This document shows positions 1 through 64,000 of a stretch of DNA of 64,000 bases, piece after piece. How positions within the stretch are numbered: the first letter of the stretch is position 1; each line of letters begins with the position of its first letter. The notes below the pieces were generated by a model. That model saw only the letters and a list, made by a program, of their open reading frames with translations. It was not told the DNA's origin and did no database searches. The stretch is from NCBI RefSeq assembly GCF_016616885.1, contig NZ_CP067102.1:3748501-3812500 (forward strand), given 5' to 3'. Made by a program: the position numbers and the translations under genes. The DNA is from Bradyrhizobium diazoefficiens. Lineage in GTDB: Bacteria > Pseudomonadota > Alphaproteobacteria > Rhizobiales > Xanthobacteraceae.

Positions 1-132
1 CGCGCAAGCCCCCGGCTTCGTTCGAAGCATATTCCAGATCAAAACCGCCACGGCATCCGTCTCGAAAATTGCATCCGATACATCACGGAAATTGTCACTT
101 GGACCGCGCCCTGCTGCAGCTCAAGCATCGAA

Positions 133-459
133 ATGAAAACTGAGGAAGCTACGGATAAAAGAGTAAAGAGTTCTCCGTCCGGCATTCGGCTAGATTGGAG
201 TGGAAATCGGACGGGTAACTCGGAGAATGTTGCGCTTCCGACCCGTGAACATTGGTGCGTCAACGACTCACTCGTGGTCGAGCTCGGAGCGAGCATGCTG
301 GCGTTGCTCGATCGCATGTGGCGAGCCGATCCGACAATCACGGCTTTCGTCCCGACGTTAAGGGACGTGGCCGCAGAGTGCAGAAATTATCGCAATGAAG
401 TGGCCGAAATTCGCCGGCATGCACGATCAACAGCAAGGCTGGAGTCACATATCGGCTAG
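133..459 (+). CDS. Hypothetical protein, 108 aa (doubtful)
   Basis: An open frame of 108 codons with an ATG start, no clear ribosome binding site and no family I recognise. The same frame stays open back to the left edge, so the gene could begin outside the window. The middle part (MLALLDRMW and the following EVAEIRRHARS stretch) looks helical. It lies 111 bp upstream of the AlpA-like HTH gene, which belongs to a mobile-element backbone, so it may be cargo or a remnant of the same element. It could also be a chance frame. Confidence 0.22.
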   Translation: MKTEEATDKRVKSSPSGIRLDWSGNRTGNSENVALPTREHWCVNDSLVVELGASMLALLDRMWRADPTITAFVPTLRDVAAECRNYRNEVAEIRRHARSTARLESHIG

Positions 460-570
460 TGTTTTGCGCGGGAACAAACGTGTCGTGCGCGGTGCTTGCC
501 GCGCTGGAGTGTGAAACGGGGGCAATTGTGAGCGCCGCCTTGTGGCGGCGTCTCACAAGGAGAAACTGTC

Positions 571-777
571 ATGCTGAACTCAATATACGTTCCCCCGCCG
601 CGCTACCTGTGCACCAAAGAGGCAGTTCGCTTTCTCAGCCTGTCAGCACGGACGTTGGAAAAGCATCGTACTTATGGCACCGGTCCCCTCTATCGGAAGA
701 TTGGAGGCCGCGTAGTGTATGCGCTTGCGGATCTGCTGGCTTGGGCTGACTCCGGACCTCAAGACTTCCACCTCTGA
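571..777 (+). CDS. AlpA/excisionase-like helix-turn-helix protein, 68 aa
   Basis: A small DNA-binding protein of the HTH_17 (MerR/AlpA-like) type. It has the usual order for the family: an entry helix (YLCTKEAVRFL), a recognition segment (LSARTLEKHRTYGTGP), a wing (YRKIGGRVVYAL) and a closing helix (ADLLAWADSG). The ATG is preceded by AAGGAGAAA, a good ribosome binding site. Such proteins typically sit between replication and relaxase genes in integrative or conjugative elements of Bradyrhizobium and relatives, and a relaxase follows 2.1 kb downstream. It looks slightly short at the C-terminus for the family. It may control excision or transfer of the former element. Confidence 0.72.
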   Translation: MLNSIYVPPPRYLCTKEAVRFLSLSARTLEKHRTYGTGPLYRKIGGRVVYALADLLAWADSGPQDFHL

Positions 778-1451
778 TCCAAGCATCGGGCCGTCACCTG
801 CACGGCGTCGCGATAGGTGAGTGCAAGCAGAATGTAGGGTACAAGTCGTCCTTGAGCTTCGAACGCGCTCGTAGCCAACCGTATTGCTCGTGCGGCGCAG
901 GTGCAAGCCAATGCGAGCGCGTTGCGCCGCACCACCCAGCGACAACCGGCGCATCATTGGGAGGACCGCGCTCTGCGTACCGGCGTTCTCGTGGGTCGAT
1001 TGTGGGGAGTGCAGAAAGTTGAACTATGGGGAGACTGCGGCAAGGACCATCATCACCGTGCCGGCAATTGCACTGCGACGGCAAGCTGGACGGCCTACGA
1101 TTGCGATGGGGCCTGCAAATGTCGTACGTGCTGGTTGCAGGCAGGCGTGGAGGTTGCGCGCTTCGAGCCAGGTATGAGGCGCCTCCACAATCGGCTTCGA
1201 GAAGGAACGCCGCTTGGCAAGCCGTTGAGCAGGAGACTTTCCGCGGAGTCGTGCATCGATTGCATAGAGTTCTCAGATTCGACGCAACGCCTCAACCGGA
1301 ACCGGTTTCGACGAACTTGTAAAACTTGCGCCTCGTGTGTGCCGAGCACGCAGTCAGCGCGACGTCATCTTTGCTGGTCAAATGTTCGAAGCCAGCATAG
1401 CCTTTAACGTGCAGGACGCCTTTGGATCGCGCAAGATGCGTTGTGGGAAGC
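778..1451. other. Stretch without a supported gene
   Basis: About 670 bp between the HTH gene and the IS66 relic. Several overlapping frames of 60-170 codons exist on both strands, but none has a recognisable domain or a convincing ribosome binding site. I read it as decayed mobile-element DNA. Confidence 0.5.
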
Positions 1452-1598
1452 TCAGCACTGCGATGCAAAGAGGTAGCGGGCGAATGGCTCGTTCTTCAGT
1501 ACGTCCTGGACCAGTATTGCCGGCCCGTCCATGCCCTTTCTCATGTGGCTTAGCCCCAGCGCCATGTGCACTTTTGCGCCCGCAGGATTGAACATCAT
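1452..1598 (-). pseudogene. Truncated IS66 TnpB remnant
   Basis: An ATG at 1598 opens a 48-codon frame starting MFNPAGAKVHMALGLSHMRKGM and continuing through LVQDVLKNEPFARYLF. This matches the start of IS66 TnpB, whose usual pattern is a short beta strand, a G.TDMRKG motif and then a QE.L..DPF..  segment. Normal TnpB has about 115 residues, so more than half is missing. It directly follows the broken tnpA. Confidence 0.62.
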
Positions 1599-1699
1599 GG
1601 CGCAATCTCTCCGCTCTCGATCTGCGCTCGCATAGCATCTGGACAACTGGAGCAAAGACACGACCTCCACCAGCCAGGTCAACGGCCACCATTCGCTCG

Positions 1700-2532
1700 G
1701 GCGGACGTACGAGGTTGCGCAGAACCTGCGTCTCCGCTGTGTTGGCGTGTTGGCGCGAGCACGATGTCGGCGAGTTTCGCGCGCTTTTTTTGCTCAGTGC
1801 CAAATTGTACATGGCGGCGGAACAGCAGCCCGGTGACGATCCCGTGCTTGCGGGCAACGGCAGATACCTTGGCGCTCGGCTGCTCGGTTTCCCTCGCGAT
1901 CGCGAGCTTCTCCGCGTCGCTGAAGAAGCGTCGGATGGGGTCGGCGGGCGCCGTCGGATCGCCGATTTCCGCGGCTGTCAAGCTCCTTTCGGGAGTTGAG
2001 TCCCTAACACTAGTGCTAACGTCCGGGCGGGCGGAGGGGTGAAGATGCGCGGGCTAGCCGATGCGACCTCGCCGGTATCCAGTCGGTCACACCATTTGCG
2101 CAACGAATGCGGCGACAGCTTGCATCGCGGCGGCGTAGGCACGGACGCCAATTCCGCTCCAATTCATCGCCTCCACATGCATCGCCCAGAACGCCTGTGT
2201 CGCGCGGTTGCGGAAGTCCGTGCTGACCGAAAGCCGTTGCTGCTTTTACTTTCGCAGCGCTCTTGTTGGTTCTTTCCGGCGCTTCTCGCGGCGAAATTCC
2301 GTCTGATCTTCCGCGAGTTACGTGCGGTGTCTTCGCCGGCAAGCTGCTTCAGCCAACGGCAAAACGTGTTCTCCGCGAGACGCTGCTCACAACAATATTT
2401 GCGGATCCCGAGACCGCTTCGGCGCCACGTGTCGACGTGCAACGACCACCCGCGTTGCGCTTTATTTTGGAAGTGTTTCGGACACCGGAGAATCTCCAGA
2501 GCAGCAGAGAAACCGAAATGGAACGACATCAC
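1700..2532 (-). pseudogene. Broken IS66 TnpA-type ORF
   Basis: Family-typical segments appear in at least three stages. Near 2440-2340 lies a stretch resembling the N-terminal WRRSGLSIRAYCREHGLAENTF segment (here GLGIRKYCCEQRLAENTF). Near 2215-2110 an RNRATQAFWAMHVEAMNW segment is in another frame, followed by stops near 2090 and 2060. Near 1981-1710 the second half (FFSDAEKLAIARETEQP, then SAVARKHGIVTGLLFRR) is again open. At least two frameshifts and two stops separate them, so no functional protein can be made. Confidence 0.66.
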
Positions 2533-2864
2533 ACGAGGGGAAGGTGTGCAGGACTCGAACGCTTACGACGGCTCGACGGCCGGGATTGACGGCAAGATAA
2601 AGCGAGTTGCCTCGCTGCCGGAACTTCGTTCCTAAGTGTTTGTCTGCACATTGTTTTGCCGAGCTCGCCGCGCGTGCAGTGAGGTGGGCCGGGGGCGCTC
2701 CCGACACTTTTCCTTTCGTTTGCAATAGTCCAAGCGGCACCGTACGCAATGTGCGACGAAGGAGAGACCGCAGCGTCTACGCCGACACAGGTATATCTGC
2801 GCTGCTGTGCGACGAGTGTCGTGCGGCTCTTGCTCGGTGTTTTTCGACCCCTGATCGTCGTCTT
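2533..2864. other. Leader region upstream of the relaxase gene
   Basis: About 330 bp with no supported gene. The relaxase frame is open through most of it (from about 2607), but the protein only begins to look like its family after the ATG at 2865. For this class of relaxase the transfer origin often lies upstream of the gene, but I recognise no nic site here. Confidence 0.35.
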
Positions 2865-4985
2865 ATGGCGAGCAATGAAGACGACTTTCGCATCCGCCCC
2901 GGTAAGGTCCCGGATCATGGTAGCGTAGGGACACGTGTGCGTTGGCTTGGAGGGGGGCGCGCACGCCCGGTCAGCTTCCTCGGCGAGGTCCAACAGGCCA
3001 TACGTCGGGCGGGCGGCAACCCGGACCGCTTGGCTAGGACCGGAAAGGGAAGCGGCCGGTTCAATGCGCGAGGCCGAGGCGCTGCGACAGCGCTGACGCT
3101 AATGGACCGGAATGGGTGGAGCCGAGACGGAAGCGGAGTGCGCACACGGGCGCGGCGCGTTGCGGTGAAGGCTCGCGTGGTGAAGTTCAATCCGCAGCGC
3201 GGAGCGGCGCGCAGCCGGCAGTTCGTCAGCGCCAAGGCGGTGGACGCGCATCTGCGCTATCTCGAGCGGGACGGCGTGACGAAGAATGGTGAGAAGGGCC
3301 AGGTCTATTCGGGTGAGCGCGACGTGGAGGATGGCCGCAGCTTCCTCGACCGGGGCCGCGCGGACCGGCATCAGTTCCGCTTCATCGTCTCCGCTGAGGA
3401 AGGGATGGAGCTGGCCGATCCGCGTGAGACCACCCGCAATCTGATGAAGCAGATGGAGGCCGACCTCGGGACCAATCTCGACTGGATCGCAGTCGACCAC
3501 CACAACACCGGTCACCCACACACCCATATTCTGGTGCGCGGCGTCACCGACGACGGCAAGACCCTCAACATCGCCGGCGACTATATCGCTTACGGTATTC
3601 GCGAGCGCGCGAGCGAAATCGTCACACTGGAACTGGGCCGGCAGACCGAGCTTGAGGTGACGAAGCAGCTGGAGCGGGAAGTGGATGCCGACCGCTTCAC
3701 CCGCCTCGACCGGATGCTGATTGCCGAGCAGCAGGGGAAGGAGTTTACCGACCTGCGCCCCGACCAGGACATGCGCGACACGTTCCGCCAGAACCGCGCG
3801 CTACTGATCGAGCGGGCGCGCAAACTGGAGCGCATGGGACTGGCGACGGAGATCGAAACCGGCCGATGGATCGTATCGCCCAAGGCGGAGCCGGTGCTGC
3901 GGGAGCTTGGCGAGCGCGGCGACATCATCAAGACCATGCACCGGGCACTGGAGCGCGAAGGTTTGGCGGAGGACCGCCATCCGGCGCGCTACGTCCTGCA
4001 CCGCGAGAACGCGACCGAGCGCATCGTTGGCCGCGTGCTCGACAAGGGGCTTGGCGGCGACGAGATGGGCGAGCGGGTCCGGCTGGTGATCGATGGCGTG
4101 GATGGGCGCGTGCATCACATCGAGATGGATGCCGCCCGCGCCGAGGAAATCGGTCGGGGCATGATTGTCGTGGCCGGCTCTGCCCCTCCCGGGCCACGCG
4201 CGGCGGACCGCAACATCATCGACGTCGCAGGTCAAGAAGGCGTCTATCGCCCGTCCGAGCATCTGGAGCGGGCGCGAGCGGCCATCGACCGCATCGGCTG
4301 CGACCCGGAGGCCTTCGTTCGCTCCCATGTCCGCCGGCTGGAGGCGCTGCGTCGTGCCGGCCATGCGGAGCGGATCGACGCGGATCGCTGGCATGTCCCC
4401 GCCGATCTCCCCGAGCGCGGTCAAGCCTACGATCTCGCACGGGACTGCGCGAACATTCGAATAAGCGTCCTGTCGTCTACCGGCCTTGACCAGCAGATCG
4501 GGCATGACGGAGCGACCTGGCTCGACCGCGAGCTGGTTTCCCGCGAGCGCATCGCGCTCGCCGGCGAGGGGTTCGGGCTGGAGGTAAGGGCAGCGCTGGA
4601 TCAACGCAGACGTGCCCTTGTGGACGCGGGCCGCGTTACCGACCTCGGTAACGGCCACGTCCGGGCGCCAAAGGACCTGATACAGCGGCTTGAGGCCGCC
4701 GACATCGAACGAGCCGGCAAGGTGCTCGCCGCCGAACGCGGATTGCAATGGCGGCCCGCTGTTCCCGGCAACTACGTCACCGGCCAGCTTGTCGGCTCCA
4801 CCCAACTATCCAGCGGTCGGTTCGCCATCATTGAAACCCGAAGCGGCGATGGCGGCCTCGGCTTCAGTCTCGTGCCGTGGCAGCCCGTGCTCAACAACCG
4901 CATCGGGCAGCACATCTCCGGCCTCATGCGCAATGATGGCGGCATCGAGTGGAGCTTGGGCAGAAAGCGTGGCCTGGGATTGTGA
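2865..4985 (+). CDS. Relaxase/mobilisation nuclease, VirD2-like with DUF3363 domain
   Basis: A 706-aa DNA relaxase that would nick one strand at an origin of transfer and pilot it during conjugation. The N-terminal relaxase domain (about residues 95-260) shows the tyrosine region (HLRYLERDG, about residue 130) and the metal-binding histidine motif (HHNTGHPHTHILVRG, about residues 209-223). The rest (about 300-706) is the DUF3363 C-terminal domain, including the conserved TWLDREL segment. The ATG at 2865 is chosen because upstream in-frame sequence is unlike the family, although the frame is open further upstream. The length is normal for the family. No coupling protein (TraG/VirD4) or type IV secretion gene is near, so it can only act in trans or on a small mobilisable element. 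Confidence 0.87.
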   Translation: MASNEDDFRIRPGKVPDHGSVGTRVRWLGGGRARPVSFLGEVQQAIRRAGGNPDRLARTGKGSGRFNARGRGAATALTLMDRNGWSRDGSGVRTRARRVAVKARVVKFNPQRGAARSRQFVSAKAVDAHLRYLERDGVTKNGEKGQVYSGERDVEDGRSFLDRGRADRHQFRFIVSAEEGMELADPRETTRNLMKQMEADLGTNLDWIAVDHHNTGHPHTHILVRGVTDDGKTLNIAGDYIAYGIRERASEIVTLELGRQTELEVTKQLEREVDADRFTRLDRMLIAEQQGKEFTDLRPDQDMRDTFRQNRALLIERARKLERMGLATEIETGRWIVSPKAEPVLRELGERGDIIKTMHRALEREGLAEDRHPARYVLHRENATERIVGRVLDKGLGGDEMGERVRLVIDGVDGRVHHIEMDAARAEEIGRGMIVVAGSAPPGPRAADRNIIDVAGQEGVYRPSEHLERARAAIDRIGCDPEAFVRSHVRRLEALRRAGHAERIDADRWHVPADLPERGQAYDLARDCANIRISVLSSTGLDQQIGHDGATWLDRELVSRERIALAGEGFGLEVRAALDQRRRALVDAGRVTDLGNGHVRAPKDLIQRLEAADIERAGKVLAAERGLQWRPAVPGNYVTGQLVGSTQLSSGRFAIIETRSGDGGLGFSLVPWQPVLNNRIGQHISGLMRNDGGIEWSLGRKRGLGL

Positions 4986-5369
4986 GCAGAAGAGCAGGCC
5001 TTGCTAGCTTGCAGCCAAGCGTGCCGGACCAGCGCCATCCGGTCAAGGCTGGCGCGTTCCGCACCACCGCTTCGCGGCTTGCGGTCTTGACCGGATGGCG
5101 CCGGCCCGGCAGGGGCTTGCCAAGCACTTAGCACTTAATGAGAAGCGGAAACGCTTCCTCATCCCGACAGGGGCTTCGAGAGAAATGCGGCGTCGCCACG
5201 TTGCTCAGCTTCGCACGCCCAAAGGTCGTCATCAGGCCCATCGACGGCGGGCACCAGGAGGTTAAATTTACAATCTATCGGTGCTAAGCTCATACTGAGC
5301 GAAAAACCGGATTCGTAGTTTGGGCGGTCCACGCTGCCTCACCGAGCAAATCGGGCGTGGGAGGATACA
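4986..5369. other. Intergenic region with hairpins after the relaxase
   Basis: 384 bp without a gene. It holds a 16-bp perfect inverted repeat (5032-5047 with 5086-5101) and a second, compact hairpin at 5138-5162. No T-run follows either one, so neither is a textbook terminator. The right part should carry the promoter of the histidine kinase gene that starts at 5370. Confidence 0.5.
5032..5101. repeat. Large inverted repeat downstream of the relaxase
   Basis: Arms GCGCCATCCGGTCAAG (5032-5047) and CTTGACCGGATGGCGC (5086-5101) are perfect 16-bp complements around a 38-bp loop. Complementarity continues outward for about ten more bases with two mismatches that would be G-U pairs in minus-strand RNA. 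Position next to a relaxase makes an oriT-type structure or an element end possible. A bidirectional transcription stop is the plainer alternative. Confidence 0.6.
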
Positions 5370-7229
5370 TTGGCCGGAAGGTGGCTTGCAGCCGCATGGC
5401 TTTTCTTGGCGGCAGTCGTTGCGACGGCGATTTCTGCCGCCGCTGCAGATGGCGCTAGTCCAGAGCTAAAGCGTATCGTCATCTTCAATTCGTATGGCCA
5501 AAACTTCAAGCCGTGGCGGGACTACTCGACGGCGCTTCGACAAGAACTCGAGCGTCAATCGCGCTGGCCGATCGACATCCAGGATTTCTCCGTCGCAACG
5601 GCCCGCTTTGAAGATCGGAACGTGGAAGCTGAATTCGCGGACTATCTGCGCGCATTGTTCGCGCGCGGCGCCCCCGACCTCATCGTTGCCCTGGGAGGCC
5701 CGGCGGCCATGTTCGTCCAGCGAAATCGGCAGCAACTGTTTCCGTCCACCCCGATGGTGATGACGGCCGTCGAGGAGCGGCGGGTCCAACGTTCCGCGCT
5801 GACGGACAAGGATGCTGTCGTCGCCGTGAAGCAGGACGTCCCCGCGCTGTTTGGCAATATCGTCAGGCTGCTGCCCGCGACCAGAATGATTGCAGTCGTG
5901 GTTGGCGATTCTCCGAACGAGCGCTTCTGGCAAAGTGAGATCGGCAAGGAGCTTGAACCGGTTCTGCCGAACGTGCGCTTGCTGTTCTGGAATCGACTTT
6001 CATTTCCCGACATTTTGAAGGAGGCGGCTCGCCTTCCGCCGGACAGTGCGATCTTCTGGGCCCCGCTCCAGGTGGATGCGACCGGCGCAAGCCACGAGGG
6101 CGAGCAGGCGCTGAGGGAGCTCCATGCAGTTGCCAATGCGCCGATCTTTTCCTACGACGAAGCGTTCTTTGGCGGCGAGACCGTCGGCGGCCCGATGACA
6201 TCCGCGTTCGACAGTGCCCGGAAGACGTCAAGGGCCGTGGTCCGGATCCTGGGCGGCGAGAGGCCGTCCGACATCAAGATCCCGACCCTCGAATATGGTC
6301 CGGCAAAGTATGATTGGCGGCAGCTCAGGCGCTGGAGCATTGCTGAAAGCGGCCTGCCACCTGGCAGCGAGGTCTACTTTCGTGACCCCTCACCATGGGA
6401 GACCTATCGCTGGCAGATACTCCTCATTGCATCCGTCATCCTGGTGCAGGCGGCTCTCATCAGCATCCTCGTCCACGAGCGACGCGGCCGCCTCAAGGCG
6501 GAGGTGCAGGCCCGGCGCCAGTCCGCGGAGCTCGCCCATGTCAATCGCTACACGATGGCGGGCGAACTCACCGCATCGATCGCGCACGAGCTGAATCAGC
6601 CGCTTGGCGCCATCCTGACGAATGCCGAAAGCGCGGCATTGATGCTTCGGTCGCCGAATCCAGACTTAAATGAATTGAACGAGATCATTGAGGACATCAG
6701 ACGTGACGACGCGCGGGCGAGCGAAGTCATCGTGCATCTTCGGAGTCTGCTCAAGAAGGCGCCGTTCGAGGAGAAGGAGCTGGACCTCAATGACGTTCTC
6801 GAGGAAACCGTGACCTTTCTTGCGCCATTGGCGACGGCCCGAAAAGTCGAGCTCGATGCCGTGACGCATTTGACGCTGCTTCCGATCAAAGGCGACCGAA
6901 TTCAGCTCCAGCAGGTCATCACAAATCTGGTCGTGAACGCGATGGATGCCGTCACCGGCTCCGCCGGCAACGTCCGCAAAGTGGACATCGAGGCTGTACG
7001 TGCCGGCAACCGGGCCGAAGTTTCCATCAGAGACTACGGTCCGGGCATTCCGGTTGACCAGCTCAAACGGGTGTTCGAGCCGTTCTTCACCACCAAGCCA
7101 GAGGGCATGGGCATGGGGCTGGCGATTGCCCGGACCATCGTCGAAGCCCACAATGGCCGGATCACTGCGGAAAATCAGTCCGGTGGAGGGGCTCAGCTTC
7201 GAATCAGCCTGCCGTTGTCGACGGCATAA
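5370..7229 (+). CDS. Sensor histidine kinase with periplasmic ABC-substrate-binding-like sensor
   Basis: A 619-aa membrane kinase. Residues 1-27 form a signal peptide. About 33-320 resemble the ABC-type substrate-binding (ABC_sub_bind) fold used as an extracellular sensor. A transmembrane helix lies at about 347-370. The HisKA domain carries phospho-acceptor His406 in the motif HELNQPLGAILTN. The HATPase domain shows an N box (TNLVVNAMDA, about 518-527), a DYGPGIP G1 box (about 556) and GMGMGLAIA (about 580). The start is TTG, supported by GGGAGGATAC just upstream; no in-frame ATG exists before the sensor domain. No response regulator gene follows, so the partner is encoded elsewhere. The orphan FixJ-like regulators at 21.1-22.3 kb are candidates by kinase class only. 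Confidence 0.85.
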   Translation: MAGRWLAAAWLFLAAVVATAISAAAADGASPELKRIVIFNSYGQNFKPWRDYSTALRQELERQSRWPIDIQDFSVATARFEDRNVEAEFADYLRALFARGAPDLIVALGGPAAMFVQRNRQQLFPSTPMVMTAVEERRVQRSALTDKDAVVAVKQDVPALFGNIVRLLPATRMIAVVVGDSPNERFWQSEIGKELEPVLPNVRLLFWNRLSFPDILKEAARLPPDSAIFWAPLQVDATGASHEGEQALRELHAVANAPIFSYDEAFFGGETVGGPMTSAFDSARKTSRAVVRILGGERPSDIKIPTLEYGPAKYDWRQLRRWSIAESGLPPGSEVYFRDPSPWETYRWQILLIASVILVQAALISILVHERRGRLKAEVQARRQSAELAHVNRYTMAGELTASIAHELNQPLGAILTNAESAALMLRSPNPDLNELNEIIEDIRRDDARASEVIVHLRSLLKKAPFEEKELDLNDVLEETVTFLAPLATARKVELDAVTHLTLLPIKGDRIQLQQVITNLVVNAMDAVTGSAGNVRKVDIEAVRAGNRAEVSIRDYGPGIPVDQLKRVFEPFFTTKPEGMGMGLAIARTIVEAHNGRITAENQSGGGAQLRISLPLSTA

Positions 7230-7274
7230 ATTTCCAGGGACGCTGATTCCCCTCGCTGAACATGCGGAGGGCGC

Positions 7275-7382
7275 CTAAGCGTCGATCGGTTCGTTTGGGA
7301 GATGATGCTCATGCCATACGGCGTTGAGAATGCCGAAAGCACTGGCAAAGGCGACACCGAGAATCCAGGTTAAGTACCACAT
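7275..7382 (-). CDS. cydX: Cytochrome bd oxidase small subunit CydX, 35 aa
   Basis: A 35-residue single-helix membrane protein beginning MWYLTWILGVAFASAFGI and ending in a short charged tail. The MWY.xWILG start and the AFG..NA.W pattern are diagnostic of CydX/YbgT, the small subunit that stabilises the haems of cytochrome bd. It starts 9 bp after the cydB stop on the same strand, the usual operon position. No overlapping gene competes for this strand. Confidence 0.9.
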   Translation of the reverse strand: MWYLTWILGVAFASAFGILNAVWHEHHLPNEPIDA

Positions 7383-7391
7383 TGTGTGTCC

Positions 7392-8546
7392 TCAATAGAA
7401 ACCCGACGAGTTGCGCTCTATATCGCTTTCGGTCACGGAGCCGCGCAGCGCCGCGTAGACGACTGCGGTGTAGCAAAGAACGATCGGCAGGAAAATCAGC
7501 GTAGCCAGCAACATCACGAACAATGTGAGCTGGCTCGATGACGCGTCCCAAACGGTCAGGCTCGCCATCGGCGCAATATTCGACGGCATCAGGAACGGAA
7601 ACATGCTCACGCCGGCCGTGGCAACGATGCCGAAGATGCCGAGCGCACTGGCAATGAAGGCCAGTCCCGATCTGCGAAGCCTGGTCAGCAACAGTATCAA
7701 GACCGGTCCGGCGATGCCGATACAGGGCGCCAGGATCATCCAGGGGTGGGCTGCATAGTTCGCGAACCATTGGCCAGGCTGGCGAGACACCGTCTTGAGC
7801 AGCGGATTCGATGGCCCGGCACCTGCCACCGTGCTGGTGATGGCATAACCGTCGATCCCGATCCACACCCACAATCCGGCCAACAGGAAGAGCCCGATCG
7901 TGACGGCGGCTCCGGTCCCGATCAGCTCTCGCGCCCGTTTGCGAACGGCGCCGTCGGTCTTCAGCGTCAGGTAGACTGCGCCGTGGGTGGCCAGCATCGC
8001 GGCGGAGACAAGACCACAGAGCAGCCCGAACGGATTGAGCAGCTCAAACAGCCCGCTTCCCTCATAGAAGATCCGCAGGTCGGAATCGATCCGGAAGGGC
8101 ACCCCTTGCAGCAAATTGCCGAATGCCACCCCAAACACCACGCTTGGCACCAATCCGCCTGCGAAGAGGGCGTAGTCCCAGAATGACCTCCAACGCGTGT
8201 CGGCGACCTTGTTGCGGAATTCAAAGCCGACCGGGCGCAGGATGAGCGTCGCAAGAACCAGGAACATGGCGATGTAGAAGCCCGAAAACGACGCCGCATA
8301 AACCGGCGGCCAGGCGGCGAAGATCGCGCCGCCGCCGAGGATCAGCCAAACCTGGTTGCCGTCCCAGAACGGCCCAACCGCGTTGATCGTCACCCGCCGC
8401 TCAATGTCGGTGCGGGCGACGAACGGCAGCAGCATCGCCACTCCGAGGTCGAAGCCATCCATGATCGCGAAGCCAATCAGCAACACACCCAGGAACAGCC
8501 ACCACACCAGGCGAAGGATTTCGTAGTCGATCGGGATTGTTGTCAT
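7392..8546 (-). CDS. cydB: Cytochrome bd ubiquinol oxidase subunit II
   Basis: A 384-aa integral membrane protein, the partner of CydA in the quinol-oxidising, oxygen-reducing bd oxidase of the cytoplasmic membrane. The N-terminal region has the family pattern IMDGFDLGVAMLLPF and the following GPFWDGNQVWLI motif, with about eight to nine hydrophobic helices over the length. It lies 9 bp after cydA and 9 bp before cydX on the minus strand, so the three are co-transcribed. A FixK box upstream of the operon predicts induction at low oxygen, as is usual for this high-affinity oxidase. Confidence 0.96.
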   Translation of the reverse strand: MTTIPIDYEILRLVWWLFLGVLLIGFAIMDGFDLGVAMLLPFVARTDIERRVTINAVGPFWDGNQVWLILGGGAIFAAWPPVYAASFSGFYIAMFLVLATLILRPVGFEFRNKVADTRWRSFWDYALFAGGLVPSVVFGVAFGNLLQGVPFRIDSDLRIFYEGSGLFELLNPFGLLCGLVSAAMLATHGAVYLTLKTDGAVRKRARELIGTGAAVTIGLFLLAGLWVWIGIDGYAITSTVAGAGPSNPLLKTVSRQPGQWFANYAAHPWMILAPCIGIAGPVLILLLTRLRRSGLAFIASALGIFGIVATAGVSMFPFLMPSNIAPMASLTVWDASSSQLTLFVMLLATLIFLPIVLCYTAVVYAALRGSVTESDIERNSSGFY

Positions 8547-8555
8547 GCGCGCACC

Positions 8556-10121
8556 TCATTCAGCCGGTAGCGCCGCCGGCCGCAGTGCGGGTTCCGGCAG
8601 ACCGAGCGCACCCAGCGGCCCCATGCGGATGTATCGAAGCATCAGCATGATATCGACGACCAGAAGACAGGAGTAGAACAGGACGAAGCCCGCGAGCGAG
8701 AACAAGACCTGCGCGGCCGAGACCGACGACACGGCAAGAAATGTCGGCAGAACGCCGTCAATTGCCCAGGGCTGTCGTCCGTATTCAGCGACGACCCATC
8801 CGAGTTCGGCCGCGACCCATGGCAGCGGCAGCGAGCACAACATAAGGCGCAGCGACCAGCGGCGCGAAAAATCGTAATGCGTAGCCTGCCAGAATGCGAG
8901 CGCGAACAGCCCGATGAAGTAGAAGCCAAGCGCCACCATGAAGCGGAAGCTCCAGAACAGGGGAGCGACGTTGGGCACGGTGTCGCCGGCAGCGCGCTTG
9001 ATGGTGGCGGCATCGGCCGTTCGCGGATCGGAGACGTAGCGTTTGAGCAGCAGGGCGTAGCCGAGGTCGGCAGCATGCTCGCGAAGCTGCGCCGCAGCAG
9101 CGCTGTCAGCGCGGTTCGCCTTGAGCTTCTCGAGCGAATCATAGGCCAAAAGGCCGTTGCGAATTCGCTCCTCTGCGTGCGTCACAAGATCGTTGATTCC
9201 TGGCACCGGCTGGTTGAACGAGCGGGTTGCGATGATGCCGAGCATCCACGGTATTTTGACCGCGTATTTGACCTCTTGGCTGCGTGCGTCGGGGAAGCCG
9301 ACCAGATTGAAGCCTGCCGGAGGCGGCTCCGTCTCCCACATTCCTTCGATGGCGGCGAGCTTCATCCTCTGGTTCTCGGACACGGTGTAACCGCTCTCGT
9401 CGCCGAGCACGACGACGCACAACGCTGCGGCAAGGCCAAAGGCCGAGGCCACGACGATCGATCGCTTCGCGAAAGCCTGGAAGCGCCCGGACAGCAGATA
9501 GAAGGAGGAAATGGCGAGAACAAACATCGAGCCGGTGACATAGCCGGCGCCCACCGTGTGCACAAATTTCGCCTGACCGACAGGATTGAAGATCAGGTCC
9601 CAAAATGAAATCAGCTCCATTCGCATTGTTTCGGCGTTGAAGACCGCTCCGGTCGGATACTGCATCCATCCGTTGGCGATCAGGATCCAGAGCGCGGAGA
9701 GGTTTGAGCCGATCGCGACCAGCCACGTCACAGCGAGATGACCAAGCTTCGGCAGCCGGTCCCATCCGAAGAAAAAAAGCCCGACGAAGGTCGACTCGAG
9801 AAAGAATGCCATCAGACCTTCGATTGCCAGCGGAGCGCCAAAGATGTCGCCGACATAGTGCGAGTAGTAGGCCCAATTGGTCCCGAACTGGAATTCCATG
9901 GTGATACCGGTGGCAACCCCCATGGCGAAGTTGATGCCGAACAATTTCCCCCAGAATTTTGTCATGTCGCGCCAGATCTGGCGGCCAGTCATGACGTAAA
10001 CGCTCTCCATAATGGCAAGCAGGAACGACAGCCCGAGCGTTAGCGGCACGAATAGGAAGTGATAGAGGGCCGTTACGGCAAATTGCAGCCGCGATAAGCT
10101 GACGGGATCAAGGTCGAACAT
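8556..10121 (-). CDS. cydA: Cytochrome bd ubiquinol oxidase subunit I
   Basis: A 521-aa haem-carrying subunit of the bd oxidase. It shows the b595 ligand region at the N-terminus (His21 in TALYHFLFVP), the b558 ligand His in KFVHTVGAGYVTG, the methionine ligand in FWSFRFMVALG, and the signature GWVVAEYGRQPW. The loop between helices 6 and 7 is long, as in the E. coli type that uses CydX. I place the start at the ATG at 10121, preceded by AGGGGGGAC at good spacing; an ATG six codons upstream overlaps that ribosome binding site. The stop of the small upstream gene (cydP-like) lies 1 bp before this start. Confidence 0.96.
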   Translation of the reverse strand: MFDLDPVSLSRLQFAVTALYHFLFVPLTLGLSFLLAIMESVYVMTGRQIWRDMTKFWGKLFGINFAMGVATGITMEFQFGTNWAYYSHYVGDIFGAPLAIEGLMAFFLESTFVGLFFFGWDRLPKLGHLAVTWLVAIGSNLSALWILIANGWMQYPTGAVFNAETMRMELISFWDLIFNPVGQAKFVHTVGAGYVTGSMFVLAISSFYLLSGRFQAFAKRSIVVASAFGLAAALCVVVLGDESGYTVSENQRMKLAAIEGMWETEPPPAGFNLVGFPDARSQEVKYAVKIPWMLGIIATRSFNQPVPGINDLVTHAEERIRNGLLAYDSLEKLKANRADSAAAAQLREHAADLGYALLLKRYVSDPRTADAATIKRAAGDTVPNVAPLFWSFRFMVALGFYFIGLFALAFWQATHYDFSRRWSLRLMLCSLPLPWVAAELGWVVAEYGRQPWAIDGVLPTFLAVSSVSAAQVLFSLAGFVLFYSCLLVVDIMLMLRYIRMGPLGALGLPEPALRPAALPAE

Positions 10122-10122
10122 G

Positions 10123-10344
10123 TCAACGTCCCCCCTCATTCAGTGACGGCGCAGGACCTATCAGGCGCGAAATTGCGCCCGGATCGACGCTCGGCCGCTC
10201 GTTAGTCGAGAACAGGAAAATGCTTGCAGCCACTATCGCCAACAGCTTGAGCGTCAGCACCAGCATGATGGCCTTCGCAAGCGGGGTCGGCGGCCGCACG
10301 CCGGCGGCAAGGAAAGCGGCAAGCGAGGATATGACAGCGTTCAA
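10123..10344 (-). CDS. cydP: Putative cytochrome oxidase small subunit CydP-like, 73 aa
   Basis: A small one-helix membrane protein encoded directly before cydA. The core (PLAKAIMLVLTLKLLAIV, then FLFSTNERPSVDPGAISRL) matches the CydP pattern: a charged/proline entry, one helix, and a short periplasmic tail with a VD..A..RL motif. CydP is known as an accessory small subunit of bd oxidases, but its identity here rests on pattern and context. I choose the TTG at 10344 because GGGGGA lies 6 bp before it. Longer frames start at 10386 (ATG) and 10446 (GTG), but the latter lies almost at the FixK box and could not be in the transcript. Confidence 0.68.
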   Translation of the reverse strand: MNAVISSLAAFLAAGVRPPTPLAKAIMLVLTLKLLAIVAASIFLFSTNERPSVDPGAISRLIGPAPSLNEGGR

Positions 10345-10450
10345 TATTTCCCCCGGCTTTTGGAGGGCAGACGGGCTGTCCACCATAGGAGAGGTGTCGG
10401 CGCCGTTCTGCCGTGCGACACAATCAAAAAGGCACACCACGGTCACGTAA

Positions 10451-10464
10451 TTGATTTAGATCAA
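10451..10464 (-). promoter_or_regulatory. FixK/FNR box upstream of cydPABX
   Basis: TTGATTTAGATCAA is a perfect TTGAT-N4-ATCAA site. Placed at the usual -41.5, it predicts a transcription start near 10416 and a leader of about 70 nt to the TTG at 10344. Confidence 0.85.
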
Positions 10465-10679
10465 GACTAGATCGGCGAGGTGTTAACGCGGCTGCCGATG
10501 GACGCCGCTAATCTAAGGCTGCCGGCGGGGCTGGTTTTGCGCGGTAGACTCGGGAAACGTCCGGTCGCCTCCTGGCCGCGGCCGGCCCACGTGCTCATCC
10601 ATTGGTTGAAGCTTAGAAATCCGAGAGACATCTTTGTTAATCTGGATCAAATGGTCCGCATCCGCTCGGATGCTGGGTT
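10465..10679. other. Intergenic stretch with an extra FixK-like site
   Basis: 215 bp between the cyd promoter and the 3' end of the GNAT gene, without a supported gene. It holds the FixK-like site at 10637-10650, which has no evident target gene. A small RNA reading leftwards from that site would fit here, but nothing else supports one. Confidence 0.35.
10637..10650. promoter_or_regulatory. Imperfect FixK-like site without a clear target
   Basis: TTAATCTGGATCAA differs from TTGAT-N4-ATCAA at one position. It lies 30 bp beyond the 3' end of the GNAT gene and about 190 bp upstream of the cyd FixK box. Either a second site for cyd, a small RNA promoter, or chance. Confidence 0.4.
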
Positions 10680-11201
10680 TCATGCGAGCGGCAACGCCAG
10701 ATGGACTGTCTGCGGATCTCGCCTGCTGGTGGGCTTGAAGTCAAACTTTCTGAAGATGTTCAGCATCGCTGCGTTCTCCGGCAGAACCTCCGCCATCAAT
10801 TCCTTCAGTCCGGCTTCCGTTGCGATCGCAACAAGATGGCGCATCAGGATCGAGCCTATGCCGCGGCCCTGCCAGGCATCGACCACCATGAAGGCCATCT
10901 CGGCGTGTCCCGGTTCGAAGACGATGTAGCGGCCGCCACCGACGATGGTTTTTCGGCCTGCGTCCTCGGCGAGCACGACCAGCCCCACATGGTTCTTGAA
11001 ATCGACGTTCATGAAGAAAGCACGCTCCTTGTCGGAGAAGTGGCGCTTCATCACGAAGAAGCGACGCTGCAGCGATTGCGCGCTCGCTTGCTCCAGGGCA
11101 GCGAGCATGGCGGCCTCGTCCTCTGGGCGAAGTGCGCGGATCTCGGCCGTGCTGCCGTCTCGCAACTGTTCGTGGGCGATGTAGCTGGCGAGGTCCGACA
11201 T
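10680..11201 (-). CDS. GNAT-family N-acetyltransferase, 173 aa
   Basis: An acetyl-CoA-dependent acyltransferase of the GNAT fold. The conserved acetyl-CoA binding loop is seen as DAWQGRGIGSILM (about residues 112-124), with flanking beta strands (EMAFMVV before it, ELMAEVLPEN after it). It resembles the GNAT domain that is fused to the acyl-CoA synthetase Pat in protein lysine acetylation, but is free-standing here; the substrate is unknown. The ATG at 11201 is chosen for the preceding AAGGGAG and because upstream residues do not fit the family. It is divergent from the AI-2E transporter gene, with a perfect FixK box between them. Confidence 0.82.
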   Translation of the reverse strand: MSDLASYIAHEQLRDGSTAEIRALRPEDEAAMLAALEQASAQSLQRRFFVMKRHFSDKERAFFMNVDFKNHVGLVVLAEDAGRKTIVGGGRYIVFEPGHAEMAFMVVDAWQGRGIGSILMRHLVAIATEAGLKELMAEVLPENAAMLNIFRKFDFKPTSRRDPQTVHLALPLA

Positions 11202-11277
11202 CTGGGCTCCCTTGCCGCAAGCCGGGTGGCTATTTGAGCGGCACCAGCCGATGAAGCTTCCGGCCGACCGCGGTTGT

Positions 11278-11291
11278 TTGATCTGGATCAA
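11278..11291. promoter_or_regulatory. FixK/FNR box in a divergent promoter region
   Basis: TTGATCTGGATCAA, a perfect palindromic site. It lies 77 bp upstream of the GNAT start (minus strand) and 51 bp upstream of the AI-2E transporter GTG (plus strand). The -41.5 rule gives starts near 11244 (left) or 11325 (right), so either or both genes may be induced at low oxygen. Confidence 0.83.
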
Positions 11292-11341
11292 GACGACGTC
11301 GCAAAGGCTAGAGCTAGGCTCAGCCACAGTCCAGATGGGGC

Positions 11342-12427
11342 GTGGCCTTGAAGACACTCCGTCAGCGTTTGACCGGCGAAGACATGATCCAGCTTGTGAT
11401 CCGGCTCGGATTGCTCGCCTTGTTAGTCGTCTGGACATTCGTCGTGATCCGACCGTTCGTGCCGATCCTGGCCTGGGCGATCGTGCTCGCCGTCGCGTTC
11501 AATCCGGTCTTTAGCTGGCTTGCCAAATTGCTTGGCGGCAGCCCAAAACTCGCGGCGCTCATTCTCACCGTGATCAATCTTGCCATCGTCATCGGACCGG
11601 CAACCTGGCTCGGCCTGAGTGCCGTGGATGGCATCAAGGACATCGCCGGACAGCTCAACGCCGGCGAGCTTGTCGTTCCTTCTCCACCGCAGGCCATCAA
11701 GAGCTGGCCGTTGGTAGGACCGCAGCTCCATGCGTTGTGGGATGAGGCCTCGATCAATATCCGCTCGGTCCTGCGCGAAATCGTGCCCTATCTGAAACCG
11801 CTCGCGACCACCATGCTCGGCTTTGTGGGCGATGCCGGCCTGGGCACGCTCATGTTTCTTCTTTCGGTGGTGGTGGCCGGCTTCATTTTTCCCCACGGGT
11901 CGCAGCTCGTGGCGGCGATTCGGGGATTCCTGGCGCGAATCGTGCCCGAACAGAGTGAGCATTTTCTGAAATTGGCGGGCGCGACGATACGTGCCGTATC
12001 CCAGGGGGTCATCGGCGTTGCGGTCATCCAGGCACTGCTCGCCGGTATCGGATTCAAGCTGGCCGGTATACCCAGCGCAGGCCTGCTGGCTTTCGCGGTC
12101 TTGCTCCTGAGTATCGTGCAAATCGGCGCGACGGTCATTCTGCTTCCGGTGATTGTCTGGATCTGGTTCGACAAGGATATCCCCATCGCGCTCCTGCTCA
12201 GCGTGTTTCTGGGCATCGTCAGCGTGCTCGATAACATATTGAAGCCGTTGGTGATGGGCCGCGGGCTAACGACGCCGACGCTGGTCATTCTGATAGGGGT
12301 GATTGGGGGAACTCTGGCGCATGGGATCGTCGGTCTCTTCGTCGGGCCGATCATTCTCTCGGTCGCCTGGGAATTGGCGGTGGCCTGGATCCGTATCGAT
12401 CGCGCTGATCCGGCAGCGCTGCCGTGA
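11342..12427 (+). CDS. AI-2E/PerM-family transporter
   Basis: A 361-aa inner-membrane protein of the AI-2E transporter (TqsA/PerM/YdiK) family. About eight hydrophobic helices are visible, in two N-terminal pairs (about 17-80), a central soluble part (about 85-150), and a C-terminal bundle with the pattern PLVMGRGLTTPTLVILIGVIGG (about 300-325) typical of the family. The substrate cannot be told: members export autoinducer 2 or exchange sodium and protons. The GTG at 11342 is used; the ATG at 11384 is a plausible alternative. A perfect FixK box lies 51 bp upstream, and the next operon begins 80 bp downstream. Confidence 0.82.
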   Translation: MALKTLRQRLTGEDMIQLVIRLGLLALLVVWTFVVIRPFVPILAWAIVLAVAFNPVFSWLAKLLGGSPKLAALILTVINLAIVIGPATWLGLSAVDGIKDIAGQLNAGELVVPSPPQAIKSWPLVGPQLHALWDEASINIRSVLREIVPYLKPLATTMLGFVGDAGLGTLMFLLSVVVAGFIFPHGSQLVAAIRGFLARIVPEQSEHFLKLAGATIRAVSQGVIGVAVIQALLAGIGFKLAGIPSAGLLAFAVLLLSIVQIGATVILLPVIVWIWFDKDIPIALLLSVFLGIVSVLDNILKPLVMGRGLTTPTLVILIGVIGGTLAHGIVGLFVGPIILSVAWELAVAWIRIDRADPAALP

Positions 12428-12437
12428 GTGCCGAACG

Positions 12438-12451
12438 TTGACCTAAATCAA
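12438..12451 (+). promoter_or_regulatory. FixK/FNR box upstream of DUF3141-pta-ackA-fabI
   Basis: TTGACCTAAATCAA matches TTGAT-N4-ATCAA with one change. At -41.5 it predicts a start near 12486, about 20 bp before the ATG at 12507. Confidence 0.75.
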
Positions 12452-12506
12452 CGTCGCCTGGTCCTGAGGCCACTTGAATTGAGACGCGCGACAGAGAGGT
12501 CTGAAT

Positions 12507-14729
12507 ATGTCGATGGAAACTCCAAACCTGCCAGGCGGACCCCTATCCGGCCTTGTCGCCTCGGGAATCGAATACATGGTCGATGCGGGGCAGCGCAGCG
12601 TGCTGTTTCTGGACATCATGCGCCAACGCGGCGACCAGTACCGGGAGCATGTCGCGCAAACGGCTCCGCACGTCCTGCAATATGCCGCGGAATTGATCAT
12701 CGACGGGCGCAAGTTGGACGAGCCGGTCAACTACGCGCTGGTCCGCATTATTCCGCCCAAGGGCGTCGAGATCGATCTCGAGCGGCGTCCATTCATCGTG
12801 GTCGATCCGCGTGCCGGGCACGGTCCTGGAATTGGCGGGTTCAAGGCAGACAGCGAGATCGGCGTTGCGATGAAGGCTGGGCATCCCTGCTACTTCGTCG
12901 GCTTCCTGCCGGATCCGATGCCGGGACAGACCATCGAGCGCATCGCGCGCGCCGAAGCGCTATTCATCGAGAAGGTCGTTAGCCTCCATCCCCAGGCTGA
13001 CGGCAAGCCGTGCGTGATTGGCAACTGCCAGGCCGGCTGGGCTGTCATGATTCTGGCCTCGCTGCGACCAGAAATGTTCGGACCGTTGATCATCGCCGGC
13101 GCGCCGCTCGCCTATTGGGAGGGCGTCCATGGCAAATATCCAATGCGCTATTCGGGCGGCCTGTTGGGCGGGAGCTGGCTCACCGCGCTGACCAGCGATC
13201 TCGGGGGTGGCAAGTTCGACGGCGCTTGGTTGGTGCAGAACTTCGAGAACCAGAATCCCTCGAACACGCTCTGGACCAAGCAATACAACGTTTATTCCAA
13301 GGTCGACACCGAAGCCGATCGCTATCTTGAGTTCGAGCGCTGGTGGGGCGGACACGTCAACCTGAACGCGGAGGAAATCCAGTTCATCGTCGATGAATTG
13401 TTCGTCGGCAACAACCTCGCCGCCGGAAACATCAAGATGTCCGATGGCGCAATCGTGGATCTGCGCAACATCAGATCGCCGATCGTGGTGTTCTGCTCGG
13501 CGGGCGACAACGTCACGCCGCCGCAGCAGGCGCTCAACTGGATCCTCGATTGCTATGCCGACGTCGACGAGATCAGGGCTTACGGTCAAACCATCGTCTA
13601 TACCGTTCACGAAACCGTCGGTCATCTCGGTATTTTCGTGTCGGGCGGCGTCGCCAAGAAGGAGCACGCCGAGTTCTCCAGCAATATCGATCTGATCGAC
13701 GTGCTTCCGCCGGGGCTCTATGAAGCGACTTTTGAGGCGAGAGGATCGGACACTCTCAATGCCTATCTCGCCGTCGGCCAATGGGTCATGCGCTGCGAGG
13801 CGCGGACGCTCGACGACATCCGCGCCATGGGCGGCAATTCCCCGGAGGACGAGCGGCGATTCGCGGCTGCCAAGCGGGTCTCCGAGCTCAATCTCGCTGC
13901 CTACCAGAAGTTCGTCCAGCCCTGGGTCAAATCCATGGTGACGCCCCAGATGGCGGAGTGGGCGCGCAACATGCACCCGCTGCGGCTGCAATACGAGGCC
14001 TTCAGCAGCCAAAATCCATGGATGTCCGCGGTGAAGTCGGCCGCCGAGAAGGTCGAGGACAACCGCAAGCCGGTCGCGAAGGACAATCCCTTTTTGGCGT
14101 TCCAGGAGCAGATGTCCAAACAGATCGTTCATGCGCTGGATAGCTGGCGGGACTCGCAGGAGAGGCTGAGCGAGGCGATCTTCCTCAACGTATACGGTTC
14201 GCCCACACTTCAAGCTGCGGTCGGGATCGACCCGAAATCCGAGCCGTCGCGCCGGCGCGAAATGCCGGCTGAACACCGCGCGATGCTCGACAAGCGGATT
14301 GCCGAGCTGAAATCGAAGATCGGCGAAGGTGGCCTTCGCGAAGCTGCCATTCGTGCACTGCTTTATGTGGGCTCGGCGCGCGGCATGGTCGATGAGCGGA
14401 GCATCGAGGCGCTTCGCCGACTTCGCCGCGATCAGGCAGGAGCGCGGCTGACGCTGCCCGAATTCAAGATGCTGGTGCGCGAGCAATTCTTCATGCTGGT
14501 GCTCGATCGGGAAGGGGCCGTGGCCGCCATCCCGAAGATCTTGCCCGAAGACATTAACCGGCGCCGCGCGGCAATCGAGGCAGTACGAGAGGTATTGTCC
14601 GCAAGCGAGGACATCACCGGTGAGAGCGCGAACCGAATGAAGCGCGTCGCTGAACTCTTCGGTGTGGATGCGGGAGGGGAGCCGGCTTCGAACGTCGCCC
14701 CTTTCGATCCGAAGGCAAGGGCGTCGTAA
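12507..14729 (+). CDS. DUF3141 protein, PHA-synthase-like alpha/beta hydrolase
   Basis: A 740-aa protein of the DUF3141 family, related to polyhydroxyalkanoate synthases. The N-terminal half has an alpha/beta-hydrolase layout with a cysteine at the nucleophile elbow (IGNCQAGWA, Cys174), like the G-x-C-x-G box of PhaC. An aspartate (Asp334 in FCSAGDNVTPP) and a histidine (His373 in ETVGHLGIF) complete a likely triad. The C-terminal half (about 480-740) is helical, charged and unassigned. ATG at 12507. Pta, AckA and FabI follow within 27, 5 and -4 bp, so the four form an operon behind a FixK box. Whether it polymerises, depolymerises or transfers acyl groups is not known from sequence. Confidence 0.85.
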   Translation: MSMETPNLPGGPLSGLVASGIEYMVDAGQRSVLFLDIMRQRGDQYREHVAQTAPHVLQYAAELIIDGRKLDEPVNYALVRIIPPKGVEIDLERRPFIVVDPRAGHGPGIGGFKADSEIGVAMKAGHPCYFVGFLPDPMPGQTIERIARAEALFIEKVVSLHPQADGKPCVIGNCQAGWAVMILASLRPEMFGPLIIAGAPLAYWEGVHGKYPMRYSGGLLGGSWLTALTSDLGGGKFDGAWLVQNFENQNPSNTLWTKQYNVYSKVDTEADRYLEFERWWGGHVNLNAEEIQFIVDELFVGNNLAAGNIKMSDGAIVDLRNIRSPIVVFCSAGDNVTPPQQALNWILDCYADVDEIRAYGQTIVYTVHETVGHLGIFVSGGVAKKEHAEFSSNIDLIDVLPPGLYEATFEARGSDTLNAYLAVGQWVMRCEARTLDDIRAMGGNSPEDERRFAAAKRVSELNLAAYQKFVQPWVKSMVTPQMAEWARNMHPLRLQYEAFSSQNPWMSAVKSAAEKVEDNRKPVAKDNPFLAFQEQMSKQIVHALDSWRDSQERLSEAIFLNVYGSPTLQAAVGIDPKSEPSRRREMPAEHRAMLDKRIAELKSKIGEGGLREAAIRALLYVGSARGMVDERSIEALRRLRRDQAGARLTLPEFKMLVREQFFMLVLDREGAVAAIPKILPEDINRRRAAIEAVREVLSASEDITGESANRMKRVAELFGVDAGGEPASNVAPFDPKARAS

Positions 14730-14756
14730 CGCGGATTGGCAGGATTGGGAGACACT

Positions 14757-15719
14757 ATGTCGGTTGACACGACGAAGATGCAGTCCGGCACCAAGTACGA
14801 CCGCCTAATCGCGGCGGCCAAGGCCGTGCCGCCAACGCCGACCATCGTGGTGCATCCCTGTGATGAGACCTCGCTCCGTGGCGCTGTCGACAGCGCGAGC
14901 GCTGGTATCATCCGGCCGATCCTGGTCGGGCCCGAAGGGAAGATCAGGGACACGGCGAGCAAGCATGGCCTCGACGTCTCGGGCTACGAGGTTGTCGATG
15001 CGGCACATAGCGATGAGTCGGCCGCCAAAGGCGTCGAACTGATCCATGCGGCCAAAGGCGAAATGCTGATGAAGGGCAGCCTGCATACAGATGAACTGAT
15101 GCGCGCCGTCACCGCAAAGACGGGCGGCCTGCGCAGCGATCGGCGCATCAGCCACGTGTTCGTCATGGACGTGCCGGCGTATGCTGAGACAATCTTCGTC
15201 ACCGACGCGGCCATCAACATTTTTCCGGACCTCGACGCCAAGCGGGACATCATCCAGAACGCAATCGATCTCTACAACCAAGCCGGCTTTGGCAAATCGC
15301 CGCGGGTGGCAATTCTGTCGGCGGTCGAGACGGTCACCTCCAAGATTCCATCGACGATCGAGGCGGCGGCGCTCTGCAAGATGGCCGATCGCGGGCAGAT
15401 CACAGGTGGCGTGCTCGATGGTCCGCTGGCGTTCGACAATGCAATCGACCCCGAGGCCGCGCGGATCAAGGGCATCAAATCCGAAGTCGCCGGTCGTGGG
15501 CAGATCCTGGTCGTACCCGACCTCGAATCCGGCAACATGCTGGCGAAGAATCTCGCTTATTTCGCTAAGGCCGATGGCGCCGGTATCGTGCTCGGCGCCC
15601 GGGTACCGGTCGTGCTCACGTCCCGTGCCGATTCGGCGCGCTCGCGAATGGCGTCTTGCGCAGTGGCCGCGCTCTATGCGCACGCGCGGCAGCAAAAATC
15701 GCCAACGGTCGCCGCGTGA
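14757..15719 (+). CDS. pta: Phosphate acetyl/butyryltransferase
   Basis: A 320-aa PTA_PTB family enzyme that exchanges acyl-CoA and phosphate for acyl-phosphate and CoA. Family patterns include the N-terminal [22 protein letters not shown] segment in two halves, the central SHVFVMDVP and [11 protein letters not shown] (about residues 140-165), and the C-terminal [17 protein letters not shown]. The short length without a DRTGG domain is closer to the short Pta/phosphotransbutyrylase class than to E. coli Pta, so the acyl chain may be acetyl, propionyl or butyryl. The ATG at 14757 follows GGATTGGGAG. The kinase gene starts 5 bp after its stop. Confidence 0.9.
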
Positions 15720-15724
15720 CCGCC

Positions 15725-16939
15725 ATGGACACGATCCTTGTCGTCAACGCGGGCTCCTCCAGCGTCAAGTTCCAGGTGTTCTCTGTCGAGGGCGAGGGCA
15801 CGTTGCGGCGCCAAATCAAGGGGCAGATGGACGGCATCGGCAGCCGCCCGCGCTTGCGCGCGAGCGGCGCGGGTGGAGATTCTTTGGCCGACCGCGCCTA
15901 TCCGATCGAGGCGGTCCCGGACGTTCCGGCTGCGATGCGAGTTGCGGGCGACTGGCTGCGAGACGAACTCCGCATCCAGCCGATCGCCGTCGGCCATCGT
16001 GTCGTGCATGGCGGGCCTGACTATGCACGTCCGGTTCTGATCGACCACGGCGTGGTGGCGCGCCTCGAGCGCTTCGTCAGCCTTGCCCCGCTGCATCAGC
16101 CGCACAATCTGGCGCCGATCCGTTCGATCCTTGCTAATTTCCCTGCGCTGCCGCAGGTCGCATGCTTCGATACCGCGTTTCACCGTACGCACAGTGCGGT
16201 CGCCGATCATTATGCGATCCCGCATCACCTCCACGCCGAGGGCGTGCGGCGCTACGGCTTCCACGGACTATCCTACGAATACATTGCGAAGACCCTGCTG
16301 CAGATCGCGCCCGAGATCGCCAAACGCCGGGTCATCGTCGCCCATCTCGGCAGTGGTGCATCGATGTGCGCGCTGAGGGATGGACAGAGCATCGAGAGCA
16401 CCATGGGTTTCACGGCGCTCGACGGACTGCCGATGGGAACGCGCCCGGGTCAACTCGATCCCGGCGTTGTGCTTTATCTCATCTCCGAGAAGGGAATGTC
16501 GGCGTCGAACGTGCAGAATTTCCTATATCGCGATTGCGGATTGAGGGGGCTCTCGGGCGTCAGCAACGATATGCGCGAGCTGGAAGCCAGCCAAGAGTCC
16601 AAGGCGAAGCTGGCTATCGACTATTTTGTTTATCGGATCGGCCTCAGCTCAGGCATGCTTGCGGCCGCTTTGCAGGGCTTGGATGCCTTCGTGTTCACGG
16701 CCGGCATTGGCGAGAATTCTGCAAACATCCGTGCACGCGTGGCAGAGCAGCTCGGCTGGCTCGGTGTTGCGGTCGATGCAGCCGAGAATGCGCGTCATTC
16801 GCGACTGATATCGCGGCTCAACAGTACCATCCCCGTTTACGTGGTGCCGACCGACGAGGAACTGATGATCGCGCAGCACACGTTGTCGCTGCTGATGAAC
16901 AGCCAATCGCCCAACCCAAGACATGAGAGGGTGTCATGA
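15725..16939 (+). CDS. ackA: Acetate/short-chain acid kinase
   Basis: A 404-aa acetokinase that converts acyl-phosphate and ADP to the acid and ATP. It begins [16 protein letters not shown] (first signature), has GHRVVHGG, the substrate region FDTAFHRT, the [11 protein letters not shown] phosphate loop, and [20 protein letters not shown]. The C-terminal [10 protein letters not shown] (about residues 322-331) is the second signature. Together with Pta it would form ATP by substrate-level phosphorylation. The sequence does not decide between acetate and butyrate. The stop overlaps the fabI start by 4 bp (ATGA), showing translational coupling. Confidence 0.93.
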
Positions 16940-17724
16940 TCCCCGCATTCCCGGATAGCAAAGTCGCCCTGAAGGGCAAGAAAGGCCTCGTCGTCGGCAT
17001 CGCCAACGATCAATCCATCGCCTGGGGCTGCGCACGGGCGTTTCGCGCGCTCGGCGCCGATCTCGCCGTCACCTACCTCAATGAACGCGCCAAGAAGCAT
17101 GTCGAGCCGCTGGCGCAGGCGCTGGAAGCCCCGATCTTCATGCCGCTGGATGTCATGGTCGAAGGCCAGACGGAGCAGGTGTTCGAGCGCATCGCAAATG
17201 AATGGGGCCAGCTCGACTTCCTGCTGCACTCGATCGCCTTCTCGCCGAAGGAGGCATTGCATGGTCGCGTCGTGGATGTGAACCGCGACGGCTTCCTCAA
17301 GACGATGGATGTCTCGTGCTGGTCATTCCTGCGGATGGCCCATCTTGCCGAGCCGCTGATGAAGAACGGCGGCACGATGTTCACGATGACCTATTACGGC
17401 AGCCAGATGGTGGTGGAGAACTACAACATCATGGGTGTGGCGAAGGCGGCGCTCGAAGCGGCCGTTCGATATGCTGCGGCGGAACTGGGGCCGAAGGGCA
17501 TCCGTGTGCACGCGATCTCGCCCGGACCGCTCGCCACACGTGCGGCCTCAGGCATTCCGGAGTTCGACGAACTGATGGACAAGGCCCAGTCGAAGGCACC
17601 GGCGCGCAGCCTCGTCAGCATCGACGACGTCGGCAACGCCACCGCATTCCTGGCGCTCGACGGCGCCAAGCTCATCACCGGCGGCGTTCTTTATGTCGAT
17701 GGCGGCTATCACATCATCGATTGA
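16936..17724 (+). CDS. fabI: FabI-type enoyl-ACP/CoA reductase (NADH)
   Basis: A 262-aa short-chain dehydrogenase of the FabI class. It shows the atypical nucleotide-binding start ([15 protein letters not shown], about residues 16-30) that separates FabI from other SDRs, [11 protein letters not shown], and the active-site Tyr-x6-Lys arrangement ([17 protein letters not shown], about residues 158-174). The C-terminus [14 protein letters not shown] is normal. It is the last gene of the DUF3141-pta-ackA operon rather than of a fatty-acid operon, so it is probably a second, dedicated FabI. In this setting reduction of crotonyl- or another enoyl-thioester with NADH is plausible. Its 3' end faces maoC with a 6-bp gap. 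Confidence 0.9.
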
Positions 17725-17730
17725 ACGCGC

Positions 17731-18189
17731 TCAGCGATAGTGCAGGGCGATCAGCTCGGCGATGCAGGCGGGCTTCTTGCCGCCTTCGATCTCGATCACG
17801 AGATGGTAGTTCACGCGCAGGCCATCCGGCGGCACGTCCTCGGCTTCCGCGACCGTGACGCGGCCGCGGAGCTTGGAGCCCGACGGCACCGGCGCCAGAT
17901 ACCGTATCCGGTCCGCGCCGTAGTTCAGGGTGTTGCGCAGGCCCTTCAAGCTGATCACCGAGCGGATAAACAGCGGCGCAAGCGCCAGCGACAAGAGCCC
18001 GTGGGCGATGGTGGTGCCGCCGGGCAGCTCTTTTTTAGCACGCTCCTGATCGACATGGATCCATTGCTCATCGCAGGTTGCCTCGGCAAACTGGTTGATC
18101 CGATCCTGCGACACCTCGACCCAATCGCTGACGCCGATCTCCGTGCCAATGGCGGATTTGATCTCGTCGAAATCGCTGAATATCCGCAT
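17731..18189 (-). CDS. MaoC-family (R)-enoyl-CoA hydratase
   Basis: A 152-aa hot-dog-fold hydratase. The catalytic Asp-His pattern is visible as QFAEATCDEQWIHVD (about residues 33-47) followed by TIAHGLLSLALAP (about 60-72). Enzymes of this type hydrate crotonyl-CoA to (R)-3-hydroxybutyryl-CoA or run in reverse, connecting beta-oxidation and polyhydroxybutyrate. The gene follows scoB by 10 bp on the minus strand and converges with fabI. It is likely the last gene of scoA-scoB-maoC. Confidence 0.87.
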   Translation of the reverse strand: MRIFSDFDEIKSAIGTEIGVSDWVEVSQDRINQFAEATCDEQWIHVDQERAKKELPGGTTIAHGLLSLALAPLFIRSVISLKGLRNTLNYGADRIRYLAPVPSGSKLRGRVTVAEAEDVPPDGLRVNYHLVIEIEGGKKPACIAELIALHYR

Positions 18190-18199
18190 GGCCGTGACC

Positions 18200-18850
18200 T
18201 CACAGCTTCATTTCTGGAACGCTGTCGGGGACGACAAGCTCGGCCTCGGTCACCGCCAGGACTTCGCCAACGCTGATGCCAGGCGCGGTTTCCAGCAGCG
18301 TCGCCTTCCCGTCCGGGAAGGCGATCACGGCCATGTCCGTCACAACCAGGTTTACCGGCCGCGCCGACGTCAGCGGCAGCGTGCATCTTGCGACGATCTT
18401 CGACTTGCCCTTGGCGGCGTGCTGCATAGCGACGATGACCCGCTTGGCGCCGGTGACCAGATCCATCGCCCCGCCCATGCCCGGCACCATCTTGCCGGGA
18501 ATCATCCAATTGGCGAGATGGCCGTGCGCATCGACCTGGAGACCGCCGAGCACAGTGACATCGACATGGCCGCCGCGGATCAATCCGAACGACATCGCGC
18601 TGTCAAATGTGCAGGCCCCGGGCAGAGCGCTGATCGGCTTGCCTCCGGCGTCAGTCAACGTCGGATGCGCCATGCCCTGCTCAGGGATCGGTCCGGTGCC
18701 GATCAGGCCGTTCTCCGACTGGAAGAACACCTTCAGGTCGGATGGGATGTAATTCGCGACCAGCGTCGGAATGCCGATGCCGAGATTGACGAGGTTGCCG
18801 CTCCTCAACTCCTTGGCGACGCGTCGGGCGATGATGGTCTGTGCATCCAT
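18200..18850 (-). CDS. scoB: 3-oxoacid CoA-transferase subunit B
   Basis: A 216-aa beta subunit of a family I CoA transferase, which moves CoA between succinyl-CoA (or acetyl-CoA) and acetoacetate or another short acid. Family markers are the VNLGIGIPTLVANYI stretch (about residues 19-33), SENGLIGTGP with the catalytic glutamate (about 45-54), and the C-terminal part with VVTDMAVI. The alpha subunit gene lies 4 bp upstream. The pair is probably expressed from the FixK-like promoter at 19575-19588. Confidence 0.92.
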   Translation of the reverse strand: MDAQTIIARRVAKELRSGNLVNLGIGIPTLVANYIPSDLKVFFQSENGLIGTGPIPEQGMAHPTLTDAGGKPISALPGACTFDSAMSFGLIRGGHVDVTVLGGLQVDAHGHLANWMIPGKMVPGMGGAMDLVTGAKRVIVAMQHAAKGKSKIVARCTLPLTSARPVNLVVTDMAVIAFPDGKATLLETAPGISVGEVLAVTEAELVVPDSVPEMKL

Positions 18851-18854
18851 GATC

Positions 18855-19502
18855 TCACCCGTTCGTAATGAGGTAGTCGACGAGCGGCGCCGGCGTCACG
18901 ACATGGTCGGGCGCGATGACGCCCACGGGCACGATGTGCTCTGCCGTCACGATTACGGTGTCGGCCGCCATGGCCATGACCGGATTGAAATTGCGGGACG
19001 TCAGTGCGTAGGCAAGGTTGCCCAGATAGTCGGCGAGAAAGGCATGTACCAGCGCGAACTGAGCCCGCAACGCTGTCTCGAGCAGGAATGATTTGCCGTC
19101 GACTTCGATCTGGCGCTTGCCTTCCGCGACCAGTGTGCCGACGCCCGTTGCTGTCAGAATGCCGCCGAGGCCGCATCCGCCTGCGCGAATTCGCTCGACG
19201 AAAGTTCCTTGCGGAACGAGATCGACGGCGATCTGGCTCGCCAGCATCTGCTGCTGCGCCTTCGGGTTGAGGCCGATATGCGTCGCGGTCAGGCGCGAGA
19301 CCAACGCCGCGTCGAACAATTTGCCGACACCTTTGCCCGGAAGCGCGGCGTCGTTGCAGATCAGCGAAAGGCCGTTCTTTTGCTGCCGGACCACTTCATC
19401 GAGCAGGCGCTCCGGTGTCCCGACCCCCATGAACCCGCCGACCATGACGCTGGCGCCGGGCGGGATCATCGCAACGGCTTCTTCGACGGAAATGGCCTTC
19501 AT
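18855..19502 (-). CDS. scoA: 3-oxoacid CoA-transferase subunit A
   Basis: A 215-aa alpha subunit partner of ScoB. It starts MKAISVEEAVAMIPPGASVMVGGFMGVGTP, cut here to its recognisable halves: the glycine-rich MVGGFMGVGTP (about residues 17-27) and CNDAALPGKGVGKLF, both typical of the family. The ATG at 19502 is chosen for its GGAGT ribosome binding site; an upstream in-frame ATG would lie before the FixK-like site. First gene of scoA-scoB-maoC, reading away from the K+ channel gene. Confidence 0.92.
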   Translation of the reverse strand: MKAISVEEAVAMIPPGASVMVGGFMGVGTPERLLDEVVRQQKNGLSLICNDAALPGKGVGKLFDAALVSRLTATHIGLNPKAQQQMLASQIAVDLVPQGTFVERIRAGGCGLGGILTATGVGTLVAEGKRQIEVDGKSFLLETALRAQFALVHAFLADYLGNLAYALTSRNFNPVMAMAADTVIVTAEHIVPVGVIAPDHVVTPAPLVDYLITNG

Positions 19503-19574
19503 GATTGGGACTCCGGTCAATAGGCGATCGATGGAAGGCATCTTGAAATGTTGGCAAAGCACTGCTGCGCGCCC

Positions 19575-19588
19575 TTGATCTGTGTCAA
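19575..19588. promoter_or_regulatory. FixK/FNR-like box between scoA and the K+ channel gene
   Basis: TTGATCTGTGTCAA has one mismatch to TTGAT-N4-ATCAA. It lies 73 bp upstream of scoA on the minus strand (predicted leader about 38 nt) and 114 bp upstream of the channel start on the plus strand. Control of scoAB-maoC fits best by spacing. Confidence 0.7.
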
Positions 19589-19701
19589 AGCTTCTCATCG
19601 GTCCGACGGCCAACCATCCTACGGGCGTTTCGGTCCACGGCTTGCGAATCCGATGGCGATGGAGAAGCCGAAATGGCGAGCCGGCTGGGGAAAAGAGGAC
19701 G

Positions 19702-20160
19702 ATGGCGCTTCAATTCCTGACCGGAATCATTGTCAGCGTGATCAACATCATTATCCACGCTTTGGCGACTGTCGGCGTCGTCGGCCTCGCCCGTTCAGCG
19801 GGCTTGCAGCAGACATCATGGCCGAGATGGCATTTGATGACCGTGATGGTCGGAACCGCCGCCGCGCTGATGGTCGCACATACGCTGGAGATCTTCGTCT
19901 GGGCGCTCGCCTACGCGGTCGTCGGCGCCGCACCGGAGGGCAGCGATCTTCTCTATTTTGCCTTTGTCAACTACACCACGCTCGGCTACGGCGATATCAC
20001 GCCCGTGCCAGCCTGGCGGCTGACGGGGCCGATGACCGCGATGAACGGCATCCTGATGTTCGGCTGGTCGACTGCGGTCCTGTTCGAAGTCCTGCGCAAG
20101 ACGCTGGAGCACCTGTCCGCGATCGGCGCTCCCGGTTTCAAGCCTGAAGATCGAGACTAG
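19702..20160 (+). CDS. Two-helix potassium channel protein
   Basis: A 152-aa Ion_trans_2-type channel. Helices are predicted at about residues 5-27, 39-62 and 106-130, with a pore loop between the last two that carries the K+ selectivity filter TLGYGD (about residues 93-98) in NYTTLGYGDITP. No cytoplasmic RCK/TrkA domain follows, so it is a minimal channel. ATG at 19702 with AGAGGA before it. It converges with fixK, overlapping it by 23 bp at the 3' ends. Under the FixK-like site at 19575 it may be induced at low oxygen; its role could be membrane-potential or osmotic control. Confidence 0.82.
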   Translation: MALQFLTGIIVSVINIIIHALATVGVVGLARSAGLQQTSWPRWHLMTVMVGTAAALMVAHTLEIFVWALAYAVVGAAPEGSDLLYFAFVNYTTLGYGDITPVPAWRLTGPMTAMNGILMFGWSTAVLFEVLRKTLEHLSAIGAPGFKPEDRD

Positions 20161-20821
20161 CGAGTTGGGGCCGGTCGAGCAGCACGATCTGGCGCTGGGT
20201 GCTGCCGATGAAGCCGAGGACCTTGAGCTCATGCAGCCGCGATAATGCGCGCGATACGGTTTCCAATGTGAGGCCCAGATAGTCGGCGATATCGCGCCGT
20301 GACATCGGCAGCGCCATGATGCCAGCTGCCGTCAAACGCTTGTCCATCTCGAGCAAGAACGCCGCGACCCGCTCCAGCGAGGTCTTGCGGCCGAGCAGAA
20401 GCATGTGATCTTCCGCATGCTGCAGATTGATTGTGGTCATGCTGAGCAGGTTGCGCGCGACCATTGCGTCGCTTTCGGCCGCCATCTCCAGACTTTGACG
20501 CTTGATGAGGCGAACGGTGGTGTCCACGATGGCCTCAGCCGTGAATCGGTGCTCGTTGCCGTTCTCCAGTCCAAAAATGTCGCCGGCGAGGTGAAACGCG
20601 CCGATCTGACGCCGGCCATCCGACAGGAGCTTGTGGCTTCGCACTGCGCCAGATCTGATCTGATAGACGTACTCAGCCGGCTCCTTTTCACCGTAAACCT
20701 CTTTGCCCTTTTTGTAGGCAAATTCGATCAAGCTGACCATCGGATTCGAGATGCTGGTCATTCCGAAATCACGGAGCGAATTGGCGCAAGGCAGCGGATC
20801 GGCCGTGATGCGTACAAACAT
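20138..20821 (-). CDS. fixK: FixK/FNR-type transcription regulator
   Basis: A 227-aa Crp/Fnr-family regulator. An N-terminal cyclic-nucleotide-binding-like barrel (about residues 20-135, with DIFGLENG) is followed by a dimer helix and a C-terminal winged HTH. The recognition helix carries E..SR (LTLETVSRALSRL, about residues 189-201), the arrangement that reads TTGAT half sites. The cysteine cluster for an iron-sulfur centre seen in FNR/FnrN is missing (one cysteine near residue 13), so it belongs with FixK-type proteins controlled at transcription level. ATG at 20821 after GAGGAGA. It is the likely reader of the TTGAT boxes in this window, though other FixK proteins may share them. Confidence 0.88.
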   Translation of the reverse strand: MFVRITADPLPCANSLRDFGMTSISNPMVSLIEFAYKKGKEVYGEKEPAEYVYQIRSGAVRSHKLLSDGRRQIGAFHLAGDIFGLENGNEHRFTAEAIVDTTVRLIKRQSLEMAAESDAMVARNLLSMTTINLQHAEDHMLLLGRKTSLERVAAFLLEMDKRLTAAGIMALPMSRRDIADYLGLTLETVSRALSRLHELKVLGFIGSTQRQIVLLDRPQLASLDLQA

Positions 20822-21071
20822 GGGCCGTCTCCTCAACTCATCGCTGAATTGGTCTCAGGCTGACTGTCTCATCGCAGGGAATGCGCCGCGCCGTCCCACT
20901 CCCGCCGAAGTTGATCTACGATGAACGCAGCATTCCCAACCATTGTCTCTAAGGCCATTGTACTAAAGGACAGGTCTGCATTATTTTGCAATAATTGGAC
21001 ACGTCGGCGTGTTGTTAAGTCATTCTAGCTGTCATTGTTTCGTTTTGTGGTTGTATTGAGATTTTCGAGGG
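20822..21071. promoter_or_regulatory. Divergent promoter region of fixK and the FixJ-like gene
   Basis: 250 bp between divergent regulatory genes. It is unusually AT-rich near 20960-21000 and contains an imperfect dyad around TGCATTATTTTGCAATA (20976-20992). No TTGAT-N4-ATCAA box is seen, so fixK here is not obviously self-controlled; a FixJ-type site is possible but not recognised. Confidence 0.45.
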
Positions 21072-21710
21072 ATGCGATTGCCGGGCCTTGTCCACGTGGT
21101 AGACGACGACGCTTCGTTCCGGACGGCGATCGAGCGTCGTCTGAGGCTCGCCGGCTATGACGTCGCGACCTATGCATCGGCACTGGAGCTGCTGGACCAC
21201 CTGCCGGGCGACGCGCAGCCGGGATGCATCCTGCTCGACGTGCAGATCCCGGGCTTGAGCGGCCCGGAATTGCAGAGCCGCTTGACCGAGCTTGGCTCGA
21301 CTGTGCCGATCGTCTTCCTCACCGGCCACGCCGATACCGCAACGACCGTGCGGGCCATCAAGGCCGGCGCCGAGGACTTCCTGACCAAGCCCGTATCGTC
21401 GGAGCAATTGATCGACGCGATCAAGCGCGCCCTGGCGCGTCAGGAGGCCGCACGTGGACAGCACGCCAAGCTCGATCTGCTCCGCGCCCTTGTCTCATCC
21501 CTGACGCCCCGTGAACGGCAGGTGTTCGACTTGATCGTGCGCGGCAGGATCAACAAGCAGATTGCCTATGAGCTTGGAACGACCGAACGCACCGTGAAGG
21601 CGCACCGCCACCAGGTGATGGAGAAAATGCGAGTTCATTCGCTTGCTGAACTTGTGTCGATCGCGGAGCGGCTTGGACTGCTCGATGCAAACGCTGTTCC
21701 GGGCAACTGA
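21072..21710 (+). CDS. FixJ-family response regulator (receiver + LuxR HTH)
   Basis: A 212-aa two-domain regulator. The receiver (about 5-120) has the acidic pair Asp11/Asp12, phospho-acceptor Asp56 (CILLDVQIPG), switch Thr84 (FLTGH) and Lys106 (FLTKPV). The output is a LuxR/FixJ-type HTH (about 138-200) with LTPRERQVF and the recognition part RTVKAHRHQVMEKM. This is the architecture of FixJ and TodT/StyR-type regulators. No kinase gene is adjacent. It is divergent from fixK, so control of fixK is a natural guess, parallel to FixJ-FixK2 in B. diazoefficiens. Confidence 0.87.
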   Translation: MRLPGLVHVVDDDASFRTAIERRLRLAGYDVATYASALELLDHLPGDAQPGCILLDVQIPGLSGPELQSRLTELGSTVPIVFLTGHADTATTVRAIKAGAEDFLTKPVSSEQLIDAIKRALARQEAARGQHAKLDLLRALVSSLTPRERQVFDLIVRGRINKQIAYELGTTERTVKAHRHQVMEKMRVHSLAELVSIAERLGLLDANAVPGN

Positions 21711-21886
21711 TCGGTTCCCTTCGGCTGCCAGAGCCGTGCAAGCGCGACCCTGCCCAAAGGGACAATATGAAAGTTTGTTGACGGTGTGCTTTATGAGCGC
21801 GCAATTGTTTGTGAGCTTTTCGGCCGAGAGAATCGATCCGCCGTCCGGAACGGTTCCGCGAGCCAGTAATTCTCTATTCATCCCGC

Positions 21887-22282
21887 ATGCCAGTCCGAGG
21901 TCGCTTCTTGCCGACACGCACGTCCGTCTTCGTCGTTGACGATGATTCCTCGATGCGCTCGAGCATCAGGCGGTTGCTGCGCGAGCACGGCTTCAGCGCG
22001 GCGTTGTTCGACTCGACGAAGGCGCTGCTCGATCACGGTGATTTCGACGAGGCCATCTGCATCATCATCGATATCGATCTGAATGGACAATCCGGCATCG
22101 AGCTGCGGCGGCGCCTGGCGGAGGAGGGCGTCACCGCGCCGGTCATCTATATTACCGGCAATGACAGCCGCGCAAACCGCCTGGCAGCGGTCGAGTCGGG
22201 ATGTATTGCCTACCTGACCAAGCCCTTCACGGCGCAGTCATTCATCGAATCGATTGAACGGGCCCGTATGGGATTCGTCTAG
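21887..22282 (+). CDS. Single-domain response regulator, FixJ-like receiver
   Basis: A 131-aa protein made of a receiver domain only. It has Asp18-20 (VFVVDDDSSM), the probable phospho-acceptor Asp62 in IIIDIDLNGQSG, a Thr at YITGND and the Lys in YLTKPF (about residue 113). No output domain is present. In related bacteria such proteins act as phosphate sinks or relay partners (FixL-FixJ/RegSR-type networks). It lies 176 bp after the FixJ-like gene on the same strand and may share its signal. ATG at 21887; ribosome binding site weak. Confidence 0.8.
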   Translation: MPVRGRFLPTRTSVFVVDDDSSMRSSIRRLLREHGFSAALFDSTKALLDHGDFDEAICIIIDIDLNGQSGIELRRRLAEEGVTAPVIYITGNDSRANRLAAVESGCIAYLTKPFTAQSFIESIERARMGFV

Positions 22283-22424
22283 CGCGATCGGTCCATTTGT
22301 TCGTCGATGTATTGCCCGAGCGTCTGGGCCGGTGCGGCCTTGTGGACAGTGGCGAATTGCCCGAGCGGCACTGTGGCTCCATCAGTCTTCGCATCGAGTT
22401 GATTTCCGCAGGGCGGAGACTGGC

Positions 22425-22438
22425 TTGATCCAGATCAA
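22425..22438 (+). promoter_or_regulatory. FixK/FNR box upstream of the SulP gene
   Basis: TTGATCCAGATCAA, a perfect site. At -41.5 it predicts a start near 22473 and a leader of about 38 nt to the ATG at 22511. Confidence 0.85.
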
Positions 22439-22510
22439 CCCCCCCTGGACTCCGAGCGCCATTTATGGGGCTGCTCGCGACACCGAGCGCCAGTAGGAGG
22501 AGGCTGGCAC

Positions 22511-24223
22511 ATGAAGTCACCTTTCCTGCCGCGAACCGGCTGGATTCGATCCTTTCCTCCATTTGGCTGGCTTGCCGAATATCGCAGTTCGTGGCTGCGC
22601 CCTGACGCGATCGCTGGAATTACTCTCGCGGCCTATGCGATACCGGTGTCGCTGGCCTACGCGGGACTCGCCGGCTTGCCGCCCCAGGTCGGCATCTACG
22701 GCTACATGCTCGGCGGTATCGGCTATGCTCTGCTCGGCTCGTCGCGCCAGCTTGCGGTCGGCCCGACGTCGGCGATCTCGCTAATGATTGCCGGCACCGT
22801 AGGCTCGCTCGCCGGAGGAGATGCGGCGCGATATACGCAGATTGCGAGTCTTGCCGCATGTGCTGTGGCACTGCTTTGCCTGATAGCTTGGCTGTTCAAG
22901 CTCAGCACGCTCGTCCGCCTGGTCAGCGACAGCATTCTCGTCGGCTTCAAGGCGGGCGCGGGGCTTACGATCATCATGAGTCAGCTGCCAAGCCTGTTCG
23001 GCGTTGCGGGTGGCGGCCACAATTTCTTCGGCCGCGCGAGCTTGCTTGCCAGTCAGCTTGGCGACGTCAATCTGTTTGTGCTGGCGATCGGGGCCATAGC
23101 GATACTGCTGTTGCTGCTCGGCGAGCGGCTCCTGCCTGGCCGGCCGGTCGGGCTCACGGTGGTCGTGCTATCGATCGTCGTCGCAACCCTCCTCGGTCTT
23201 CCCTCGCTGGGCATACCGGTCACCGGGAAAATCCCGGAAGGGTTGCCGGCATTCGCCGTGCCGACGTTTGGGCTGGTGGAGCCTGAAGAACTGTTTCCCC
23301 TCGCGGCCGGATGTCTGCTGCTGGCCTATATAGAAGGTGTCTCTGCGGCCCGCAGCTTTGCCGCCAAGCACGGATATAGTCTCGACGCGCGGCAGGAATT
23401 TTTGGGGCTGGGGGCTGCGAATCTCGCGGCGGCTTTTTGCCATGGCTACCCCGTCGCCGGCGGTCTGTCGCAATCCGCGGTGAATGATTCGGCGGGAGCA
23501 CGCTCGCCGCTGGCGTTGGTGTTTTGCGCGATCGCCCTTGCGTTGTGCCTGCTCTTCTTCACCAGACTATTGACCAACCTTCCCAAGGCGGTGTTGGCGG
23601 CCATAGTCTTTGCCGCCGTGTACAGGCTGGTCGATGTCCGTGCGCTGCTTCGCATGTGGAAGGTCAGCCAAATCGACTTCTATGCCGCAGCGATCGCGCT
23701 GGTATCGGTGCTGCTGCTGGGAATCCTGCAGGGCGTGTTGCTGGCGGCGCTCGCATCCATCTTCCTGCTGCTGGCGCGCGCCTCGCAGCCCAATGTGGCG
23801 TTCCTCGGTCGGCTTCCTGGAACCGGCCGCTACTCGGACAGCTCCAGGCATGACGGCGTCGAGCCGCTGGTCGGCGTGATTGCGTTCCGTCCCGAAGCCT
23901 CGCTGCTCTACATCAATGCCGAAACCATCCTGGAGACGGTCCTGGACGCGCTCCGGAAATCATCGGACATCAAGCTCGTGGCCTGCGATCTCTCGGCATC
24001 GCCCTATATCGATCTCGCCGGCGCGCGCATGCTGCACGATCTTCATGATGAACTCGCGTCCCATCAGGTGGCGTTCTGCATTGTGGGGGCGCACGCCCAA
24101 GTGCGCGATCTGTTGCGGGCGGAAGGACTGGCGGAGAAGACTGATAGCGGTGAATGGTTCCGGTCGCTCGACAGTGTGCTTGGCGGAATCGAGCAGGTTG
24201 AGCTCAATCGTGATCAAACCTAG
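22511..24223 (+). CDS. SulP-family anion transporter with STAS domain
   Basis: A 570-aa SLC26/SulP transporter. The membrane part (about residues 25-425) has ten or more helices. It begins with the family signature region (ITLAAYAIPVSLAYAGLAGLPPQVGIYGYM, residues 37-66, shown here in part) and includes GPTSAISLM. The STAS domain (about 440-555) is present, with the DLSASPYIDLAGARML segment. Substrates in the family range from sulfate and bicarbonate to dicarboxylates, and cannot be chosen here. ATG at 22511 follows AGGAGGAGG. It stands alone behind a perfect FixK box, so it is probably induced at low oxygen. Confidence 0.9.
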   Translation: MKSPFLPRTGWIRSFPPFGWLAEYRSSWLRPDAIAGITLAAYAIPVSLAYAGLAGLPPQVGIYGYMLGGIGYALLGSSRQLAVGPTSAISLMIAGTVGSLAGGDAARYTQIASLAACAVALLCLIAWLFKLSTLVRLVSDSILVGFKAGAGLTIIMSQLPSLFGVAGGGHNFFGRASLLASQLGDVNLFVLAIGAIAILLLLLGERLLPGRPVGLTVVVLSIVVATLLGLPSLGIPVTGKIPEGLPAFAVPTFGLVEPEELFPLAAGCLLLAYIEGVSAARSFAAKHGYSLDARQEFLGLGAANLAAAFCHGYPVAGGLSQSAVNDSAGARSPLALVFCAIALALCLLFFTRLLTNLPKAVLAAIVFAAVYRLVDVRALLRMWKVSQIDFYAAAIALVSVLLLGILQGVLLAALASIFLLLARASQPNVAFLGRLPGTGRYSDSSRHDGVEPLVGVIAFRPEASLLYINAETILETVLDALRKSSDIKLVACDLSASPYIDLAGARMLHDLHDELASHQVAFCIVGAHAQVRDLLRAEGLAEKTDSGEWFRSLDSVLGGIEQVELNRDQT

Positions 24224-24325
24224 GCCAACTGACAAGCGGGCACCCCGTCAGACGTCTGGGCCTCTTGCATCGCGAGGCGAGCCGGTCGGATCGGTAGGCG
24301 TCCGGTATCGCCAATGAAAACTCCG

Positions 24326-24339
24326 TTGATTTGGATCAA
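24326..24339 (+). promoter_or_regulatory. FixK/FNR box upstream of a small exported protein gene
   Basis: TTGATTTGGATCAA, a perfect site. Predicted start near 24374, about 30 bp before the ATG at 24405. Confidence 0.84.
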
Positions 24340-24404
24340 AGAAGGGTGGAGCGCGGTGCTCCTTGCTTGATAGGCTGGCCTCATCAATGCAAAGGAAAGA
24401 AATC

Positions 24405-24836
24405 ATGGGGATTGCTACACGCTTCGCATTCGCTACCCTGCTCGTCGGCGTCGCCGGCTACAGCGCGCCATCGCGCGCCGAGACCGGTCAGGTTGCCATT
24501 GTCTTCACCAAGGGCGGGTTTATCGTCGGTGTTGGTGGCGGCGAGGGTGTCCTGCTGTACCGAGGCCACAAATATCCGTTCACCGTCTCCGGCATGAGCG
24601 TCGGCTTCACGATCGGCGCGTCGACCACCAAATTTGTCGGCCGCGCCCTCAATCTGAGGGGCCCGCAGTCCATCGAAGGATCCTATGCGGCGGGCGGAGC
24701 AGGGGGCGCCGTTGCCGCGGGCGCCGGAGCCGTTCAGCTACAGAACGGCAATGGCGTGATCCTGCAACTCAGCGGTCCGAAAATCGGCGCAGAAGTGTCC
24801 GCTGCCGTCGGCGGGGTCACGATCCGCTTAAAATAG
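24405..24836 (+). CDS. Exported glycine-rich protein, SYLF-like, 143 aa
   Basis: A secreted or periplasmic protein: residues 1-26 form a signal peptide ending near APSRAE. The mature part is rich in glycine and beta-prone, with the pattern FTKGGFIVGVGGGEGVLLYRG (positions about 34-54) that recalls the SYLF/Ysc84 lipid-binding module (K.GF.VGG..G.GVL). It is short for that family, so the relation is tentative. A paralog lies at 29419-29886 with the same order of motifs. The ATG at 24405 is preceded by AAGGAAAG. A perfect FixK box lies 66 bp upstream. Confidence 0.74.
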   Translation: MGIATRFAFATLLVGVAGYSAPSRAETGQVAIVFTKGGFIVGVGGGEGVLLYRGHKYPFTVSGMSVGFTIGASTTKFVGRALNLRGPQSIEGSYAAGGAGGAVAAGAGAVQLQNGNGVILQLSGPKIGAEVSAAVGGVTIRLK

Positions 24837-24897
24837 AATTGAGGTGATCGGGCCGTGCTATGAGTGCGGCCCCCGATCGATGCTCTGTCCTGATTTT

Positions 24898-25698
24898 TCA
24901 GTACCGTTCTTCGACGAACTTCATCCCGCGCAAGCCTGCCTGGTCATTGTAGCGTCCCTTGTCGGAACGCGGCGGCAGCTTGACCTTGTTCTTCTTGATG
25001 CGTTTGTGCGGAATCGATTTCAGCAGATGAGCGATGCAGTTCAGCCGCGCCCGCCGCTTGTCGTCGGAGCGGATGATATGCCATGGCGCGTGTTTCGAAC
25101 TGGTTGCCTTCAACATCAGGTCGCGCGCCCGGGAATAGGCGTACCACCGCCGGTACGATTCCAGATCCATCGGGCTAAGCTTCCACTGCCGCACCGGATC
25201 GTCGATGCGCGCCCTGAAACGGCGCTCCTGCTCGTCCATCCCGACCTCAAGCCAGATCTTGATCAGGATGATCCCGCCGTCGATAACGTATTTCTCCATC
25301 TCGGGGCAGAGCGAGAGAAAGCGCTCGTGCTCGGCAGGTGAACAGAAGCCCATCACATATTCGACGCCGGCGCGGTTGTACCAGCTCCGGTCGAAGATCA
25401 CGATCTCGCCGCCGGCCGGAAACTGCTCCATGTAGCGCTGGAAGAAGAGCTGTGTCTTCTCGCGATCCGACGGCGCTGGCAAAGCCACCACGCGAAACGC
25501 ACGCGGACTGACCTTTTCGGTGATCGCCTTGATCGTGCCGCCCTTGCCGGCGGCGTCGCGGCCTTCGAACAGCACGATGACCCGGAGCTTGTTTGCTCTC
25601 ACATAGTCCTGGAGATGGCAAAGCTCGATCTGGAGCTTTTCCAGCTCCTTCTCGTAGTCCTTGCGCTTCATCCGTTCCGCGGGCTCGTTCTTTGCCAT
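24898..25698 (-). CDS. ppk2: Polyphosphate kinase 2
   Basis: A 266-aa PPK2 enzyme that transfers phosphate between polyphosphate and nucleotides. The Walker A motif is clear (VLFEGRDAAGKGG, about residues 43-55), followed by FDRSWYNRAGVE (Walker B region, about 103-114), and the lid segment with the KRRARLNCI part near the C-terminus. ATG at 25698 is preferred since GAAGGG lies 7 bp before it; an ATG two codons upstream is the alternative. It follows the 150-aa conserved gene by 44 bp on the minus strand. The perfect FixK box ahead of that gene may therefore drive both, linking polyphosphate turnover to low oxygen. Confidence 0.92.
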   Translation of the reverse strand: MAKNEPAERMKRKDYEKELEKLQIELCHLQDYVRANKLRVIVLFEGRDAAGKGGTIKAITEKVSPRAFRVVALPAPSDREKTQLFFQRYMEQFPAGGEIVIFDRSWYNRAGVEYVMGFCSPAEHERFLSLCPEMEKYVIDGGIILIKIWLEVGMDEQERRFRARIDDPVRQWKLSPMDLESYRRWYAYSRARDLMLKATSSKHAPWHIIRSDDKRRARLNCIAHLLKSIPHKRIKKNKVKLPPRSDKGRYNDQAGLRGMKFVEERY

Positions 25699-25742
25699 GC
25701 TCATCCCTTCGCCGCGTCAGGCCCAATGTGGCCAGACGGCGC

Positions 25743-26195
25743 TCAATCGCCCCAGGAAATGGTCACGCCGATGTCGCCCGGGACGCCGCCGGGAAAATCG
25801 ATGACCTGATAGGCGATGCGATAGCCGCGCGGCTGCAGATAGTCGGTCCAGAGCTGGTAGATTTCCTTTGGAATGCCGGTCAGCGTGTTCTCCCAGCCCT
25901 TTTCCATCTGGTTGATGGCGCGTCCCTTGTCGATGCAGAGCGTGTTGGGGAAGCGATAGACCTGCACTTCGGTCAAGCCGTTTCGCACCGCACGCTGAAT
26001 GATCGTCGATGCCAGCTCGATCTTCTCCTCTTCGCTCTTGCCGGACGGCTTGCTGAGCCGCTCGATCAAAGCACGCTTTTCGGCCTCGGCGGCGGCGGCC
26101 AGGCGAACATATTCGTCCGCCTTCTCGGCCTCTTTGAGGGCTGCTTCCTTGCGGATCTGGATGGCATTGGGGATGAGATCATCGATGCCGGGCAT
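25743..26195 (-). CDS. Conserved hypothetical protein, 150 aa
   Basis: A soluble protein without signal peptide. The N-terminal third is a charged, alanine-rich helix (about residues 15-55, KEAALKEAEKADEYVRL and so on). The rest is mixed alpha/beta, ending in an IDFPGGVPGDIGVTISWGD tail. I recognise no domain. ATG at 26195 after AGGAGCGGA. It is the first gene of a probable two-gene unit with ppk2, behind a perfect FixK box 69 bp upstream. The context suggests a function in low-oxygen physiology, perhaps together with PPK2. Confidence 0.78.
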   Translation of the reverse strand: MPGIDDLIPNAIQIRKEAALKEAEKADEYVRLAAAAEAEKRALIERLSKPSGKSEEEKIELASTIIQRAVRNGLTEVQVYRFPNTLCIDKGRAINQMEKGWENTLTGIPKEIYQLWTDYLQPRGYRIAYQVIDFPGGVPGDIGVTISWGD

Positions 26196-26263
26196 GGCTG
26201 TCCGCTCCTGCTGTTTCGATTCAGCGTGCTGCCGCAAGGGTAGGTAGGCCCGCCCCAATTCCG

Positions 26264-26277
26264 TTGATCCAGATCAA
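26264..26277 (-). promoter_or_regulatory. FixK/FNR box upstream of the 150-aa gene and ppk2
   Basis: TTGATCCAGATCAA, a perfect site, the same 14 bp as in front of the SulP gene. On the minus strand it predicts a start near 26229, about 34 bp before the ATG at 26195. Confidence 0.82.
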
Positions 26278-26334
26278 GCAATTCCGCCACCTGGTACGCA
26301 CTGTTGTTCGAGGGTTTGAACGACGAAGTCCGGC

Positions 26335-26762
26335 TTGGGGGAACATTTTGAGCGAGCAGCTTCACCCGGCGGCTCCGCAGCATCTGCCGTTCTACCTTGC
26401 GCAAAGCGCTTGTTGATGGAGGCGGAGGTAAACTCGCGCAATCGAACGCACTCGTGCGGCTCAAGCTGGTCCCGACGCCGGGGCCGGTCGAAACAGCGAA
26501 GGCCTTTTCGACGGGCAGCGTCGATCTCGCCGTGGTGCGCGGCGATGTTGGCGAGCTTGCTGACGCGCGGGCCGGTGGTTGCGGTCGCCCATCGGTCGTG
26601 TTGCTGGTCGCTCCTCCGGGATCGACCTGGATCGATATTTCCGAAATCAAACGCGAGCGCGATGTCACCGCAGTCAATGCCGCCGCCCTTTGCCTTGAGA
26701 ATTTGATCCATGACCGGCGCATCGCTCTTGCGTCGCGGCAAGGCGGTCAGGCCTCGGGGTGA
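26335..26762 (+). pseudogene. Probable remnant of a TAXI-type solute-binding protein gene
   Basis: Two frames on the plus strand carry pieces that resemble the TRAP-transporter TAXI solute-binding family. The clearest is at about 26500-26625 (AFSTGSVDLAVVRGDVG, then VVLLVAPPGSTWIDISEI), where the family normally has a G.vDlA.v..D motif followed by a strand entering the ligand site. No signal peptide remains and the rest of the usual 300+ residues is missing. I read this as a decayed gene. The alternative is a chance resemblance. Confidence 0.4.
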
Positions 26763-26777
26763 AACGCTCCGGATTTC

Positions 26778-26791
26778 TTGATCTCTGTCAA
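26778..26791 (+). promoter_or_regulatory. FixK/FNR-like box upstream of the DUF3300 operon
   Basis: TTGATCTCTGTCAA, one mismatch. Predicted start near 26826, about 22 bp before the ATG at 26848. Confidence 0.7.
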
Positions 26792-26847
26792 CGAAGACCG
26801 GTCAACCGGCGTTGATGCTTGCTGCGATAGGTTCGATGGAGGACATG

Positions 26848-28521
26848 ATGCGTCATGGCGGCAAGATCCTGGTTCCGCTCGTGCTGCTATTGGCATTTGG
26901 GGAGCCTTCCTTGGCTCAAACAGCGGACAGCGCGCCAACACCCGTGCCGCAAGCGCTGTCGGCAAGTCAGCCCGCGCCAACCGCGGAACTGCTGAAGCCT
27001 GAGCAAATCGAGGCGCTGGTGGCGCCAATCGCGCTTTATCCCGATGAGCTCCTCGCCAACGTGCTGGCGGCCTCGACTTATCCGCTGGAGGTCGTGCAGG
27101 CCGACCGCTGGCTGAAGGAGCGCAAGAAGTTGAAAGGCGACGCGCTGAGGACGGAGGTCGACAAGCAATCCTGGGACGACAGCGTCAAGGCGCTGGCGAG
27201 CACGCCAGAGGTTCTGACCATGATGAGCGACAAGCTCGAATGGACCCAGAAACTGGGCGATACTTTCCTGGCCCAGCAGCCGGACGTGATGGACGCAATC
27301 CAGCGCCTGCGCACCAAGGCCTATGACAACAAGAAGCTGGTAACGACGAAGCAGCAGAAGGTGAGCGTTCAGACGCAGGAGAATAAGCAGGTGGTCGTCA
27401 TCGAGCCGGCCGAGCCCGGGACGATGTATGTGCCCTATTACGAGCCGGCGACCGTCTACGGCGCCTGGCCCTATACCGACTATCCTCCGTACTATTTTGG
27501 CTACCCGTCCTATATCGGCGCCGGCGTGGTCGCAGCCGGCCTCACCTTCGGCACGGCCTGGGCCATCGGGCGCTGGGGCAATTACTGGGGCGGCGGCTGC
27601 AACTGGGGCAACCGCAACGTCTATGTCAACCATCGCACCACCAACATCGGAAATGGCTGGCAGCACAATCCGGCGCATCGCCAGGGCGTGCGCTACAACA
27701 ACACCAACGTCCAGCAACGCTTTGGCAACAATAACCTGAAGGCCGGCGCGGCGGATCGCATGGATTTCCGTGGTCGAGATGGACAACAAGTGCTGCGTCC
27801 GAATCAGGGCGCGGGCGACCGTGCGGGAGATCGCGGTGGAGCAGGCGATCGCGCGGGCACGCGTGACACGCCTGCCGGCGACCGCGCGGGTGCTGCGGAC
27901 CGCGCCAAGGGCAGTGCGAACCGTGGCGGCGATCGAGCCAAGGGCGGCGGAGATCGTGCCAAAGGTGGCGGCGATCGCGCGAAGACCGCCAACCGCGGTG
28001 GCGCCGGCACAGGCAATCGTGCCGCTGCGGCCAATCGCGGCGGCGGCAACCGAGGCGGCGCCATGAACGTGTCGTCGGGCCGGGCCGCTTCTGCAGCATC
28101 CGCGCGCGGGCGGTCGAGCATGGCGAGCATGCCGCGCGGCGGCGGCGGTGGTGGCGCAGGCTTCTCCGGCGGGCGTGGTGGCGGCATGTCTGCTGGCGGA
28201 GGTGGCTTCCGTGGTGGTGGCGGAGGAGGCCGCGGAGGCGGCGGCGGTGGCCGACGCTCGGACATCGCGCTGAAGCACGACATTGTGCTGCTCGGCCATC
28301 TCGCCAGTGGGATCGGCTATTACCGCTTCAGCTACCTCGGCAGCAACAAGGCTTATGTCGGGGTGATGGCGCAGGAAGTCGAGAGCGTGAAGCCGGAGGC
28401 TGTGACCTGCGGCAGCGACGGTTACCTGCGAGTCTACTATGAGAAGCTCGGCCTCAAATTCCGCACCTACAGCGATTGGCTCGCGGGCGGCGCAAGAATC
28501 CCCGCAGAGGTGACGCCATGA
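26848..28521 (+). CDS. Exported DUF3300 protein with Gly/Arg-rich linker and S74-like tail
   Basis: A 557-aa secreted protein in three parts. A signal peptide (about 1-25) is followed by a DUF3300 domain (about 50-290: ALYPDELLANVLAASTYP, then PGTMYVPYYEP). Then comes a low-complexity linker rich in Gly, Arg, Ala and Asp (about 315-470) built on repeats such as GDRAGG and GDRAKGG. The last 85 residues resemble the Peptidase_S74 intramolecular chaperone of phage tail spikes: SDIALK (Ser471, Lys476) and VGVMAQEV. The S-x4-K spacing matches the self-cleavage dyad of that family. ATG at 26848, close to GGAGGA. Translationally coupled to the DUF2950 gene. Confidence 0.85.
   Translation: MRHGGKILVPLVLLLAFGEPSLAQTADSAPTPVPQALSASQPAPTAELLKPEQIEALVAPIALYPDELLANVLAASTYPLEVVQADRWLKERKKLKGDALRTEVDKQSWDDSVKALASTPEVLTMMSDKLEWTQKLGDTFLAQQPDVMDAIQRLRTKAYDNKKLVTTKQQKVSVQTQENKQVVVIEPAEPGTMYVPYYEPATVYGAWPYTDYPPYYFGYPSYIGAGVVAAGLTFGTAWAIGRWGNYWGGGCNWGNRNVYVNHRTTNIGNGWQHNPAHRQGVRYNNTNVQQRFGNNNLKAGAADRMDFRGRDGQQVLRPNQGAGDRAGDRGGAGDRAGTRDTPAGDRAGAADRAKGSANRGGDRAKGGGDRAKGGGDRAKTANRGGAGTGNRAAAANRGGGNRGGAMNVSSGRAASAASARGRSSMASMPRGGGGGGAGFSGGRGGGMSAGGGGFRGGGGGGRGGGGGGRRSDIALKHDIVLLGHLASGIGYYRFSYLGSNKAYVGVMAQEVESVKPEAVTCGSDGYLRVYYEKLGLKFRTYSDWLAGGARIPAEVTP
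27790..28257 (+). repeat. Low-complexity repeat region inside the DUF3300 gene
   Basis: Short in-frame repeats encode Gly-Asp-Arg-Ala units and later runs of glycine. They form a flexible linker between the DUF3300 domain and the S74-like tail. Such tracts change length easily by slippage. Confidence 0.75.
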
Positions 28522-29435
28522 TCAGTCTGAGGTCGCTTCAACGTGCCGCAATGCCGGCAATTATGGCGCTGGCGCTTCTGAGTTCGGCGTCACGGGCGCA
28601 GCAGTCCTTTTCCACGCCGGAGGATGCAGCCGCAGCGCTTGCCGCCGCGGTCACGAGCGGCCCGAAGGATATTCTGAAGATCCTTGGCAAGGCTGCCGAC
28701 GATATTGTCTCTTCCGGTGACGAGGTCGCCGACGCCGACATCCGTCAGCGCTTCAGCTCCATGTACGATACCAAGCATGCGATCAAGGCGGAGGGCAACA
28801 AGAAGGCCACGCTCATGCTGGGGCCGGACGACTTCCCGTTCCCGATTCCACTTGTCAACACCAAGAGCGGTTGGGAATTCGACACCGACGAAGGGCGCAT
28901 CGAGGTTCTCTATCGTCGCATTGGGCGCAATGAGCTCGACGCGATCCAGACTGCGCTCGCTTATGTCGATGCCCAGAACGAATATGCCGACAAGGATCGC
29001 GGCGAAGGCGCGGGCGTCTACGCGCAGCGCATCGTCTCGACGCCCGGCAAGAAGGATGGGCTGTTCTGGCGCGACGACGCCGACCCAAGTCCGCTCGGCG
29101 CGCTGGCGGCGGAGGCCTCGGCTGAAGGCTACAAGACCGGTGAGGGTGGCGTGACGCCGTATCACGGCTACTTTTTCCGCATCCTGAAAGGACAGGGGGC
29201 GGACGCGCCCGGTGGCGCGCTCAGCTATGTCGTGAAGGGTAAGATGATCGGCGGCTTTGCGCTGATCGCCTGGCCGGCCGAATACGGCAATTCCGGCGTG
29301 ATGACCTTCCTGGTCAATCATGCCGGCACCGTCTACCAGAAGGATCTTGGAAAACGGACCGCGTTCATTGCCCAGCGCACCACGTTGTTCGATCCGGACC
29401 AGACCTGGAAGAAAGTCGATGCAGCGAAACCGTGA
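28518..29435 (+). CDS. Exported DUF2950 protein
   Basis: A 305-aa DUF2950 protein with a signal peptide (about residues 1-27, ending SRAQQ). Typical parts are the FSTPEDAAAALAAAV start of the mature protein, GWEFDTDEGRIEVLYRRIGRNEL, and the HGYFFRILKGQG segment near residue 225. DUF3300 and DUF2950 genes are often found side by side; the function of neither is known. The ATG overlaps the DUF3300 stop (ATGA), so the two are coupled. It overlaps the next gene by 17 bp. Confidence 0.88.
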   Translation: MISLRSLQRAAMPAIMALALLSSASRAQQSFSTPEDAAAALAAAVTSGPKDILKILGKAADDIVSSGDEVADADIRQRFSSMYDTKHAIKAEGNKKATLMLGPDDFPFPIPLVNTKSGWEFDTDEGRIEVLYRRIGRNELDAIQTALAYVDAQNEYADKDRGEGAGVYAQRIVSTPGKKDGLFWRDDADPSPLGALAAEASAEGYKTGEGGVTPYHGYFFRILKGQGADAPGGALSYVVKGKMIGGFALIAWPAEYGNSGVMTFLVNHAGTVYQKDLGKRTAFIAQRTTLFDPDQTWKKVDAAKP

Positions 29436-29886
29436 GCGCCGGCGAACCGCGCTGCGTTGGTTCGTCAATCGACTTGCGGCGGTTGCGCTGCTCGCCTTGA
29501 CTGTTCCGGTGACGCCATCCCTGGCGCAAGCCTCTGGCGACGTCCGATTGAAGATCGTGAAGGCGGGCCTGCTCGTGGGCGGTGGCGTGGGCCGCGGCGT
29601 CCTGACCTATCGCGGTCGCACCTATCCCTTCCGCCTGTCCGGCATCAGCCTCGGCATCACGGCCGGCGCGACCATCGGGCGCCTCGAGGGCCGGGCGTCA
29701 GGCATCCGCGACGTCTCCGACTTCGCCGGCTCCTACAGTTCCGTCGGTGGTGGTGCTGCGCTGGTTGGCGGCCTGAACGGCGTCCATCTGCGCAACGAGA
29801 AAGGCGTCACGATGGTGCTGCAGGGACCCAAGGCCGGCCTGGAATTCGCCGCCAACATCAGCGCAATCACGATTTCACTGAAGTAG
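29419..29886 (+). CDS. Exported glycine-rich protein, paralog of the 24.4-kb gene
   Basis: A 155-aa protein with a basic N-terminus and a signal sequence (about residues 15-38, ending SLAQA). The mature part has KAGLLVGGGVGRGVLTYRG followed by YPFRLSGISLGITAGA, the same motif order as the 143-aa protein at 24405-24836, including the final I..I..AITI.LK strand. Both recall a short SYLF-like module. The ATG at 29419 lies inside the end of the DUF2950 gene, so it belongs to the DUF3300-DUF2950 operon. Confidence 0.75.
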   Translation: MQRNRERRRTALRWFVNRLAAVALLALTVPVTPSLAQASGDVRLKIVKAGLLVGGGVGRGVLTYRGRTYPFRLSGISLGITAGATIGRLEGRASGIRDVSDFAGSYSSVGGGAALVGGLNGVHLRNEKGVTMVLQGPKAGLEFAANISAITISLK

Positions 29887-29897
29887 CGAGATGATCG

Positions 29898-30179
29898 ATG
29901 GCCGCAAAATGTCCTCGCCCTCGATTCTGGGCGCCCTTGCTTCTGGGGATGGTCGTGGCCGCGCCCGCCGCCACCGCGCTGCCGCTCACGCCATTCCGCT
30001 ACGAGGCGCAGGCGCAGCGTCATTGTCCTGGCGACACCGTTGTTTGGATCGACTTTCGCAACGAGATTTATTACCTCAAGCGACAGCGGCACTACGGGCA
30101 GGGCAGCACGGGCGGTTTCGTTTGTCAGAAAGAAGCCCGCGCCAGCGGCTTCCGACGCTCGCTGCTTGGGGTCAGGTAA
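29898..30179 (+). CDS. Small exported protein, 93 aa
   Basis: Signal peptide over residues 1-28 (ending ATALP). The mature part holds two cysteines (HCPGDTVVWIDF and GGFVCQKEA) that could form a disulfide, and an aromatic/basic middle (EIYYLKRQRHYGQG). I know similar short exported proteins of unknown function from Bradyrhizobium genomes. It follows the paralog gene by 11 bp and closes the DUF3300 operon. Confidence 0.7.
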   Translation: MAAKCPRPRFWAPLLLGMVVAAPAATALPLTPFRYEAQAQRHCPGDTVVWIDFRNEIYYLKRQRHYGQGSTGGFVCQKEARASGFRRSLLGVR

Positions 30180-30243
30180 GTCGAGCTCTTTCCACTCCCT
30201 ACGCGAGGCTCGACTGCTTCCCTATTTCCAGGCACGGCCGGCG

Positions 30244-30257
30244 TTGATCCAAATCAA
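30244..30257 (+). promoter_or_regulatory. FixK/FNR box upstream of an 85-aa exported protein gene
   Basis: TTGATCCAAATCAA, a perfect site. Predicted start near 30292, 36 bp before the GTG at 30328. Confidence 0.82.
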
Positions 30258-30327
30258 TGTCGCACGAAGGCTCCATGCCCATAGCTCGACTGTCCGATTG
30301 ACAGCCATCAAAGTGGGGAGGGTCGTC

Positions 30328-30585
30328 GTGAATTTCCTTCAGTGCTCCAAAATTCGGTCGATCTGCGCGAGTTTGGCATTCACTCTGTCGCTCGCCGTGG
30401 CGAGCGTGCTGATTGGCGGCGGGCCGGCAAAAGCCGTCGTGTACTGCCAGTACGTTGATTATCCCCCAAGCTGCGTTGCCCGGGCGGGCGTCGTGCTGAG
30501 ACCGCGACCGATCGCGCGTGCAGTGGTCCGGCCTGGTACGCCGATGAATCGTGGCGGGCCCGCTGACCGTGTCGGACGGCGGTGA
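30328..30585 (+). CDS. Small exported protein, 85 aa
   Basis: Starts with GTG behind GGGAGGG. A hydrophobic segment (about residues 12-33, ending GPAKA) looks like a signal peptide. The mature part of about 50 residues has two cysteines (VYCQYVDYPPSCVARAGV) and a basic proline-rich tail. No family recognised. A perfect FixK box lies 71 bp upstream, which supports a real gene despite its size. The next gene starts inside its stop codon. Confidence 0.66.
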   Translation: MNFLQCSKIRSICASLAFTLSLAVASVLIGGGPAKAVVYCQYVDYPPSCVARAGVVLRPRPIARAVVRPGTPMNRGGPADRVGRR

Positions 30586-30857
30586 ACCGACGCTCCGATG
30601 TCAGGCTGGCCATGAAGCAGGCACTGGAAATATTGTCTGAGATATCGGCAGCGGCCGCTGCATTGTTGTGGCTGACATCCGCCCGCGTAAGGCTGAGAAA
30701 TCCGATCGCCAGGCGTGGTTTGGGGAGTGGCCTGGATGATCCAAAAGCCGTACTGCGACTGGTTTACGAACAAAGTCGCTGGAGTGCATGGGCGGCGATC
30801 GCTGCCGCAATCGCAGCAGTCCTGGCTATGGCGGACGGGCTGTTTCTCCGCGGTTGA
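30582..30857 (+). CDS. Small membrane protein, 91 aa
   Basis: Starts at a GTG that overlaps the previous stop; an ATG at 30612 is an alternative start. Two hydrophobic segments are visible (about residues 18-34 and 70-90), with a basic region between them. No family recognised. It probably shares the FixK-driven transcript of the 85-aa gene. Confidence 0.5.
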   Translation: MNRRSDVRLAMKQALEILSEISAAAAALLWLTSARVRLRNPIARRGLGSGLDDPKAVLRLVYEQSRWSAWAAIAAAIAAVLAMADGLFLRG

Positions 30858-30998
30858 GGATGAGGGTGAGAGGAGACGTACGTCACGAACCGTTTCCCCG
30901 GCGCCGATTGCACGCGCTCAAAGGTACTTTTGGCTTCGCAATGCACCTTATGCCTTAAGGGGATCGTGCCAACCCATTGATATCGCGATAAATGCGAT
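30858..30998. other. Left flank of the duplicated block
   Basis: No gene supported. It contains the left part of the dispersed repeat (30971-31015), whose core 30999-31027 is the left end of the 6,875-bp duplicated unit. Confidence 0.5.
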
Positions 30999-31015
30999 CG
31001 CCCTCCGAGCGCACC
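30971..31015. repeat. Dispersed 45-bp repeat, copy 1 (left end of duplication)
   Basis: Aligns without gaps to 37846-37890, 44721-44765 and 55478-55522. Bases 30999-31027 form a 29-bp core shared exactly with the other two duplication junctions. To the left of base 30999 it differs from the middle junction, to the right it is the same. Confidence 0.85.
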
Positions 31016-31157
31016 AAACCCAATAAGTCATTGGTACGAAACATTTTTCGCGATCCCGTGCGGCGTGCCGGATGCTGGTCCGCCGATCTGCATGTCTGAT
31101 CGCGTGTCCGAGCGTTGCTCTCGTATCGTGGCAGCGCATTGAGCCCCTTTGCGTGCA

Positions 31158-31841
31158 TCATCCGATTGATTTGAGAACGAGGTGTCCTGCGAGCGCGGCC
31201 ACGGTCCCCGACAGGACGAAAGCCGGCCAAAACACCGTCGAACGCGGCATGCGCGTACATGAATGGAGCCCGACGGTCGCTGCGATGCCAAGCGCGATCA
31301 CGGCGATCGCCAAGCGCTCCGACGGCCCGCCGGGGTCGATGATCCAGTCTGCGCATGCGCTGGCGCCTGTTTGGGCCAGCATTGCCGTGGCCCAGAAGAA
31401 GCCGCGGACATCGGAGCCATCCGCAGGACCCGGCAGTTTTCCCGTGAGGCGATAGCAGATCACGAAGGAGAAGATGAGCAGGATGGCGATGAGCAGAATC
31501 GCGCCGCTGTCACCGACTCCCATCGAGATATCGGTTGTCTCCGCCAGCACCGCACCCAACAGACTTAGCAAGAATGCGGCGGACCAGAACATCATCCGCG
31601 GAAGCCGACGGCTCGCTCCCTGCAATATCGACGTCGCAAGGAAGCACAGCATGAGGGCGACGATCACTCTTCCCGAGCGATGAAGGTAGATCTGATTGAG
31701 TGCATGGCCCGCGATCTCGCCCGCCATGGCCGCGAGTAGCCAGTTGATCCAGAAAGTGGCCGAGAGCTCCGGAACGATGCTCATGCGGGTCGATGGCGCG
31801 TCATCCCGAGCCCTCGCGCCATCCCTAGTCTTGCTGTTCAT
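31158..31841 (-). CDS. COG4705-like integral membrane protein (copy 1)
   Basis: A 227-aa membrane protein with seven to eight hydrophobic helices. Two halves repeat a similar layout (FWINWLLAAMAGEIAGH near residue 30, FFWATAMLAQTGASACAD near residue 150), as in the membrane-anchored COG4705 family, whose members often carry FW..K.L..T.GE..GD repeats. Function unknown. The ATG overlaps the RND gene stop by 4 bp, so it is the last gene of the efflux operon. Such a gene in an RND operon is unusual; it may assist the pump or be a separate carrier. Confidence 0.72.
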   Translation of the reverse strand: MNSKTRDGARARDDAPSTRMSIVPELSATFWINWLLAAMAGEIAGHALNQIYLHRSGRVIVALMLCFLATSILQGASRRLPRMMFWSAAFLLSLLGAVLAETTDISMGVGDSGAILLIAILLIFSFVICYRLTGKLPGPADGSDVRGFFWATAMLAQTGASACADWIIDPGGPSERLAIAVIALGIAATVGLHSCTRMPRSTVFWPAFVLSGTVAALAGHLVLKSIG

Positions 31842-34800
31842 TCTGCAAGCTCCGGTTTGACGGCCGGAAGGGGAGCGCTATGCGTGTTGCGTTTACGTGC
31901 GAACCAGTCGCTGACGTTCTGGAGGTAGATGTAGACCACCGGCGTCGTGAACAGCGTCAATAGCTGCGAGACGATCAGGCCGCCGACGATCGCGAAGCCG
32001 AGCGGTTGCCTCAATTCCGATCCGGTCCCGGTGCCGATCATCAGCGGCACGCCTCCGAGCATCGCGCACATGGTCGTCATCAGGATCGGACGGAATCTGA
32101 CCTTGCAGGCCTCCAACGCGGACTGTTCGGCCGAAAGTCCCCTGTGGCGCTCGGCCTCGAGCGCGAAATCGATCAGCATGATGCCGTTCTTTTGCACGAG
32201 GCCGATCAGGAGAATGATCCCGATCAGCCCGATGACGTCGAGCCCGAAGCCGAAAGTCCAGAGCGTCATGAGCGCACCGAGCCCGGCGGACGGTAGCGTC
32301 GACAGGATCGTGACAGGATGGATCGTGCTTTCATAGAGCATGCCGAGGATCAGATAGACCGCGACAATCGCAGCCAGGATCAGGACGGGCGTGGAGGCGA
32401 GCGCGGACTGGAAAGCCTGGGCGTTGCCCTGGAAGCTCGTCGCGATGGTCGACGGCATATGCAATGCGGCCGTTTCCTGCTGCACGGCGGCGACCGCCGT
32501 GCCGACAGCCGTGCCGGGCGACAGATTGAAGCTCAGCGTGACCGACGGAAACTGGTTCTGATGGTTCACCGCCAGTGCCGCCGAGCCATATTCGATGGTC
32601 GTGAACTGGCTGAGCGGTGCCACCGATCCGTTCGACGAGCGGACGTAAATGCGATTGAGCGCATAGGGGCCGGACTGGAACGATGGATCGACTTCGAGGA
32701 TCACGTAGTAGGTGTTCAATGTGGTGAAGAGCTGGGCGACGTGACGCTGGCCGAACGCATCGTACAGCGTATTGTCCACCGCCGCCGGATCGATGCCGAG
32801 GCGGGAGGCGGCATCGCGGTCGATCTTGAGCTTGAGCTGACGCGCGGCATTGGCCTGGTCGCTGGCGACGTCGGCGAGTTCCGGCCGCTTTTTCAGTTTC
32901 TCGAACAGCTTGCTGGCCCAGCTGTTCAGCTCGTCCTGGTTCACATCCGTGAGCGTGAACTGGTACTGGGTCTTGGACAGGCGGCTGGCAAGATTGATGT
33001 CCTGCGTCGCCTGCATGAACACGGCGATCCCCTGGAGTTTGGCGAGTTTGGCATCGAGCTGCCGGATCACCTCGTCGGCGCTGAACTGGCGCTCGTTCCG
33101 CGGCTTCAACAGCACGAACAGGCGGCCGTTATTCTCGGTCACGGTAGGTCCCCCGGGGCCGATATAACCCGTGGCGTTGGCGACCGAAGGGTCCTTCGCA
33201 ATCACGTCGATCACGCCCCGCTGCAGCTCCGCCATCTGCGCCGGTGAGACGTCGGCCGAGGCTTCCGTGATGCCGGTGATCATGCCGGTGTCCTGCTGGG
33301 GAAAGAACCCTTTCGGAATGCCTACGAACAGCACGCCCGTTGCCACGACGCTCGCAAGCATGACCGTCAGCGTCGCGAGCTTGAACCGCAACGCAACGGA
33401 CAGAAGAGCTTCGTAGCCGCGCTGGATCGCCACGAACCCGCGCTCCAGCGTCCGCGATACCACGCCTGTACCTGCGCCGTGGCTGGAAAGCAGGTAAGCG
33501 CACATCATCGGCGTCAAGGTCACCGACACGATGACGGAGACGGCGATCGCAACGCACACGGTGACCGCGAACTCCTGGAACATCCGTCCGATCACGCCAC
33601 CCATCAGGAGCAGGGGAATGAACACCGCAACCAGCGACACCGAAATCGATATGATGGTGAACCCGATCTCGCCCGCGCCCTTCAGCGCGGCCTGCAGCGG
33701 CGACAGTCCCTCTTCGATATGCCGGGATATGTTCTCGATCATGACGATGGCATCGTCGACGACGAAGCCGACCGCGATCGAAAGCCCCATCAGCGACAGA
33801 TTGTCGAGGCTGTAGTTCAAGAGATACATCACGCCGAACGTGACGATCAGCGAGATCGGCACCGAAATCGCGGGAATGACGGTCGCCCAGAAATTGCGGA
33901 GGAACAGGAAGATGACGCCGACCACGAGTGCGATGGTGAGAAGCAGCGTGAACTGCACGTCGGCAACGCTGGCGCGGATCGTCTGCGTACGGTCCGATGC
34001 GATCGTGACCTTGATATCCGAGGGCAGGCCCGCGACCAGCTGCGGCAGCAGCTTCTTGATGCCGTCTACCGTGCCGATCACGTTGGCGCCCGGCTGGCGC
34101 TGAATGGCGAGGACCACCGACGGCTTGTCGTTGTACCAGCCGTGCAGCGTCACATCCTCCGCCGCGACTTCGGCATGACCGATGTCGCGCAGCCGCACCG
34201 GCGCGCCGTTCCGATAGGCAATGATCAGATCGTCATAGCCTTTGGCGTTCAGCACCTGGTCATTGGTCGCGAGCGTGTAGGCCTGTTCATTGCCGTAGAG
34301 GACGCCCTTGGGCTGGTTGACGGTGACGTTGCCGAGTGTCGAGCGCAATTGCTCGAGATCGATGCCGGCCCCTGCAAGCTTTGCCGGATTGACCTGGACA
34401 CGGATCGAGGGCTTTTGCATGCCGCCGATCGTGACCAATGACACACCCGGCACCTGCGACAGTTTTTGCGCCAGGATGCTGTCAGCATAATCGTCGACCT
34501 TGGTCAGCGGCTCGGTGTCCGACGTCAATGCGATCAGGAGCACCGGCACGTCGGCTGGATTGACCTTCCGGAAGATCGGCGGCGACGGCATGGTTTTCGG
34601 CAATTGCCCGGCCGCCGCATTGATCGCGGCCTGCACATCCTGCGCGGCCGCGTCGGTGCTGCGGCTCAGCGCAAACTGCAGGGTGATCTCGGTGTTGCCG
34701 AAGCCGCTCGACGAGGTCATGGCGGTCAGGCCCGCGATCTGCCCGAACTGGCGCTCCAATGGCGTGGCGACCGACGAGCCCATGGTTTGCGGATCGGCGC

Positions 34801-34957
34801 CGGGCAGCTGCGCAGTGACCTGGATCGTTGGTGTGTCCACCGTCGGCAGGGCCGAAACGGGCAACCGGAAGAAGGCAATCAGGCCGATCAGCGTGATGCC
34901 GATCGCGAGGAAGGCGGTCGCGACGGGTTTGCGAATGAAGCCTTGGGAGATGCTCAT
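31838..34957 (-). CDS. RND efflux pump, inner-membrane transporter (copy 1)
   Basis: A 1,039-aa proton-driven RND pump of the MdtB/MdtC-like class. It opens with GFIRKPVATAFLAIGITLIG (helix 1), shows the proton-relay pair Asp-Asp in helix 4 (GFVVDDAIVMIEN, about residue 400), and has two large periplasmic loops and about twelve helices. Length is typical. Substrate cannot be told. It follows the adaptor gene with a 4-bp overlap. No outer-membrane channel gene is in the operon, so it must borrow one. Confidence 0.95.
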   Translation of the reverse strand: MSISQGFIRKPVATAFLAIGITLIGLIAFFRLPVSALPTVDTPTIQVTAQLPGADPQTMGSSVATPLERQFGQIAGLTAMTSSSGFGNTEITLQFALSRSTDAAAQDVQAAINAAAGQLPKTMPSPPIFRKVNPADVPVLLIALTSDTEPLTKVDDYADSILAQKLSQVPGVSLVTIGGMQKPSIRVQVNPAKLAGAGIDLEQLRSTLGNVTVNQPKGVLYGNEQAYTLATNDQVLNAKGYDDLIIAYRNGAPVRLRDIGHAEVAAEDVTLHGWYNDKPSVVLAIQRQPGANVIGTVDGIKKLLPQLVAGLPSDIKVTIASDRTQTIRASVADVQFTLLLTIALVVGVIFLFLRNFWATVIPAISVPISLIVTFGVMYLLNYSLDNLSLMGLSIAVGFVVDDAIVMIENISRHIEEGLSPLQAALKGAGEIGFTIISISVSLVAVFIPLLLMGGVIGRMFQEFAVTVCVAIAVSVIVSVTLTPMMCAYLLSSHGAGTGVVSRTLERGFVAIQRGYEALLSVALRFKLATLTVMLASVVATGVLFVGIPKGFFPQQDTGMITGITEASADVSPAQMAELQRGVIDVIAKDPSVANATGYIGPGGPTVTENNGRLFVLLKPRNERQFSADEVIRQLDAKLAKLQGIAVFMQATQDINLASRLSKTQYQFTLTDVNQDELNSWASKLFEKLKKRPELADVASDQANAARQLKLKIDRDAASRLGIDPAAVDNTLYDAFGQRHVAQLFTTLNTYYVILEVDPSFQSGPYALNRIYVRSSNGSVAPLSQFTTIEYGSAALAVNHQNQFPSVTLSFNLSPGTAVGTAVAAVQQETAALHMPSTIATSFQGNAQAFQSALASTPVLILAAIVAVYLILGMLYESTIHPVTILSTLPSAGLGALMTLWTFGFGLDVIGLIGIILLIGLVQKNGIMLIDFALEAERHRGLSAEQSALEACKVRFRPILMTTMCAMLGGVPLMIGTGTGSELRQPLGFAIVGGLIVSQLLTLFTTPVVYIYLQNVSDWFARKRNTHSAPLPAVKPELAE

Positions 34958-36144
34958 GGCAGCATGCCTGCGCTTGCAGTGGTGGCGTTCTGAACCGAGT
35001 CCTTGCGATTGTCGGGTACGACGTCGACCGGTGTCCCGGGCGTCAGCCGGTACTGACCGGCCGTGACAACGGTTTCGTCTCCGGACAGGCCCTGGTCGAT
35101 CAGCGCTTTGTCTTCGCGCGACTGGCCGGCCTTGATCTCACGCGCGCTCACGACATGGTTCGCATCGACGACGTAGACGAAGGTGCCGCTTGGTCCCTGC
35201 TGAACAGCCGTCAACGGCACGGTTACGGCGTCATGGCGGAGCGCGACGGTGAGATGGATATTGACGAACGATCCCGGCCAGAGGTTCTTCTTTTCGTTCG
35301 GAAAGGATGCCTTCAGCCGCACCGTGCCGGTGGATGCGTCCACCTGATTGTCGATCAGCATCAGGCTGCCATGGTCGAGCCTGTGCGTGTTGGCCGCGTC
35401 ATAGGCGTCGACTGACGCCTCACCGGAGGCGATCGCTTTCTGCACGTCGGGAATGTCGGTCGAGGGCAGGGTGAAGATGATCGAGATCGGCTGGAGTTGC
35501 GTCAGGATCACAAGCCCGGTTGTGTCGGTTGGATGCACGATATTGCCGGGATCGATGTGACGGATGCCGGTGATCCCGTCGAAGGGCGCGGTGATCGTGG
35601 TGTAGCTCAACTGGGTTTGCGCAGCCTCCAGCGCCGCCTTGTCGAGTGCGACCGTGCCTTGGCTCTGCGCGACCTGGGAGTTCTGGGTATCCAGCAACTG
35701 CTGGGTCGCAAATCCGCGCGCGGCAAGTGGTTGCGTCCGCGCCAGGTTGACTTGCGAGTTCTTCAAGCCCGCCTGATCGCGAGCGAGGGCGGCCTCCGCC
35801 TGGTCGACCTGCGCCTCGAACACGCGCGGATCGATTTTCGCCAGCACATCGCCGCGTTTCACGTCCTGCCCCTCGACGAAATCGACGCTGTCGAGCGTCC
35901 CCTGGACCTGGGTGTGGATGGTCGCTGTGTTGATGGGCGTCACGGTGCCGAGCCCTTCGAGCACGATGGGCACGTCGCCCTTGTGCGCATGCGCAGCCGT
36001 CACCGGAACGGGCGGCGCGGCCGTGGATGTCGCCTTGGGCTCAGCTGCATGGCTTGGTGCGGGGGCGTGCAGGAAATACCCGCCGATTCCGAGCCCGATC
36101 AGGAGGACCGTGCCGGCGAGGAGAAGAGTCTTTCTGGACGGCAT
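34954..36144 (-). CDS. RND efflux periplasmic adaptor, HlyD/AcrA type (copy 1)
   Basis: A 396-aa membrane fusion protein that links the RND pump to an outer-membrane channel. An N-terminal helix (about 7-22, LLLAGTVLLIGLGIGG) anchors it. A lipoyl-type domain (VQGTLDSVDFVEGQDVKRGD), an alpha-hairpin (about 110-175) and a beta-barrel (TTITAPFDGITG) follow. ATG at 36144, with GGAG nine bases upstream, lies 4 bp after the stop of the 201-aa gene. The frame is open further upstream but overlaps that gene. Confidence 0.92.
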   Translation of the reverse strand: MPSRKTLLLAGTVLLIGLGIGGYFLHAPAPSHAAEPKATSTAAPPVPVTAAHAHKGDVPIVLEGLGTVTPINTATIHTQVQGTLDSVDFVEGQDVKRGDVLAKIDPRVFEAQVDQAEAALARDQAGLKNSQVNLARTQPLAARGFATQQLLDTQNSQVAQSQGTVALDKAALEAAQTQLSYTTITAPFDGITGIRHIDPGNIVHPTDTTGLVILTQLQPISIIFTLPSTDIPDVQKAIASGEASVDAYDAANTHRLDHGSLMLIDNQVDASTGTVRLKASFPNEKKNLWPGSFVNIHLTVALRHDAVTVPLTAVQQGPSGTFVYVVDANHVVSAREIKAGQSREDKALIDQGLSGDETVVTAGQYRLTPGTPVDVVPDNRKDSVQNATTASAGMLP

Positions 36145-36148
36145 CGCT

Positions 36149-36754
36149 TCACACTCCATGATGACGGCTTTGGCGGCTGGCATTGGCGACCAGCTCCAGC
36201 ACGAAGGTTTCGGCTGCGCTCGCCGCGGCTCGTGCGCCGTTCGCTGCGGCCGAATCGAACCCGATGATCCGCGCGTCGATATCTGCGGCGTGGAGCGCGG
36301 TGATGAGATCAGCCGGTGAGTCCTCGCGATCCTGACACCGCACCACGAGCCGGATAGCAGCTGCGGCGCGGACGGTGCGAAACGACAGCGCCGTACAAGG
36401 AACGGCAATCGCGAGGAGGCCGGCACAGTCGATGGCTCCCCGCAGCACCAGCTCGAGCGCGGCGCGCGCCGTCTTGCCCTCTGCAAGCAGGATCAACTGG
36501 TGTGCCTCCAGGTCTTGCCGCGCCAGCTCAGCGGCAACGCCGTGCAAAATCTCATCGGGCAAGTCTTTACCGGGAAGGGCACCGCGGACGGAAACGATGG
36601 ACCACGAAGCGAGTGGCGTCAGACGGCGCCAGCGGCGTAGCTCCTCAGGCGTCGCGACCAGCGAGGGGTCCGGCCCGGCAATGACTGCGACGGTGACCTT
36701 TACGGTGGTGCGTGCCGGTCGCGCGGCGATCCCGTAGGGCAAGCGTATTGACAT
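36149..36754 (-). CDS. Hypothetical protein, first gene of the efflux operon (copy 1)
   Basis: A 201-aa soluble protein of unknown family. The order of strands and helices (VTVAVIAGPDP, then LILLAEGKTARAALELVLRGAIDCAGLLAIAVP, shown in part) resembles a small alpha/beta hydrolase, but the expected nucleophile elbow G-x-S-x-G is replaced by AEGKT, so catalysis by that route is unlikely. It is divergent from the LysR gene and 4 bp ahead of the adaptor gene. A ligand-binding or regulatory part in the efflux system is possible but is only a guess. Confidence 0.62.
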   Translation of the reverse strand: MSIRLPYGIAARPARTTVKVTVAVIAGPDPSLVATPEELRRWRRLTPLASWSIVSVRGALPGKDLPDEILHGVAAELARQDLEAHQLILLAEGKTARAALELVLRGAIDCAGLLAIAVPCTALSFRTVRAAAAIRLVVRCQDREDSPADLITALHAADIDARIIGFDSAAANGARAAASAAETFVLELVANASRQSRHHGV

Positions 36755-36833
36755 GGCTTGAGATTGGGCATCGCGGGTCTATTATTCAAATGAATTGACT
36801 TAATTCCCAAATTCACGTTGTGCATCGAAGCCC
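36755..36833. promoter_or_regulatory. Divergent promoter with LysR-type operator (copy 1)
   Basis: 79 bp between the efflux operon and the LysR gene. It is AT-rich and contains ATTCAAATGAAT (36784-36795), a perfect short dyad, and an overlapping TCAA-N5-TTGA. Either is a likely LysR binding site for co-inducer-controlled expression of the pump. Confidence 0.6.
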
Positions 36834-37733
36834 ATGAGACTCCGCAACCTCGATCTCAATCTGCTCCTGGTGTTCGACGCGGTGCTGCGGGAGCGCAGCG
36901 TGGTTCGCGCCGCAGACAGCCTCGCCATCAGCCAGCCGGCCGTCAGTCACGCGCTCAACCGGCTGCGCCATGCGTTGAAGGACAAGCTGTTCATCCGCAC
37001 ACCCGCGGGAATGAGCCCGACCCCCAGAGCCGAGCAGCTGGCGCTTCCCGTTCGCAAGGCACTCAACGAGCTGCAGCTCGCGGTCGAGGGTGACACCTTC
37101 GACCCCTCCACGGCGGACCGGCGGTTCACGATCGCGGTGAACAACTATGCAGCCGTGGTCGCGGTGGGGCCGATCTTGGCCGCGGTGCGCGCGCAAGCAC
37201 CGAGCGTGCGACTGTCACTCGTGCCCAGCGGGACCCTGAATCTCGCGGATCGATTGGACCGCGGCGAGCTCGATCTTACATTGTCGGGGCGGGTCATCGA
37301 TGGTGAACGGTTCGCCTCGCAACAGCTCATCGAAGATCGCTTCGTGGCCGTGCTCCGGAGCGGCCATCCGACGCTTCGAAAGCGGTTGACGGCGGGGGTG
37401 CTTGCCGAACTGGGGCATCTGGGAATCAGCTCAAGCGGGGAGAATTTGGAGTTTATGGATGCGTTCTTCAAAGCAAGGAAGAACGCCCGCTTTGTCGCCT
37501 CTGACGTGCCCTATCTCTCCGCAGGGGCGGTTCTGGTGCAATCGAACCTGGTCGCGATCCTCGGACGCAAGCTGGCGCTGGAGTTCCGCCGCGCCTATCC
37601 GATCGAGATCAGGGAGCTGCCATTCGAAGCCCCAGTTCTGCACAGCGTGATGAGCTGGCATCGGCGCTTTGACGATGTCCCCGCCCACCGATGGTTGCGT
37701 AGTACAATTATCGGAGCCGCCACCACCTTATGA
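36834..37733 (+). CDS. LysR-family regulator (copy 1)
   Basis: A 299-aa LTTR. The N-terminal winged HTH (about residues 6-65: LNLLLVFDAVLRE, then SQPAVSHALNRLRHAL) is of the NodD/SyrM/LinR-like subgroup, which begins with a L..LDLNLL pattern. The C-terminal effector domain (about 92-295) is complete. It reads away from the efflux operon and probably controls it. The ATG at 36834 has a weak ribosome binding site. Confidence 0.93.
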   Translation: MRLRNLDLNLLLVFDAVLRERSVVRAADSLAISQPAVSHALNRLRHALKDKLFIRTPAGMSPTPRAEQLALPVRKALNELQLAVEGDTFDPSTADRRFTIAVNNYAAVVAVGPILAAVRAQAPSVRLSLVPSGTLNLADRLDRGELDLTLSGRVIDGERFASQQLIEDRFVAVLRSGHPTLRKRLTAGVLAELGHLGISSSGENLEFMDAFFKARKNARFVASDVPYLSAGAVLVQSNLVAILGRKLALEFRRAYPIEIRELPFEAPVLHSVMSWHRRFDDVPAHRWLRSTIIGAATTL

Positions 37734-38032
37734 GGTGCGGATGCATCTGGCGGGAAGCAGGTCCGATCTCGTGCCGGTTTGGGTCCTCCGCCTTGAACGG
37801 CTCTCGTGGTCCTGAAATGCACCCAATCGTTTCACCCATATCGCTAAGCCATTGAAACCGCAATAAATGCAACCGCCCTCCGAGCGCACCAAACCCAATA
37901 AGTCATTGGTACGAAACATTTTTCGCGATCCCGTGCGGCGTGCCGGATGCTGGTCCGCCGATCTGCATGTCTGATCGCGTGTCCGAGCGTTGCTCTCGTA
38001 TCGTGGCAGCGCATTGAGCCCCTTTGCGTGCA
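37734..38032. other. Intergenic region with the middle duplication junction
   Basis: About 300 bp between the LysR gene of unit 1 and the first gene of unit 2. No gene is supported. The junction itself lies at 37874-37902. Confidence 0.6.
37846..37890. repeat. Dispersed 45-bp repeat, hybrid middle copy
   Basis: Left of the 29-bp core (37874-37902) it equals the right-hand copy at 44721; right of the core it equals the left-hand copy at 30971. It is a crossover product between the two. Confidence 0.88.
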
Positions 38033-38716
38033 TCATCCGATTGATTTGAGAACGAGGTGTCCTGCGAGCGCGGCCACGGTCCCCGACAGGACGAAAGCCG
38101 GCCAAAACACCGTCGAACGCGGCATGCGCGTACATGAATGGAGCCCGACGGTCGCTGCGATGCCAAGCGCGATCACGGCGATCGCCAAGCGCTCCGACGG
38201 CCCGCCGGGGTCGATGATCCAGTCTGCGCATGCGCTGGCGCCTGTTTGGGCCAGCATTGCCGTGGCCCAGAAGAAGCCGCGGACATCGGAGCCATCCGCA
38301 GGACCCGGCAGTTTTCCCGTGAGGCGATAGCAGATCACGAAGGAGAAGATGAGCAGGATGGCGATGAGCAGAATCGCGCCGCTGTCACCGACTCCCATCG
38401 AGATATCGGTTGTCTCCGCCAGCACCGCACCCAACAGACTTAGCAAGAATGCGGCGGACCAGAACATCATCCGCGGAAGCCGACGGCTCGCTCCCTGCAA
38501 TATCGACGTCGCAAGGAAGCACAGCATGAGGGCGACGATCACTCTTCCCGAGCGATGAAGGTAGATCTGATTGAGTGCATGGCCCGCGATCTCGCCCGCC
38601 ATGGCCGCGAGTAGCCAGTTGATCCAGAAAGTGGCCGAGAGCTCCGGAACGATGCTCATGCGGGTCGATGGCGCGTCATCCCGAGCCCTCGCGCCATCCC
38701 TAGTCTTGCTGTTCAT
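38033..38716 (-). CDS. COG4705-like integral membrane protein (copy 2)
   Basis: Same 227-aa protein as at 31158-31841, with no residue difference. Last gene of the second efflux operon; its start overlaps the RND stop by 4 bp. Confidence 0.72.
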   Translation of the reverse strand: MNSKTRDGARARDDAPSTRMSIVPELSATFWINWLLAAMAGEIAGHALNQIYLHRSGRVIVALMLCFLATSILQGASRRLPRMMFWSAAFLLSLLGAVLAETTDISMGVGDSGAILLIAILLIFSFVICYRLTGKLPGPADGSDVRGFFWATAMLAQTGASACADWIIDPGGPSERLAIAVIALGIAATVGLHSCTRMPRSTVFWPAFVLSGTVAALAGHLVLKSIG

Positions 38717-41700
38717 TCTGCAAGCTCCGGTTTGACGGCCGGAAGGGGAGCGCTATGCGTGTTGCGTTTACGTGCGAACCAGTCGCTGACGTTCTGGAGG
38801 TAGATGTAGACCACCGGCGTCGTGAACAGCGTCAATAGCTGCGAGACGATCAGGCCGCCGACGATCGCGAAGCCGAGCGGTTGCCTCAATTCCGATCCGG
38901 TCCCGGTGCCGATCATCAGCGGCACGCCTCCGAGCATCGCGCACATGGTCGTCATCAGGATCGGACGGAATCTGACCTTGCAGGCCTCCAACGCGGACTG
39001 TTCGGCCGAAAGTCCCCTGTGGCGCTCGGCCTCGAGCGCGAAATCGATCAGCATGATGCCGTTCTTTTGCACGAGGCCGATCAGGAGAATGATCCCGATC
39101 AGCCCGATGACGTCGAGCCCGAAGCCGAAAGTCCAGAGCGTCATGAGCGCACCGAGCCCGGCGGACGGTAGCGTCGACAGGATCGTGACAGGATGGATCG
39201 TGCTTTCATAGAGCATGCCGAGGATCAGATAGACCGCGACAATCGCAGCCAGGATCAGGACGGGCGTGGAGGCGAGCGCGGACTGGAAAGCCTGGGCGTT
39301 GCCCTGGAAGCTCGTCGCGATGGTCGACGGCATATGCAATGCGGCCGTTTCCTGCTGCACGGCGGCGACCGCCGTGCCGACAGCCGTGCCGGGCGACAGA
39401 TTGAAGCTCAGCGTGACCGACGGAAACTGGTTCTGATGGTTCACCGCCAGTGCCGCCGAGCCATATTCGATGGTCGTGAACTGGCTGAGCGGTGCCACCG
39501 ATCCGTTCGACGAGCGGACGTAAATGCGATTGAGCGCATAGGGGCCGGACTGGAACGATGGATCGACTTCGAGGATCACGTAGTAGGTGTTCAATGTGGT
39601 GAAGAGCTGGGCGACGTGACGCTGGCCGAACGCATCGTACAGCGTATTGTCCACCGCCGCCGGATCGATGCCGAGGCGGGAGGCGGCATCGCGGTCGATC
39701 TTGAGCTTGAGCTGACGCGCGGCATTGGCCTGGTCGCTGGCGACGTCGGCGAGTTCCGGCCGCTTTTTCAGTTTCTCGAACAGCTTGCTGGCCCAGCTGT
39801 TCAGCTCGTCCTGGTTCACATCCGTGAGCGTGAACTGGTACTGGGTCTTGGACAGGCGGCTGGCAAGATTGATGTCCTGCGTCGCCTGCATGAACACGGC
39901 GATCCCCTGGAGTTTGGCGAGTTTGGCATCGAGCTGCCGGATCACCTCGTCGGCGCTGAACTGGCGCTCGTTCCGCGGCTTCAACAGCACGAACAGGCGG
40001 CCGTTATTCTCGGTCACGGTAGGTCCCCCGGGGCCGATATAACCCGTGGCGTTGGCGACCGAAGGGTCCTTCGCAATCACGTCGATCACGCCCCGCTGCA
40101 GCTCCGCCATCTGCGCCGGTGAGACGTCGGCCGAGGCTTCCGTGATGCCGGTGATCATGCCGGTGTCCTGCTGGGGAAAGAACCCTTTCGGAATGCCTAC
40201 GAACAGCACGCCCGTTGCCACGACGCTCGCAAGCATGACCGTCAGCGTCGCGAGCTTGAACCGCAACGCAACGGACAGAAGAGCTTCGTAGCCGCGCTGG
40301 ATCGCCACGAACCCGCGCTCCAGCGTCCGCGATACCACGCCTGTACCTGCGCCGTGGCTGGAAAGCAGGTAAGCGCACATCATCGGCGTCAAGGTCACCG
40401 ACACGATGACGGAGACGGCGATCGCAACGCACACGGTGACCGCGAACTCCTGGAACATCCGTCCGATCACGCCACCCATCAGGAGCAGGGGAATGAACAC
40501 CGCAACCAGCGACACCGAAATCGATATGATGGTGAACCCGATCTCGCCCGCGCCCTTCAGCGCGGCCTGCAGCGGCGACAGTCCCTCTTCGATATGCCGG
40601 GATATGTTCTCGATCATGACGATGGCATCGTCGACGACGAAGCCGACCGCGATCGAAAGCCCCATCAGCGACAGATTGTCGAGGCTGTAGTTCAAGAGAT
40701 ACATCACGCCGAACGTGACGATCAGCGAGATCGGCACCGAAATCGCGGGAATGACGGTCGCCCAGAAATTGCGGAGGAACAGGAAGATGACGCCGACCAC
40801 GAGTGCGATGGTGAGAAGCAGCGTGAACTGCACGTCGGCAACGCTGGCGCGGATCGTCTGCGTACGGTCCGATGCGATCGTGACCTTGATATCCGAGGGC
40901 AGGCCCGCGACCAGCTGCGGCAGCAGCTTCTTGATGCCGTCTACCGTGCCGATCACGTTGGCGCCCGGCTGGCGCTGAATGGCGAGGACCACCGACGGCT
41001 TGTCGTTGTACCAGCCGTGCAGCGTCACATCCTCCGCCGCGACTTCGGCATGACCGATGTCGCGCAGCCGCACCGGCGCGCCGTTCCGATAGGCAATGAT
41101 CAGATCGTCATAGCCTTTGGCGTTCAGCACCTGGTCATTGGTCGCGAGCGTGTAGGCCTGTTCATTGCCGTAGAGGACGCCCTTGGGCTGGTTGACGGTG
41201 ACGTTGCCGAGTGTCGAGCGCAATTGCTCGAGATCGATGCCGGCCCCTGCAAGCTTTGCCGGATTGACCTGGACACGGATCGAGGGCTTTTGCATGCCGC
41301 CGATCGTGACCAATGACACACCCGGCACCTGCGACAGTTTTTGCGCCAGGATGCTGTCAGCATAATCGTCGACCTTGGTCAGCGGCTCGGTGTCCGACGT
41401 CAATGCGATCAGGAGCACCGGCACGTCGGCTGGATTGACCTTCCGGAAGATCGGCGGCGACGGCATGGTTTTCGGCAATTGCCCGGCCGCCGCATTGATC
41501 GCGGCCTGCACATCCTGCGCGGCCGCGTCGGTGCTGCGGCTCAGCGCAAACTGCAGGGTGATCTCGGTGTTGCCGAAGCCGCTCGACGAGGTCATGGCGG
41601 TCAGGCCCGCGATCTGCCCGAACTGGCGCTCCAATGGCGTGGCGACCGACGAGCCCATGGTTTGCGGATCGGCGCCGGGCAGCTGCGCAGTGACCTGGAT

Positions 41701-41832
41701 CGTTGGTGTGTCCACCGTCGGCAGGGCCGAAACGGGCAACCGGAAGAAGGCAATCAGGCCGATCAGCGTGATGCCGATCGCGAGGAAGGCGGTCGCGACG
41801 GGTTTGCGAATGAAGCCTTGGGAGATGCTCAT
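38713..41832 (-). CDS. RND efflux pump, inner-membrane transporter (copy 2)
   Basis: Same 1,039-aa RND pump as at 31838-34957, residue for residue. Both copies are intact, so gene dosage is doubled; pumps work as trimers, and identical copies can mix freely. Confidence 0.95.
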   Translation of the reverse strand: MSISQGFIRKPVATAFLAIGITLIGLIAFFRLPVSALPTVDTPTIQVTAQLPGADPQTMGSSVATPLERQFGQIAGLTAMTSSSGFGNTEITLQFALSRSTDAAAQDVQAAINAAAGQLPKTMPSPPIFRKVNPADVPVLLIALTSDTEPLTKVDDYADSILAQKLSQVPGVSLVTIGGMQKPSIRVQVNPAKLAGAGIDLEQLRSTLGNVTVNQPKGVLYGNEQAYTLATNDQVLNAKGYDDLIIAYRNGAPVRLRDIGHAEVAAEDVTLHGWYNDKPSVVLAIQRQPGANVIGTVDGIKKLLPQLVAGLPSDIKVTIASDRTQTIRASVADVQFTLLLTIALVVGVIFLFLRNFWATVIPAISVPISLIVTFGVMYLLNYSLDNLSLMGLSIAVGFVVDDAIVMIENISRHIEEGLSPLQAALKGAGEIGFTIISISVSLVAVFIPLLLMGGVIGRMFQEFAVTVCVAIAVSVIVSVTLTPMMCAYLLSSHGAGTGVVSRTLERGFVAIQRGYEALLSVALRFKLATLTVMLASVVATGVLFVGIPKGFFPQQDTGMITGITEASADVSPAQMAELQRGVIDVIAKDPSVANATGYIGPGGPTVTENNGRLFVLLKPRNERQFSADEVIRQLDAKLAKLQGIAVFMQATQDINLASRLSKTQYQFTLTDVNQDELNSWASKLFEKLKKRPELADVASDQANAARQLKLKIDRDAASRLGIDPAAVDNTLYDAFGQRHVAQLFTTLNTYYVILEVDPSFQSGPYALNRIYVRSSNGSVAPLSQFTTIEYGSAALAVNHQNQFPSVTLSFNLSPGTAVGTAVAAVQQETAALHMPSTIATSFQGNAQAFQSALASTPVLILAAIVAVYLILGMLYESTIHPVTILSTLPSAGLGALMTLWTFGFGLDVIGLIGIILLIGLVQKNGIMLIDFALEAERHRGLSAEQSALEACKVRFRPILMTTMCAMLGGVPLMIGTGTGSELRQPLGFAIVGGLIVSQLLTLFTTPVVYIYLQNVSDWFARKRNTHSAPLPAVKPELAE

Positions 41833-43019
41833 GGCAGCATGCCTGCGCTTGCAGTGGTGGCGTTCTGAACCGAGTCCTTGCGATTGTCGGGTACGACGTC
41901 GACCGGTGTCCCGGGCGTCAGCCGGTACTGACCGGCCGTGACAACGGTTTCGTCTCCGGACAGGCCCTGGTCGATCAGCGCTTTGTCTTCGCGCGACTGG
42001 CCGGCCTTGATCTCACGCGCGCTCACGACATGGTTCGCATCGACGACGTAGACGAAGGTGCCGCTTGGTCCCTGCTGAACAGCCGTCAACGGCACGGTTA
42101 CGGCGTCATGGCGGAGCGCGACGGTGAGATGGATATTGACGAACGATCCCGGCCAGAGGTTCTTCTTTTCGTTCGGAAAGGATGCCTTCAGCCGCACCGT
42201 GCCGGTGGATGCGTCCACCTGATTGTCGATCAGCATCAGGCTGCCATGGTCGAGCCTGTGCGTGTTGGCCGCGTCATAGGCGTCGACTGACGCCTCACCG
42301 GAGGCGATCGCTTTCTGCACGTCGGGAATGTCGGTCGAGGGCAGGGTGAAGATGATCGAGATCGGCTGGAGTTGCGTCAGGATCACAAGCCCGGTTGTGT
42401 CGGTTGGATGCACGATATTGCCGGGATCGATGTGACGGATGCCGGTGATCCCGTCGAAGGGCGCGGTGATCGTGGTGTAGCTCAACTGGGTTTGCGCAGC
42501 CTCCAGCGCCGCCTTGTCGAGTGCGACCGTGCCTTGGCTCTGCGCGACCTGGGAGTTCTGGGTATCCAGCAACTGCTGGGTCGCAAATCCGCGCGCGGCA
42601 AGTGGTTGCGTCCGCGCCAGGTTGACTTGCGAGTTCTTCAAGCCCGCCTGATCGCGAGCGAGGGCGGCCTCCGCCTGGTCGACCTGCGCCTCGAACACGC
42701 GCGGATCGATTTTCGCCAGCACATCGCCGCGTTTCACGTCCTGCCCCTCGACGAAATCGACGCTGTCGAGCGTCCCCTGGACCTGGGTGTGGATGGTCGC
42801 TGTGTTGATGGGCGTCACGGTGCCGAGCCCTTCGAGCACGATGGGCACGTCGCCCTTGTGCGCATGCGCAGCCGTCACCGGAACGGGCGGCGCGGCCGTG
42901 GATGTCGCCTTGGGCTCAGCTGCATGGCTTGGTGCGGGGGCGTGCAGGAAATACCCGCCGATTCCGAGCCCGATCAGGAGGACCGTGCCGGCGAGGAGAA
43001 GAGTCTTTCTGGACGGCAT
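41829..43019 (-). CDS. RND efflux periplasmic adaptor (copy 2)
   Basis: Same 396-aa HlyD/AcrA-type adaptor as at 34954-36144, with the same start context and overlaps. Confidence 0.92.
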   Translation of the reverse strand: MPSRKTLLLAGTVLLIGLGIGGYFLHAPAPSHAAEPKATSTAAPPVPVTAAHAHKGDVPIVLEGLGTVTPINTATIHTQVQGTLDSVDFVEGQDVKRGDVLAKIDPRVFEAQVDQAEAALARDQAGLKNSQVNLARTQPLAARGFATQQLLDTQNSQVAQSQGTVALDKAALEAAQTQLSYTTITAPFDGITGIRHIDPGNIVHPTDTTGLVILTQLQPISIIFTLPSTDIPDVQKAIASGEASVDAYDAANTHRLDHGSLMLIDNQVDASTGTVRLKASFPNEKKNLWPGSFVNIHLTVALRHDAVTVPLTAVQQGPSGTFVYVVDANHVVSAREIKAGQSREDKALIDQGLSGDETVVTAGQYRLTPGTPVDVVPDNRKDSVQNATTASAGMLP

Positions 43020-43023
43020 CGCT

Positions 43024-43629
43024 TCACACTCCATGATGACGGCTTTGGCGGCTGGCATTGGCGACCAGCTCCAGCACGAAGGTTTCGGCTGCGCTCGCCG
43101 CGGCTCGTGCGCCGTTCGCTGCGGCCGAATCGAACCCGATGATCCGCGCGTCGATATCTGCGGCGTGGAGCGCGGTGATGAGATCAGCCGGTGAGTCCTC
43201 GCGATCCTGACACCGCACCACGAGCCGGATAGCAGCTGCGGCGCGGACGGTGCGAAACGACAGCGCCGTACAAGGAACGGCAATCGCGAGGAGGCCGGCA
43301 CAGTCGATGGCTCCCCGCAGCACCAGCTCGAGCGCGGCGCGCGCCGTCTTGCCCTCTGCAAGCAGGATCAACTGGTGTGCCTCCAGGTCTTGCCGCGCCA
43401 GCTCAGCGGCAACGCCGTGCAAAATCTCATCGGGCAAGTCTTTACCGGGAAGGGCACCGCGGACGGAAACGATGGACCACGAAGCGAGTGGCGTCAGACG
43501 GCGCCAGCGGCGTAGCTCCTCAGGCGTCGCGACCAGCGAGGGGTCCGGCCCGGCAATGACTGCGACGGTGACCTTTACGGTGGTGCGTGCCGGTCGCGCG
43601 GCGATCCCGTAGGGCAAGCGTATTGACAT
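43024..43629 (-). CDS. Hypothetical protein, first gene of the efflux operon (copy 2)
   Basis: Same 201-aa protein as at 36149-36754, in the same position between the divergent promoter and the adaptor gene. Confidence 0.62.
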   Translation of the reverse strand: MSIRLPYGIAARPARTTVKVTVAVIAGPDPSLVATPEELRRWRRLTPLASWSIVSVRGALPGKDLPDEILHGVAAELARQDLEAHQLILLAEGKTARAALELVLRGAIDCAGLLAIAVPCTALSFRTVRAAAAIRLVVRCQDREDSPADLITALHAADIDARIIGFDSAAANGARAAASAAETFVLELVANASRQSRHHGV

Positions 43630-43708
43630 GGCTTGAGATTGGGCATCGCGGGTCTATTATTCAAATGAATTGACTTAATTCCCAAATTCACGTTGTGCAT
43701 CGAAGCCC
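43630..43708. promoter_or_regulatory. Divergent promoter with LysR-type operator (copy 2)
   Basis: Same sequence as 36755-36833, with the ATTCAAATGAAT dyad at 43659-43670. Confidence 0.6.
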
Positions 43709-44608
43709 ATGAGACTCCGCAACCTCGATCTCAATCTGCTCCTGGTGTTCGACGCGGTGCTGCGGGAGCGCAGCGTGGTTCGCGCCGCAGACAGCCTCGC
43801 CATCAGCCAGCCGGCCGTCAGTCACGCGCTCAACCGGCTGCGCCATGCGTTGAAGGACAAGCTGTTCATCCGCACACCCGCGGGAATGAGCCCGACCCCC
43901 AGAGCCGAGCAGCTGGCGCTTCCCGTTCGCAAGGCACTCAACGAGCTGCAGCTCGCGGTCGAGGGTGACACCTTCGACCCCTCCACGGCGGACCGGCGGT
44001 TCACGATCGCGGTGAACAACTATGCAGCCGTGGTCGCGGTGGGGCCGATCTTGGCCGCGGTGCGCGCGCAAGCACCGAGCGTGCGACTGTCACTCGTGCC
44101 CAGCGGGACCCTGAATCTCGCGGATCGATTGGACCGCGGCGAGCTCGATCTTACATTGTCGGGGCGGGTCATCGATGGTGAACGGTTCGCCTCGCAACAG
44201 CTCATCGAAGATCGCTTCGTGGCCGTGCTCCGGAGCGGCCATCCGACGCTTCGAAAGCGGTTGACGGCGGGGGTGCTTGCCGAACTGGGGCATCTGGGAA
44301 TCAGCTCAAGCGGGGAGAATTTGGAGTTTATGGATGCGTTCTTCAAAGCAAGGAAGAACGCCCGCTTTGTCGCCTCTGACGTGCCCTATCTCTCCGCAGG
44401 GGCGGTTCTGGTGCAATCGAACCTGGTCGCGATCCTCGGACGCAAGCTGGCGCTGGAGTTCCGCCGCGCCTATCCGATCGAGATCAGGGAGCTGCCATTC
44501 GAAGCCCCAGTTCTGCACAGCGTGATGAGCTGGCATCGGCGCTTTGACGATGTCCCCGCCCACCGATGGTTGCGTAGTACAATTATCGGAGCCGCCACCA
44601 CCTTATGA
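43709..44608 (+). CDS. LysR-family regulator (copy 2)
   Basis: Same 299-aa regulator as at 36834-37733. Since it would bind both operators, the two units are expected to be controlled together. Confidence 0.93.
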   Translation: MRLRNLDLNLLLVFDAVLRERSVVRAADSLAISQPAVSHALNRLRHALKDKLFIRTPAGMSPTPRAEQLALPVRKALNELQLAVEGDTFDPSTADRRFTIAVNNYAAVVAVGPILAAVRAQAPSVRLSLVPSGTLNLADRLDRGELDLTLSGRVIDGERFASQQLIEDRFVAVLRSGHPTLRKRLTAGVLAELGHLGISSSGENLEFMDAFFKARKNARFVASDVPYLSAGAVLVQSNLVAILGRKLALEFRRAYPIEIRELPFEAPVLHSVMSWHRRFDDVPAHRWLRSTIIGAATTL

Positions 44609-45000
44609 GGTGCGGATGCATCTGGCGGGAAGCAGGTCCGATCTCGTGCCGGTTTGGGTCCTCCGCCTTGAACGGCTCTCGTGGTCCTGAAATGCACCCA
44701 ATCGTTTCACCCATATCGCTAAGCCATTGAAACCGCAATAAATGCAACCGCCCTCCGAGCGCACCAAACCCAATAAGCCATTGATACGAAAATATTTTCG
44801 CGGTTCCGGTATTTCCACATTGTTACTCACCGCGAATGTTAGTTTTGTTTCGCGAAGTCTTCCTTGTTTGATCCCGCGCGTCTTGGTGCGGTGCTTGCTG
44901 TTCCGGTCGTCGCATCCTTATTTTTGAACCGACGCACCGCGAAAACCATCATCTCCTCACGTGGCGTAGCCCAGCGTAGAAATCTGCGGGCTCACTCCGA
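44609..45000. other. Right flank of the duplication, no gene
   Basis: 392 bp. The left part belongs to unit 2 and ends in the repeat core at 44749-44777. To the right of 44777 the sequence is unlike unit 1 and more AT-rich, and no gene is supported. Confidence 0.5.
44721..44765. repeat. Dispersed 45-bp repeat, copy 3 (right end of duplication)
   Basis: Parental right-hand copy. Identical to the middle copy on the left of the 29-bp core (44749-44777) and diverged on the right, where it shares only similarity with copies 1 and 2. Confidence 0.85.
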
Positions 45001-45246
45001 TCACCCTGCCAACACTTGATTGAACTTGTCGTACTCGAACGCGCGGGCCACGTGCGAGCGCTTGGTCGCCGTTGTTGTTCCATTGAAGAGTGCGTCACGA
45101 AACCCTTCGGTGAGTTCTTTATCGGTATCGATCGGTTTGCTTGATCGGGAGAATTCCGCCCGTAGATCAGTTCTCGGCGGCTTTCGTTTGACGTTTCCTA
45201 GTTTTAAGGGTGGTGGTTGGCGTTGGATCGTCGTCGTCATCGCCAA
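45001..45246 (-). CDS. Hypothetical protein, 81 aa (doubtful)
   Basis: A charged 81-residue frame with no family recognised. A second minus-strand frame at 45167-45391 overlaps it in another phase and has an acidic DDDDD tract and a basic tail. The two may be parts of one gene broken by a frameshift, or chance frames in accessory DNA next to the toxin-antitoxin pair. Confidence 0.25.
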   Translation of the reverse strand: MAMTTTIQRQPPPLKLGNVKRKPPRTDLRAEFSRSSKPIDTDKELTEGFRDALFNGTTTATKRSHVARAFEYDKFNQVLAG

Positions 45247-45381
45247 GAGCGTCTAAAGTTTCTGCCTCGATTTCAAGACTGCCGGCTTCAAATTTATGCG
45301 TCGGCAGCGAGCTGACGGACGCCCGAATGTCACACCCACTATGGTCACGGCCTTCAACACTCGGCGACTGAAATGGTCTGA

Positions 45382-45828
45382 TCAAGGACAAGATGCCGGC
45401 GGCAGCGCCGCGAAAGGATCGAGCACGCGCACGCCAAGCGGCGCGAAATGCTTCAGATTCTGCGACAGGATCGTCAATCCGTGCTGAAGGGCGGTCGCGG
45501 CGATGATGATGTCGGCGAAACCCGGTGCTTGCCCTTGCCCGCGCGCGCGGTCCGACAGGGCTCCTGCATATCGAGCGGTCGCGGTATCGAAGGCGAAAAT
45601 GCGCTCACCATAAAGATGCAGCAGCGTCTCGAGCCAAGCGGCGAGATCGGCCGCTTTGCGTGTCGCGCCCTCGCGCCGTACCTTCGCTATGCCGTCCTCG
45701 ATCTCCGCGACGGCCACGGCCGATATGTAGAGCTGGGCGGAATGGTTATCCATCCAGGCGATCAATGCGGGCGATGCCGATCTCGACGGCGCAGCCGCTG
45801 AAATCACATTGGTGTCCACCAAATACAA
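45382..45828 (-). CDS. vapC: VapC-type PIN-domain toxin
   Basis: A 148-aa PIN-domain RNase that, by family, cuts tRNA or other RNA when not bound by its antitoxin. The acidic metal-binding residues are visible: Asp in YLVDTNVIS (about residue 5), Glu in AVAEIEDGI (about 42), and Asp in GFADIIIAATAL (about 104). The usual TRN near the end is SQN here. I use the TTG at 45828, which puts MYLVDTN at the N-terminus; no ATG fits. It starts 5 bp after the antitoxin stop. Confidence 0.85.
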   Translation of the reverse strand: MYLVDTNVISAAAPSRSASPALIAWMDNHSAQLYISAVAVAEIEDGIAKVRREGATRKAADLAAWLETLLHLYGERIFAFDTATARYAGALSDRARGQGQAPGFADIIIAATALQHGLTILSQNLKHFAPLGVRVLDPFAALPPASCP

Positions 45829-45833
45829 GACGA

Positions 45834-46076
45834 CTAGAACTCGGTCTGACGCAACGGTGTGGCGTCGCGCAGCGGCAGATCGTCCGGCGTGAGCGGCGCC
45901 GCCATCAGCAGGCGGCCGAAGGAGGGCACTTGCGACAGCCGCTGCCATTCCTCATAGCTCAGGATTACGGCCTCTCGCCTGCCGTGCCGCGTGATGACGG
46001 CTGGCTCGCCGCCCACGGCGTCATCGACTAGCGCCGACAGGCCGGACTTCGCATCCCGAAGTTGAATTTCACGCAT
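45834..46076 (-). CDS. Phd/YefM-type antitoxin
   Basis: An 80-aa antitoxin. MREIQLRDAKSGLSALVDDA is the Phd/YefM DNA-binding start, followed by PAVITRHGRREAVILSYEEW, the usual second half of the fold. The C-terminal 30 residues would bind the toxin. ATG at 46076 is chosen for its fit to the family. First gene of the pair, most likely self-repressing. Confidence 0.86.
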   Translation of the reverse strand: MREIQLRDAKSGLSALVDDAVGGEPAVITRHGRREAVILSYEEWQRLSQVPSFGRLLMAAPLTPDDLPLRDATPLRQTEF

Positions 46077-46616
46077 AATGGTACCCTGTTCAGATGTGAC
46101 TACAGTAGTCATAATCTGCCTTGGCATAGAAATCAAGCCGCGATCCTATCCGCCACCTCTCCACGCTTGGCGGGCGGGGCGAAGCCGGCGCACCCGGTGC
46201 CCTATCGTTCACAGAAGAAGCTGCCAACGCCTACGCTGGCACGGCCCGCAAACGTTCGGGCGCCGAACGCGACGCCTACGCGACCGTCTACCGCAAAGCG
46301 GCGCCCGCGCCGATTTACAATGCGGGCTGGAGCGGTCGGCTGTCATGTTGCAAATACAACCTTGCGCCGAACGCGGGCGTGGCACGGCGCCCACATCCAG
46401 ACATTGAGCCCCTCGCTATGTTCGCGCGGGTAGCGTTGCTGGGTTGCAGTGTGACCTTGATGCAACAGTGGACCCGAGATCGCGGGATTGTCGCGCCGGG
46501 CCGACTGAAGGTCGCGTCCGGTCCTGGTCGGCATTCCGGGCTGCTCGTAAAACAGCCCTCGGCCAGTGATCGACTGGTCGCAGCCGCCGTGTGGCAAAGT
46601 GACGCCTGAACCTGGA
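46077..46616. other. Intergenic stretch, no gene supported
   Basis: 540 bp between the antitoxin gene and the autotransporter gene, which diverge. Short frames exist on both strands, without domains or good ribosome binding sites. It must hold both promoters. Confidence 0.5.
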
Positions 46617-49565
46617 ATGGAAATGTCGACGAACAGCTTTTCGGCGGGCGCGAACAGGATGATCAGTCAGCGCATTCTGCCGCTCCGGCTGTCTGCCTTG
46701 GGCACCAGCTCACTCGTAGCGCTGAGCCTGCTCGCCGTGACGCCTTCGTCCCGTGCAACCGACTGGACCGGGACCACTTCAACGGATTGGTTCACTGGGA
46801 CAAATTGGTCGGCCGGCGTTCCGACAAGCGGCTCGACGGTTTTTGTTGATACGACGAGTCCAAATCCGACGGTGATCGGAGCCGCAGGCGCCCAGAGTCA
46901 GTTTCTCGTGATCGGAAACTTGGCGAGTGGTAGTCTGACGATCCAGGGCGGCGGCACGCTTAGCAGCGCCATTTCCGATCTCGGCTCTAGCGCGCCCTCC
47001 ACGGGTACGGTCACGGTGGACGGCGCGGGTTCGTCCTGGACCAGTTCCGCAGGCATTTACGTCGGTGTGGTCGGTGCGGGCACCCTCAACGTGCAGAACG
47101 GAGCTGTTGTCAGCAGTGTGACGGGGACGCTCGGCAACAGCGCGGGTTCGACAGGTACAGCCAACGTGACCGGGGCCGGCTCGTCCTGGACCACGACTGG
47201 CGATCTGACGATGGGCCTCAATGCCACTGGTACGCTGAGTGTTCTGGCCGGTGGCGGGGTGAGCAATGCCTCCGGCTTCATTGGGAGCAACCTGGGGTCT
47301 ACGGGGATTGTCACCGTGAGCGGCGCAGGGTCTTTGTGGACCAATAGCGCAGTTCTCTACGTCGGCAGTGGCGGCACTGGAACGCTGATGGTGCAGAACG
47401 CGGGCGGCGTCACGAGCGCGTCCGCTTTGATCGCTGGAAACACGACCGGCGTAGGTCACGCGACTGTCGACGGAACCGGGTCGGTCTGGACGAATGCCGC
47501 CAACCTGGGCATCGGTAATTTCGGGCATGGCACGCTCGTGGTCCAGAACGGCGGCGCGGTCAATACCGGCACCGCGTCGATTGGCTTGGCCGCCAATTCG
47601 GTAGGCACGCTGACGCTTCAGAGCGGCGGCACCTTTACTGCGACCAGCGTGAACATCGCAACGATCGCAGGCTCGACCGGCACGCTGAACATCGGCTCGG
47701 CCCTCGGCCAGGCTGCGGCGGCTGCCGGCGTGCTGAATGCGCCAACCGTTGCGTTCGGCGCCGGCACCGGGCAGATCGTGTTCAACCATACTTCGTCGAA
47801 CTACGCGTTTGCGCCGGCGATTTCGGGCGCCGGATCCGTCGTCGTTGCCGCGGGCACGACCATCTTGAGCGCCAACAACACGTATACCGGAATGACGACC
47901 GTCAACGGCGGCACGCTGGAGGTCGACGGCTCGATCGCGGCATCCTCGCTGACGACCGTCAACGCCGGCGGCACGCTGTCCGGCAGCGGCACGGTCGGCA
48001 ACACGTCGATCAATGGCGGCACGCTGGCGCCGGGTGCGAGTGGCAATGCGTTCGCGCCGCTGGCCATTCAGGGCAGCCTGACCTTCACCGCCGCTTCCAC
48101 CTACCTGATCCAGGTGTCTCCGACCAGTGCCGGACTGACCAACGTCGCGGGCGCATCCGGAACGGCGACGCTCGGCGGCGCAACGGTCAGCGCGGTGTTT
48201 GCACCCGGCAGCTACGTGAATCGCCAATACACCATCCTGACGACGGCCGCCGGCGTCAATGGGACCTTCAATCCCACCGTGGTCTCCAACAATTCGAACC
48301 TACAAACGACGCTCGCCTACGACGCCAAGAATGTCTTCCTGAACGTCAGCCTGTCGTTCGTGCCGTCGGGCGGCAATCTCGACGGCAACCAGCAGAGCGT
48401 CGCCAACGCGCTCACGGGCTATTTCAACGCCAATGGAGGAATTCCAGGGGTCTACTCAGGACTGACGCCAGCCGGTCTGACGCAGGCATCGGGTGAACTC
48501 GGGACCGGCGCGCAGCAGACGACCTTCAATGCCATGAGCCAGTTCACGGGGCTGCTGACTGATCCTTTCCAGGACCGCGGCAGGATGGACGCGAGCACGG
48601 GCGCGCCGGCGTTCACCGAGGAAAGTCGGATGCTCGGTTACGCAAACGACAAGCGCCCGGCTGAACGCGAGGCCTATGCGATGTTCACCAAGGCGCCCCT
48701 GGCGCAGAGGTTCGAACAGCGCTGGAGCGTGTGGGGGGCCGGCTTCGGCGGAAGTCAGCGGACCGACGGCAATGCGAATGCCGGCAGCAACACCACCAGC
48801 AGCAGCCTCTATGCCACCGCTGTGGGCGCGGACTACCTGTTCTCGCCGCACACCATCGCAGGCTTCGCGCTCGCCGGTGGCGGCACGAATTTCAGCATCA
48901 ACGGGCTGGGCTCGGGCCGCTCCGATCTATTCCAGGCCGGAGCCTATCTGCGCCACGTCGAAGGTCCGGCCTATATCTCCGCCGCGCTTGCCTATGGCTG
49001 GCAGGACATCACCACTGACCGCACGGTCACGATCGCCGGCCTTGACCGCTTGCGGGCCGAGTTCAAGGCCAATGCCTACTCAGGGCGTATCGAGGGCGGC
49101 TACCGGTTCATTGCGCCTTGGCTGAACGGCGTTGGCATCACGCCCTATGCGGCCGGGCAGTTCACCACCTTCGATCTGCCGGGCTATGCCGAGAGCGTCG
49201 TAGCCGGAGGCGCCGCCTTTGCGCTCGCCTACGGTGCGCGCAGTGTCACCGATACCCGCAGCGAGCTCGGCCTGCGGACCGACAAGTCGTTGGCAATGCC
49301 GGATGGCATCCTGACCCTGCGCGGGCGCTTGGCTTGGGCGCACGACTTCAATCCGGACCGTTCGATCGCCGCCACCTTCCAGGCGCTGCCCGGCGCCAGC
49401 TTCGTCGTCAGCGGCGCCCGGCAGGCCGGCGATTCCGCGTTGACGACGGCGGCGGTGGACTGGCGCTGGCTGGGCGGCTGGTCGGCGGCGGCCAGCTTTG
49501 AGGGCGAGTTCTCCAACGTCACCCGTTCCTACGCCGGCAAGGGCGTGGTGCGCTACGCGTGGTAA
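46617..49565 (+). CDS. Autotransporter with repetitive passenger and outer-membrane barrel
   Basis: A 982-aa type V secretion protein. A long signal region (about residues 1-45, ending SSRAT) precedes a beta-helical passenger. The passenger has about six repeats of roughly 45-55 residues with the pattern G..G.GS.WT......VG..G.GTL.VQNGG.V (about 60-330), then autotransporter-associated strand repeats (YTGMTTVNGGTLEVDGS). The translocator barrel starts near residue 700 (RWSVWGAGFGG) and ends in VVRYAW, the C-terminal aromatic required for insertion. ATG at 46617; an ATG at 46623 also fits. The role may be adhesion or autoaggregation. Confidence 0.9.
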   Translation: MEMSTNSFSAGANRMISQRILPLRLSALGTSSLVALSLLAVTPSSRATDWTGTTSTDWFTGTNWSAGVPTSGSTVFVDTTSPNPTVIGAAGAQSQFLVIGNLASGSLTIQGGGTLSSAISDLGSSAPSTGTVTVDGAGSSWTSSAGIYVGVVGAGTLNVQNGAVVSSVTGTLGNSAGSTGTANVTGAGSSWTTTGDLTMGLNATGTLSVLAGGGVSNASGFIGSNLGSTGIVTVSGAGSLWTNSAVLYVGSGGTGTLMVQNAGGVTSASALIAGNTTGVGHATVDGTGSVWTNAANLGIGNFGHGTLVVQNGGAVNTGTASIGLAANSVGTLTLQSGGTFTATSVNIATIAGSTGTLNIGSALGQAAAAAGVLNAPTVAFGAGTGQIVFNHTSSNYAFAPAISGAGSVVVAAGTTILSANNTYTGMTTVNGGTLEVDGSIAASSLTTVNAGGTLSGSGTVGNTSINGGTLAPGASGNAFAPLAIQGSLTFTAASTYLIQVSPTSAGLTNVAGASGTATLGGATVSAVFAPGSYVNRQYTILTTAAGVNGTFNPTVVSNNSNLQTTLAYDAKNVFLNVSLSFVPSGGNLDGNQQSVANALTGYFNANGGIPGVYSGLTPAGLTQASGELGTGAQQTTFNAMSQFTGLLTDPFQDRGRMDASTGAPAFTEESRMLGYANDKRPAEREAYAMFTKAPLAQRFEQRWSVWGAGFGGSQRTDGNANAGSNTTSSSLYATAVGADYLFSPHTIAGFALAGGGTNFSINGLGSGRSDLFQAGAYLRHVEGPAYISAALAYGWQDITTDRTVTIAGLDRLRAEFKANAYSGRIEGGYRFIAPWLNGVGITPYAAGQFTTFDLPGYAESVVAGGAAFALAYGARSVTDTRSELGLRTDKSLAMPDGILTLRGRLAWAHDFNPDRSIAATFQALPGASFVVSGARQAGDSALTTAAVDWRWLGGWSAAASFEGEFSNVTRSYAGKGVVRYAW

Positions 49566-49608
49566 GGAACGAAGGTGACAGGAACAGCTTGCGCGACCAA
49601 GTCATGAA

Positions 49609-49633
49609 CAGCACCCGTCGCGGGTGCTCTTCA
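49609..49633 (+). terminator. Putative terminator after the autotransporter
   Basis: A 7-bp perfect stem (GCACCCG at 49611-49617 with CGGGTGC at 49621-49627) and 3-nt loop is followed by TCTTCATC. The stem is strong; the U-tract is short. Confidence 0.55.
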
Positions 49634-50015
49634 TCGCTTCGACGTGGATCGTGCGTCCCCGTGCGCCCGACCTCCATGCCGGATTGGAATCTTGCGCGAA
49701 CTATCTGCGATGCTAGCAGCAAGCTCGCGACATCTCGAATTCGAACAGGCCAGAGGCTACGCGATGGCCAAAATAAGGGAAGCCATCGCCGCCGTGGTGG
49801 GCGGATGATCATGTCCCGCGTCTGTCGCGCAGCGTCGCAGCAGGATTACGTTGCACCTTATTGCTGCGAAATGCCTTGAAACCTCGGGCAGGGCACGGTG
49901 GCACCCACCACCATGCGTGATTGTGCGGCGGTGAGACACTCGAACAAAATTCGATTCAGCGCCACTCGCGCAACGGGTGGCTCAACTCCGAGCACGTTCG
50001 ACCTTCCAACCGGTC
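49634..50015. other. Intergenic stretch, no gene supported
   Basis: About 380 bp between the autotransporter terminator and the end of the GYD gene. No frame with a domain was found. Confidence 0.5.
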
Positions 50016-50300
50016 TCAGCCCGCGGCGTCCTTGACCGCCGCTTCAAAGGTCTTTGCTTCAAAGGCCGGCATGCTTTGGATTCGGCCCAGACCCTGGTTG
50101 GAATACCAGACGGAAAACGCAAGAACCGCCTCCGGCTTCGGGGCATCGACGACGTCGACGAAATCGTAGTAGCCCTGCGTGTAGTGGATCGACTCGATCT
50201 TGATGCCGAGTTTGTCGAGCTTCGCCTTGGCCTTGCTAACTCGCTCCGACTGCTTGCTTGCCCACTCCGGGCTTAGATTTCCGAGCAGCACATATTTCAT
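50016..50300 (-). CDS. GYD-domain protein
   Basis: A 94-aa protein of the GYD family, a dimeric ferredoxin-like fold. It begins MKYVLLGNLSPEWASKQSERV and contains the GYD-type segment (HYTQGYYDFVDVVDAPKP, about residues 40-57) that names the family. Function unknown. ATG at 50300 is supported by GGAGG. It stands alone between the autotransporter and the E2 gene. Confidence 0.82.
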   Translation of the reverse strand: MKYVLLGNLSPEWASKQSERVSKAKAKLDKLGIKIESIHYTQGYYDFVDVVDAPKPEAVLAFSVWYSNQGLGRIQSMPAFEAKTFEAAVKDAAG

Positions 50301-50453
50301 GACCGCCTCCACGGCAGGTGTTCATTTTGCGCGAAGGAGATTGCAATTATACGCCCTTTCACTGGGCGCGCCACCGCCGGGACGTCAAAACCACTTGGCG
50401 GAGCGCTCGTCCAGCGCTCAGGTCATGGTGGAACTCGATGCCATGGTCGATTT

Positions 50454-51554
50454 TCACGACATCAGCTCGAGATCCGACTTGAGTGCAACCAGGAAGCGAG
50501 CGGCTTCGCCCCCGGTCACGATGCGATGATCAAAGGTGAGCGACAGCGGCAACATGCGCCTCACTGCAGGCTGGCCTCGATGCGCCACCGCCCGCGGGGA
50601 AATCCGTCCCGCTCCTATGATGGCCGCTTGCGGCGGCACAATGATCAGATTGGCAAACCGGCCTCCGATCATCCCGAAATTCGACAGCGAAATGGTCGCG
50701 CCGCGCAGCTCCTCCGGGGGAATCGAGCGCGCGATTGCATCAGCCCGCAGGCGGTCGAGACCGGCCCGCAAATCCGATACGCTGCGCTCTGCGACATTGC
50801 GCAACACGGGAACGATAAGTCCCCCCTCGGTATCGACGGCAATCCCGAGATCGACGCGCGGAATCAGGCGACGCTCTCCCGTGGTGGAATTATACGAGGC
50901 ATTGAGCGCGGGTTCGGCCTTGCAGGCGACGGCGATGGCCCGCACCAGCCGGATTGTCACGTCCTCGCCCGTCGGCCAGTCGTCGATGTCGGCTTCATCC
51001 GTCACGGTGGCGGGGACGATTTGCGCGTGAGCTGCCGTCATGCGTTGGGCCATTGCGCGTCGCATGCCGCGGATGGGCTCGGCGAACCCGGATTCGGGCG
51101 TGCTCTTCGCAGCCCGTTCGACATCGGCCCGCGTGATCGTGCCGCCGGGCCCCGTGGCCTCCACGCTCTCAAGATCGACATCGAGCTTGCGCGCGAGCGC
51201 GCGCACAGCGGGAAACACCTGGGGCTGTTGCCCGGTCGGTCGCTCGAGGGAAATTCCTGCAGCTGGCGGATGTTCGTCCCTGCCCAGTTCGCCGACAATC
51301 GTGCCGGTGTCCTGCTCGGCGCCCTCGGCAAACTCGAGAAGCGGCGCGCCGACCTTCACGATGTCGCCCTTGTTGCCGAACAGGTGCGCGATGCGTCCGC
51401 TCGACGGCGATGGTATCTCAACGACCGCCTTGTCGGTTTCCACGGAGAGGAGCGGCTGATCGGTGACGACGTGATCGCCCTCGGTGACATGCCAGGTGAC
51501 GATCTCCGCCTCTTCAAGACCTTCTCCCAGGTCCGGCAGCACGAATTGGCGCAT
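50454..51554 (-). CDS. 2-oxoacid dehydrogenase E2 (lipoyl acyltransferase)
   Basis: A 366-aa E2 component. The lipoyl domain (about 1-78) has the lipoylation site in VETDKAVVEI (Lys near 42). A peripheral-subunit-binding domain follows (about 112-150, with RALARKLDVDLESV), then the catalytic domain (about 155-366). The catalytic His lies in TFDHRIVTGGEAARFL, where the family norm is DHR..DG; here Thr takes the place of the Asp. ATG at 51554 is used. It lies downstream of the two E1 genes. No E3 gene follows, so lipoamide dehydrogenase must come from elsewhere. Confidence 0.92.
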   Translation of the reverse strand: MRQFVLPDLGEGLEEAEIVTWHVTEGDHVVTDQPLLSVETDKAVVEIPSPSSGRIAHLFGNKGDIVKVGAPLLEFAEGAEQDTGTIVGELGRDEHPPAAGISLERPTGQQPQVFPAVRALARKLDVDLESVEATGPGGTITRADVERAAKSTPESGFAEPIRGMRRAMAQRMTAAHAQIVPATVTDEADIDDWPTGEDVTIRLVRAIAVACKAEPALNASYNSTTGERRLIPRVDLGIAVDTEGGLIVPVLRNVAERSVSDLRAGLDRLRADAIARSIPPEELRGATISLSNFGMIGGRFANLIIVPPQAAIIGAGRISPRAVAHRGQPAVRRMLPLSLTFDHRIVTGGEAARFLVALKSDLELMS

Positions 51555-51574
51555 GGGACAATGTCCGTCGGGAT

Positions 51575-52555
51575 TTAGCTGAATTGGCACACTTTGCGTG
51601 TTGCGGTCGTGATGCGTTCAACAGAAGGCATATAGTGTTGCTCGAGGCGTGCCATCGGGATGACGGTGTCATAGCCGCTCACACGCGTCACCGGCGCGAG
51701 CAACGAGGACAGGCCACGTTCTGCGATCGTCGCGGCAATCTCGCCCCCAAATCCGCCGGTGCGTGCCGCTTCGTGCACAATGACGCAACGGCCGGTCTTC
51801 GCGACCGAACTGAGCACGGTGTTTTCATCATAAGGCTTCAGGGTGGCAAGATCGATGACCTCTGCAGCGATGCCCTCGGCGGACAGCGCATCGGCCGCGG
51901 CCATGGTCTCCTTCAACACCGCGCCCCAACTGATCAATGTGACGTCGCGACCTTCCCGCAGGACAAAGGCACGATCCAGCGGCAAGGCTTCGCCATTGTC
52001 CTCCACCTCGCCTTTCGCCGCGCGGTACAGCCGCGTTGGCTCCAGAAACACCACCGGATCTGGATCGCGGATCGCGGCGAGGAGAAGACCGTAGGCGCGT
52101 TCCGGCGACGAAGGCATGACAACTCGCAAGCCGGGAATGTGGGCGAGCATCGCCTCGGTGCTTTCGGAATGATGCTCAGGCGCGCGAATGCCGGCCCCAT
52201 GCGGCGTGCGCAGAACCATCGGGCAGGTGAGGCGCCCCTGGGTGCGATTGCGGATTCTCGATGCATGGTTCACCAGTTGATCCATGCAGGGATAGACAAA
52301 TCCCATAAACTGGATCTCGCCGACGGGTTTGAGCCCCTGCGCCGCCATGCCGACGCAAAGACCGCCAATGAGGAGCTCGGCAAGCGGCGTATCCAGAACG
52401 CGCTCCGAGCCAAAGCGCTTCTGCAGGCCCACGGTGGCGCGGAAGACGCCGCCGTCGACGCCGATATCCTCTCCGAGAACGACCACGGCTGGATCATCCT
52501 CCATCGCGCGTCCGAGCGCCAGGTTGATGGCTTCGACCAACGTTATCTCAGTCAT
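51575..52555 (-). CDS. 2-oxoacid dehydrogenase E1, beta subunit
   Basis: A 326-aa transketolase-like beta subunit of the E1 component. Typical parts are VVVLGEDIGVDGGVFRAT, the FMGFVYPCMDQLVNHA stretch (about residues 85-100), RTPHGAGIRAPEHHSES, and the C-terminal domain with FLEPTRLYR. ATG at 52555 with GGGAGAG before it. It overlaps the alpha gene by 8 bp. The pattern is closer to branched-chain or acetoin-type E1beta than to the E. coli homodimeric E1. Confidence 0.93.
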   Translation of the reverse strand: MTEITLVEAINLALGRAMEDDPAVVVLGEDIGVDGGVFRATVGLQKRFGSERVLDTPLAELLIGGLCVGMAAQGLKPVGEIQFMGFVYPCMDQLVNHASRIRNRTQGRLTCPMVLRTPHGAGIRAPEHHSESTEAMLAHIPGLRVVMPSSPERAYGLLLAAIRDPDPVVFLEPTRLYRAAKGEVEDNGEALPLDRAFVLREGRDVTLISWGAVLKETMAAADALSAEGIAAEVIDLATLKPYDENTVLSSVAKTGRCVIVHEAARTGGFGGEIAATIAERGLSSLLAPVTRVSGYDTVIPMARLEQHYMPSVERITTATRKVCQFS

Positions 52556-53645
52556 CGTGCTCTCCCGAGAGTTCACGACGTTGCGCGGCGTAGGCCTCGG
52601 GCAGGTCGGCATAGAGGTGATCGAACATGGTCTCGGGACGGCGTGGCGGCGTCGTCAGATAGCGCTCGACCGCCGCCTCGATACGCTCATGGCACTCGGC
52701 TGCCAGCTGCTCCTCGTCTGCCTTGCTCCACATTTTTTGGCGAACAAGATAAGACCTAAGCCGCGCAATCGGCTCTTGCTTCCAATGAGCCTGGACTTCT
52801 TCCGCCGAACGATAGCGGGATGCGTCATCGGAGGTTGTATGATCGCCGAGCCGGTAGGTGACCGCCTCAATGAAGCGAGGGCCTTTGCCGTCGCGGGCCG
52901 CGGCAATGGCTTCTGCGGCCGCAGCGCGTAGCGCCACAACGTCATTCCCATCTACCTGCTCGCCGGTGAAGCCGGCGGCGATGGCCTTTTGCGCCAGCGT
53001 TTCCGCCCTGGTCTGCAGCCGCAACGGCACCGATATGGCCCATTGATTGTTGACGGCGACGAACACGATCGGCAATTTGTGCACGCCGGCGAAATTCATC
53101 GCTTCGTAAACATCGCCTTTCGAGGTGGCGCCGTCGCCGAACATGCACACGGCGACACGCGGTTCCTTGCGCAGCTTGAAGGCATAGGCGACGCCGGCGG
53201 CATGCGGTGCCTGAGATCCGACAGGGACGCAAAACGGGAAATCATGCACCGGCCCCGAGAAGTCATTGCCGCGCTCGTCCCCACCCCAAAACAACAGGAT
53301 CTCCTCCAACTTGACGCCACGCCAAATCAGGGCGCCGTTGTCGCGATACGAGGGGACCAGCACGTCTTCTTCTTGCATCGCACTCGCCATCCCGACCGAG
53401 ACTGCTTCCTGGCCGAGCGAGACCGCATAAGTCCCGAGCCGGCCGGTGCGCTGCAATGCGACAGCCTTTCGGTCAAAATGCCGGAGCAGCACCATGGCGC
53501 GGTACAGCGCGACAAGCAGCTTGGCATCGGTGGCGAAGGTGGGAAGCGGCCGGTTTGCCGAGCCGTCTGGCGCGAGGTAGTTGCGGCGGCGCACCTCGAA
53601 GCGCGCGATCACGGGGAGCTCTTCGCTTGCTCTTTTGCTGGCCAC
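52548..53645 (-). CDS. 2-oxoacid dehydrogenase E1, alpha subunit
   Basis: A 365-aa thiamine-diphosphate-binding alpha subunit. The TPP motif is clear (FGDGATSKGDVYEAMNFAGV, about residues 168-187, ending in VAVNNQWAIS). YRDNGALIWRG and YRLGDHTTSDD are typical of the BCKDH/PdhA E1alpha class. First gene of the E1alpha-E1beta-E2 unit. Substrate may be branched-chain 2-oxoacids, pyruvate or acetoin and is not fixed by the sequence I can read. Confidence 0.93.
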   Translation of the reverse strand: MASKRASEELPVIARFEVRRRNYLAPDGSANRPLPTFATDAKLLVALYRAMVLLRHFDRKAVALQRTGRLGTYAVSLGQEAVSVGMASAMQEEDVLVPSYRDNGALIWRGVKLEEILLFWGGDERGNDFSGPVHDFPFCVPVGSQAPHAAGVAYAFKLRKEPRVAVCMFGDGATSKGDVYEAMNFAGVHKLPIVFVAVNNQWAISVPLRLQTRAETLAQKAIAAGFTGEQVDGNDVVALRAAAAEAIAAARDGKGPRFIEAVTYRLGDHTTSDDASRYRSAEEVQAHWKQEPIARLRSYLVRQKMWSKADEEQLAAECHERIEAAVERYLTTPPRRPETMFDHLYADLPEAYAAQRRELSGEHDD

Positions 53646-53888
53646 GCTCGCCCTCCTGGAGCAATGAGTGCCTGCCTCCCAGAGCTCATTTGGTGCATGT
53701 GCCGTGACGATGCAATACTGTGGCTGGCCGCCTCGCCGTTGCGCGCGGTTGCACCATCAAAATTGAAAAGCACCGCCGGCCTCGATAAGGCACCTTAGCC
53801 TCGGAGCGCTCCAGCTATTCGGCGCCTGGGTCGACGGCGCCATGCCCTCGCGGGCAGAAATCGAACGGAACATCAAGCAGGTTGCTCA
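53646..53888. other. Promoter-side gap of the E1-E2 operon
   Basis: 243 bp between the E1alpha start and the end of the DUF2182 gene, both on the minus strand. It should hold the E1 promoter; no known operator recognised. Confidence 0.45.
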
Positions 53889-54761
53889 TCACTGCGGCAA
53901 GAACACCAGCAGCCAGGCGCCCGCGGCCACACATGCAATGCCGGCAGCGCGCGCGACCCATCGTCCGACCGGCGCAAGTTTCTCCAAAAGGACAAGCAGC
54001 GCCAAAAGCGCAATCCAAAGCACGTTCATCACGCCGCCTACGAACAAAAGCGCCATCAAAACCCAGCAGCAGCCGACACAATAGCCTCCGTGTCGAAGCC
54101 CCAGCAGCAGGCAGCCGCGCGGGCGGTTCTGAAAGCCGCCGTGGCGCATCAGGAACTGAAGCGGCGACTGGCATTGGGCGAGGCAGACGTCCTTGAGCGG
54201 CGTCCATTGATAGACTCCGGCCGCGATCAGTACGATTGCGCCGAGAAGGTTGCTGGCGACCGCCATCTGGAAATCCAGCAAGGCGGCCCGCTCGATCACC
54301 CATTGGAGAAAGGTGGCGGCCAGCGAAAAGCTGCTCCACGCGAGGAGATAACCGGCCGCAAACCAGCCGGTCGCGGCGAACGGCTTGCCCTGCGCTTTGC
54401 CCTGTCGACCCACGCGGGCGTACATGAGGATCATGGGCGCTGCCGAGGGCGCCATCATTCCGATCATCATCACCGTCCACATCAGCAACACATACGCGAA
54501 CTCGATCGCTCGCCATGGCTGGTTGGCCGGCAGCATGATGCCGATCCCGGCCGGGATCATCCGGAACCCGGTCATGTCCATGCCGCCCATGTTCATGTCG
54601 TTGGCGAGCCAGAGCACATAGCTCCAAGCCAGCGCGACAATGACGCCGATCGCGCCGCCGATGACCCAGCGATCGCGCCGCAGCACGATTTCCAGGGCGC
54701 TGTCGGTCATTTGCGATTGACGTTGCCGGCCTCGTCGCACGGCCGGTATCAGGAGGTGCAT
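53889..54761 (-). CDS. DUF2182 integral membrane protein
   Basis: A 290-aa protein of the DUF2182 family of predicted metal-binding membrane proteins, with six to seven helices. Methionine-rich segments are seen (MNMGGMDMTGF near residue 55, MWTVMMIGMMAPSAAPMILM near residue 93). The second is the family signature. Cysteines occur in LAQCQSP and VGCCW. The longer start at 54761 overlaps the DUF1326 stop (TAATG), suggesting coupling; the ATG at 54710 is an alternative that begins more like other members. Copper or another soft metal is a plausible ligand, but not shown. Confidence 0.88.
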   Translation of the reverse strand: MHLLIPAVRRGRQRQSQMTDSALEIVLRRDRWVIGGAIGVIVALAWSYVLWLANDMNMGGMDMTGFRMIPAGIGIMLPANQPWRAIEFAYVLLMWTVMMIGMMAPSAAPMILMYARVGRQGKAQGKPFAATGWFAAGYLLAWSSFSLAATFLQWVIERAALLDFQMAVASNLLGAIVLIAAGVYQWTPLKDVCLAQCQSPLQFLMRHGGFQNRPRGCLLLGLRHGGYCVGCCWVLMALLFVGGVMNVLWIALLALLVLLEKLAPVGRWVARAAGIACVAAGAWLLVFLPQ

Positions 54762-55390
54762 TAAGCCTGGTTCGACCAGCGGATCGGCGCATAGAGGCCA
54801 TTCTTGCCGGAATTATCCCAGCGCATGCCGTGATCGCTGAACGTATTGCCGGGGGCGCCGACCGCCATGACCATGTTGTCCGGGCTAACCGGATGCCCGA
54901 TGTTCGCCCACATTTCGCCGCTCGGATGCATGGTCGGCAATGGATCAACGGACATGTGCAGAATACCCGGGATCTCCGCGGACCGCGTCTTGCCGTCGAT
55001 TCGGAATGTGATCGGGACCTTGCGGACCCCCAGGTTCTTGCTGATCAGCGGTGTGAACGCGGCCATCGGACCACCGGCGGCGCCGGTGAAGATCGCAGCT
55101 AGAGCCTCGGTCTGCTCATCGTTGGCGCGCTGATCGATATAGGCGGCCACCGACCAATCTCCGTCTGCCATGACCCCAGGTGCGTGGAGGATAATCAGGA
55201 CATTGAGTCCATCGAGCGCGATGTCGCCATAGCGGCCGCTTTCGATGTGGAAGATCAGCGGTACGTTACAGAAGCCCTCGGTCGGTCGCGCGGTCAACGG
55301 AGGGGCCGCAGACACGAGGCAGGGACACACGATGCTGCAACTGCAATTTTCGAAATAGTCACCGGAAAGGTGCCATGGGACATCTGCCAT
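54761..55390 (-). CDS. DUF1326 protein
   Basis: A 209-aa DUF1326 protein. The start YFENCSCSIVCPCLVS (about residues 12-27) has the CxC...CPC cysteine group that marks the family and could bind a metal. The remainder is a beta-rich domain. DUF1326 and DUF2182 genes are commonly neighbours, which suggests a joint function. ATG at 55390 is preceded by GGGAGAG. No signal peptide seen. Confidence 0.88.
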   Translation of the reverse strand: MADVPWHLSGDYFENCSCSIVCPCLVSAAPPLTARPTEGFCNVPLIFHIESGRYGDIALDGLNVLIILHAPGVMADGDWSVAAYIDQRANDEQTEALAAIFTGAAGGPMAAFTPLISKNLGVRKVPITFRIDGKTRSAEIPGILHMSVDPLPTMHPSGEMWANIGHPVSPDNMVMAVGAPGNTFSDHGMRWDNSGKNGLYAPIRWSNQA

Positions 55391-55726
55391 CGCTCTCTCC
55401 CGCTAGGCCGAACCCGATAGATTGCTTTCGAATGAGCTACGTATAGTTGAAAGCTACGCTGCGCGGCGATGTCCCGCAAGCCATTGACATTTCAATACGT
55501 GCGACCGCCTTCCGAGCGCACCCACACTCCCTTGAAATTTCAGAAGTTTTTGGCCCGTAGGGCGCGCATCGGCGCGACCGCTCCACAGGCTGTTCACAGG
55601 GATATGCCGGGCTATTTCACAGCTTCCGCTGGCCGGAGAGGTGAGATGGTCGGCAAGAGGTTTCGGCGTTCCGGGAAGGGCTAGTCGAAGAGGCGGCGCA
55701 GACGCGCCAGCGATCAGGTCCCATCC
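55391..55726. other. Intergenic stretch with a dispersed repeat
   Basis: 336 bp, no gene supported. Contains a diverged copy of the 45-bp repeat at 55478-55522. Confidence 0.5.
55478..55522. repeat. Dispersed 45-bp repeat, distant copy
   Basis: Aligns without gaps to 44721-44765. The first nine bases (AAGCCATTG) and the CCGAGCGCACC end are conserved; the middle is diverged. Confidence 0.72.
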
Positions 55727-55984
55727 CTAGCCGTATTCCTCGCCGATCCCGTATTCCCGGTAGATCTCGAGCGGGTCGAGGTCGGGGAACAGGCGGCACT
55801 TGGCCTGGGCGAGATGCAGGGTCACGGCCGCCGGCTCCTTGCCGTTCGACAGCATTTTCCGGATATCTTCCATATGCGCGCTCGGCTGGTGCTTGGCCTC
55901 GAGCTGCTCAAGCGCGACCAGCGCGGTTGCGAGCGCCTCGGTCAAAACCCAGTCGTCGTGGCCCGTGATTCCCTTCTTCGGCAT
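55727..55984 (-). CDS. Conserved hypothetical protein, 85 aa
   Basis: A small soluble protein, mostly helical: WVLTEALATALVALEQLEA (about residues 12-30), then KMLSNG and a FPDLDPLEIYREYGIGEEYG end. The composition and steady codon use look real. Family not recognised. ATG at 55984. Alone on the minus strand. Confidence 0.68.
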   Translation of the reverse strand: MPKKGITGHDDWVLTEALATALVALEQLEAKHQPSAHMEDIRKMLSNGKEPAAVTLHLAQAKCRLFPDLDPLEIYREYGIGEEYG

Positions 55985-56214
55985 CGGCAGACCCCAATCC
56001 GCAAGACCTCACGTATGGTAATGGCAGCAGTCTACCGCAGCTTCCATCGAATCTCCATCGAGCCGCGGCGGCGTGGGACGAGGCGAGGGGCGCGCTCTCG
56101 CTTGCATTATGGCGGCGCGTGGCTAAAACGCGGCGGCACGCGGGCGATGGTATCTTTGTTGAAACAAAGTTGGCGTAGACGGGCCTCGCGCGACCCCTCT
56201 CGGCTGGAGCCAGC

Positions 56215-56589
56215 ATGGTCTTTCTAAGCTTCGTCTACCGCTTCCTGACCAACTTTGCTTTCATGGCGCTGGTCTATTTCAGCCTGAACTTCATGGAGAA
56301 GTATCAGAACCGGGCAATCCTCGCGATCCTGGTGCTGGTCTATAGCGGCATGCGCGCGGCCTCGACGCTGCGCGCGTTCTACTTTTTCCAGAAGATCGAG
56401 AAGCTGGAAGCCGAGACCAAGCGGCTGCAGGCGCCGATCAATGACGGCTCGGGCGGGACCAGCGCGCGCAAGCAGGTCGTGATGGATGTCGCGCGGCTGC
56501 GCCGTGACGGCGAGCTCAAATCCTATATGGACCTGTTCTTCCTGGCGCTGATCGTGCTGCTCTGCGTCGCCAACATCATGCGGCAGTAA
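56215..56589 (+). CDS. Small membrane protein, 124 aa
   Basis: Three hydrophobic segments (about 5-24, 33-52 and 104-122) surround a charged cytoplasmic helix (KIEKLEAETKRLQ, about 63-76) that looks coiled-coil-like. Starts at ATG 56215; the GGAGCC upstream is a fair ribosome binding site. No family recognised. Converges with the deacetylase gene, 10 bp between the stops. Confidence 0.74.
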   Translation: MVFLSFVYRFLTNFAFMALVYFSLNFMEKYQNRAILAILVLVYSGMRAASTLRAFYFFQKIEKLEAETKRLQAPINDGSGGTSARKQVVMDVARLRRDGELKSYMDLFFLALIVLLCVANIMRQ

Positions 56590-56599
56590 CAGGTCTTAC

Positions 56600-57850
56600 T
56601 CAGGCGCGCTTCTTCACGCTGGTGGCGACGCGGGGCGCCGTGCTCTTGGCTTGAGCTGCGTGCTTCGGCGCCGCGTGCGCAGCATGGGCGGTTCGCCGTG
56701 CCTGCATCTTGGCCGCCTTGCCTTTGCCGGCGCGCGGCGGTTCGGCTGCCATCGCGAGCCGGGTTGCGGCGCGTCGCGACAAGGTCGCCGACAGCAGCAC
56801 CTCGACCGAGCCCTCGGGGATCGCGAACAGATCGCGTCCGGGCGCGGGCAGGGTGGCGGCGACATCGGCCTGGGCCATGGTCTTGCGCGGCAACACCAGC
56901 GGCTGGTGCGCGGTCTGCGTGTTGAGATCGGCGAGGCCAGGCGCAGGCAGCGTCGCGGCCTGCGCGAATACGAAGTTCGGCACGGAAGGCCAGCGCGCGA
57001 TCGGCGTCGTTTCCGTCGGCGGATGCAGCAGCCACTCCACGGCCGTCGTCGGCGTCGCCGACTGGTTGACTGTCGCGGGCACCACATGAACGATGCGATA
57101 GCCGCGTGCCTTCAGGTCGCGGATGATCTTTGGCAGTGCCGCCACGGTGCGGGCCTGGATGTCGTGCAGCAACAGGATACCCTTGCCCTTGGCCTCCAGC
57201 CGCTGGATCGCGAGCTGGTAGACGCGATCAGGCGACACATGCCGCCAGTCGTCTGCCGGAAAGTCGGCGCTCCACACCTGGATGCCGCGCGAGATCAGAT
57301 AGTTCTCGACGCCTTCGGCGCGCATCAGACCGGGAATGCGAAAAAAGGGCGCAAGTTGGGATGACGGATCGGTCATCGCCGCCGATGTCCACGCAATACC
57401 GCCGTTGACCTCGGCCTCGATCTTCTCGATCGGCATTTTGTCGAATGTCAGCGGATGGGTCATGCTGTGCGTGCCGACCGTGTGGCCCGCCGCGACCAGC
57501 TTGCGCACGCCTTCCGGGCTCGCCTTGGCCTGTTCGCCGATGATGAAGAAGGTCGCCTTGATGCACTCGTCGGCGAGGATCTTGAGCACCTGGTTGGAAT
57601 ATTTCGGCAGCGGACCGTCGTCGAAGGTCAGCACCACCTCGTGGTCCTTCAGCGGTAGCGTCTCACGGTACTGCATGGTGCCGATGCGCGGATGCTCATG
57701 CGGATCGACGACAAGGGTGCGGGAGGTGCCGAGCGCGTCGGGATGTCCCGGGCATTCGGCGGCGAAGGCGGCCTGCGACGCCGTGGTCAACAATCCCAGA
57801 AGCAGGACGGCCCACGATCGCGTCCGAAAAGCAACGCTACTGCCGATCAT
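56600..57850 (-). CDS. Polysaccharide deacetylase family protein, 416 aa
   Basis: A secreted or envelope NodB-type deacetylase. A signal peptide (about 1-31) precedes the NodB domain (about 70-275). Motif 1 is LTFDDGPLP with the metal Asp pair (about 74-82), motif 2 is GTHSMTHP with the two metal histidines (about 126-133), and motif 5 is ILLLHDI. The C-terminal 130 residues are basic and alanine-rich and may bind the cell wall or be disordered. It would remove N- or O-acetyl groups from a polysaccharide or peptidoglycan. A second deacetylase gene lies 165 bp upstream on the same strand. Confidence 0.88.
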   Translation of the reverse strand: MIGSSVAFRTRSWAVLLLGLLTTASQAAFAAECPGHPDALGTSRTLVVDPHEHPRIGTMQYRETLPLKDHEVVLTFDDGPLPKYSNQVLKILADECIKATFFIIGEQAKASPEGVRKLVAAGHTVGTHSMTHPLTFDKMPIEKIEAEVNGGIAWTSAAMTDPSSQLAPFFRIPGLMRAEGVENYLISRGIQVWSADFPADDWRHVSPDRVYQLAIQRLEAKGKGILLLHDIQARTVAALPKIIRDLKARGYRIVHVVPATVNQSATPTTAVEWLLHPPTETTPIARWPSVPNFVFAQAATLPAPGLADLNTQTAHQPLVLPRKTMAQADVAATLPAPGRDLFAIPEGSVEVLLSATLSRRAATRLAMAAEPPRAGKGKAAKMQARRTAHAAHAAPKHAAQAKSTAPRVATSVKKRA

Positions 57851-58015
57851 GAACCCGGTCTGCCCTCATGCGCGATTGGCGTCATATTCCTTAGGTCGGA
57901 ACTATCCCGAAACGGTTCAGGCGCAGGACCCGCTCAATCATTGCATGGGGTAGCATGAACAGAGTGTTAATAGGGCTCAAATCACCCCAATTTGGTCAGG
58001 CGTGACATTCCGGCA

Positions 58016-58822
58016 TCAATGCGCGTCGGCGTTCTTCTGTGACGTGTCCGCCGGCACGATGTGGACCACGTGAAAGCCGTTTTCCCGCAAATACCGCAGG
58101 AAGGCCGGCATCATGGCCGCAGTACGCGCCTGGGGATCGTGGAACAGGATGATGCCCTTGCCGGCGGCGGCGATGCGCTCGGTGATGAGCTTCAATTCCT
58201 GTTCCGGCGTCATGTCGTTCCAGTCGCTGGCCCAGAGATCGGCGCCGAACACGACGATGCCGCGCGACTGGAGCAGATCGAGCTGGGCTGGCGTGGACTC
58301 GAAATAGGGGAAGCGGAAGAACGGTGTCGACGGCGTCGTCGTCGAGACCCCGTGCAGCGCCATCTCGTCGGTGGCGATGCCGCGGTCGATCTCGTACTTC
58401 GCCGCATCGGCCGGGATCCGCGCCATGTGCGGATGCGACCAGGTGTGGTGGCCGATCGTGTGACCCTCGCGGGCGATGCGCTTGACCAAATCAGGATATT
58501 CGGCGGCGCTCCGGCCGACCAGGAAGAAGGTTGCGCGCACGCATTCCTGCGCCAGCGCCGCCAGGACCTTGGACGTCATCGGCGGACGCGGGCCGTCGTC
58601 GAAGGTCAGCACCACCTCGTGATCTGCGAGCGGCAGCGTCTGCGGGAAGCTCTTCAAGCCGACGCGCGGGGTTGTCTTGGCATCGACGCTCAGCACTCGC
58701 GACGTGCCGAGCGTATCGCTGCGTGGGCAGTCGGCGGCCTCGACTGAGCCGATCGCGGTGAGGGCAGCGAGAGCCGGGCCCGCAATGATCGAGGTCCATT
58801 TCGGTCGATGCATCTTTGCCAT
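58016..58822 (-). CDS. Polysaccharide deacetylase family protein, 268 aa
   Basis: A paralog of the previous protein without its C-terminal extension. A signal peptide (about 1-29, ending SVEA) is followed by the NodB domain with VLTFDDGPRPP (about residues 70-80), GHHTWSHPHM (metal histidines, about 124-133) and IILFHDPQ near residue 225. Both deacetylases share the opening motif (C.....LGTSR.L.VD) and probably arose by tandem duplication long ago, since they are now well diverged. Confidence 0.88.
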   Translation of the reverse strand: MAKMHRPKWTSIIAGPALAALTAIGSVEAADCPRSDTLGTSRVLSVDAKTTPRVGLKSFPQTLPLADHEVVLTFDDGPRPPMTSKVLAALAQECVRATFFLVGRSAAEYPDLVKRIAREGHTIGHHTWSHPHMARIPADAAKYEIDRGIATDEMALHGVSTTTPSTPFFRFPYFESTPAQLDLLQSRGIVVFGADLWASDWNDMTPEQELKLITERIAAAGKGIILFHDPQARTAAMMPAFLRYLRENGFHVVHIVPADTSQKNADAH

Positions 58823-58898
58823 TGCGCTCGCGATTGCCTTGTGGGTATTGCCTGACCGTCAGCCCAAATTATCAACCTGTCAAACGGCGAGGCGTACC

Positions 58899-60320
58899 AT
58901 GGATGAACATATGGATGACGCCGCTTCCCCCGAGGCCTTGGTACTCGACCACGTCCCGATGCGCAATGAAGACGGCGAAATTCGGCACGAATTCGTCGAG
59001 GAAATTGCCCATGCGATCGAGGCCGCCGACAGTGCTGCGCTGCGCGCCTGCGTCGCCGATCTGCACGAGGCCGATCTCGGCGATCTCATCGGGGCGCTCG
59101 CACCCGACGATCGTGTCCGCCTGGTCGAGCTGACGGGCCGCGACTTCGATTTTTCCGCACTGAACGAGGTTGACGAGGCCGTCCGCGAAGAGATCCTCGA
59201 CGAGCTGCTGCCCGAGACGGTCGCCGAGGGCGTCCGCGAACTGGAATCCGACGATGCGGTCGAGCTGCTCGAAACCCTCGACCAGGACGAGCAGGAGGAG
59301 ATCCTCGAGAAGCTGCCGCTGCGGGAGCGCGTCGCGCTCGAGCGCAGCCTGCTGTATCCGGAAAACTCGGCCGGAAGGCGCATGCAGACCGAGTTCATCG
59401 CCGTGCCGCAGGATTTCACGGTCGGGCAGGCGATCGACTACATGCGCGATACGCCCGATCTGCCGGACCGCTTCTACGAGATCTACGTCGTCGACAAGGA
59501 CCAGCACTGGCAGGGCGCGGTTCCGCTGGATGTGCTGCTGCGCGCGCGCCGCCCGGTGCCGCTGGCCGAGCTGACCGACGAGGATCGCCGCCGCGTCTCC
59601 GTCCTGGAGGACCAGGAGGAGGTGGCGCGCATGTTCGGCAAGTACAACCTCGTCGCAGCGCCGGTGCTCGACACCCAGGACCGTCTGGTCGGCGTCATCA
59701 CCGTCGACGACGTCGTCGACGTCATCGAGGAAGAGGCGGACGAGGACCTCAAGGCGCTCGGCGGTGTCACCAGCGACGAAGAGCTGTCGGACACGTTTCT
59801 CACCATCGCGCGCGGCCGCTTCAACTGGCTGCTGATCAACCTCGCCACGGCGTTCCTGGCGTCTTCCGTGCTCGGCCTGTTCGAGGGCCAGCTCGAACAG
59901 ATGGTCGCGCTCGCCGTGCTCGCGCCGATCGTCGCGAGCCAGGGCGGCAATGCCGCGACCCAGACCATGACGGTCGCGGTGAGGGCGCTCGCGACCCGCG
60001 AGCTCGGCTCCTCCAACGCCTGGCGCGTGGTCGTCCGCGAGGCGCTGGTCGGTCTCATCAACGGCGTCGGCTTCGCCGTCATCACCGGTATCGCCGCGGT
60101 GGCCTGGTTCAAGATCCCGGGCCTCGGCATCGTCATCGGGCTCGCGATGATCTGCAACCTGATCGCCGGCGCCCTCGGCGGCATCCTGATTCCGATGGCG
60201 CTCGAACGCGTCAGGGCCGATCCGGCGGTGGCGTCGGGCACGTTCGTGACGACGGTGACGGACGTCGTCGGCTTCTTCTCCTTCCTCGGCATCGCCACGC
60301 TGTGGTTCGGGTTGAAGTAG
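58899..60320 (+). CDS. mgtE: Magnesium transporter MgtE
   Basis: A 473-aa Mg2+ channel. The N-terminal superhelical domain (about 30-150, ELLPETVAEGVRELE and DQDEQEEILEKLP) and a CBS pair (about 155-280, VITVDDVVDVIEEEADED) sense Mg2+. The membrane domain (about 310-473) has five helices, with the family pattern APIVASQGGNAATQT (about 346-360) that lines the pore. The ATG at 58899 is used; the ATG at 58911 is possible. Confidence 0.95.
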   Translation: MDEHMDDAASPEALVLDHVPMRNEDGEIRHEFVEEIAHAIEAADSAALRACVADLHEADLGDLIGALAPDDRVRLVELTGRDFDFSALNEVDEAVREEILDELLPETVAEGVRELESDDAVELLETLDQDEQEEILEKLPLRERVALERSLLYPENSAGRRMQTEFIAVPQDFTVGQAIDYMRDTPDLPDRFYEIYVVDKDQHWQGAVPLDVLLRARRPVPLAELTDEDRRRVSVLEDQEEVARMFGKYNLVAAPVLDTQDRLVGVITVDDVVDVIEEEADEDLKALGGVTSDEELSDTFLTIARGRFNWLLINLATAFLASSVLGLFEGQLEQMVALAVLAPIVASQGGNAATQTMTVAVRALATRELGSSNAWRVVVREALVGLINGVGFAVITGIAAVAWFKIPGLGIVIGLAMICNLIAGALGGILIPMALERVRADPAVASGTFVTTVTDVVGFFSFLGIATLWFGLK

Positions 60321-60391
60321 GGGCACGAGACCATCTTTAATCCCACCTTAAGCGTGCTGCCGCATGATCCCTTCCGCTTGGGAGAATGAGC

Positions 60392-60697
60392 ATGCGGTTG
60401 CGGCTGAAGGCGGACGGGCGGGTCGTTGAATTGCGGGACGGGCAAGAGTTTCCCGTCCAGCCGGTCACGTCTGCGGCCGAGACTTCGCCGGCGGAGGCCG
60501 GTTCGCTCGTGGTGCGCGATTTGCGTCGACGCGCCTGTCTCACCCAGATGGAGTTCGCCGCCAAGCTCGGCGTGCCGGTCGAGACCATCCGCAACTGGGA
60601 GCAGGGCAAGCGCGCCCCGCGCGGACCCGCTCGCGCACTGCTGGCCGTGATCGCGCATGCGCCCGACACGGTGTTCCAGGCGCTTGCCAAAGCCTGA
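60392..60697 (+). CDS. XRE-family helix-turn-helix protein, 101 aa
   Basis: A short N-terminal strand region (MRLRLKADGRVVELRDGQ) is followed by a Cro/C1-type HTH (about 43-95: RRRACLTQMEFAAKLGVP, then TIRNWEQGKRAP). It resembles NadS-type or HigA-like regulators, but no toxin gene is next to it. ATG at 60392, with GGGAGAATGAGC upstream. Lies between mgtE and the aldo/keto reductase gene; either could be its target, or neither. Confidence 0.82.
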   Translation: MRLRLKADGRVVELRDGQEFPVQPVTSAAETSPAEAGSLVVRDLRRRACLTQMEFAAKLGVPVETIRNWEQGKRAPRGPARALLAVIAHAPDTVFQALAKA

Positions 60698-60838
60698 ACG
60701 CCTGACGCGAACCTCCCGTTAGCATTGCGGCTTAAGATCCGGCTCCGAGGTTGGCGTCCGCCGTTGCACTCTGGCGGACCGGGCCCATAATGATGCCAGT
60801 GATGACATTTGGGGCTGCCGCAACAGAGAGAATTCCTC

Positions 60839-61657
60839 ATGCTGTTCGTCGAGGCCAATGGCGCAAGAGTCCCGGCGATCGGGCTCGGCACCTGGGAGCT
60901 GAGCGGCCGGACCTGCGCGCGCGTGGTCGAGCAGGCGCTGCGGCTCGGCTACCGCCACATCGACACCGCCCAGGTCTATGACAATGAACGCGAGGTCGGC
61001 GACGGATTGCGCGCCTCCGGCGTTCGCCGCGACGACGTCTTCGTCACCACAAAAGTCTGGACCAACCATTTCGCACCTCACGATCTCGAACGGTCGGTCA
61101 AGGAGAGCCTGGTGCGGCTGCGGCTTCCCGCCGTCGACCTGGTGCTGCTGCACTGGCCCAATTCTCATGTGCCGCTGGAGGAGACGCTCGGCGCGCTGGC
61201 GCATGCCAAGCGGATGGGCCTGACACGCCACATCGGCGTCTCCAATTTCACGGTGGCGCTGATCGAGCAGGCGGTCGCGCTGTCACCCGAGCCGCTCGTC
61301 TGCAACCAGGTCGAATATCACCCTTATCTGGATCAGGCGAAGGTGAGAGCGGCCTGCGACCGGCATGGCATGGCGCTCGTTGCCTACAGCCCGATCGCCA
61401 GGGGCCGCATCAAGGCCGACCAGACGCTTGCCGGTATCGGCCGCGCCCATCACAAGACACCGGCACAGATCTGCCTGCGCTGGCTGGTGCAACAGAATGT
61501 GTCCGCGATTCCCAGAACTTCGCGTGTCGAGCGTCTGTCGGAAAATATCGAGATCTTCGATTTCGAGCTCTCGGATGACGAGATGGCTGATGTCGCCGCG
61601 CTCGCCAGCCCCAAGGGCCGCCTGACCGATTTTGGCTTCGCGCCGAAATGGGATTGA
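60839..61657 (+). CDS. Aldo/keto reductase
   Basis: A 272-aa NADPH-dependent TIM-barrel reductase. The catalytic tetrad is recognisable: Asp in HIDTAQVYDNE (with the Tyr in the same segment), Lys in FVTTKVW, His in LLHWPN. The cofactor part near the end has SAIPRTSRVERLSEN. It is close to the 2,5-diketo-D-gluconate reductase subgroup, but the substrate is open. ATG at 60839 is used. Confidence 0.92.
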   Translation: MLFVEANGARVPAIGLGTWELSGRTCARVVEQALRLGYRHIDTAQVYDNEREVGDGLRASGVRRDDVFVTTKVWTNHFAPHDLERSVKESLVRLRLPAVDLVLLHWPNSHVPLEETLGALAHAKRMGLTRHIGVSNFTVALIEQAVALSPEPLVCNQVEYHPYLDQAKVRAACDRHGMALVAYSPIARGRIKADQTLAGIGRAHHKTPAQICLRWLVQQNVSAIPRTSRVERLSENIEIFDFELSDDEMADVAALASPKGRLTDFGFAPKWD

Positions 61658-61706
61658 GGGGAACCTGCTGTATGCTACGAGCAGGCCGGCAACCCAAGAT
61701 CGGGCG

Positions 61707-62642
61707 ATGGAACTGCGGAAGATCATACGGACGGACATTGCGGCGTCAGCCATCGCGCATCTGACGCTGGTGGCGCTGATCATCGTGATCAGCGAGGTCC
61801 ATCCGTTTCATTCCGCACCGCCCGAGACTGTCGCGGTCGATATCGTCACGCCGGAGCAGGTGAAGCAGGAGGAGGCCAAGGCAGAGGAAAAGGCAGAGGA
61901 AAAGGCCGAAGAGAAGGCCAAAGACGAGGCGAAGGAGAAGCCGCCGGAGCCGCCCCCCGAGCTGAGGCTGCCGAAGCTGGATCTCAACGACAAGCCGGAC
62001 CCTGCCCTGAAGCCTGCGCCGGCCAAGGAAAAGGCGCCGCAATCATCGCCACAGAAGCAGGCCTCGCACGAGCCGCAGCAGAAGCAGCCGCCGCCACAGC
62101 CATCGCAGGCGCCACCGCAACAGCCGCCGCCTCAGCTTCAGGCGGCGCAGCCGCCACCTCCGGCGATGCCGCAGCCGCAGGCCGCGCCGCCGGCTTATCG
62201 GGCGCCGGAGCCTGATGTCACCGTCAAATACGGCGTGATGCTGGGCCTGCCGCCCGAATTGCCGCTCGGGCCGAAGGACGCGCCCAAAGACGGGCTCAAG
62301 GATGACGGCGGCGATGCCAAGGATTCGATCGGCGCCAAGTTGCCGCCCGAGGTCATTGCCGAGCTTCGCCGGCGCCTGAGGAGCTGTTCGAAACTTCCGG
62401 CCGGGGTCGCACCGACCGATGCCGTGCACATCAAGCTGCGTGCGGTGCTCGCCACCGACGGCACGCTGGCGCGCCCGCCGATCCTGATCGAGGCCCCGCC
62501 GTCTGCGAAGGGCGTGGCCATCGTGAAGTCCGCGATGAGCGCGCTGCAGGATTGCCAGCCCTACAAGATGTTGCCTGTCGACAAGTACGACGAATGGAAG
62601 GTGATGGACCTGTCGTTCACGCCGGGGGATTTCGGGTCTTAG
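61707..62642 (+). CDS. TolA-like protein with proline/glutamine-rich linker
   Basis: A 311-aa protein with one N-terminal membrane helix (about 13-32), a long charged then proline- and glutamine-rich linker (about 50-205: EEKAEEKAEEKAKDE, then QQPPPQ runs), and a C-terminal domain (about 230-311) with RRRLRSCSKLP and a QDCQPYKMLP end, as in TolA/TonB-like energy-coupling proteins. It could span the periplasm, but no tolQR or exbBD genes are near. ATG at 61707 is chosen because the helix follows directly. The two cysteines may form a disulfide. Confidence 0.8.
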   Translation: MELRKIIRTDIAASAIAHLTLVALIIVISEVHPFHSAPPETVAVDIVTPEQVKQEEAKAEEKAEEKAEEKAKDEAKEKPPEPPPELRLPKLDLNDKPDPALKPAPAKEKAPQSSPQKQASHEPQQKQPPPQPSQAPPQQPPPQLQAAQPPPPAMPQPQAAPPAYRAPEPDVTVKYGVMLGLPPELPLGPKDAPKDGLKDDGGDAKDSIGAKLPPEVIAELRRRLRSCSKLPAGVAPTDAVHIKLRAVLATDGTLARPPILIEAPPSAKGVAIVKSAMSALQDCQPYKMLPVDKYDEWKVMDLSFTPGDFGS

Positions 62643-62789
62643 CCGGTGCAAATTGCCTGTCGAGCAAAACACCGCGAATGCTGTCAATCCCGTCTCGTAA
62701 AAATATTCCGCTTTACCGAAATTAGGAAATGACGTATGTCTTGCGGCATCCCGGCTCATCCTTGAGGGGCGATCGTACGTCGTCACGAA

Positions 62790-63260
62790 TTGCGAGGCGG
62801 GCTTGCGGTGGACGCGGCAGCGTCGGCGCGAGAGGTGCGGGCAGGGCGGGTAGTCCCTGTGAGCCCGCAACCGCGTGCGGATGAGCGGCGCTGTTCAGTT
62901 CGTCTCGCCAACATTTCGATGGCTACGTGCACGATGCCATCGAACCCTGTGGCAACAGACGAACGCGCGTACGGCAAAACCGTGTGGTCCTGGCCGTCGT
63001 TGCTACGGTCAAGCCTGTCGCGGAGGTGTGGAGCGCCCAACCGGGTCAACCGCATCGTCAATTCGCGGGGCGAGGGAGGCCAGAAGGAACTCGGCTCCCG
63101 GGAGAGCACGGCATAAGCCGTCAACCCATCGCGCAGGGAAGGCCGAGTGATTGGCACCACCTGTATGCTGCTGTGCGGTTCTTCCTGCGTGTGCTTTTCG
63201 CGCAGTGGACCGCGGGTGCGAGGTCAGCACCCGGCCTTCCCTGCGCCCTCTTGGAGATGA
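62790..63260. repeat. Probable Bradyrhizobium dispersed repeat with RNA-like structure
   Basis: I recognise this stretch from memory as similar to a recurrent Bradyrhizobium intergenic sequence. Structure visible here: a perfect 15-bp inverted repeat (GCGCAGGGAAGGCCG at 63131-63145 with CGGCCTTCCCTGCGC at 63231-63245) that encloses 85 bases, and smaller hairpins within it. Confidence 0.5.
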
Positions 63261-63368
63261 GGGTCGCGTGGTCAAGCAAAGCTCGGGCGGATTGCGCCGC
63301 GAGAATGCGAAGGTGTGTCTGGAGCCAGAAAATGCAGAACTCGAGGAAACGCACAAAACTCTACGACC

Positions 63369-63514
63369 GTCACCCTGAGGTGCGCGCTCTGCGGCGCAAC
63401 CGCGCCGCGGAGCAAGCCTCGAAGGGCGACGGCCAGGGTGCATCCGGGCCGTTCATCCTTCGAGGCTCCGCCTGCGATGCATTCGCATCGCAGGCCTCGC
63501 GCCTCAGGATGACG
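63369..63514. repeat. Two adjacent palindromic intergenic elements
   Basis: The first (63369-63430) has related arms CACCCTGAGG and CCTCGAAGGGCG. The second (63451-63514) has arms TCATCCTTCGAGG and CCTCAGGATGA around a perfect 10-bp hairpin (CCTGCGATGC at 63471-63480 with GCATCGCAGG at 63485-63494). The shared arm design suggests one family of palindromic repeats. Confidence 0.66.
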
Positions 63515-63541
63515 GATGAAGAGAAGCACGCGCTACCAATT

Positions 63542-64000
63542 TCATCCCTGATGACCGCGCTTCGGCGCCTCGTCCACGACCACATCCGGCGCCATCGCCG
63601 ACCATGCGCTCGATGCAAACTGCCGTCGCCAGGTCACGATCACCACGGCGGCCGTGGTCACGAACAGCACCCAGGGGCTGACGAACCAGCCGAGATAGCC
63701 GAGCGCGAAGAAGAAGGCGCGCTGGCCGCGGTTGAAGTGGCGGCCGGCGGATTCGAACACGCGCGTGGTGCGGATGACATGGGCCTCGGCCTCCGGCGTG
63801 TCGCGTTGCGCAGCCGGCGGCATGCCGCCGTAGAGGATCGCGACATAGTTGAACAGGCGATAGGCCCAGGCGAATTTGAAGAAGGCGTAGACGCAGATCA
63901 GCACCAGGTTGCCCAGAATGGTGATGGCGTCGTTGGTCGCGTGCAGCAGCGCCAGCGCGCCGCCGAGCGCGAACAGGCTGGTGGAGGCGAAGAAGGCGGT
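63542..64000 (-). CDS. DUF599 membrane protein, truncated by the window edge
   Basis: The C-terminal 152 residues of a DUF599 protein; the frame is open through the right edge of the window. Hydrophobic segments and the family pattern FKFAWAYRLFNYVAILYG are clear, as is HVIRTTRVFESAGRHFNRGQRAFFFALGYLGWF, shown here as part of a longer conserved run. DUF599 proteins have four helices and unknown function. The N-terminus lies outside. Confidence 0.86.
   Translation of the reverse strand, partial: TAFFASTSLFALGGALALLHATNDAITILGNLVLICVYAFFKFAWAYRLFNYVAILYGGMPPAAQRDTPEAEAHVIRTTRVFESAGRHFNRGQRAFFFALGYLGWFVSPWVLFVTTAAVVIVTWRRQFASSAWSAMAPDVVVDEAPKRGHQG

Follow-up and report, generated by a model that had tools for sequence, protein, structure and literature searches.

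To our knowledge, there is no settled answer as to why rhizobia hoard polyhydroxybutyrate (PHB) in low-oxygen nodules, or to what use it is put there. This question is raised by two convergent operons in the window analysed here (a stretch of 64,000 nucleotides of Bradyrhizobium diazoefficiens DNA), DUF3141-pta-ackA-fabI on the forward strand and maoC-scoB-scoA on the reverse strand (Table 1), in which an earlier note had seen a possible route from PHB to a short-chain acid. If these genes form a conserved module that draws ATP from PHB and uses the polymer as an electron sink when oxygen is absent, this would explain the PHB of rhizobial nodules, and DUF3141 and the additional FabI of many PHB makers would gain a function. 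All seven reading frames were open at the positions given, with the FabI start overlapping the AckA end by 4 bp, and the Pfam/NCBIfam matches agreed with the gene classes first proposed, so that both these classes and the two facing operons were borne out.

Table 1. Features of the two facing operons and their surroundings (positions in the window).
Feature	Position	Strand	Remarks
FixK/FNR-type box TTGACCTAAATCAA	12438..12451	+	Centre 62.5 bp upstream of DUF3141; predicted site
DUF3141 (PF11339), PhaC-like alpha/beta-hydrolase	12507..14729	+	Cys174-Asp334-His373
Ptb-like phosphotransacylase (Pta)	14757..15719	+	PRK11890/PRK08190 families; likely start ATG 14757
Acetate/propionate-family kinase (AckA)	15725..16939	+	Ala at M. 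thermophila Pro232 position; likely start ATG 15725
FabI, PRK07533 clade	16936..17724	+	Likely NADH-dependent enoyl-CoA reductase, presumed substrate; likely start 16936
MaoC-type (R)-hydratase	17731..18189	-	D-x4-H motif; Pfam class
CoA-transferase subunit B (ScoB/PcaJ family)	18200..18850	-	Pfam/NCBIfam class
CoA-transferase subunit A (ScoA/AtoD-like)	18855..19502	-	Likely start ATG 19502
FixK/FNR-type box TTGATCTGTGTCAA	19575..19588	.	Between ScoA and divergent ion-channel gene; centre 79.5 bp upstream of ScoA
FixK-like CRP/FNR regulator, near module	20138..20836	-	NF050806 212.9 bits, under the 300-bit cut-off

The gene arrangement is real, conserved and partly known already, and the two facing operons are one PHB-linked module. 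Indeed, FabI, DUF3141, Pta, AckA, ScoA and ScoB all lie on one strand in three of 22 distant loci (without MaoC), and in some relatives a MaoC-like domain is fused to Pta; both observations uphold the earlier view of the two strands as a single shared unit. The proposed link to PHB likewise stood, through the PhaC-like triad of DUF3141, co-occurrence and adjacency with PhaC, and regulation alongside PHB genes in B. diazoefficiens. Among 398 Pseudomonadota genomes surveyed, 188 with class I PhaC, full-length DUF3141 was found in 27 (two with stops or a split frame), every one of which carried class I PhaC, and PRK07533-clade FabI in 39 (38 scoring at least 355 bits and G202, from a module locus, 338 bits), 37 of them with PhaC; seven of the DUF3141 genomes were without the clade FabI. 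Outside Alphaproteobacteria, PhaC was present in 10/10 DUF3141 genomes (p = 4e-7) and 10/12 clade-FabI genomes (p = 1.8e-5), and within Alphaproteobacteria the association was not significant (p = 0.12 and 0.36, respectively), all p values being taken from genome counts. Three further genomes (G103, G221 and G049), whose FabIs pass the family cut-off, are basic at position 204 (discussed below) and fall outside the PRK07533-type clade, were left out of this main count; with them included, PhaC was found in 37/42 FabI genomes (p = 1e-8), or in 10/14 outside Alphaproteobacteria (p = 1.7e-4). Furthermore, of 20 loci in which no DUF3141 adjoins, five had a real PhaC in the same cluster.

Within DUF3141, Cys174 was kept in 108 of 108 sequences, and Asp334 and His373 in 107 each, the remaining rows being gaps. 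The genome also encodes a PhaC/depolymerase-like protein whose own Cys-Asp-His residues stand in register with this triad (hhalign probability 98.35, E 1.1e-14); together with the invariance, this confirms the PhaC-like character and the triad first noted. Against the class I PhaC of the genome the hhalign probability was just 51.5 (residues 225-343), and the curated PhaC models were failed, TIGR01836 alone being listed (23.1 bits vs a cut-off of 365.3). The genome holds one full copy of DUF3141. Comparison of its sequence with solved structures gave chance matches only, and the AlphaFold model, built from 32 sequences with at least 69% identity to the first, was too poor to use (mean pLDDT 52.7). 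The triad and the PHA link have been stated previously, the protein being labelled a depolymerase in one paper and synthase-like in others, and the accessible parts of these papers give no pathway joining DUF3141 with Pta, kinase and FabI (PMC11878206, PMC8050969, PMC8601165).

Low-oxygen-type control signals, as predicted sites kept in relatives, were also borne out. The window holds 10 copies of the motif TTGAN6TCAA, where shuffling predicts 0.69, and all of them lie between 10451 and 30311. In a survey of 107 loci, it was found upstream of DUF3141 in all 85 loci with at least 65% identity (82/82 distinct, three genomes having been entered twice as identical rows) and upstream of ScoA in all 69 testable loci (67/67 distinct; five others were too short and 33 had no ScoA match of 65%), against a background rate of 417 in 7337 tiles. 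Conserved boxes at promoter distance, as membership of a FixK regulon asks, are thus present, and the FixK control that had been claimed for both operons is predicted from these sites; TTGATCTGTGTCAA could also serve the divergent ion-channel gene nearby. The NGR234 operon carries a FixK box as well, and its pta/ackA are reported to rise 118-228-fold in bacteroids. The box was rejected as a universal feature of the module, since 22 distant loci and two Sinorhizobium meliloti strains had no strict copy at 400 bp or less from DUF3141. In B. diazoefficiens, blr3456-blr3459 (pta, blr3457; ackA, blr3458) is almost certainly the orthologous operon, and its RNA rose 7.2-fold at 0.5% O2 when phaR was mutated, according to the accessible part of the study (PMC10888616).

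The window FabI passed NF005717, the PRK07533 subfamily model (443.8 vs 337 bits), and the genome holds two more FabIs, both E. coli-like, which agrees with its earlier description as non-core. Membership of the TER family was rejected, the PF12241 cut-off being missed (20.3 vs 22.1 bits). At the position of E. coli R204, which we take to be an ACP contact (the papers searched gave no confirmation of this), the window FabI has Asp, as have all 80 Bradyrhizobium-type rows with a residue there. The position was acidic in 80/81 Bradyrhizobium-type rows (one gap; three rows are repeats), in 11/13 distant and in 19/20 other PRK07533-clade rows, and basic in 21/22 core FabIs and four of four further ones; the clade itself had a support of 0.95. 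The charge inversion partly supports the proposed CoA-level action, with crotonyl-CoA as a presumed substrate. Alternatively, FabI could serve membrane lipid synthesis during stress as an alternative enoyl-ACP reductase, with the Ptb-like enzyme supplying acyl-phosphates, as might be suspected from the family models that name it FabI, from the Tyr/Phe-Tyr-Lys positions kept throughout the clade, and from the four of 25 clade genomes in which it was the sole FabI found (other reductase classes being outside the search). However, a second, E. coli-like FabI was present in the other 21, and neither the acidic residue, at a site that is basic in core FabIs, nor the association with PhaC fits such a role, which we hold to be highly unlikely.

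The window Pta resembles phosphotransbutyrylase much more than phosphotransacetylase: it scored 304.4 bits with TIGR02706 (Ptb; cut-off 410.5, not reached) and 64.9 bits with TIGR00651 (pta equivalog; cut-off 311.2, not reached), and its best structure match was 7vg9, a phosphate butyryltransferase. It passed PRK11890, a subfamily named phosphate acetyltransferase (514.7 vs 413 bits). The Ptb-like transferase first proposed is partly supported. The companion claim, of a kinase yielding butyrate and ATP, fared worse, as the enzyme scores as an acetate kinase (TIGR00016, 356.2 bits vs a cut-off of 293.4) and not as a butyrate kinase (Buk model, 47.1 bits vs 289.1). With residue numbers presumed to follow M. 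thermophila AckA, Asn7, Arg91, His123, Asp148, His180, Arg241 and Glu384 were kept in 82/82 kinases, as was Val93, which we take to limit chain length; Asn211, presumably an active-site residue, was replaced by Ser in 80/82 Bradyrhizobium-type rows, and the Pro232 position was Ala in all 82, a clade-specific change of the pocket. A second AckA is encoded elsewhere in the genome. The ackA score and the kept Val93 speak for acetate overflow, in which Pta-AckA would make acetyl-phosphate, acetate and ATP at low oxygen, or an acetyl-phosphate signal, while DUF3141 and FabI had separate lipid or PHB roles; the accessible part of the B. diazoefficiens study likewise reads blr3457/blr3458 as acetyl-phosphate/ATP enzymes (PMC10888616). 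This explanation, which seems unlikely to us, leaves unaccounted for both the recurrence, in varied orders and genera, of clade FabI together with a Ptb-like transferase and with PhaC or DUF3141, and the clade-specific changes of kinase and FabI.

On the facing strand, ScoAB passed TIGR02428 and TIGR02429 (310.8 vs 243.55 and 197.1 vs 128.5 bits, respectively), and MaoC its domain model (68.3 vs 27 bits), with D-x4-H present in the window and in 69/70 MaoC rows and with Rv0130 as nearest structure. The MaoC step first proposed is less well supported: a MaoC of the window type was found in none of the 22 distant loci and was missing from 15 of 80 named loci, eight of which keep ScoAB. The fused MaoC domain was weakened as proof of a hydratase step: by eye, D-x-N-P-x-H was kept in four and broken in six of the 10 MaoC-Pta fusions examined, and six of the 10 passed the Pfam cut-off.

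Taken together, we tentatively propose a PHB-linked low-oxygen module, at a confidence a little short of even, in which polymer is mobilised, part of it is reduced to butyryl-CoA, and acyl-CoA is converted to acid and ATP. DUF3141 would act on PHB or its C4-CoA unit through the Cys-Asp-His triad, most likely by thiolysis of the polymer to (R)-3-hydroxybutyryl-CoA; MaoC would turn part of this into crotonyl-CoA, and the special FabI with NADH would reduce crotonyl-CoA to butyryl-CoA as a one-way electron sink. The remaining 3-hydroxybutyryl-CoA would be oxidised to acetyl-CoA by enzymes encoded outside the module, the Ptb-like transferase and then the kinase may take acetyl- and/or butyryl-CoA through acyl-phosphate to acid and ATP, and ScoAB may exchange CoA, with butyryl-CoA on one side and acetate or acetoacetate on the other. 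A butyrate route from PHB is plausible on this sequence evidence, and the form we favour is a dismutation in which, we infer, two hydroxybutyrate units would give two acetate and one butyrate with about 3 ATP, redox-neutral; direction, substrates, products and ATP are all part of that inference. Such a dismutation would not depend on a Pta and kinase that accept butyryl groups, since acetate could receive its CoA from butyryl-CoA through ScoAB. The acidic FabI position, the Ptb-nearer Pta and the changed kinase pocket would support CoA-level C4 chemistry; the acetate-type kinase, the often missing MaoC and the often broken-looking fused domain stand against it. In its widest form, the proposal would be an unrecognised, widespread intracellular PHB fermentation to acetate, butyrate and ATP under low oxygen, legume nodules included, with a FabI clade repurposed from fatty-acid synthesis as NADH-dependent crotonyl-CoA reductase and DUF3141 as a new thiolytic Cys-type PHB-mobilising enzyme; this we consider rather unlikely.

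Kinase and phosphotransacylase reactions are reversible, as is established, and the two enzymes might instead activate acetate or other short acids for PHA synthesis. However, crotonyl-CoA reduction (near -10 mV) by NADH (near -320 mV) is effectively one-way, so that FabI makes little sense on an inward route, and the low-oxygen-type boxes suggest a shortage of energy or redox capacity; assimilation thus seems quite improbable, even though acetate use for PHA synthesis has been suggested for Burkholderia phaC-pta-ack-fabI clusters in the accessible part of PMC8231600. The same chemistry could also run on C5-C6 or branched acyl-CoA instead of C4. In favour of this, the kinase pocket, with Ala in place of Pro232, is wider on paper, and 3-hydroxyhexanoate copolymers are reported from strains that carry group D PhaC (PMC8231600). 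Rhizobia are known mainly for PHB, and we regard this reading as decidedly unlikely.

Compared with known systems, the gene module is partly in print already, where it is read as acetate/ATP formation or acetate use. One close case is the S. meliloti ORF-pta-ackA-fabI operon, under PhoB/phosphate control (Summers et al., 1999, as cited in the accessible part of PMC8231600). Its four genes stand in the order of the window and are annotated in strain ml28; in ml46, ackA is unannotated and was recovered by tblastn as two pieces. Identity to the window proteins is 70% for DUF3141, 72% for Pta and 77-78% for FabI, but besides the strict FixK box, any match to MaoC, ScoB or ScoA is lacking within 12-14 kb around the operon. 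The group D clusters of Burkholderia sensu lato (phaC, phaJ-pta fusion, ackA, fabI) also combine a polymer enzyme with the same transferase, kinase and FabI as its neighbours, with PhaJ fused to Pta; they differ in that a divergent PhaC, with 2-24% identity to the S. meliloti ORF, replaces DUF3141 (PMC8231600, accessible part). For B. diazoefficiens, the accessible part of PMC10888616 does not list the blr3456 promoter among its EMSA targets, nor was discussion of DUF3141 or FabI found there; FixK-dependent transcription of blr3456 is likewise not described in the accessible parts of the papers. Searches of open-licence papers, without supplements, for the locus tags, for DUF3141 and for FixK2 with ackA/pta returned no description of a PHB-fermentation function, and no butyrate or dismutation activity is reported for the module in the accessible parts of such papers.

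The proposed route finds its nearest chemical parallels among anaerobes. In clostridia, crotonyl-CoA passes through butyryl-CoA and, by Ptb-Buk, through butyryl-phosphate to butyrate and ATP, which the proposed route resembles in outline; it differs in having a FabI-type and not a Bcd-Etf reductase and an AckA-type and not a Buk-type kinase, and its entry would be PHB. Anaerobes such as Ilyobacter dismutate 3-hydroxybutyrate or crotonate to acetate and butyrate, the same net reaction as that proposed here for the module.

The seven genes proposed in an earlier note on this stretch, arranged as two convergent operons, were borne out by the window's reading frames at the positions listed in the table below. 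Family scans recognized DUF3141 (975.6 bits), together with a PTA_PTB protein, an acetate-kinase-family protein, FabI, a MaoC protein, and two CoA-transferase subunits. The genome, a single contig of 8.09 Mb, carries one full DUF3141 copy, two AckA copies, and three FabI-type reductases. Elsewhere in the window, we observed a direct tandem duplication of ~6.9 kb (spacing 6875), with a unit comprising an AcrB-type pump, a HlyD-type adaptor, a LysR regulator, and a fourth gene; part of it has zero mismatches with its copy, and the duplication may have arisen very recently or may stem from the assembly.

Positions of the features discussed (window numbering)
Feature	Position	Strand
Relaxase/DUF3363-type protein	2607-4982	
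Low-oxygen island, as read here	7395-30311	
Stretch holding all TTGAN6TCAA boxes	10451-30311	
Box before DUF3141	12438-12451	
Module DUF3141-pta-ackA-fabI / maoC-scoB-scoA	12507-19502	+ / -
Transferase (Pta)	14757-15719	+
Kinase (AckA)	15725-16939	+
FabI	16936-17724	+
Box before ScoA	19575-19588	
Tandem duplication	30980-44800	
Segment identical to its copy	31000-37700	

Among the best 80 of 348 named relatives, mostly Bradyrhizobium, the four-gene operon was contiguous in 71, ScoB was present in 73 (on the strand opposite FabI in 73/73), and MaoC in 65; of the 15 relatives without MaoC, eight keep ScoAB and four have <4 kb of DNA after DUF3141. The operon was also annotated in S. meliloti ml28, Pararhizobium sp. 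A13, Ensifer canadensis, and Rhodobacter sp. CZR27. In 22 distant Pseudomonadota loci (DUF3141 <65% identity) the gene order was shuffled, with Pta in 12, AckA in 12, FabI in 13, and ScoAB in three, where all six genes (FabI, DUF3141, Pta, AckA, ScoA, and ScoB) lie on one strand; window-type MaoC was found in 0/22 by tblastn with window proteins as queries, a search that very distant homologues could escape. In Azospirillum brasilense Sp 7, DUF3141 is accompanied by transferase and kinase, with no FabI within the stretch examined, and a Sulfitobacter faviae plasmid locus has only DUF3141 and FabI. Plasmid DUF3141 genes without the module occur in Azospirillum sp. B510, Rhizobium etli p42d, Methylocystis rosea, and Acidiphilium cryptum. 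At five loci from a single family (f51; L127, L129-L132), DUF3141 sits in another, common neighbourhood, with no matches to pta, ackA, or PRK07533-clade FabI; hence this gene has at least one other setting. Two S. meliloti loci (L203, L214) hold short DUF3141 fragments close to the full gene, resembling decayed copies.

The window contains 10 TTGAN6TCAA boxes versus 0.69 expected. Around them lie a cytochrome bd subunit II, a FixK-like regulator, response regulators, a SulP-type (sulfate-permease-type) transporter, and PPK2, so that the region reads as a low-oxygen island; DUF3300 and DUF2950 are also found there. The box before DUF3141 was present in 85/85 loci with at least 65% identity (107 examined, 22 below that limit), and that before ScoA in 69/69 testable loci (of the 107, five were too short and 33 had no ScoA match of 65%), against a background of 417/7337 tiles; three genomes were counted twice, leaving 82 and 67 distinct loci, respectively. 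No strict box occurred within 400 bp of DUF3141 in the 22 distant loci. Of nine plasmid loci, three (NGR234, Rhodobacter sp. CZR27, and Ensifer canadensis) have the box and six, two S. meliloti strains among them, lack it. Pieces of the island also stand beside DUF3141 in Ensifer and Rhodobacter, and the DUF3300-DUF2950 pair is kept in E. canadensis and Rhodobacter sp. CZR27. A relaxase/DUF3363-type protein near the island may be left over from a mobile element.

In a published study of a phaR mutant kept at 0.5% oxygen, blr3456 (operon blr3456-blr3459) increased 7.2-fold at the RNA level and by 7.2 log2 at the protein level; PhaR motifs were predicted for it, its promoter being outside the set tested by EMSA (PMC10888616). 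Since fixK2 was up threefold in the same mutant (PMC10888616), the effect on blr3456 may be indirect. Judging from gene order, blr3456-blr3459 would correspond to the window operon, and the same order is seen at two loci (L043, L082) of strains that bear the name B. diazoefficiens. According to published work, bll3462, a CoA-transferase subunit A, is among the genes followed in nodules, and NGR234 pta and ackA are 118-228-fold up in bacteroids. The NGR234 plasmid carries the four-gene operon behind a FixK box; plasmid and numbering suggest that the induced genes belong to it.

When the DUF3141 profile is aligned with a PhaC/depolymerase-like protein (390 aa) encoded in the same genome, Cys174, Asp334, and His373 fall in register, and this protein matches DUF3141 models as well as PHB-depolymerase models; the match to the genome's class I PhaC was weak (probability 51.5). 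The triad and a PHA role for DUF3141 already appear in previous reports (PMC11878206, PMC8050969, PMC8601165). From sequence, DUF3141 may be a synthase or, equally compatible with these matches, a thiolytic depolymerase.

A link with PHB was suggested by presence lists compiled by hand. Class I PhaC, present in 188/398 genomes, occurred in 27/27 with full-length DUF3141 (27/398; two frames interrupted), and in 37 of 39 with PRK07533-clade FabI (38 scoring ≥355 bits and one, sited in a module locus, scoring 338 bits). Three genomes barely above the family cut-off, with core-type FabIs, were left out; including them gave 37/42 (p = 1e-8). Outside Alphaproteobacteria, PhaC was found in 10/10 DUF3141 genomes (p = 4e-7) and 10/12 clade-FabI genomes (p = 1.8e-5; 10/14 with the dropped genomes, p = 1.7e-4), versus about one in five. 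Within Alphaproteobacteria neither association was significant (p = 0.36 and 0.12), PhaC being nearly universal there and the test thus uninformative. Counted per genus, as genomes are not independent, 28/29 hold (28/32 with the dropped genomes). Moreover, a PhaC of 33-40% identity lies inside the same cluster in 5/20 further PRK07533 loci; one reached 530.7 bits against the class I model, short of its 622.65 cut-off, and recalls the 'group D' PhaC that PMC8231600 reports from Burkholderia.

The non-core nature of the window FabI, also claimed earlier, held in a 64-sequence tree built from this protein, 7 of the 81 Bradyrhizobium-type rows, 13 distant and 20 further clade members, the E. coli enzyme, and 22 core FabIs, where the clade split off (41/41 versus 0/23; local support 0.953), unchanged after adding four core FabIs (0.954). 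We take K201, R204, and K205 of E. coli FabI to be ACP contacts; our literature search returned no confirmation of this. The R204 position was basic in 21/22 core FabIs (20 chosen from those most similar to the PRK07533 family) and 4/4 added later, and acidic in 80/81 Bradyrhizobium-type rows (one gap, three repeats), 11/13 distant, and 19/20 other clade members; because basic residues at 201 and 205 are rare among these core FabIs, it is position 204, together with segment net charge, that carries the contrast. A second, more E. coli-like FabI was present in 21/25 clade genomes tested.

The transferase scored 304 bits to phosphotransbutyrylase, failing that family model's cut-off, versus 65 to phosphotransacetylase, and 222.7 versus 63.8 bits against the respective solved structures. 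Fusions of PhaJ and Pta were previously described in Burkholderia (PMC8231600). Here, an N-terminal MaoC-like stretch was seen by eye on 10/21 Pta proteins (20 loci); six of the 10 passed the Pfam MaoC model, 4/4 submitted matched the NCBIfam bifunctional hydratase/transferase family along their length, and four of 10 retain D-x-N-P-x-H intact, two of these sharing one genus. This shows that the hotdog-like domain belongs with the transferase, a constant hydratase role not being implied. The kinase is AckA-type. The M. thermophila Pro232 position is Ala in 82/82 Bradyrhizobium-type rows (three repeats), 10/12 distant, and 5/6 others; the second AckA of the genome has Pro there. Val93 is conserved (82/82), and Asn211 is Ser in 80/82 Bradyrhizobium-type and Asn in 10/12 distant rows.

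Reduction of crotonyl-CoA by NADH is one-way, as judged from redox potentials, and FabI therefore points from PHB outwards. We infer a dismutation of PHB to acetate and butyrate, in which half of the hydroxybutyrate units would be oxidised by a dehydrogenase and a thiolase, presumably encoded at other loci, and the other half reduced, keeping CoA in balance, two units yielding two acetate, one butyrate, and about three ATP. Whereas the earlier note led from PHB to butyrate plus ATP, acetate would here be the main ATP-yielding product, so that dismutation would survive an acetate-specific kinase. In brief, the module exists, shows strong conservation, and has partly been published as a gene cluster, with a predicted function; new here are its occurrence as two operons of low-oxygen type and the evidence from FabI, the kinase, and co-occurrence.
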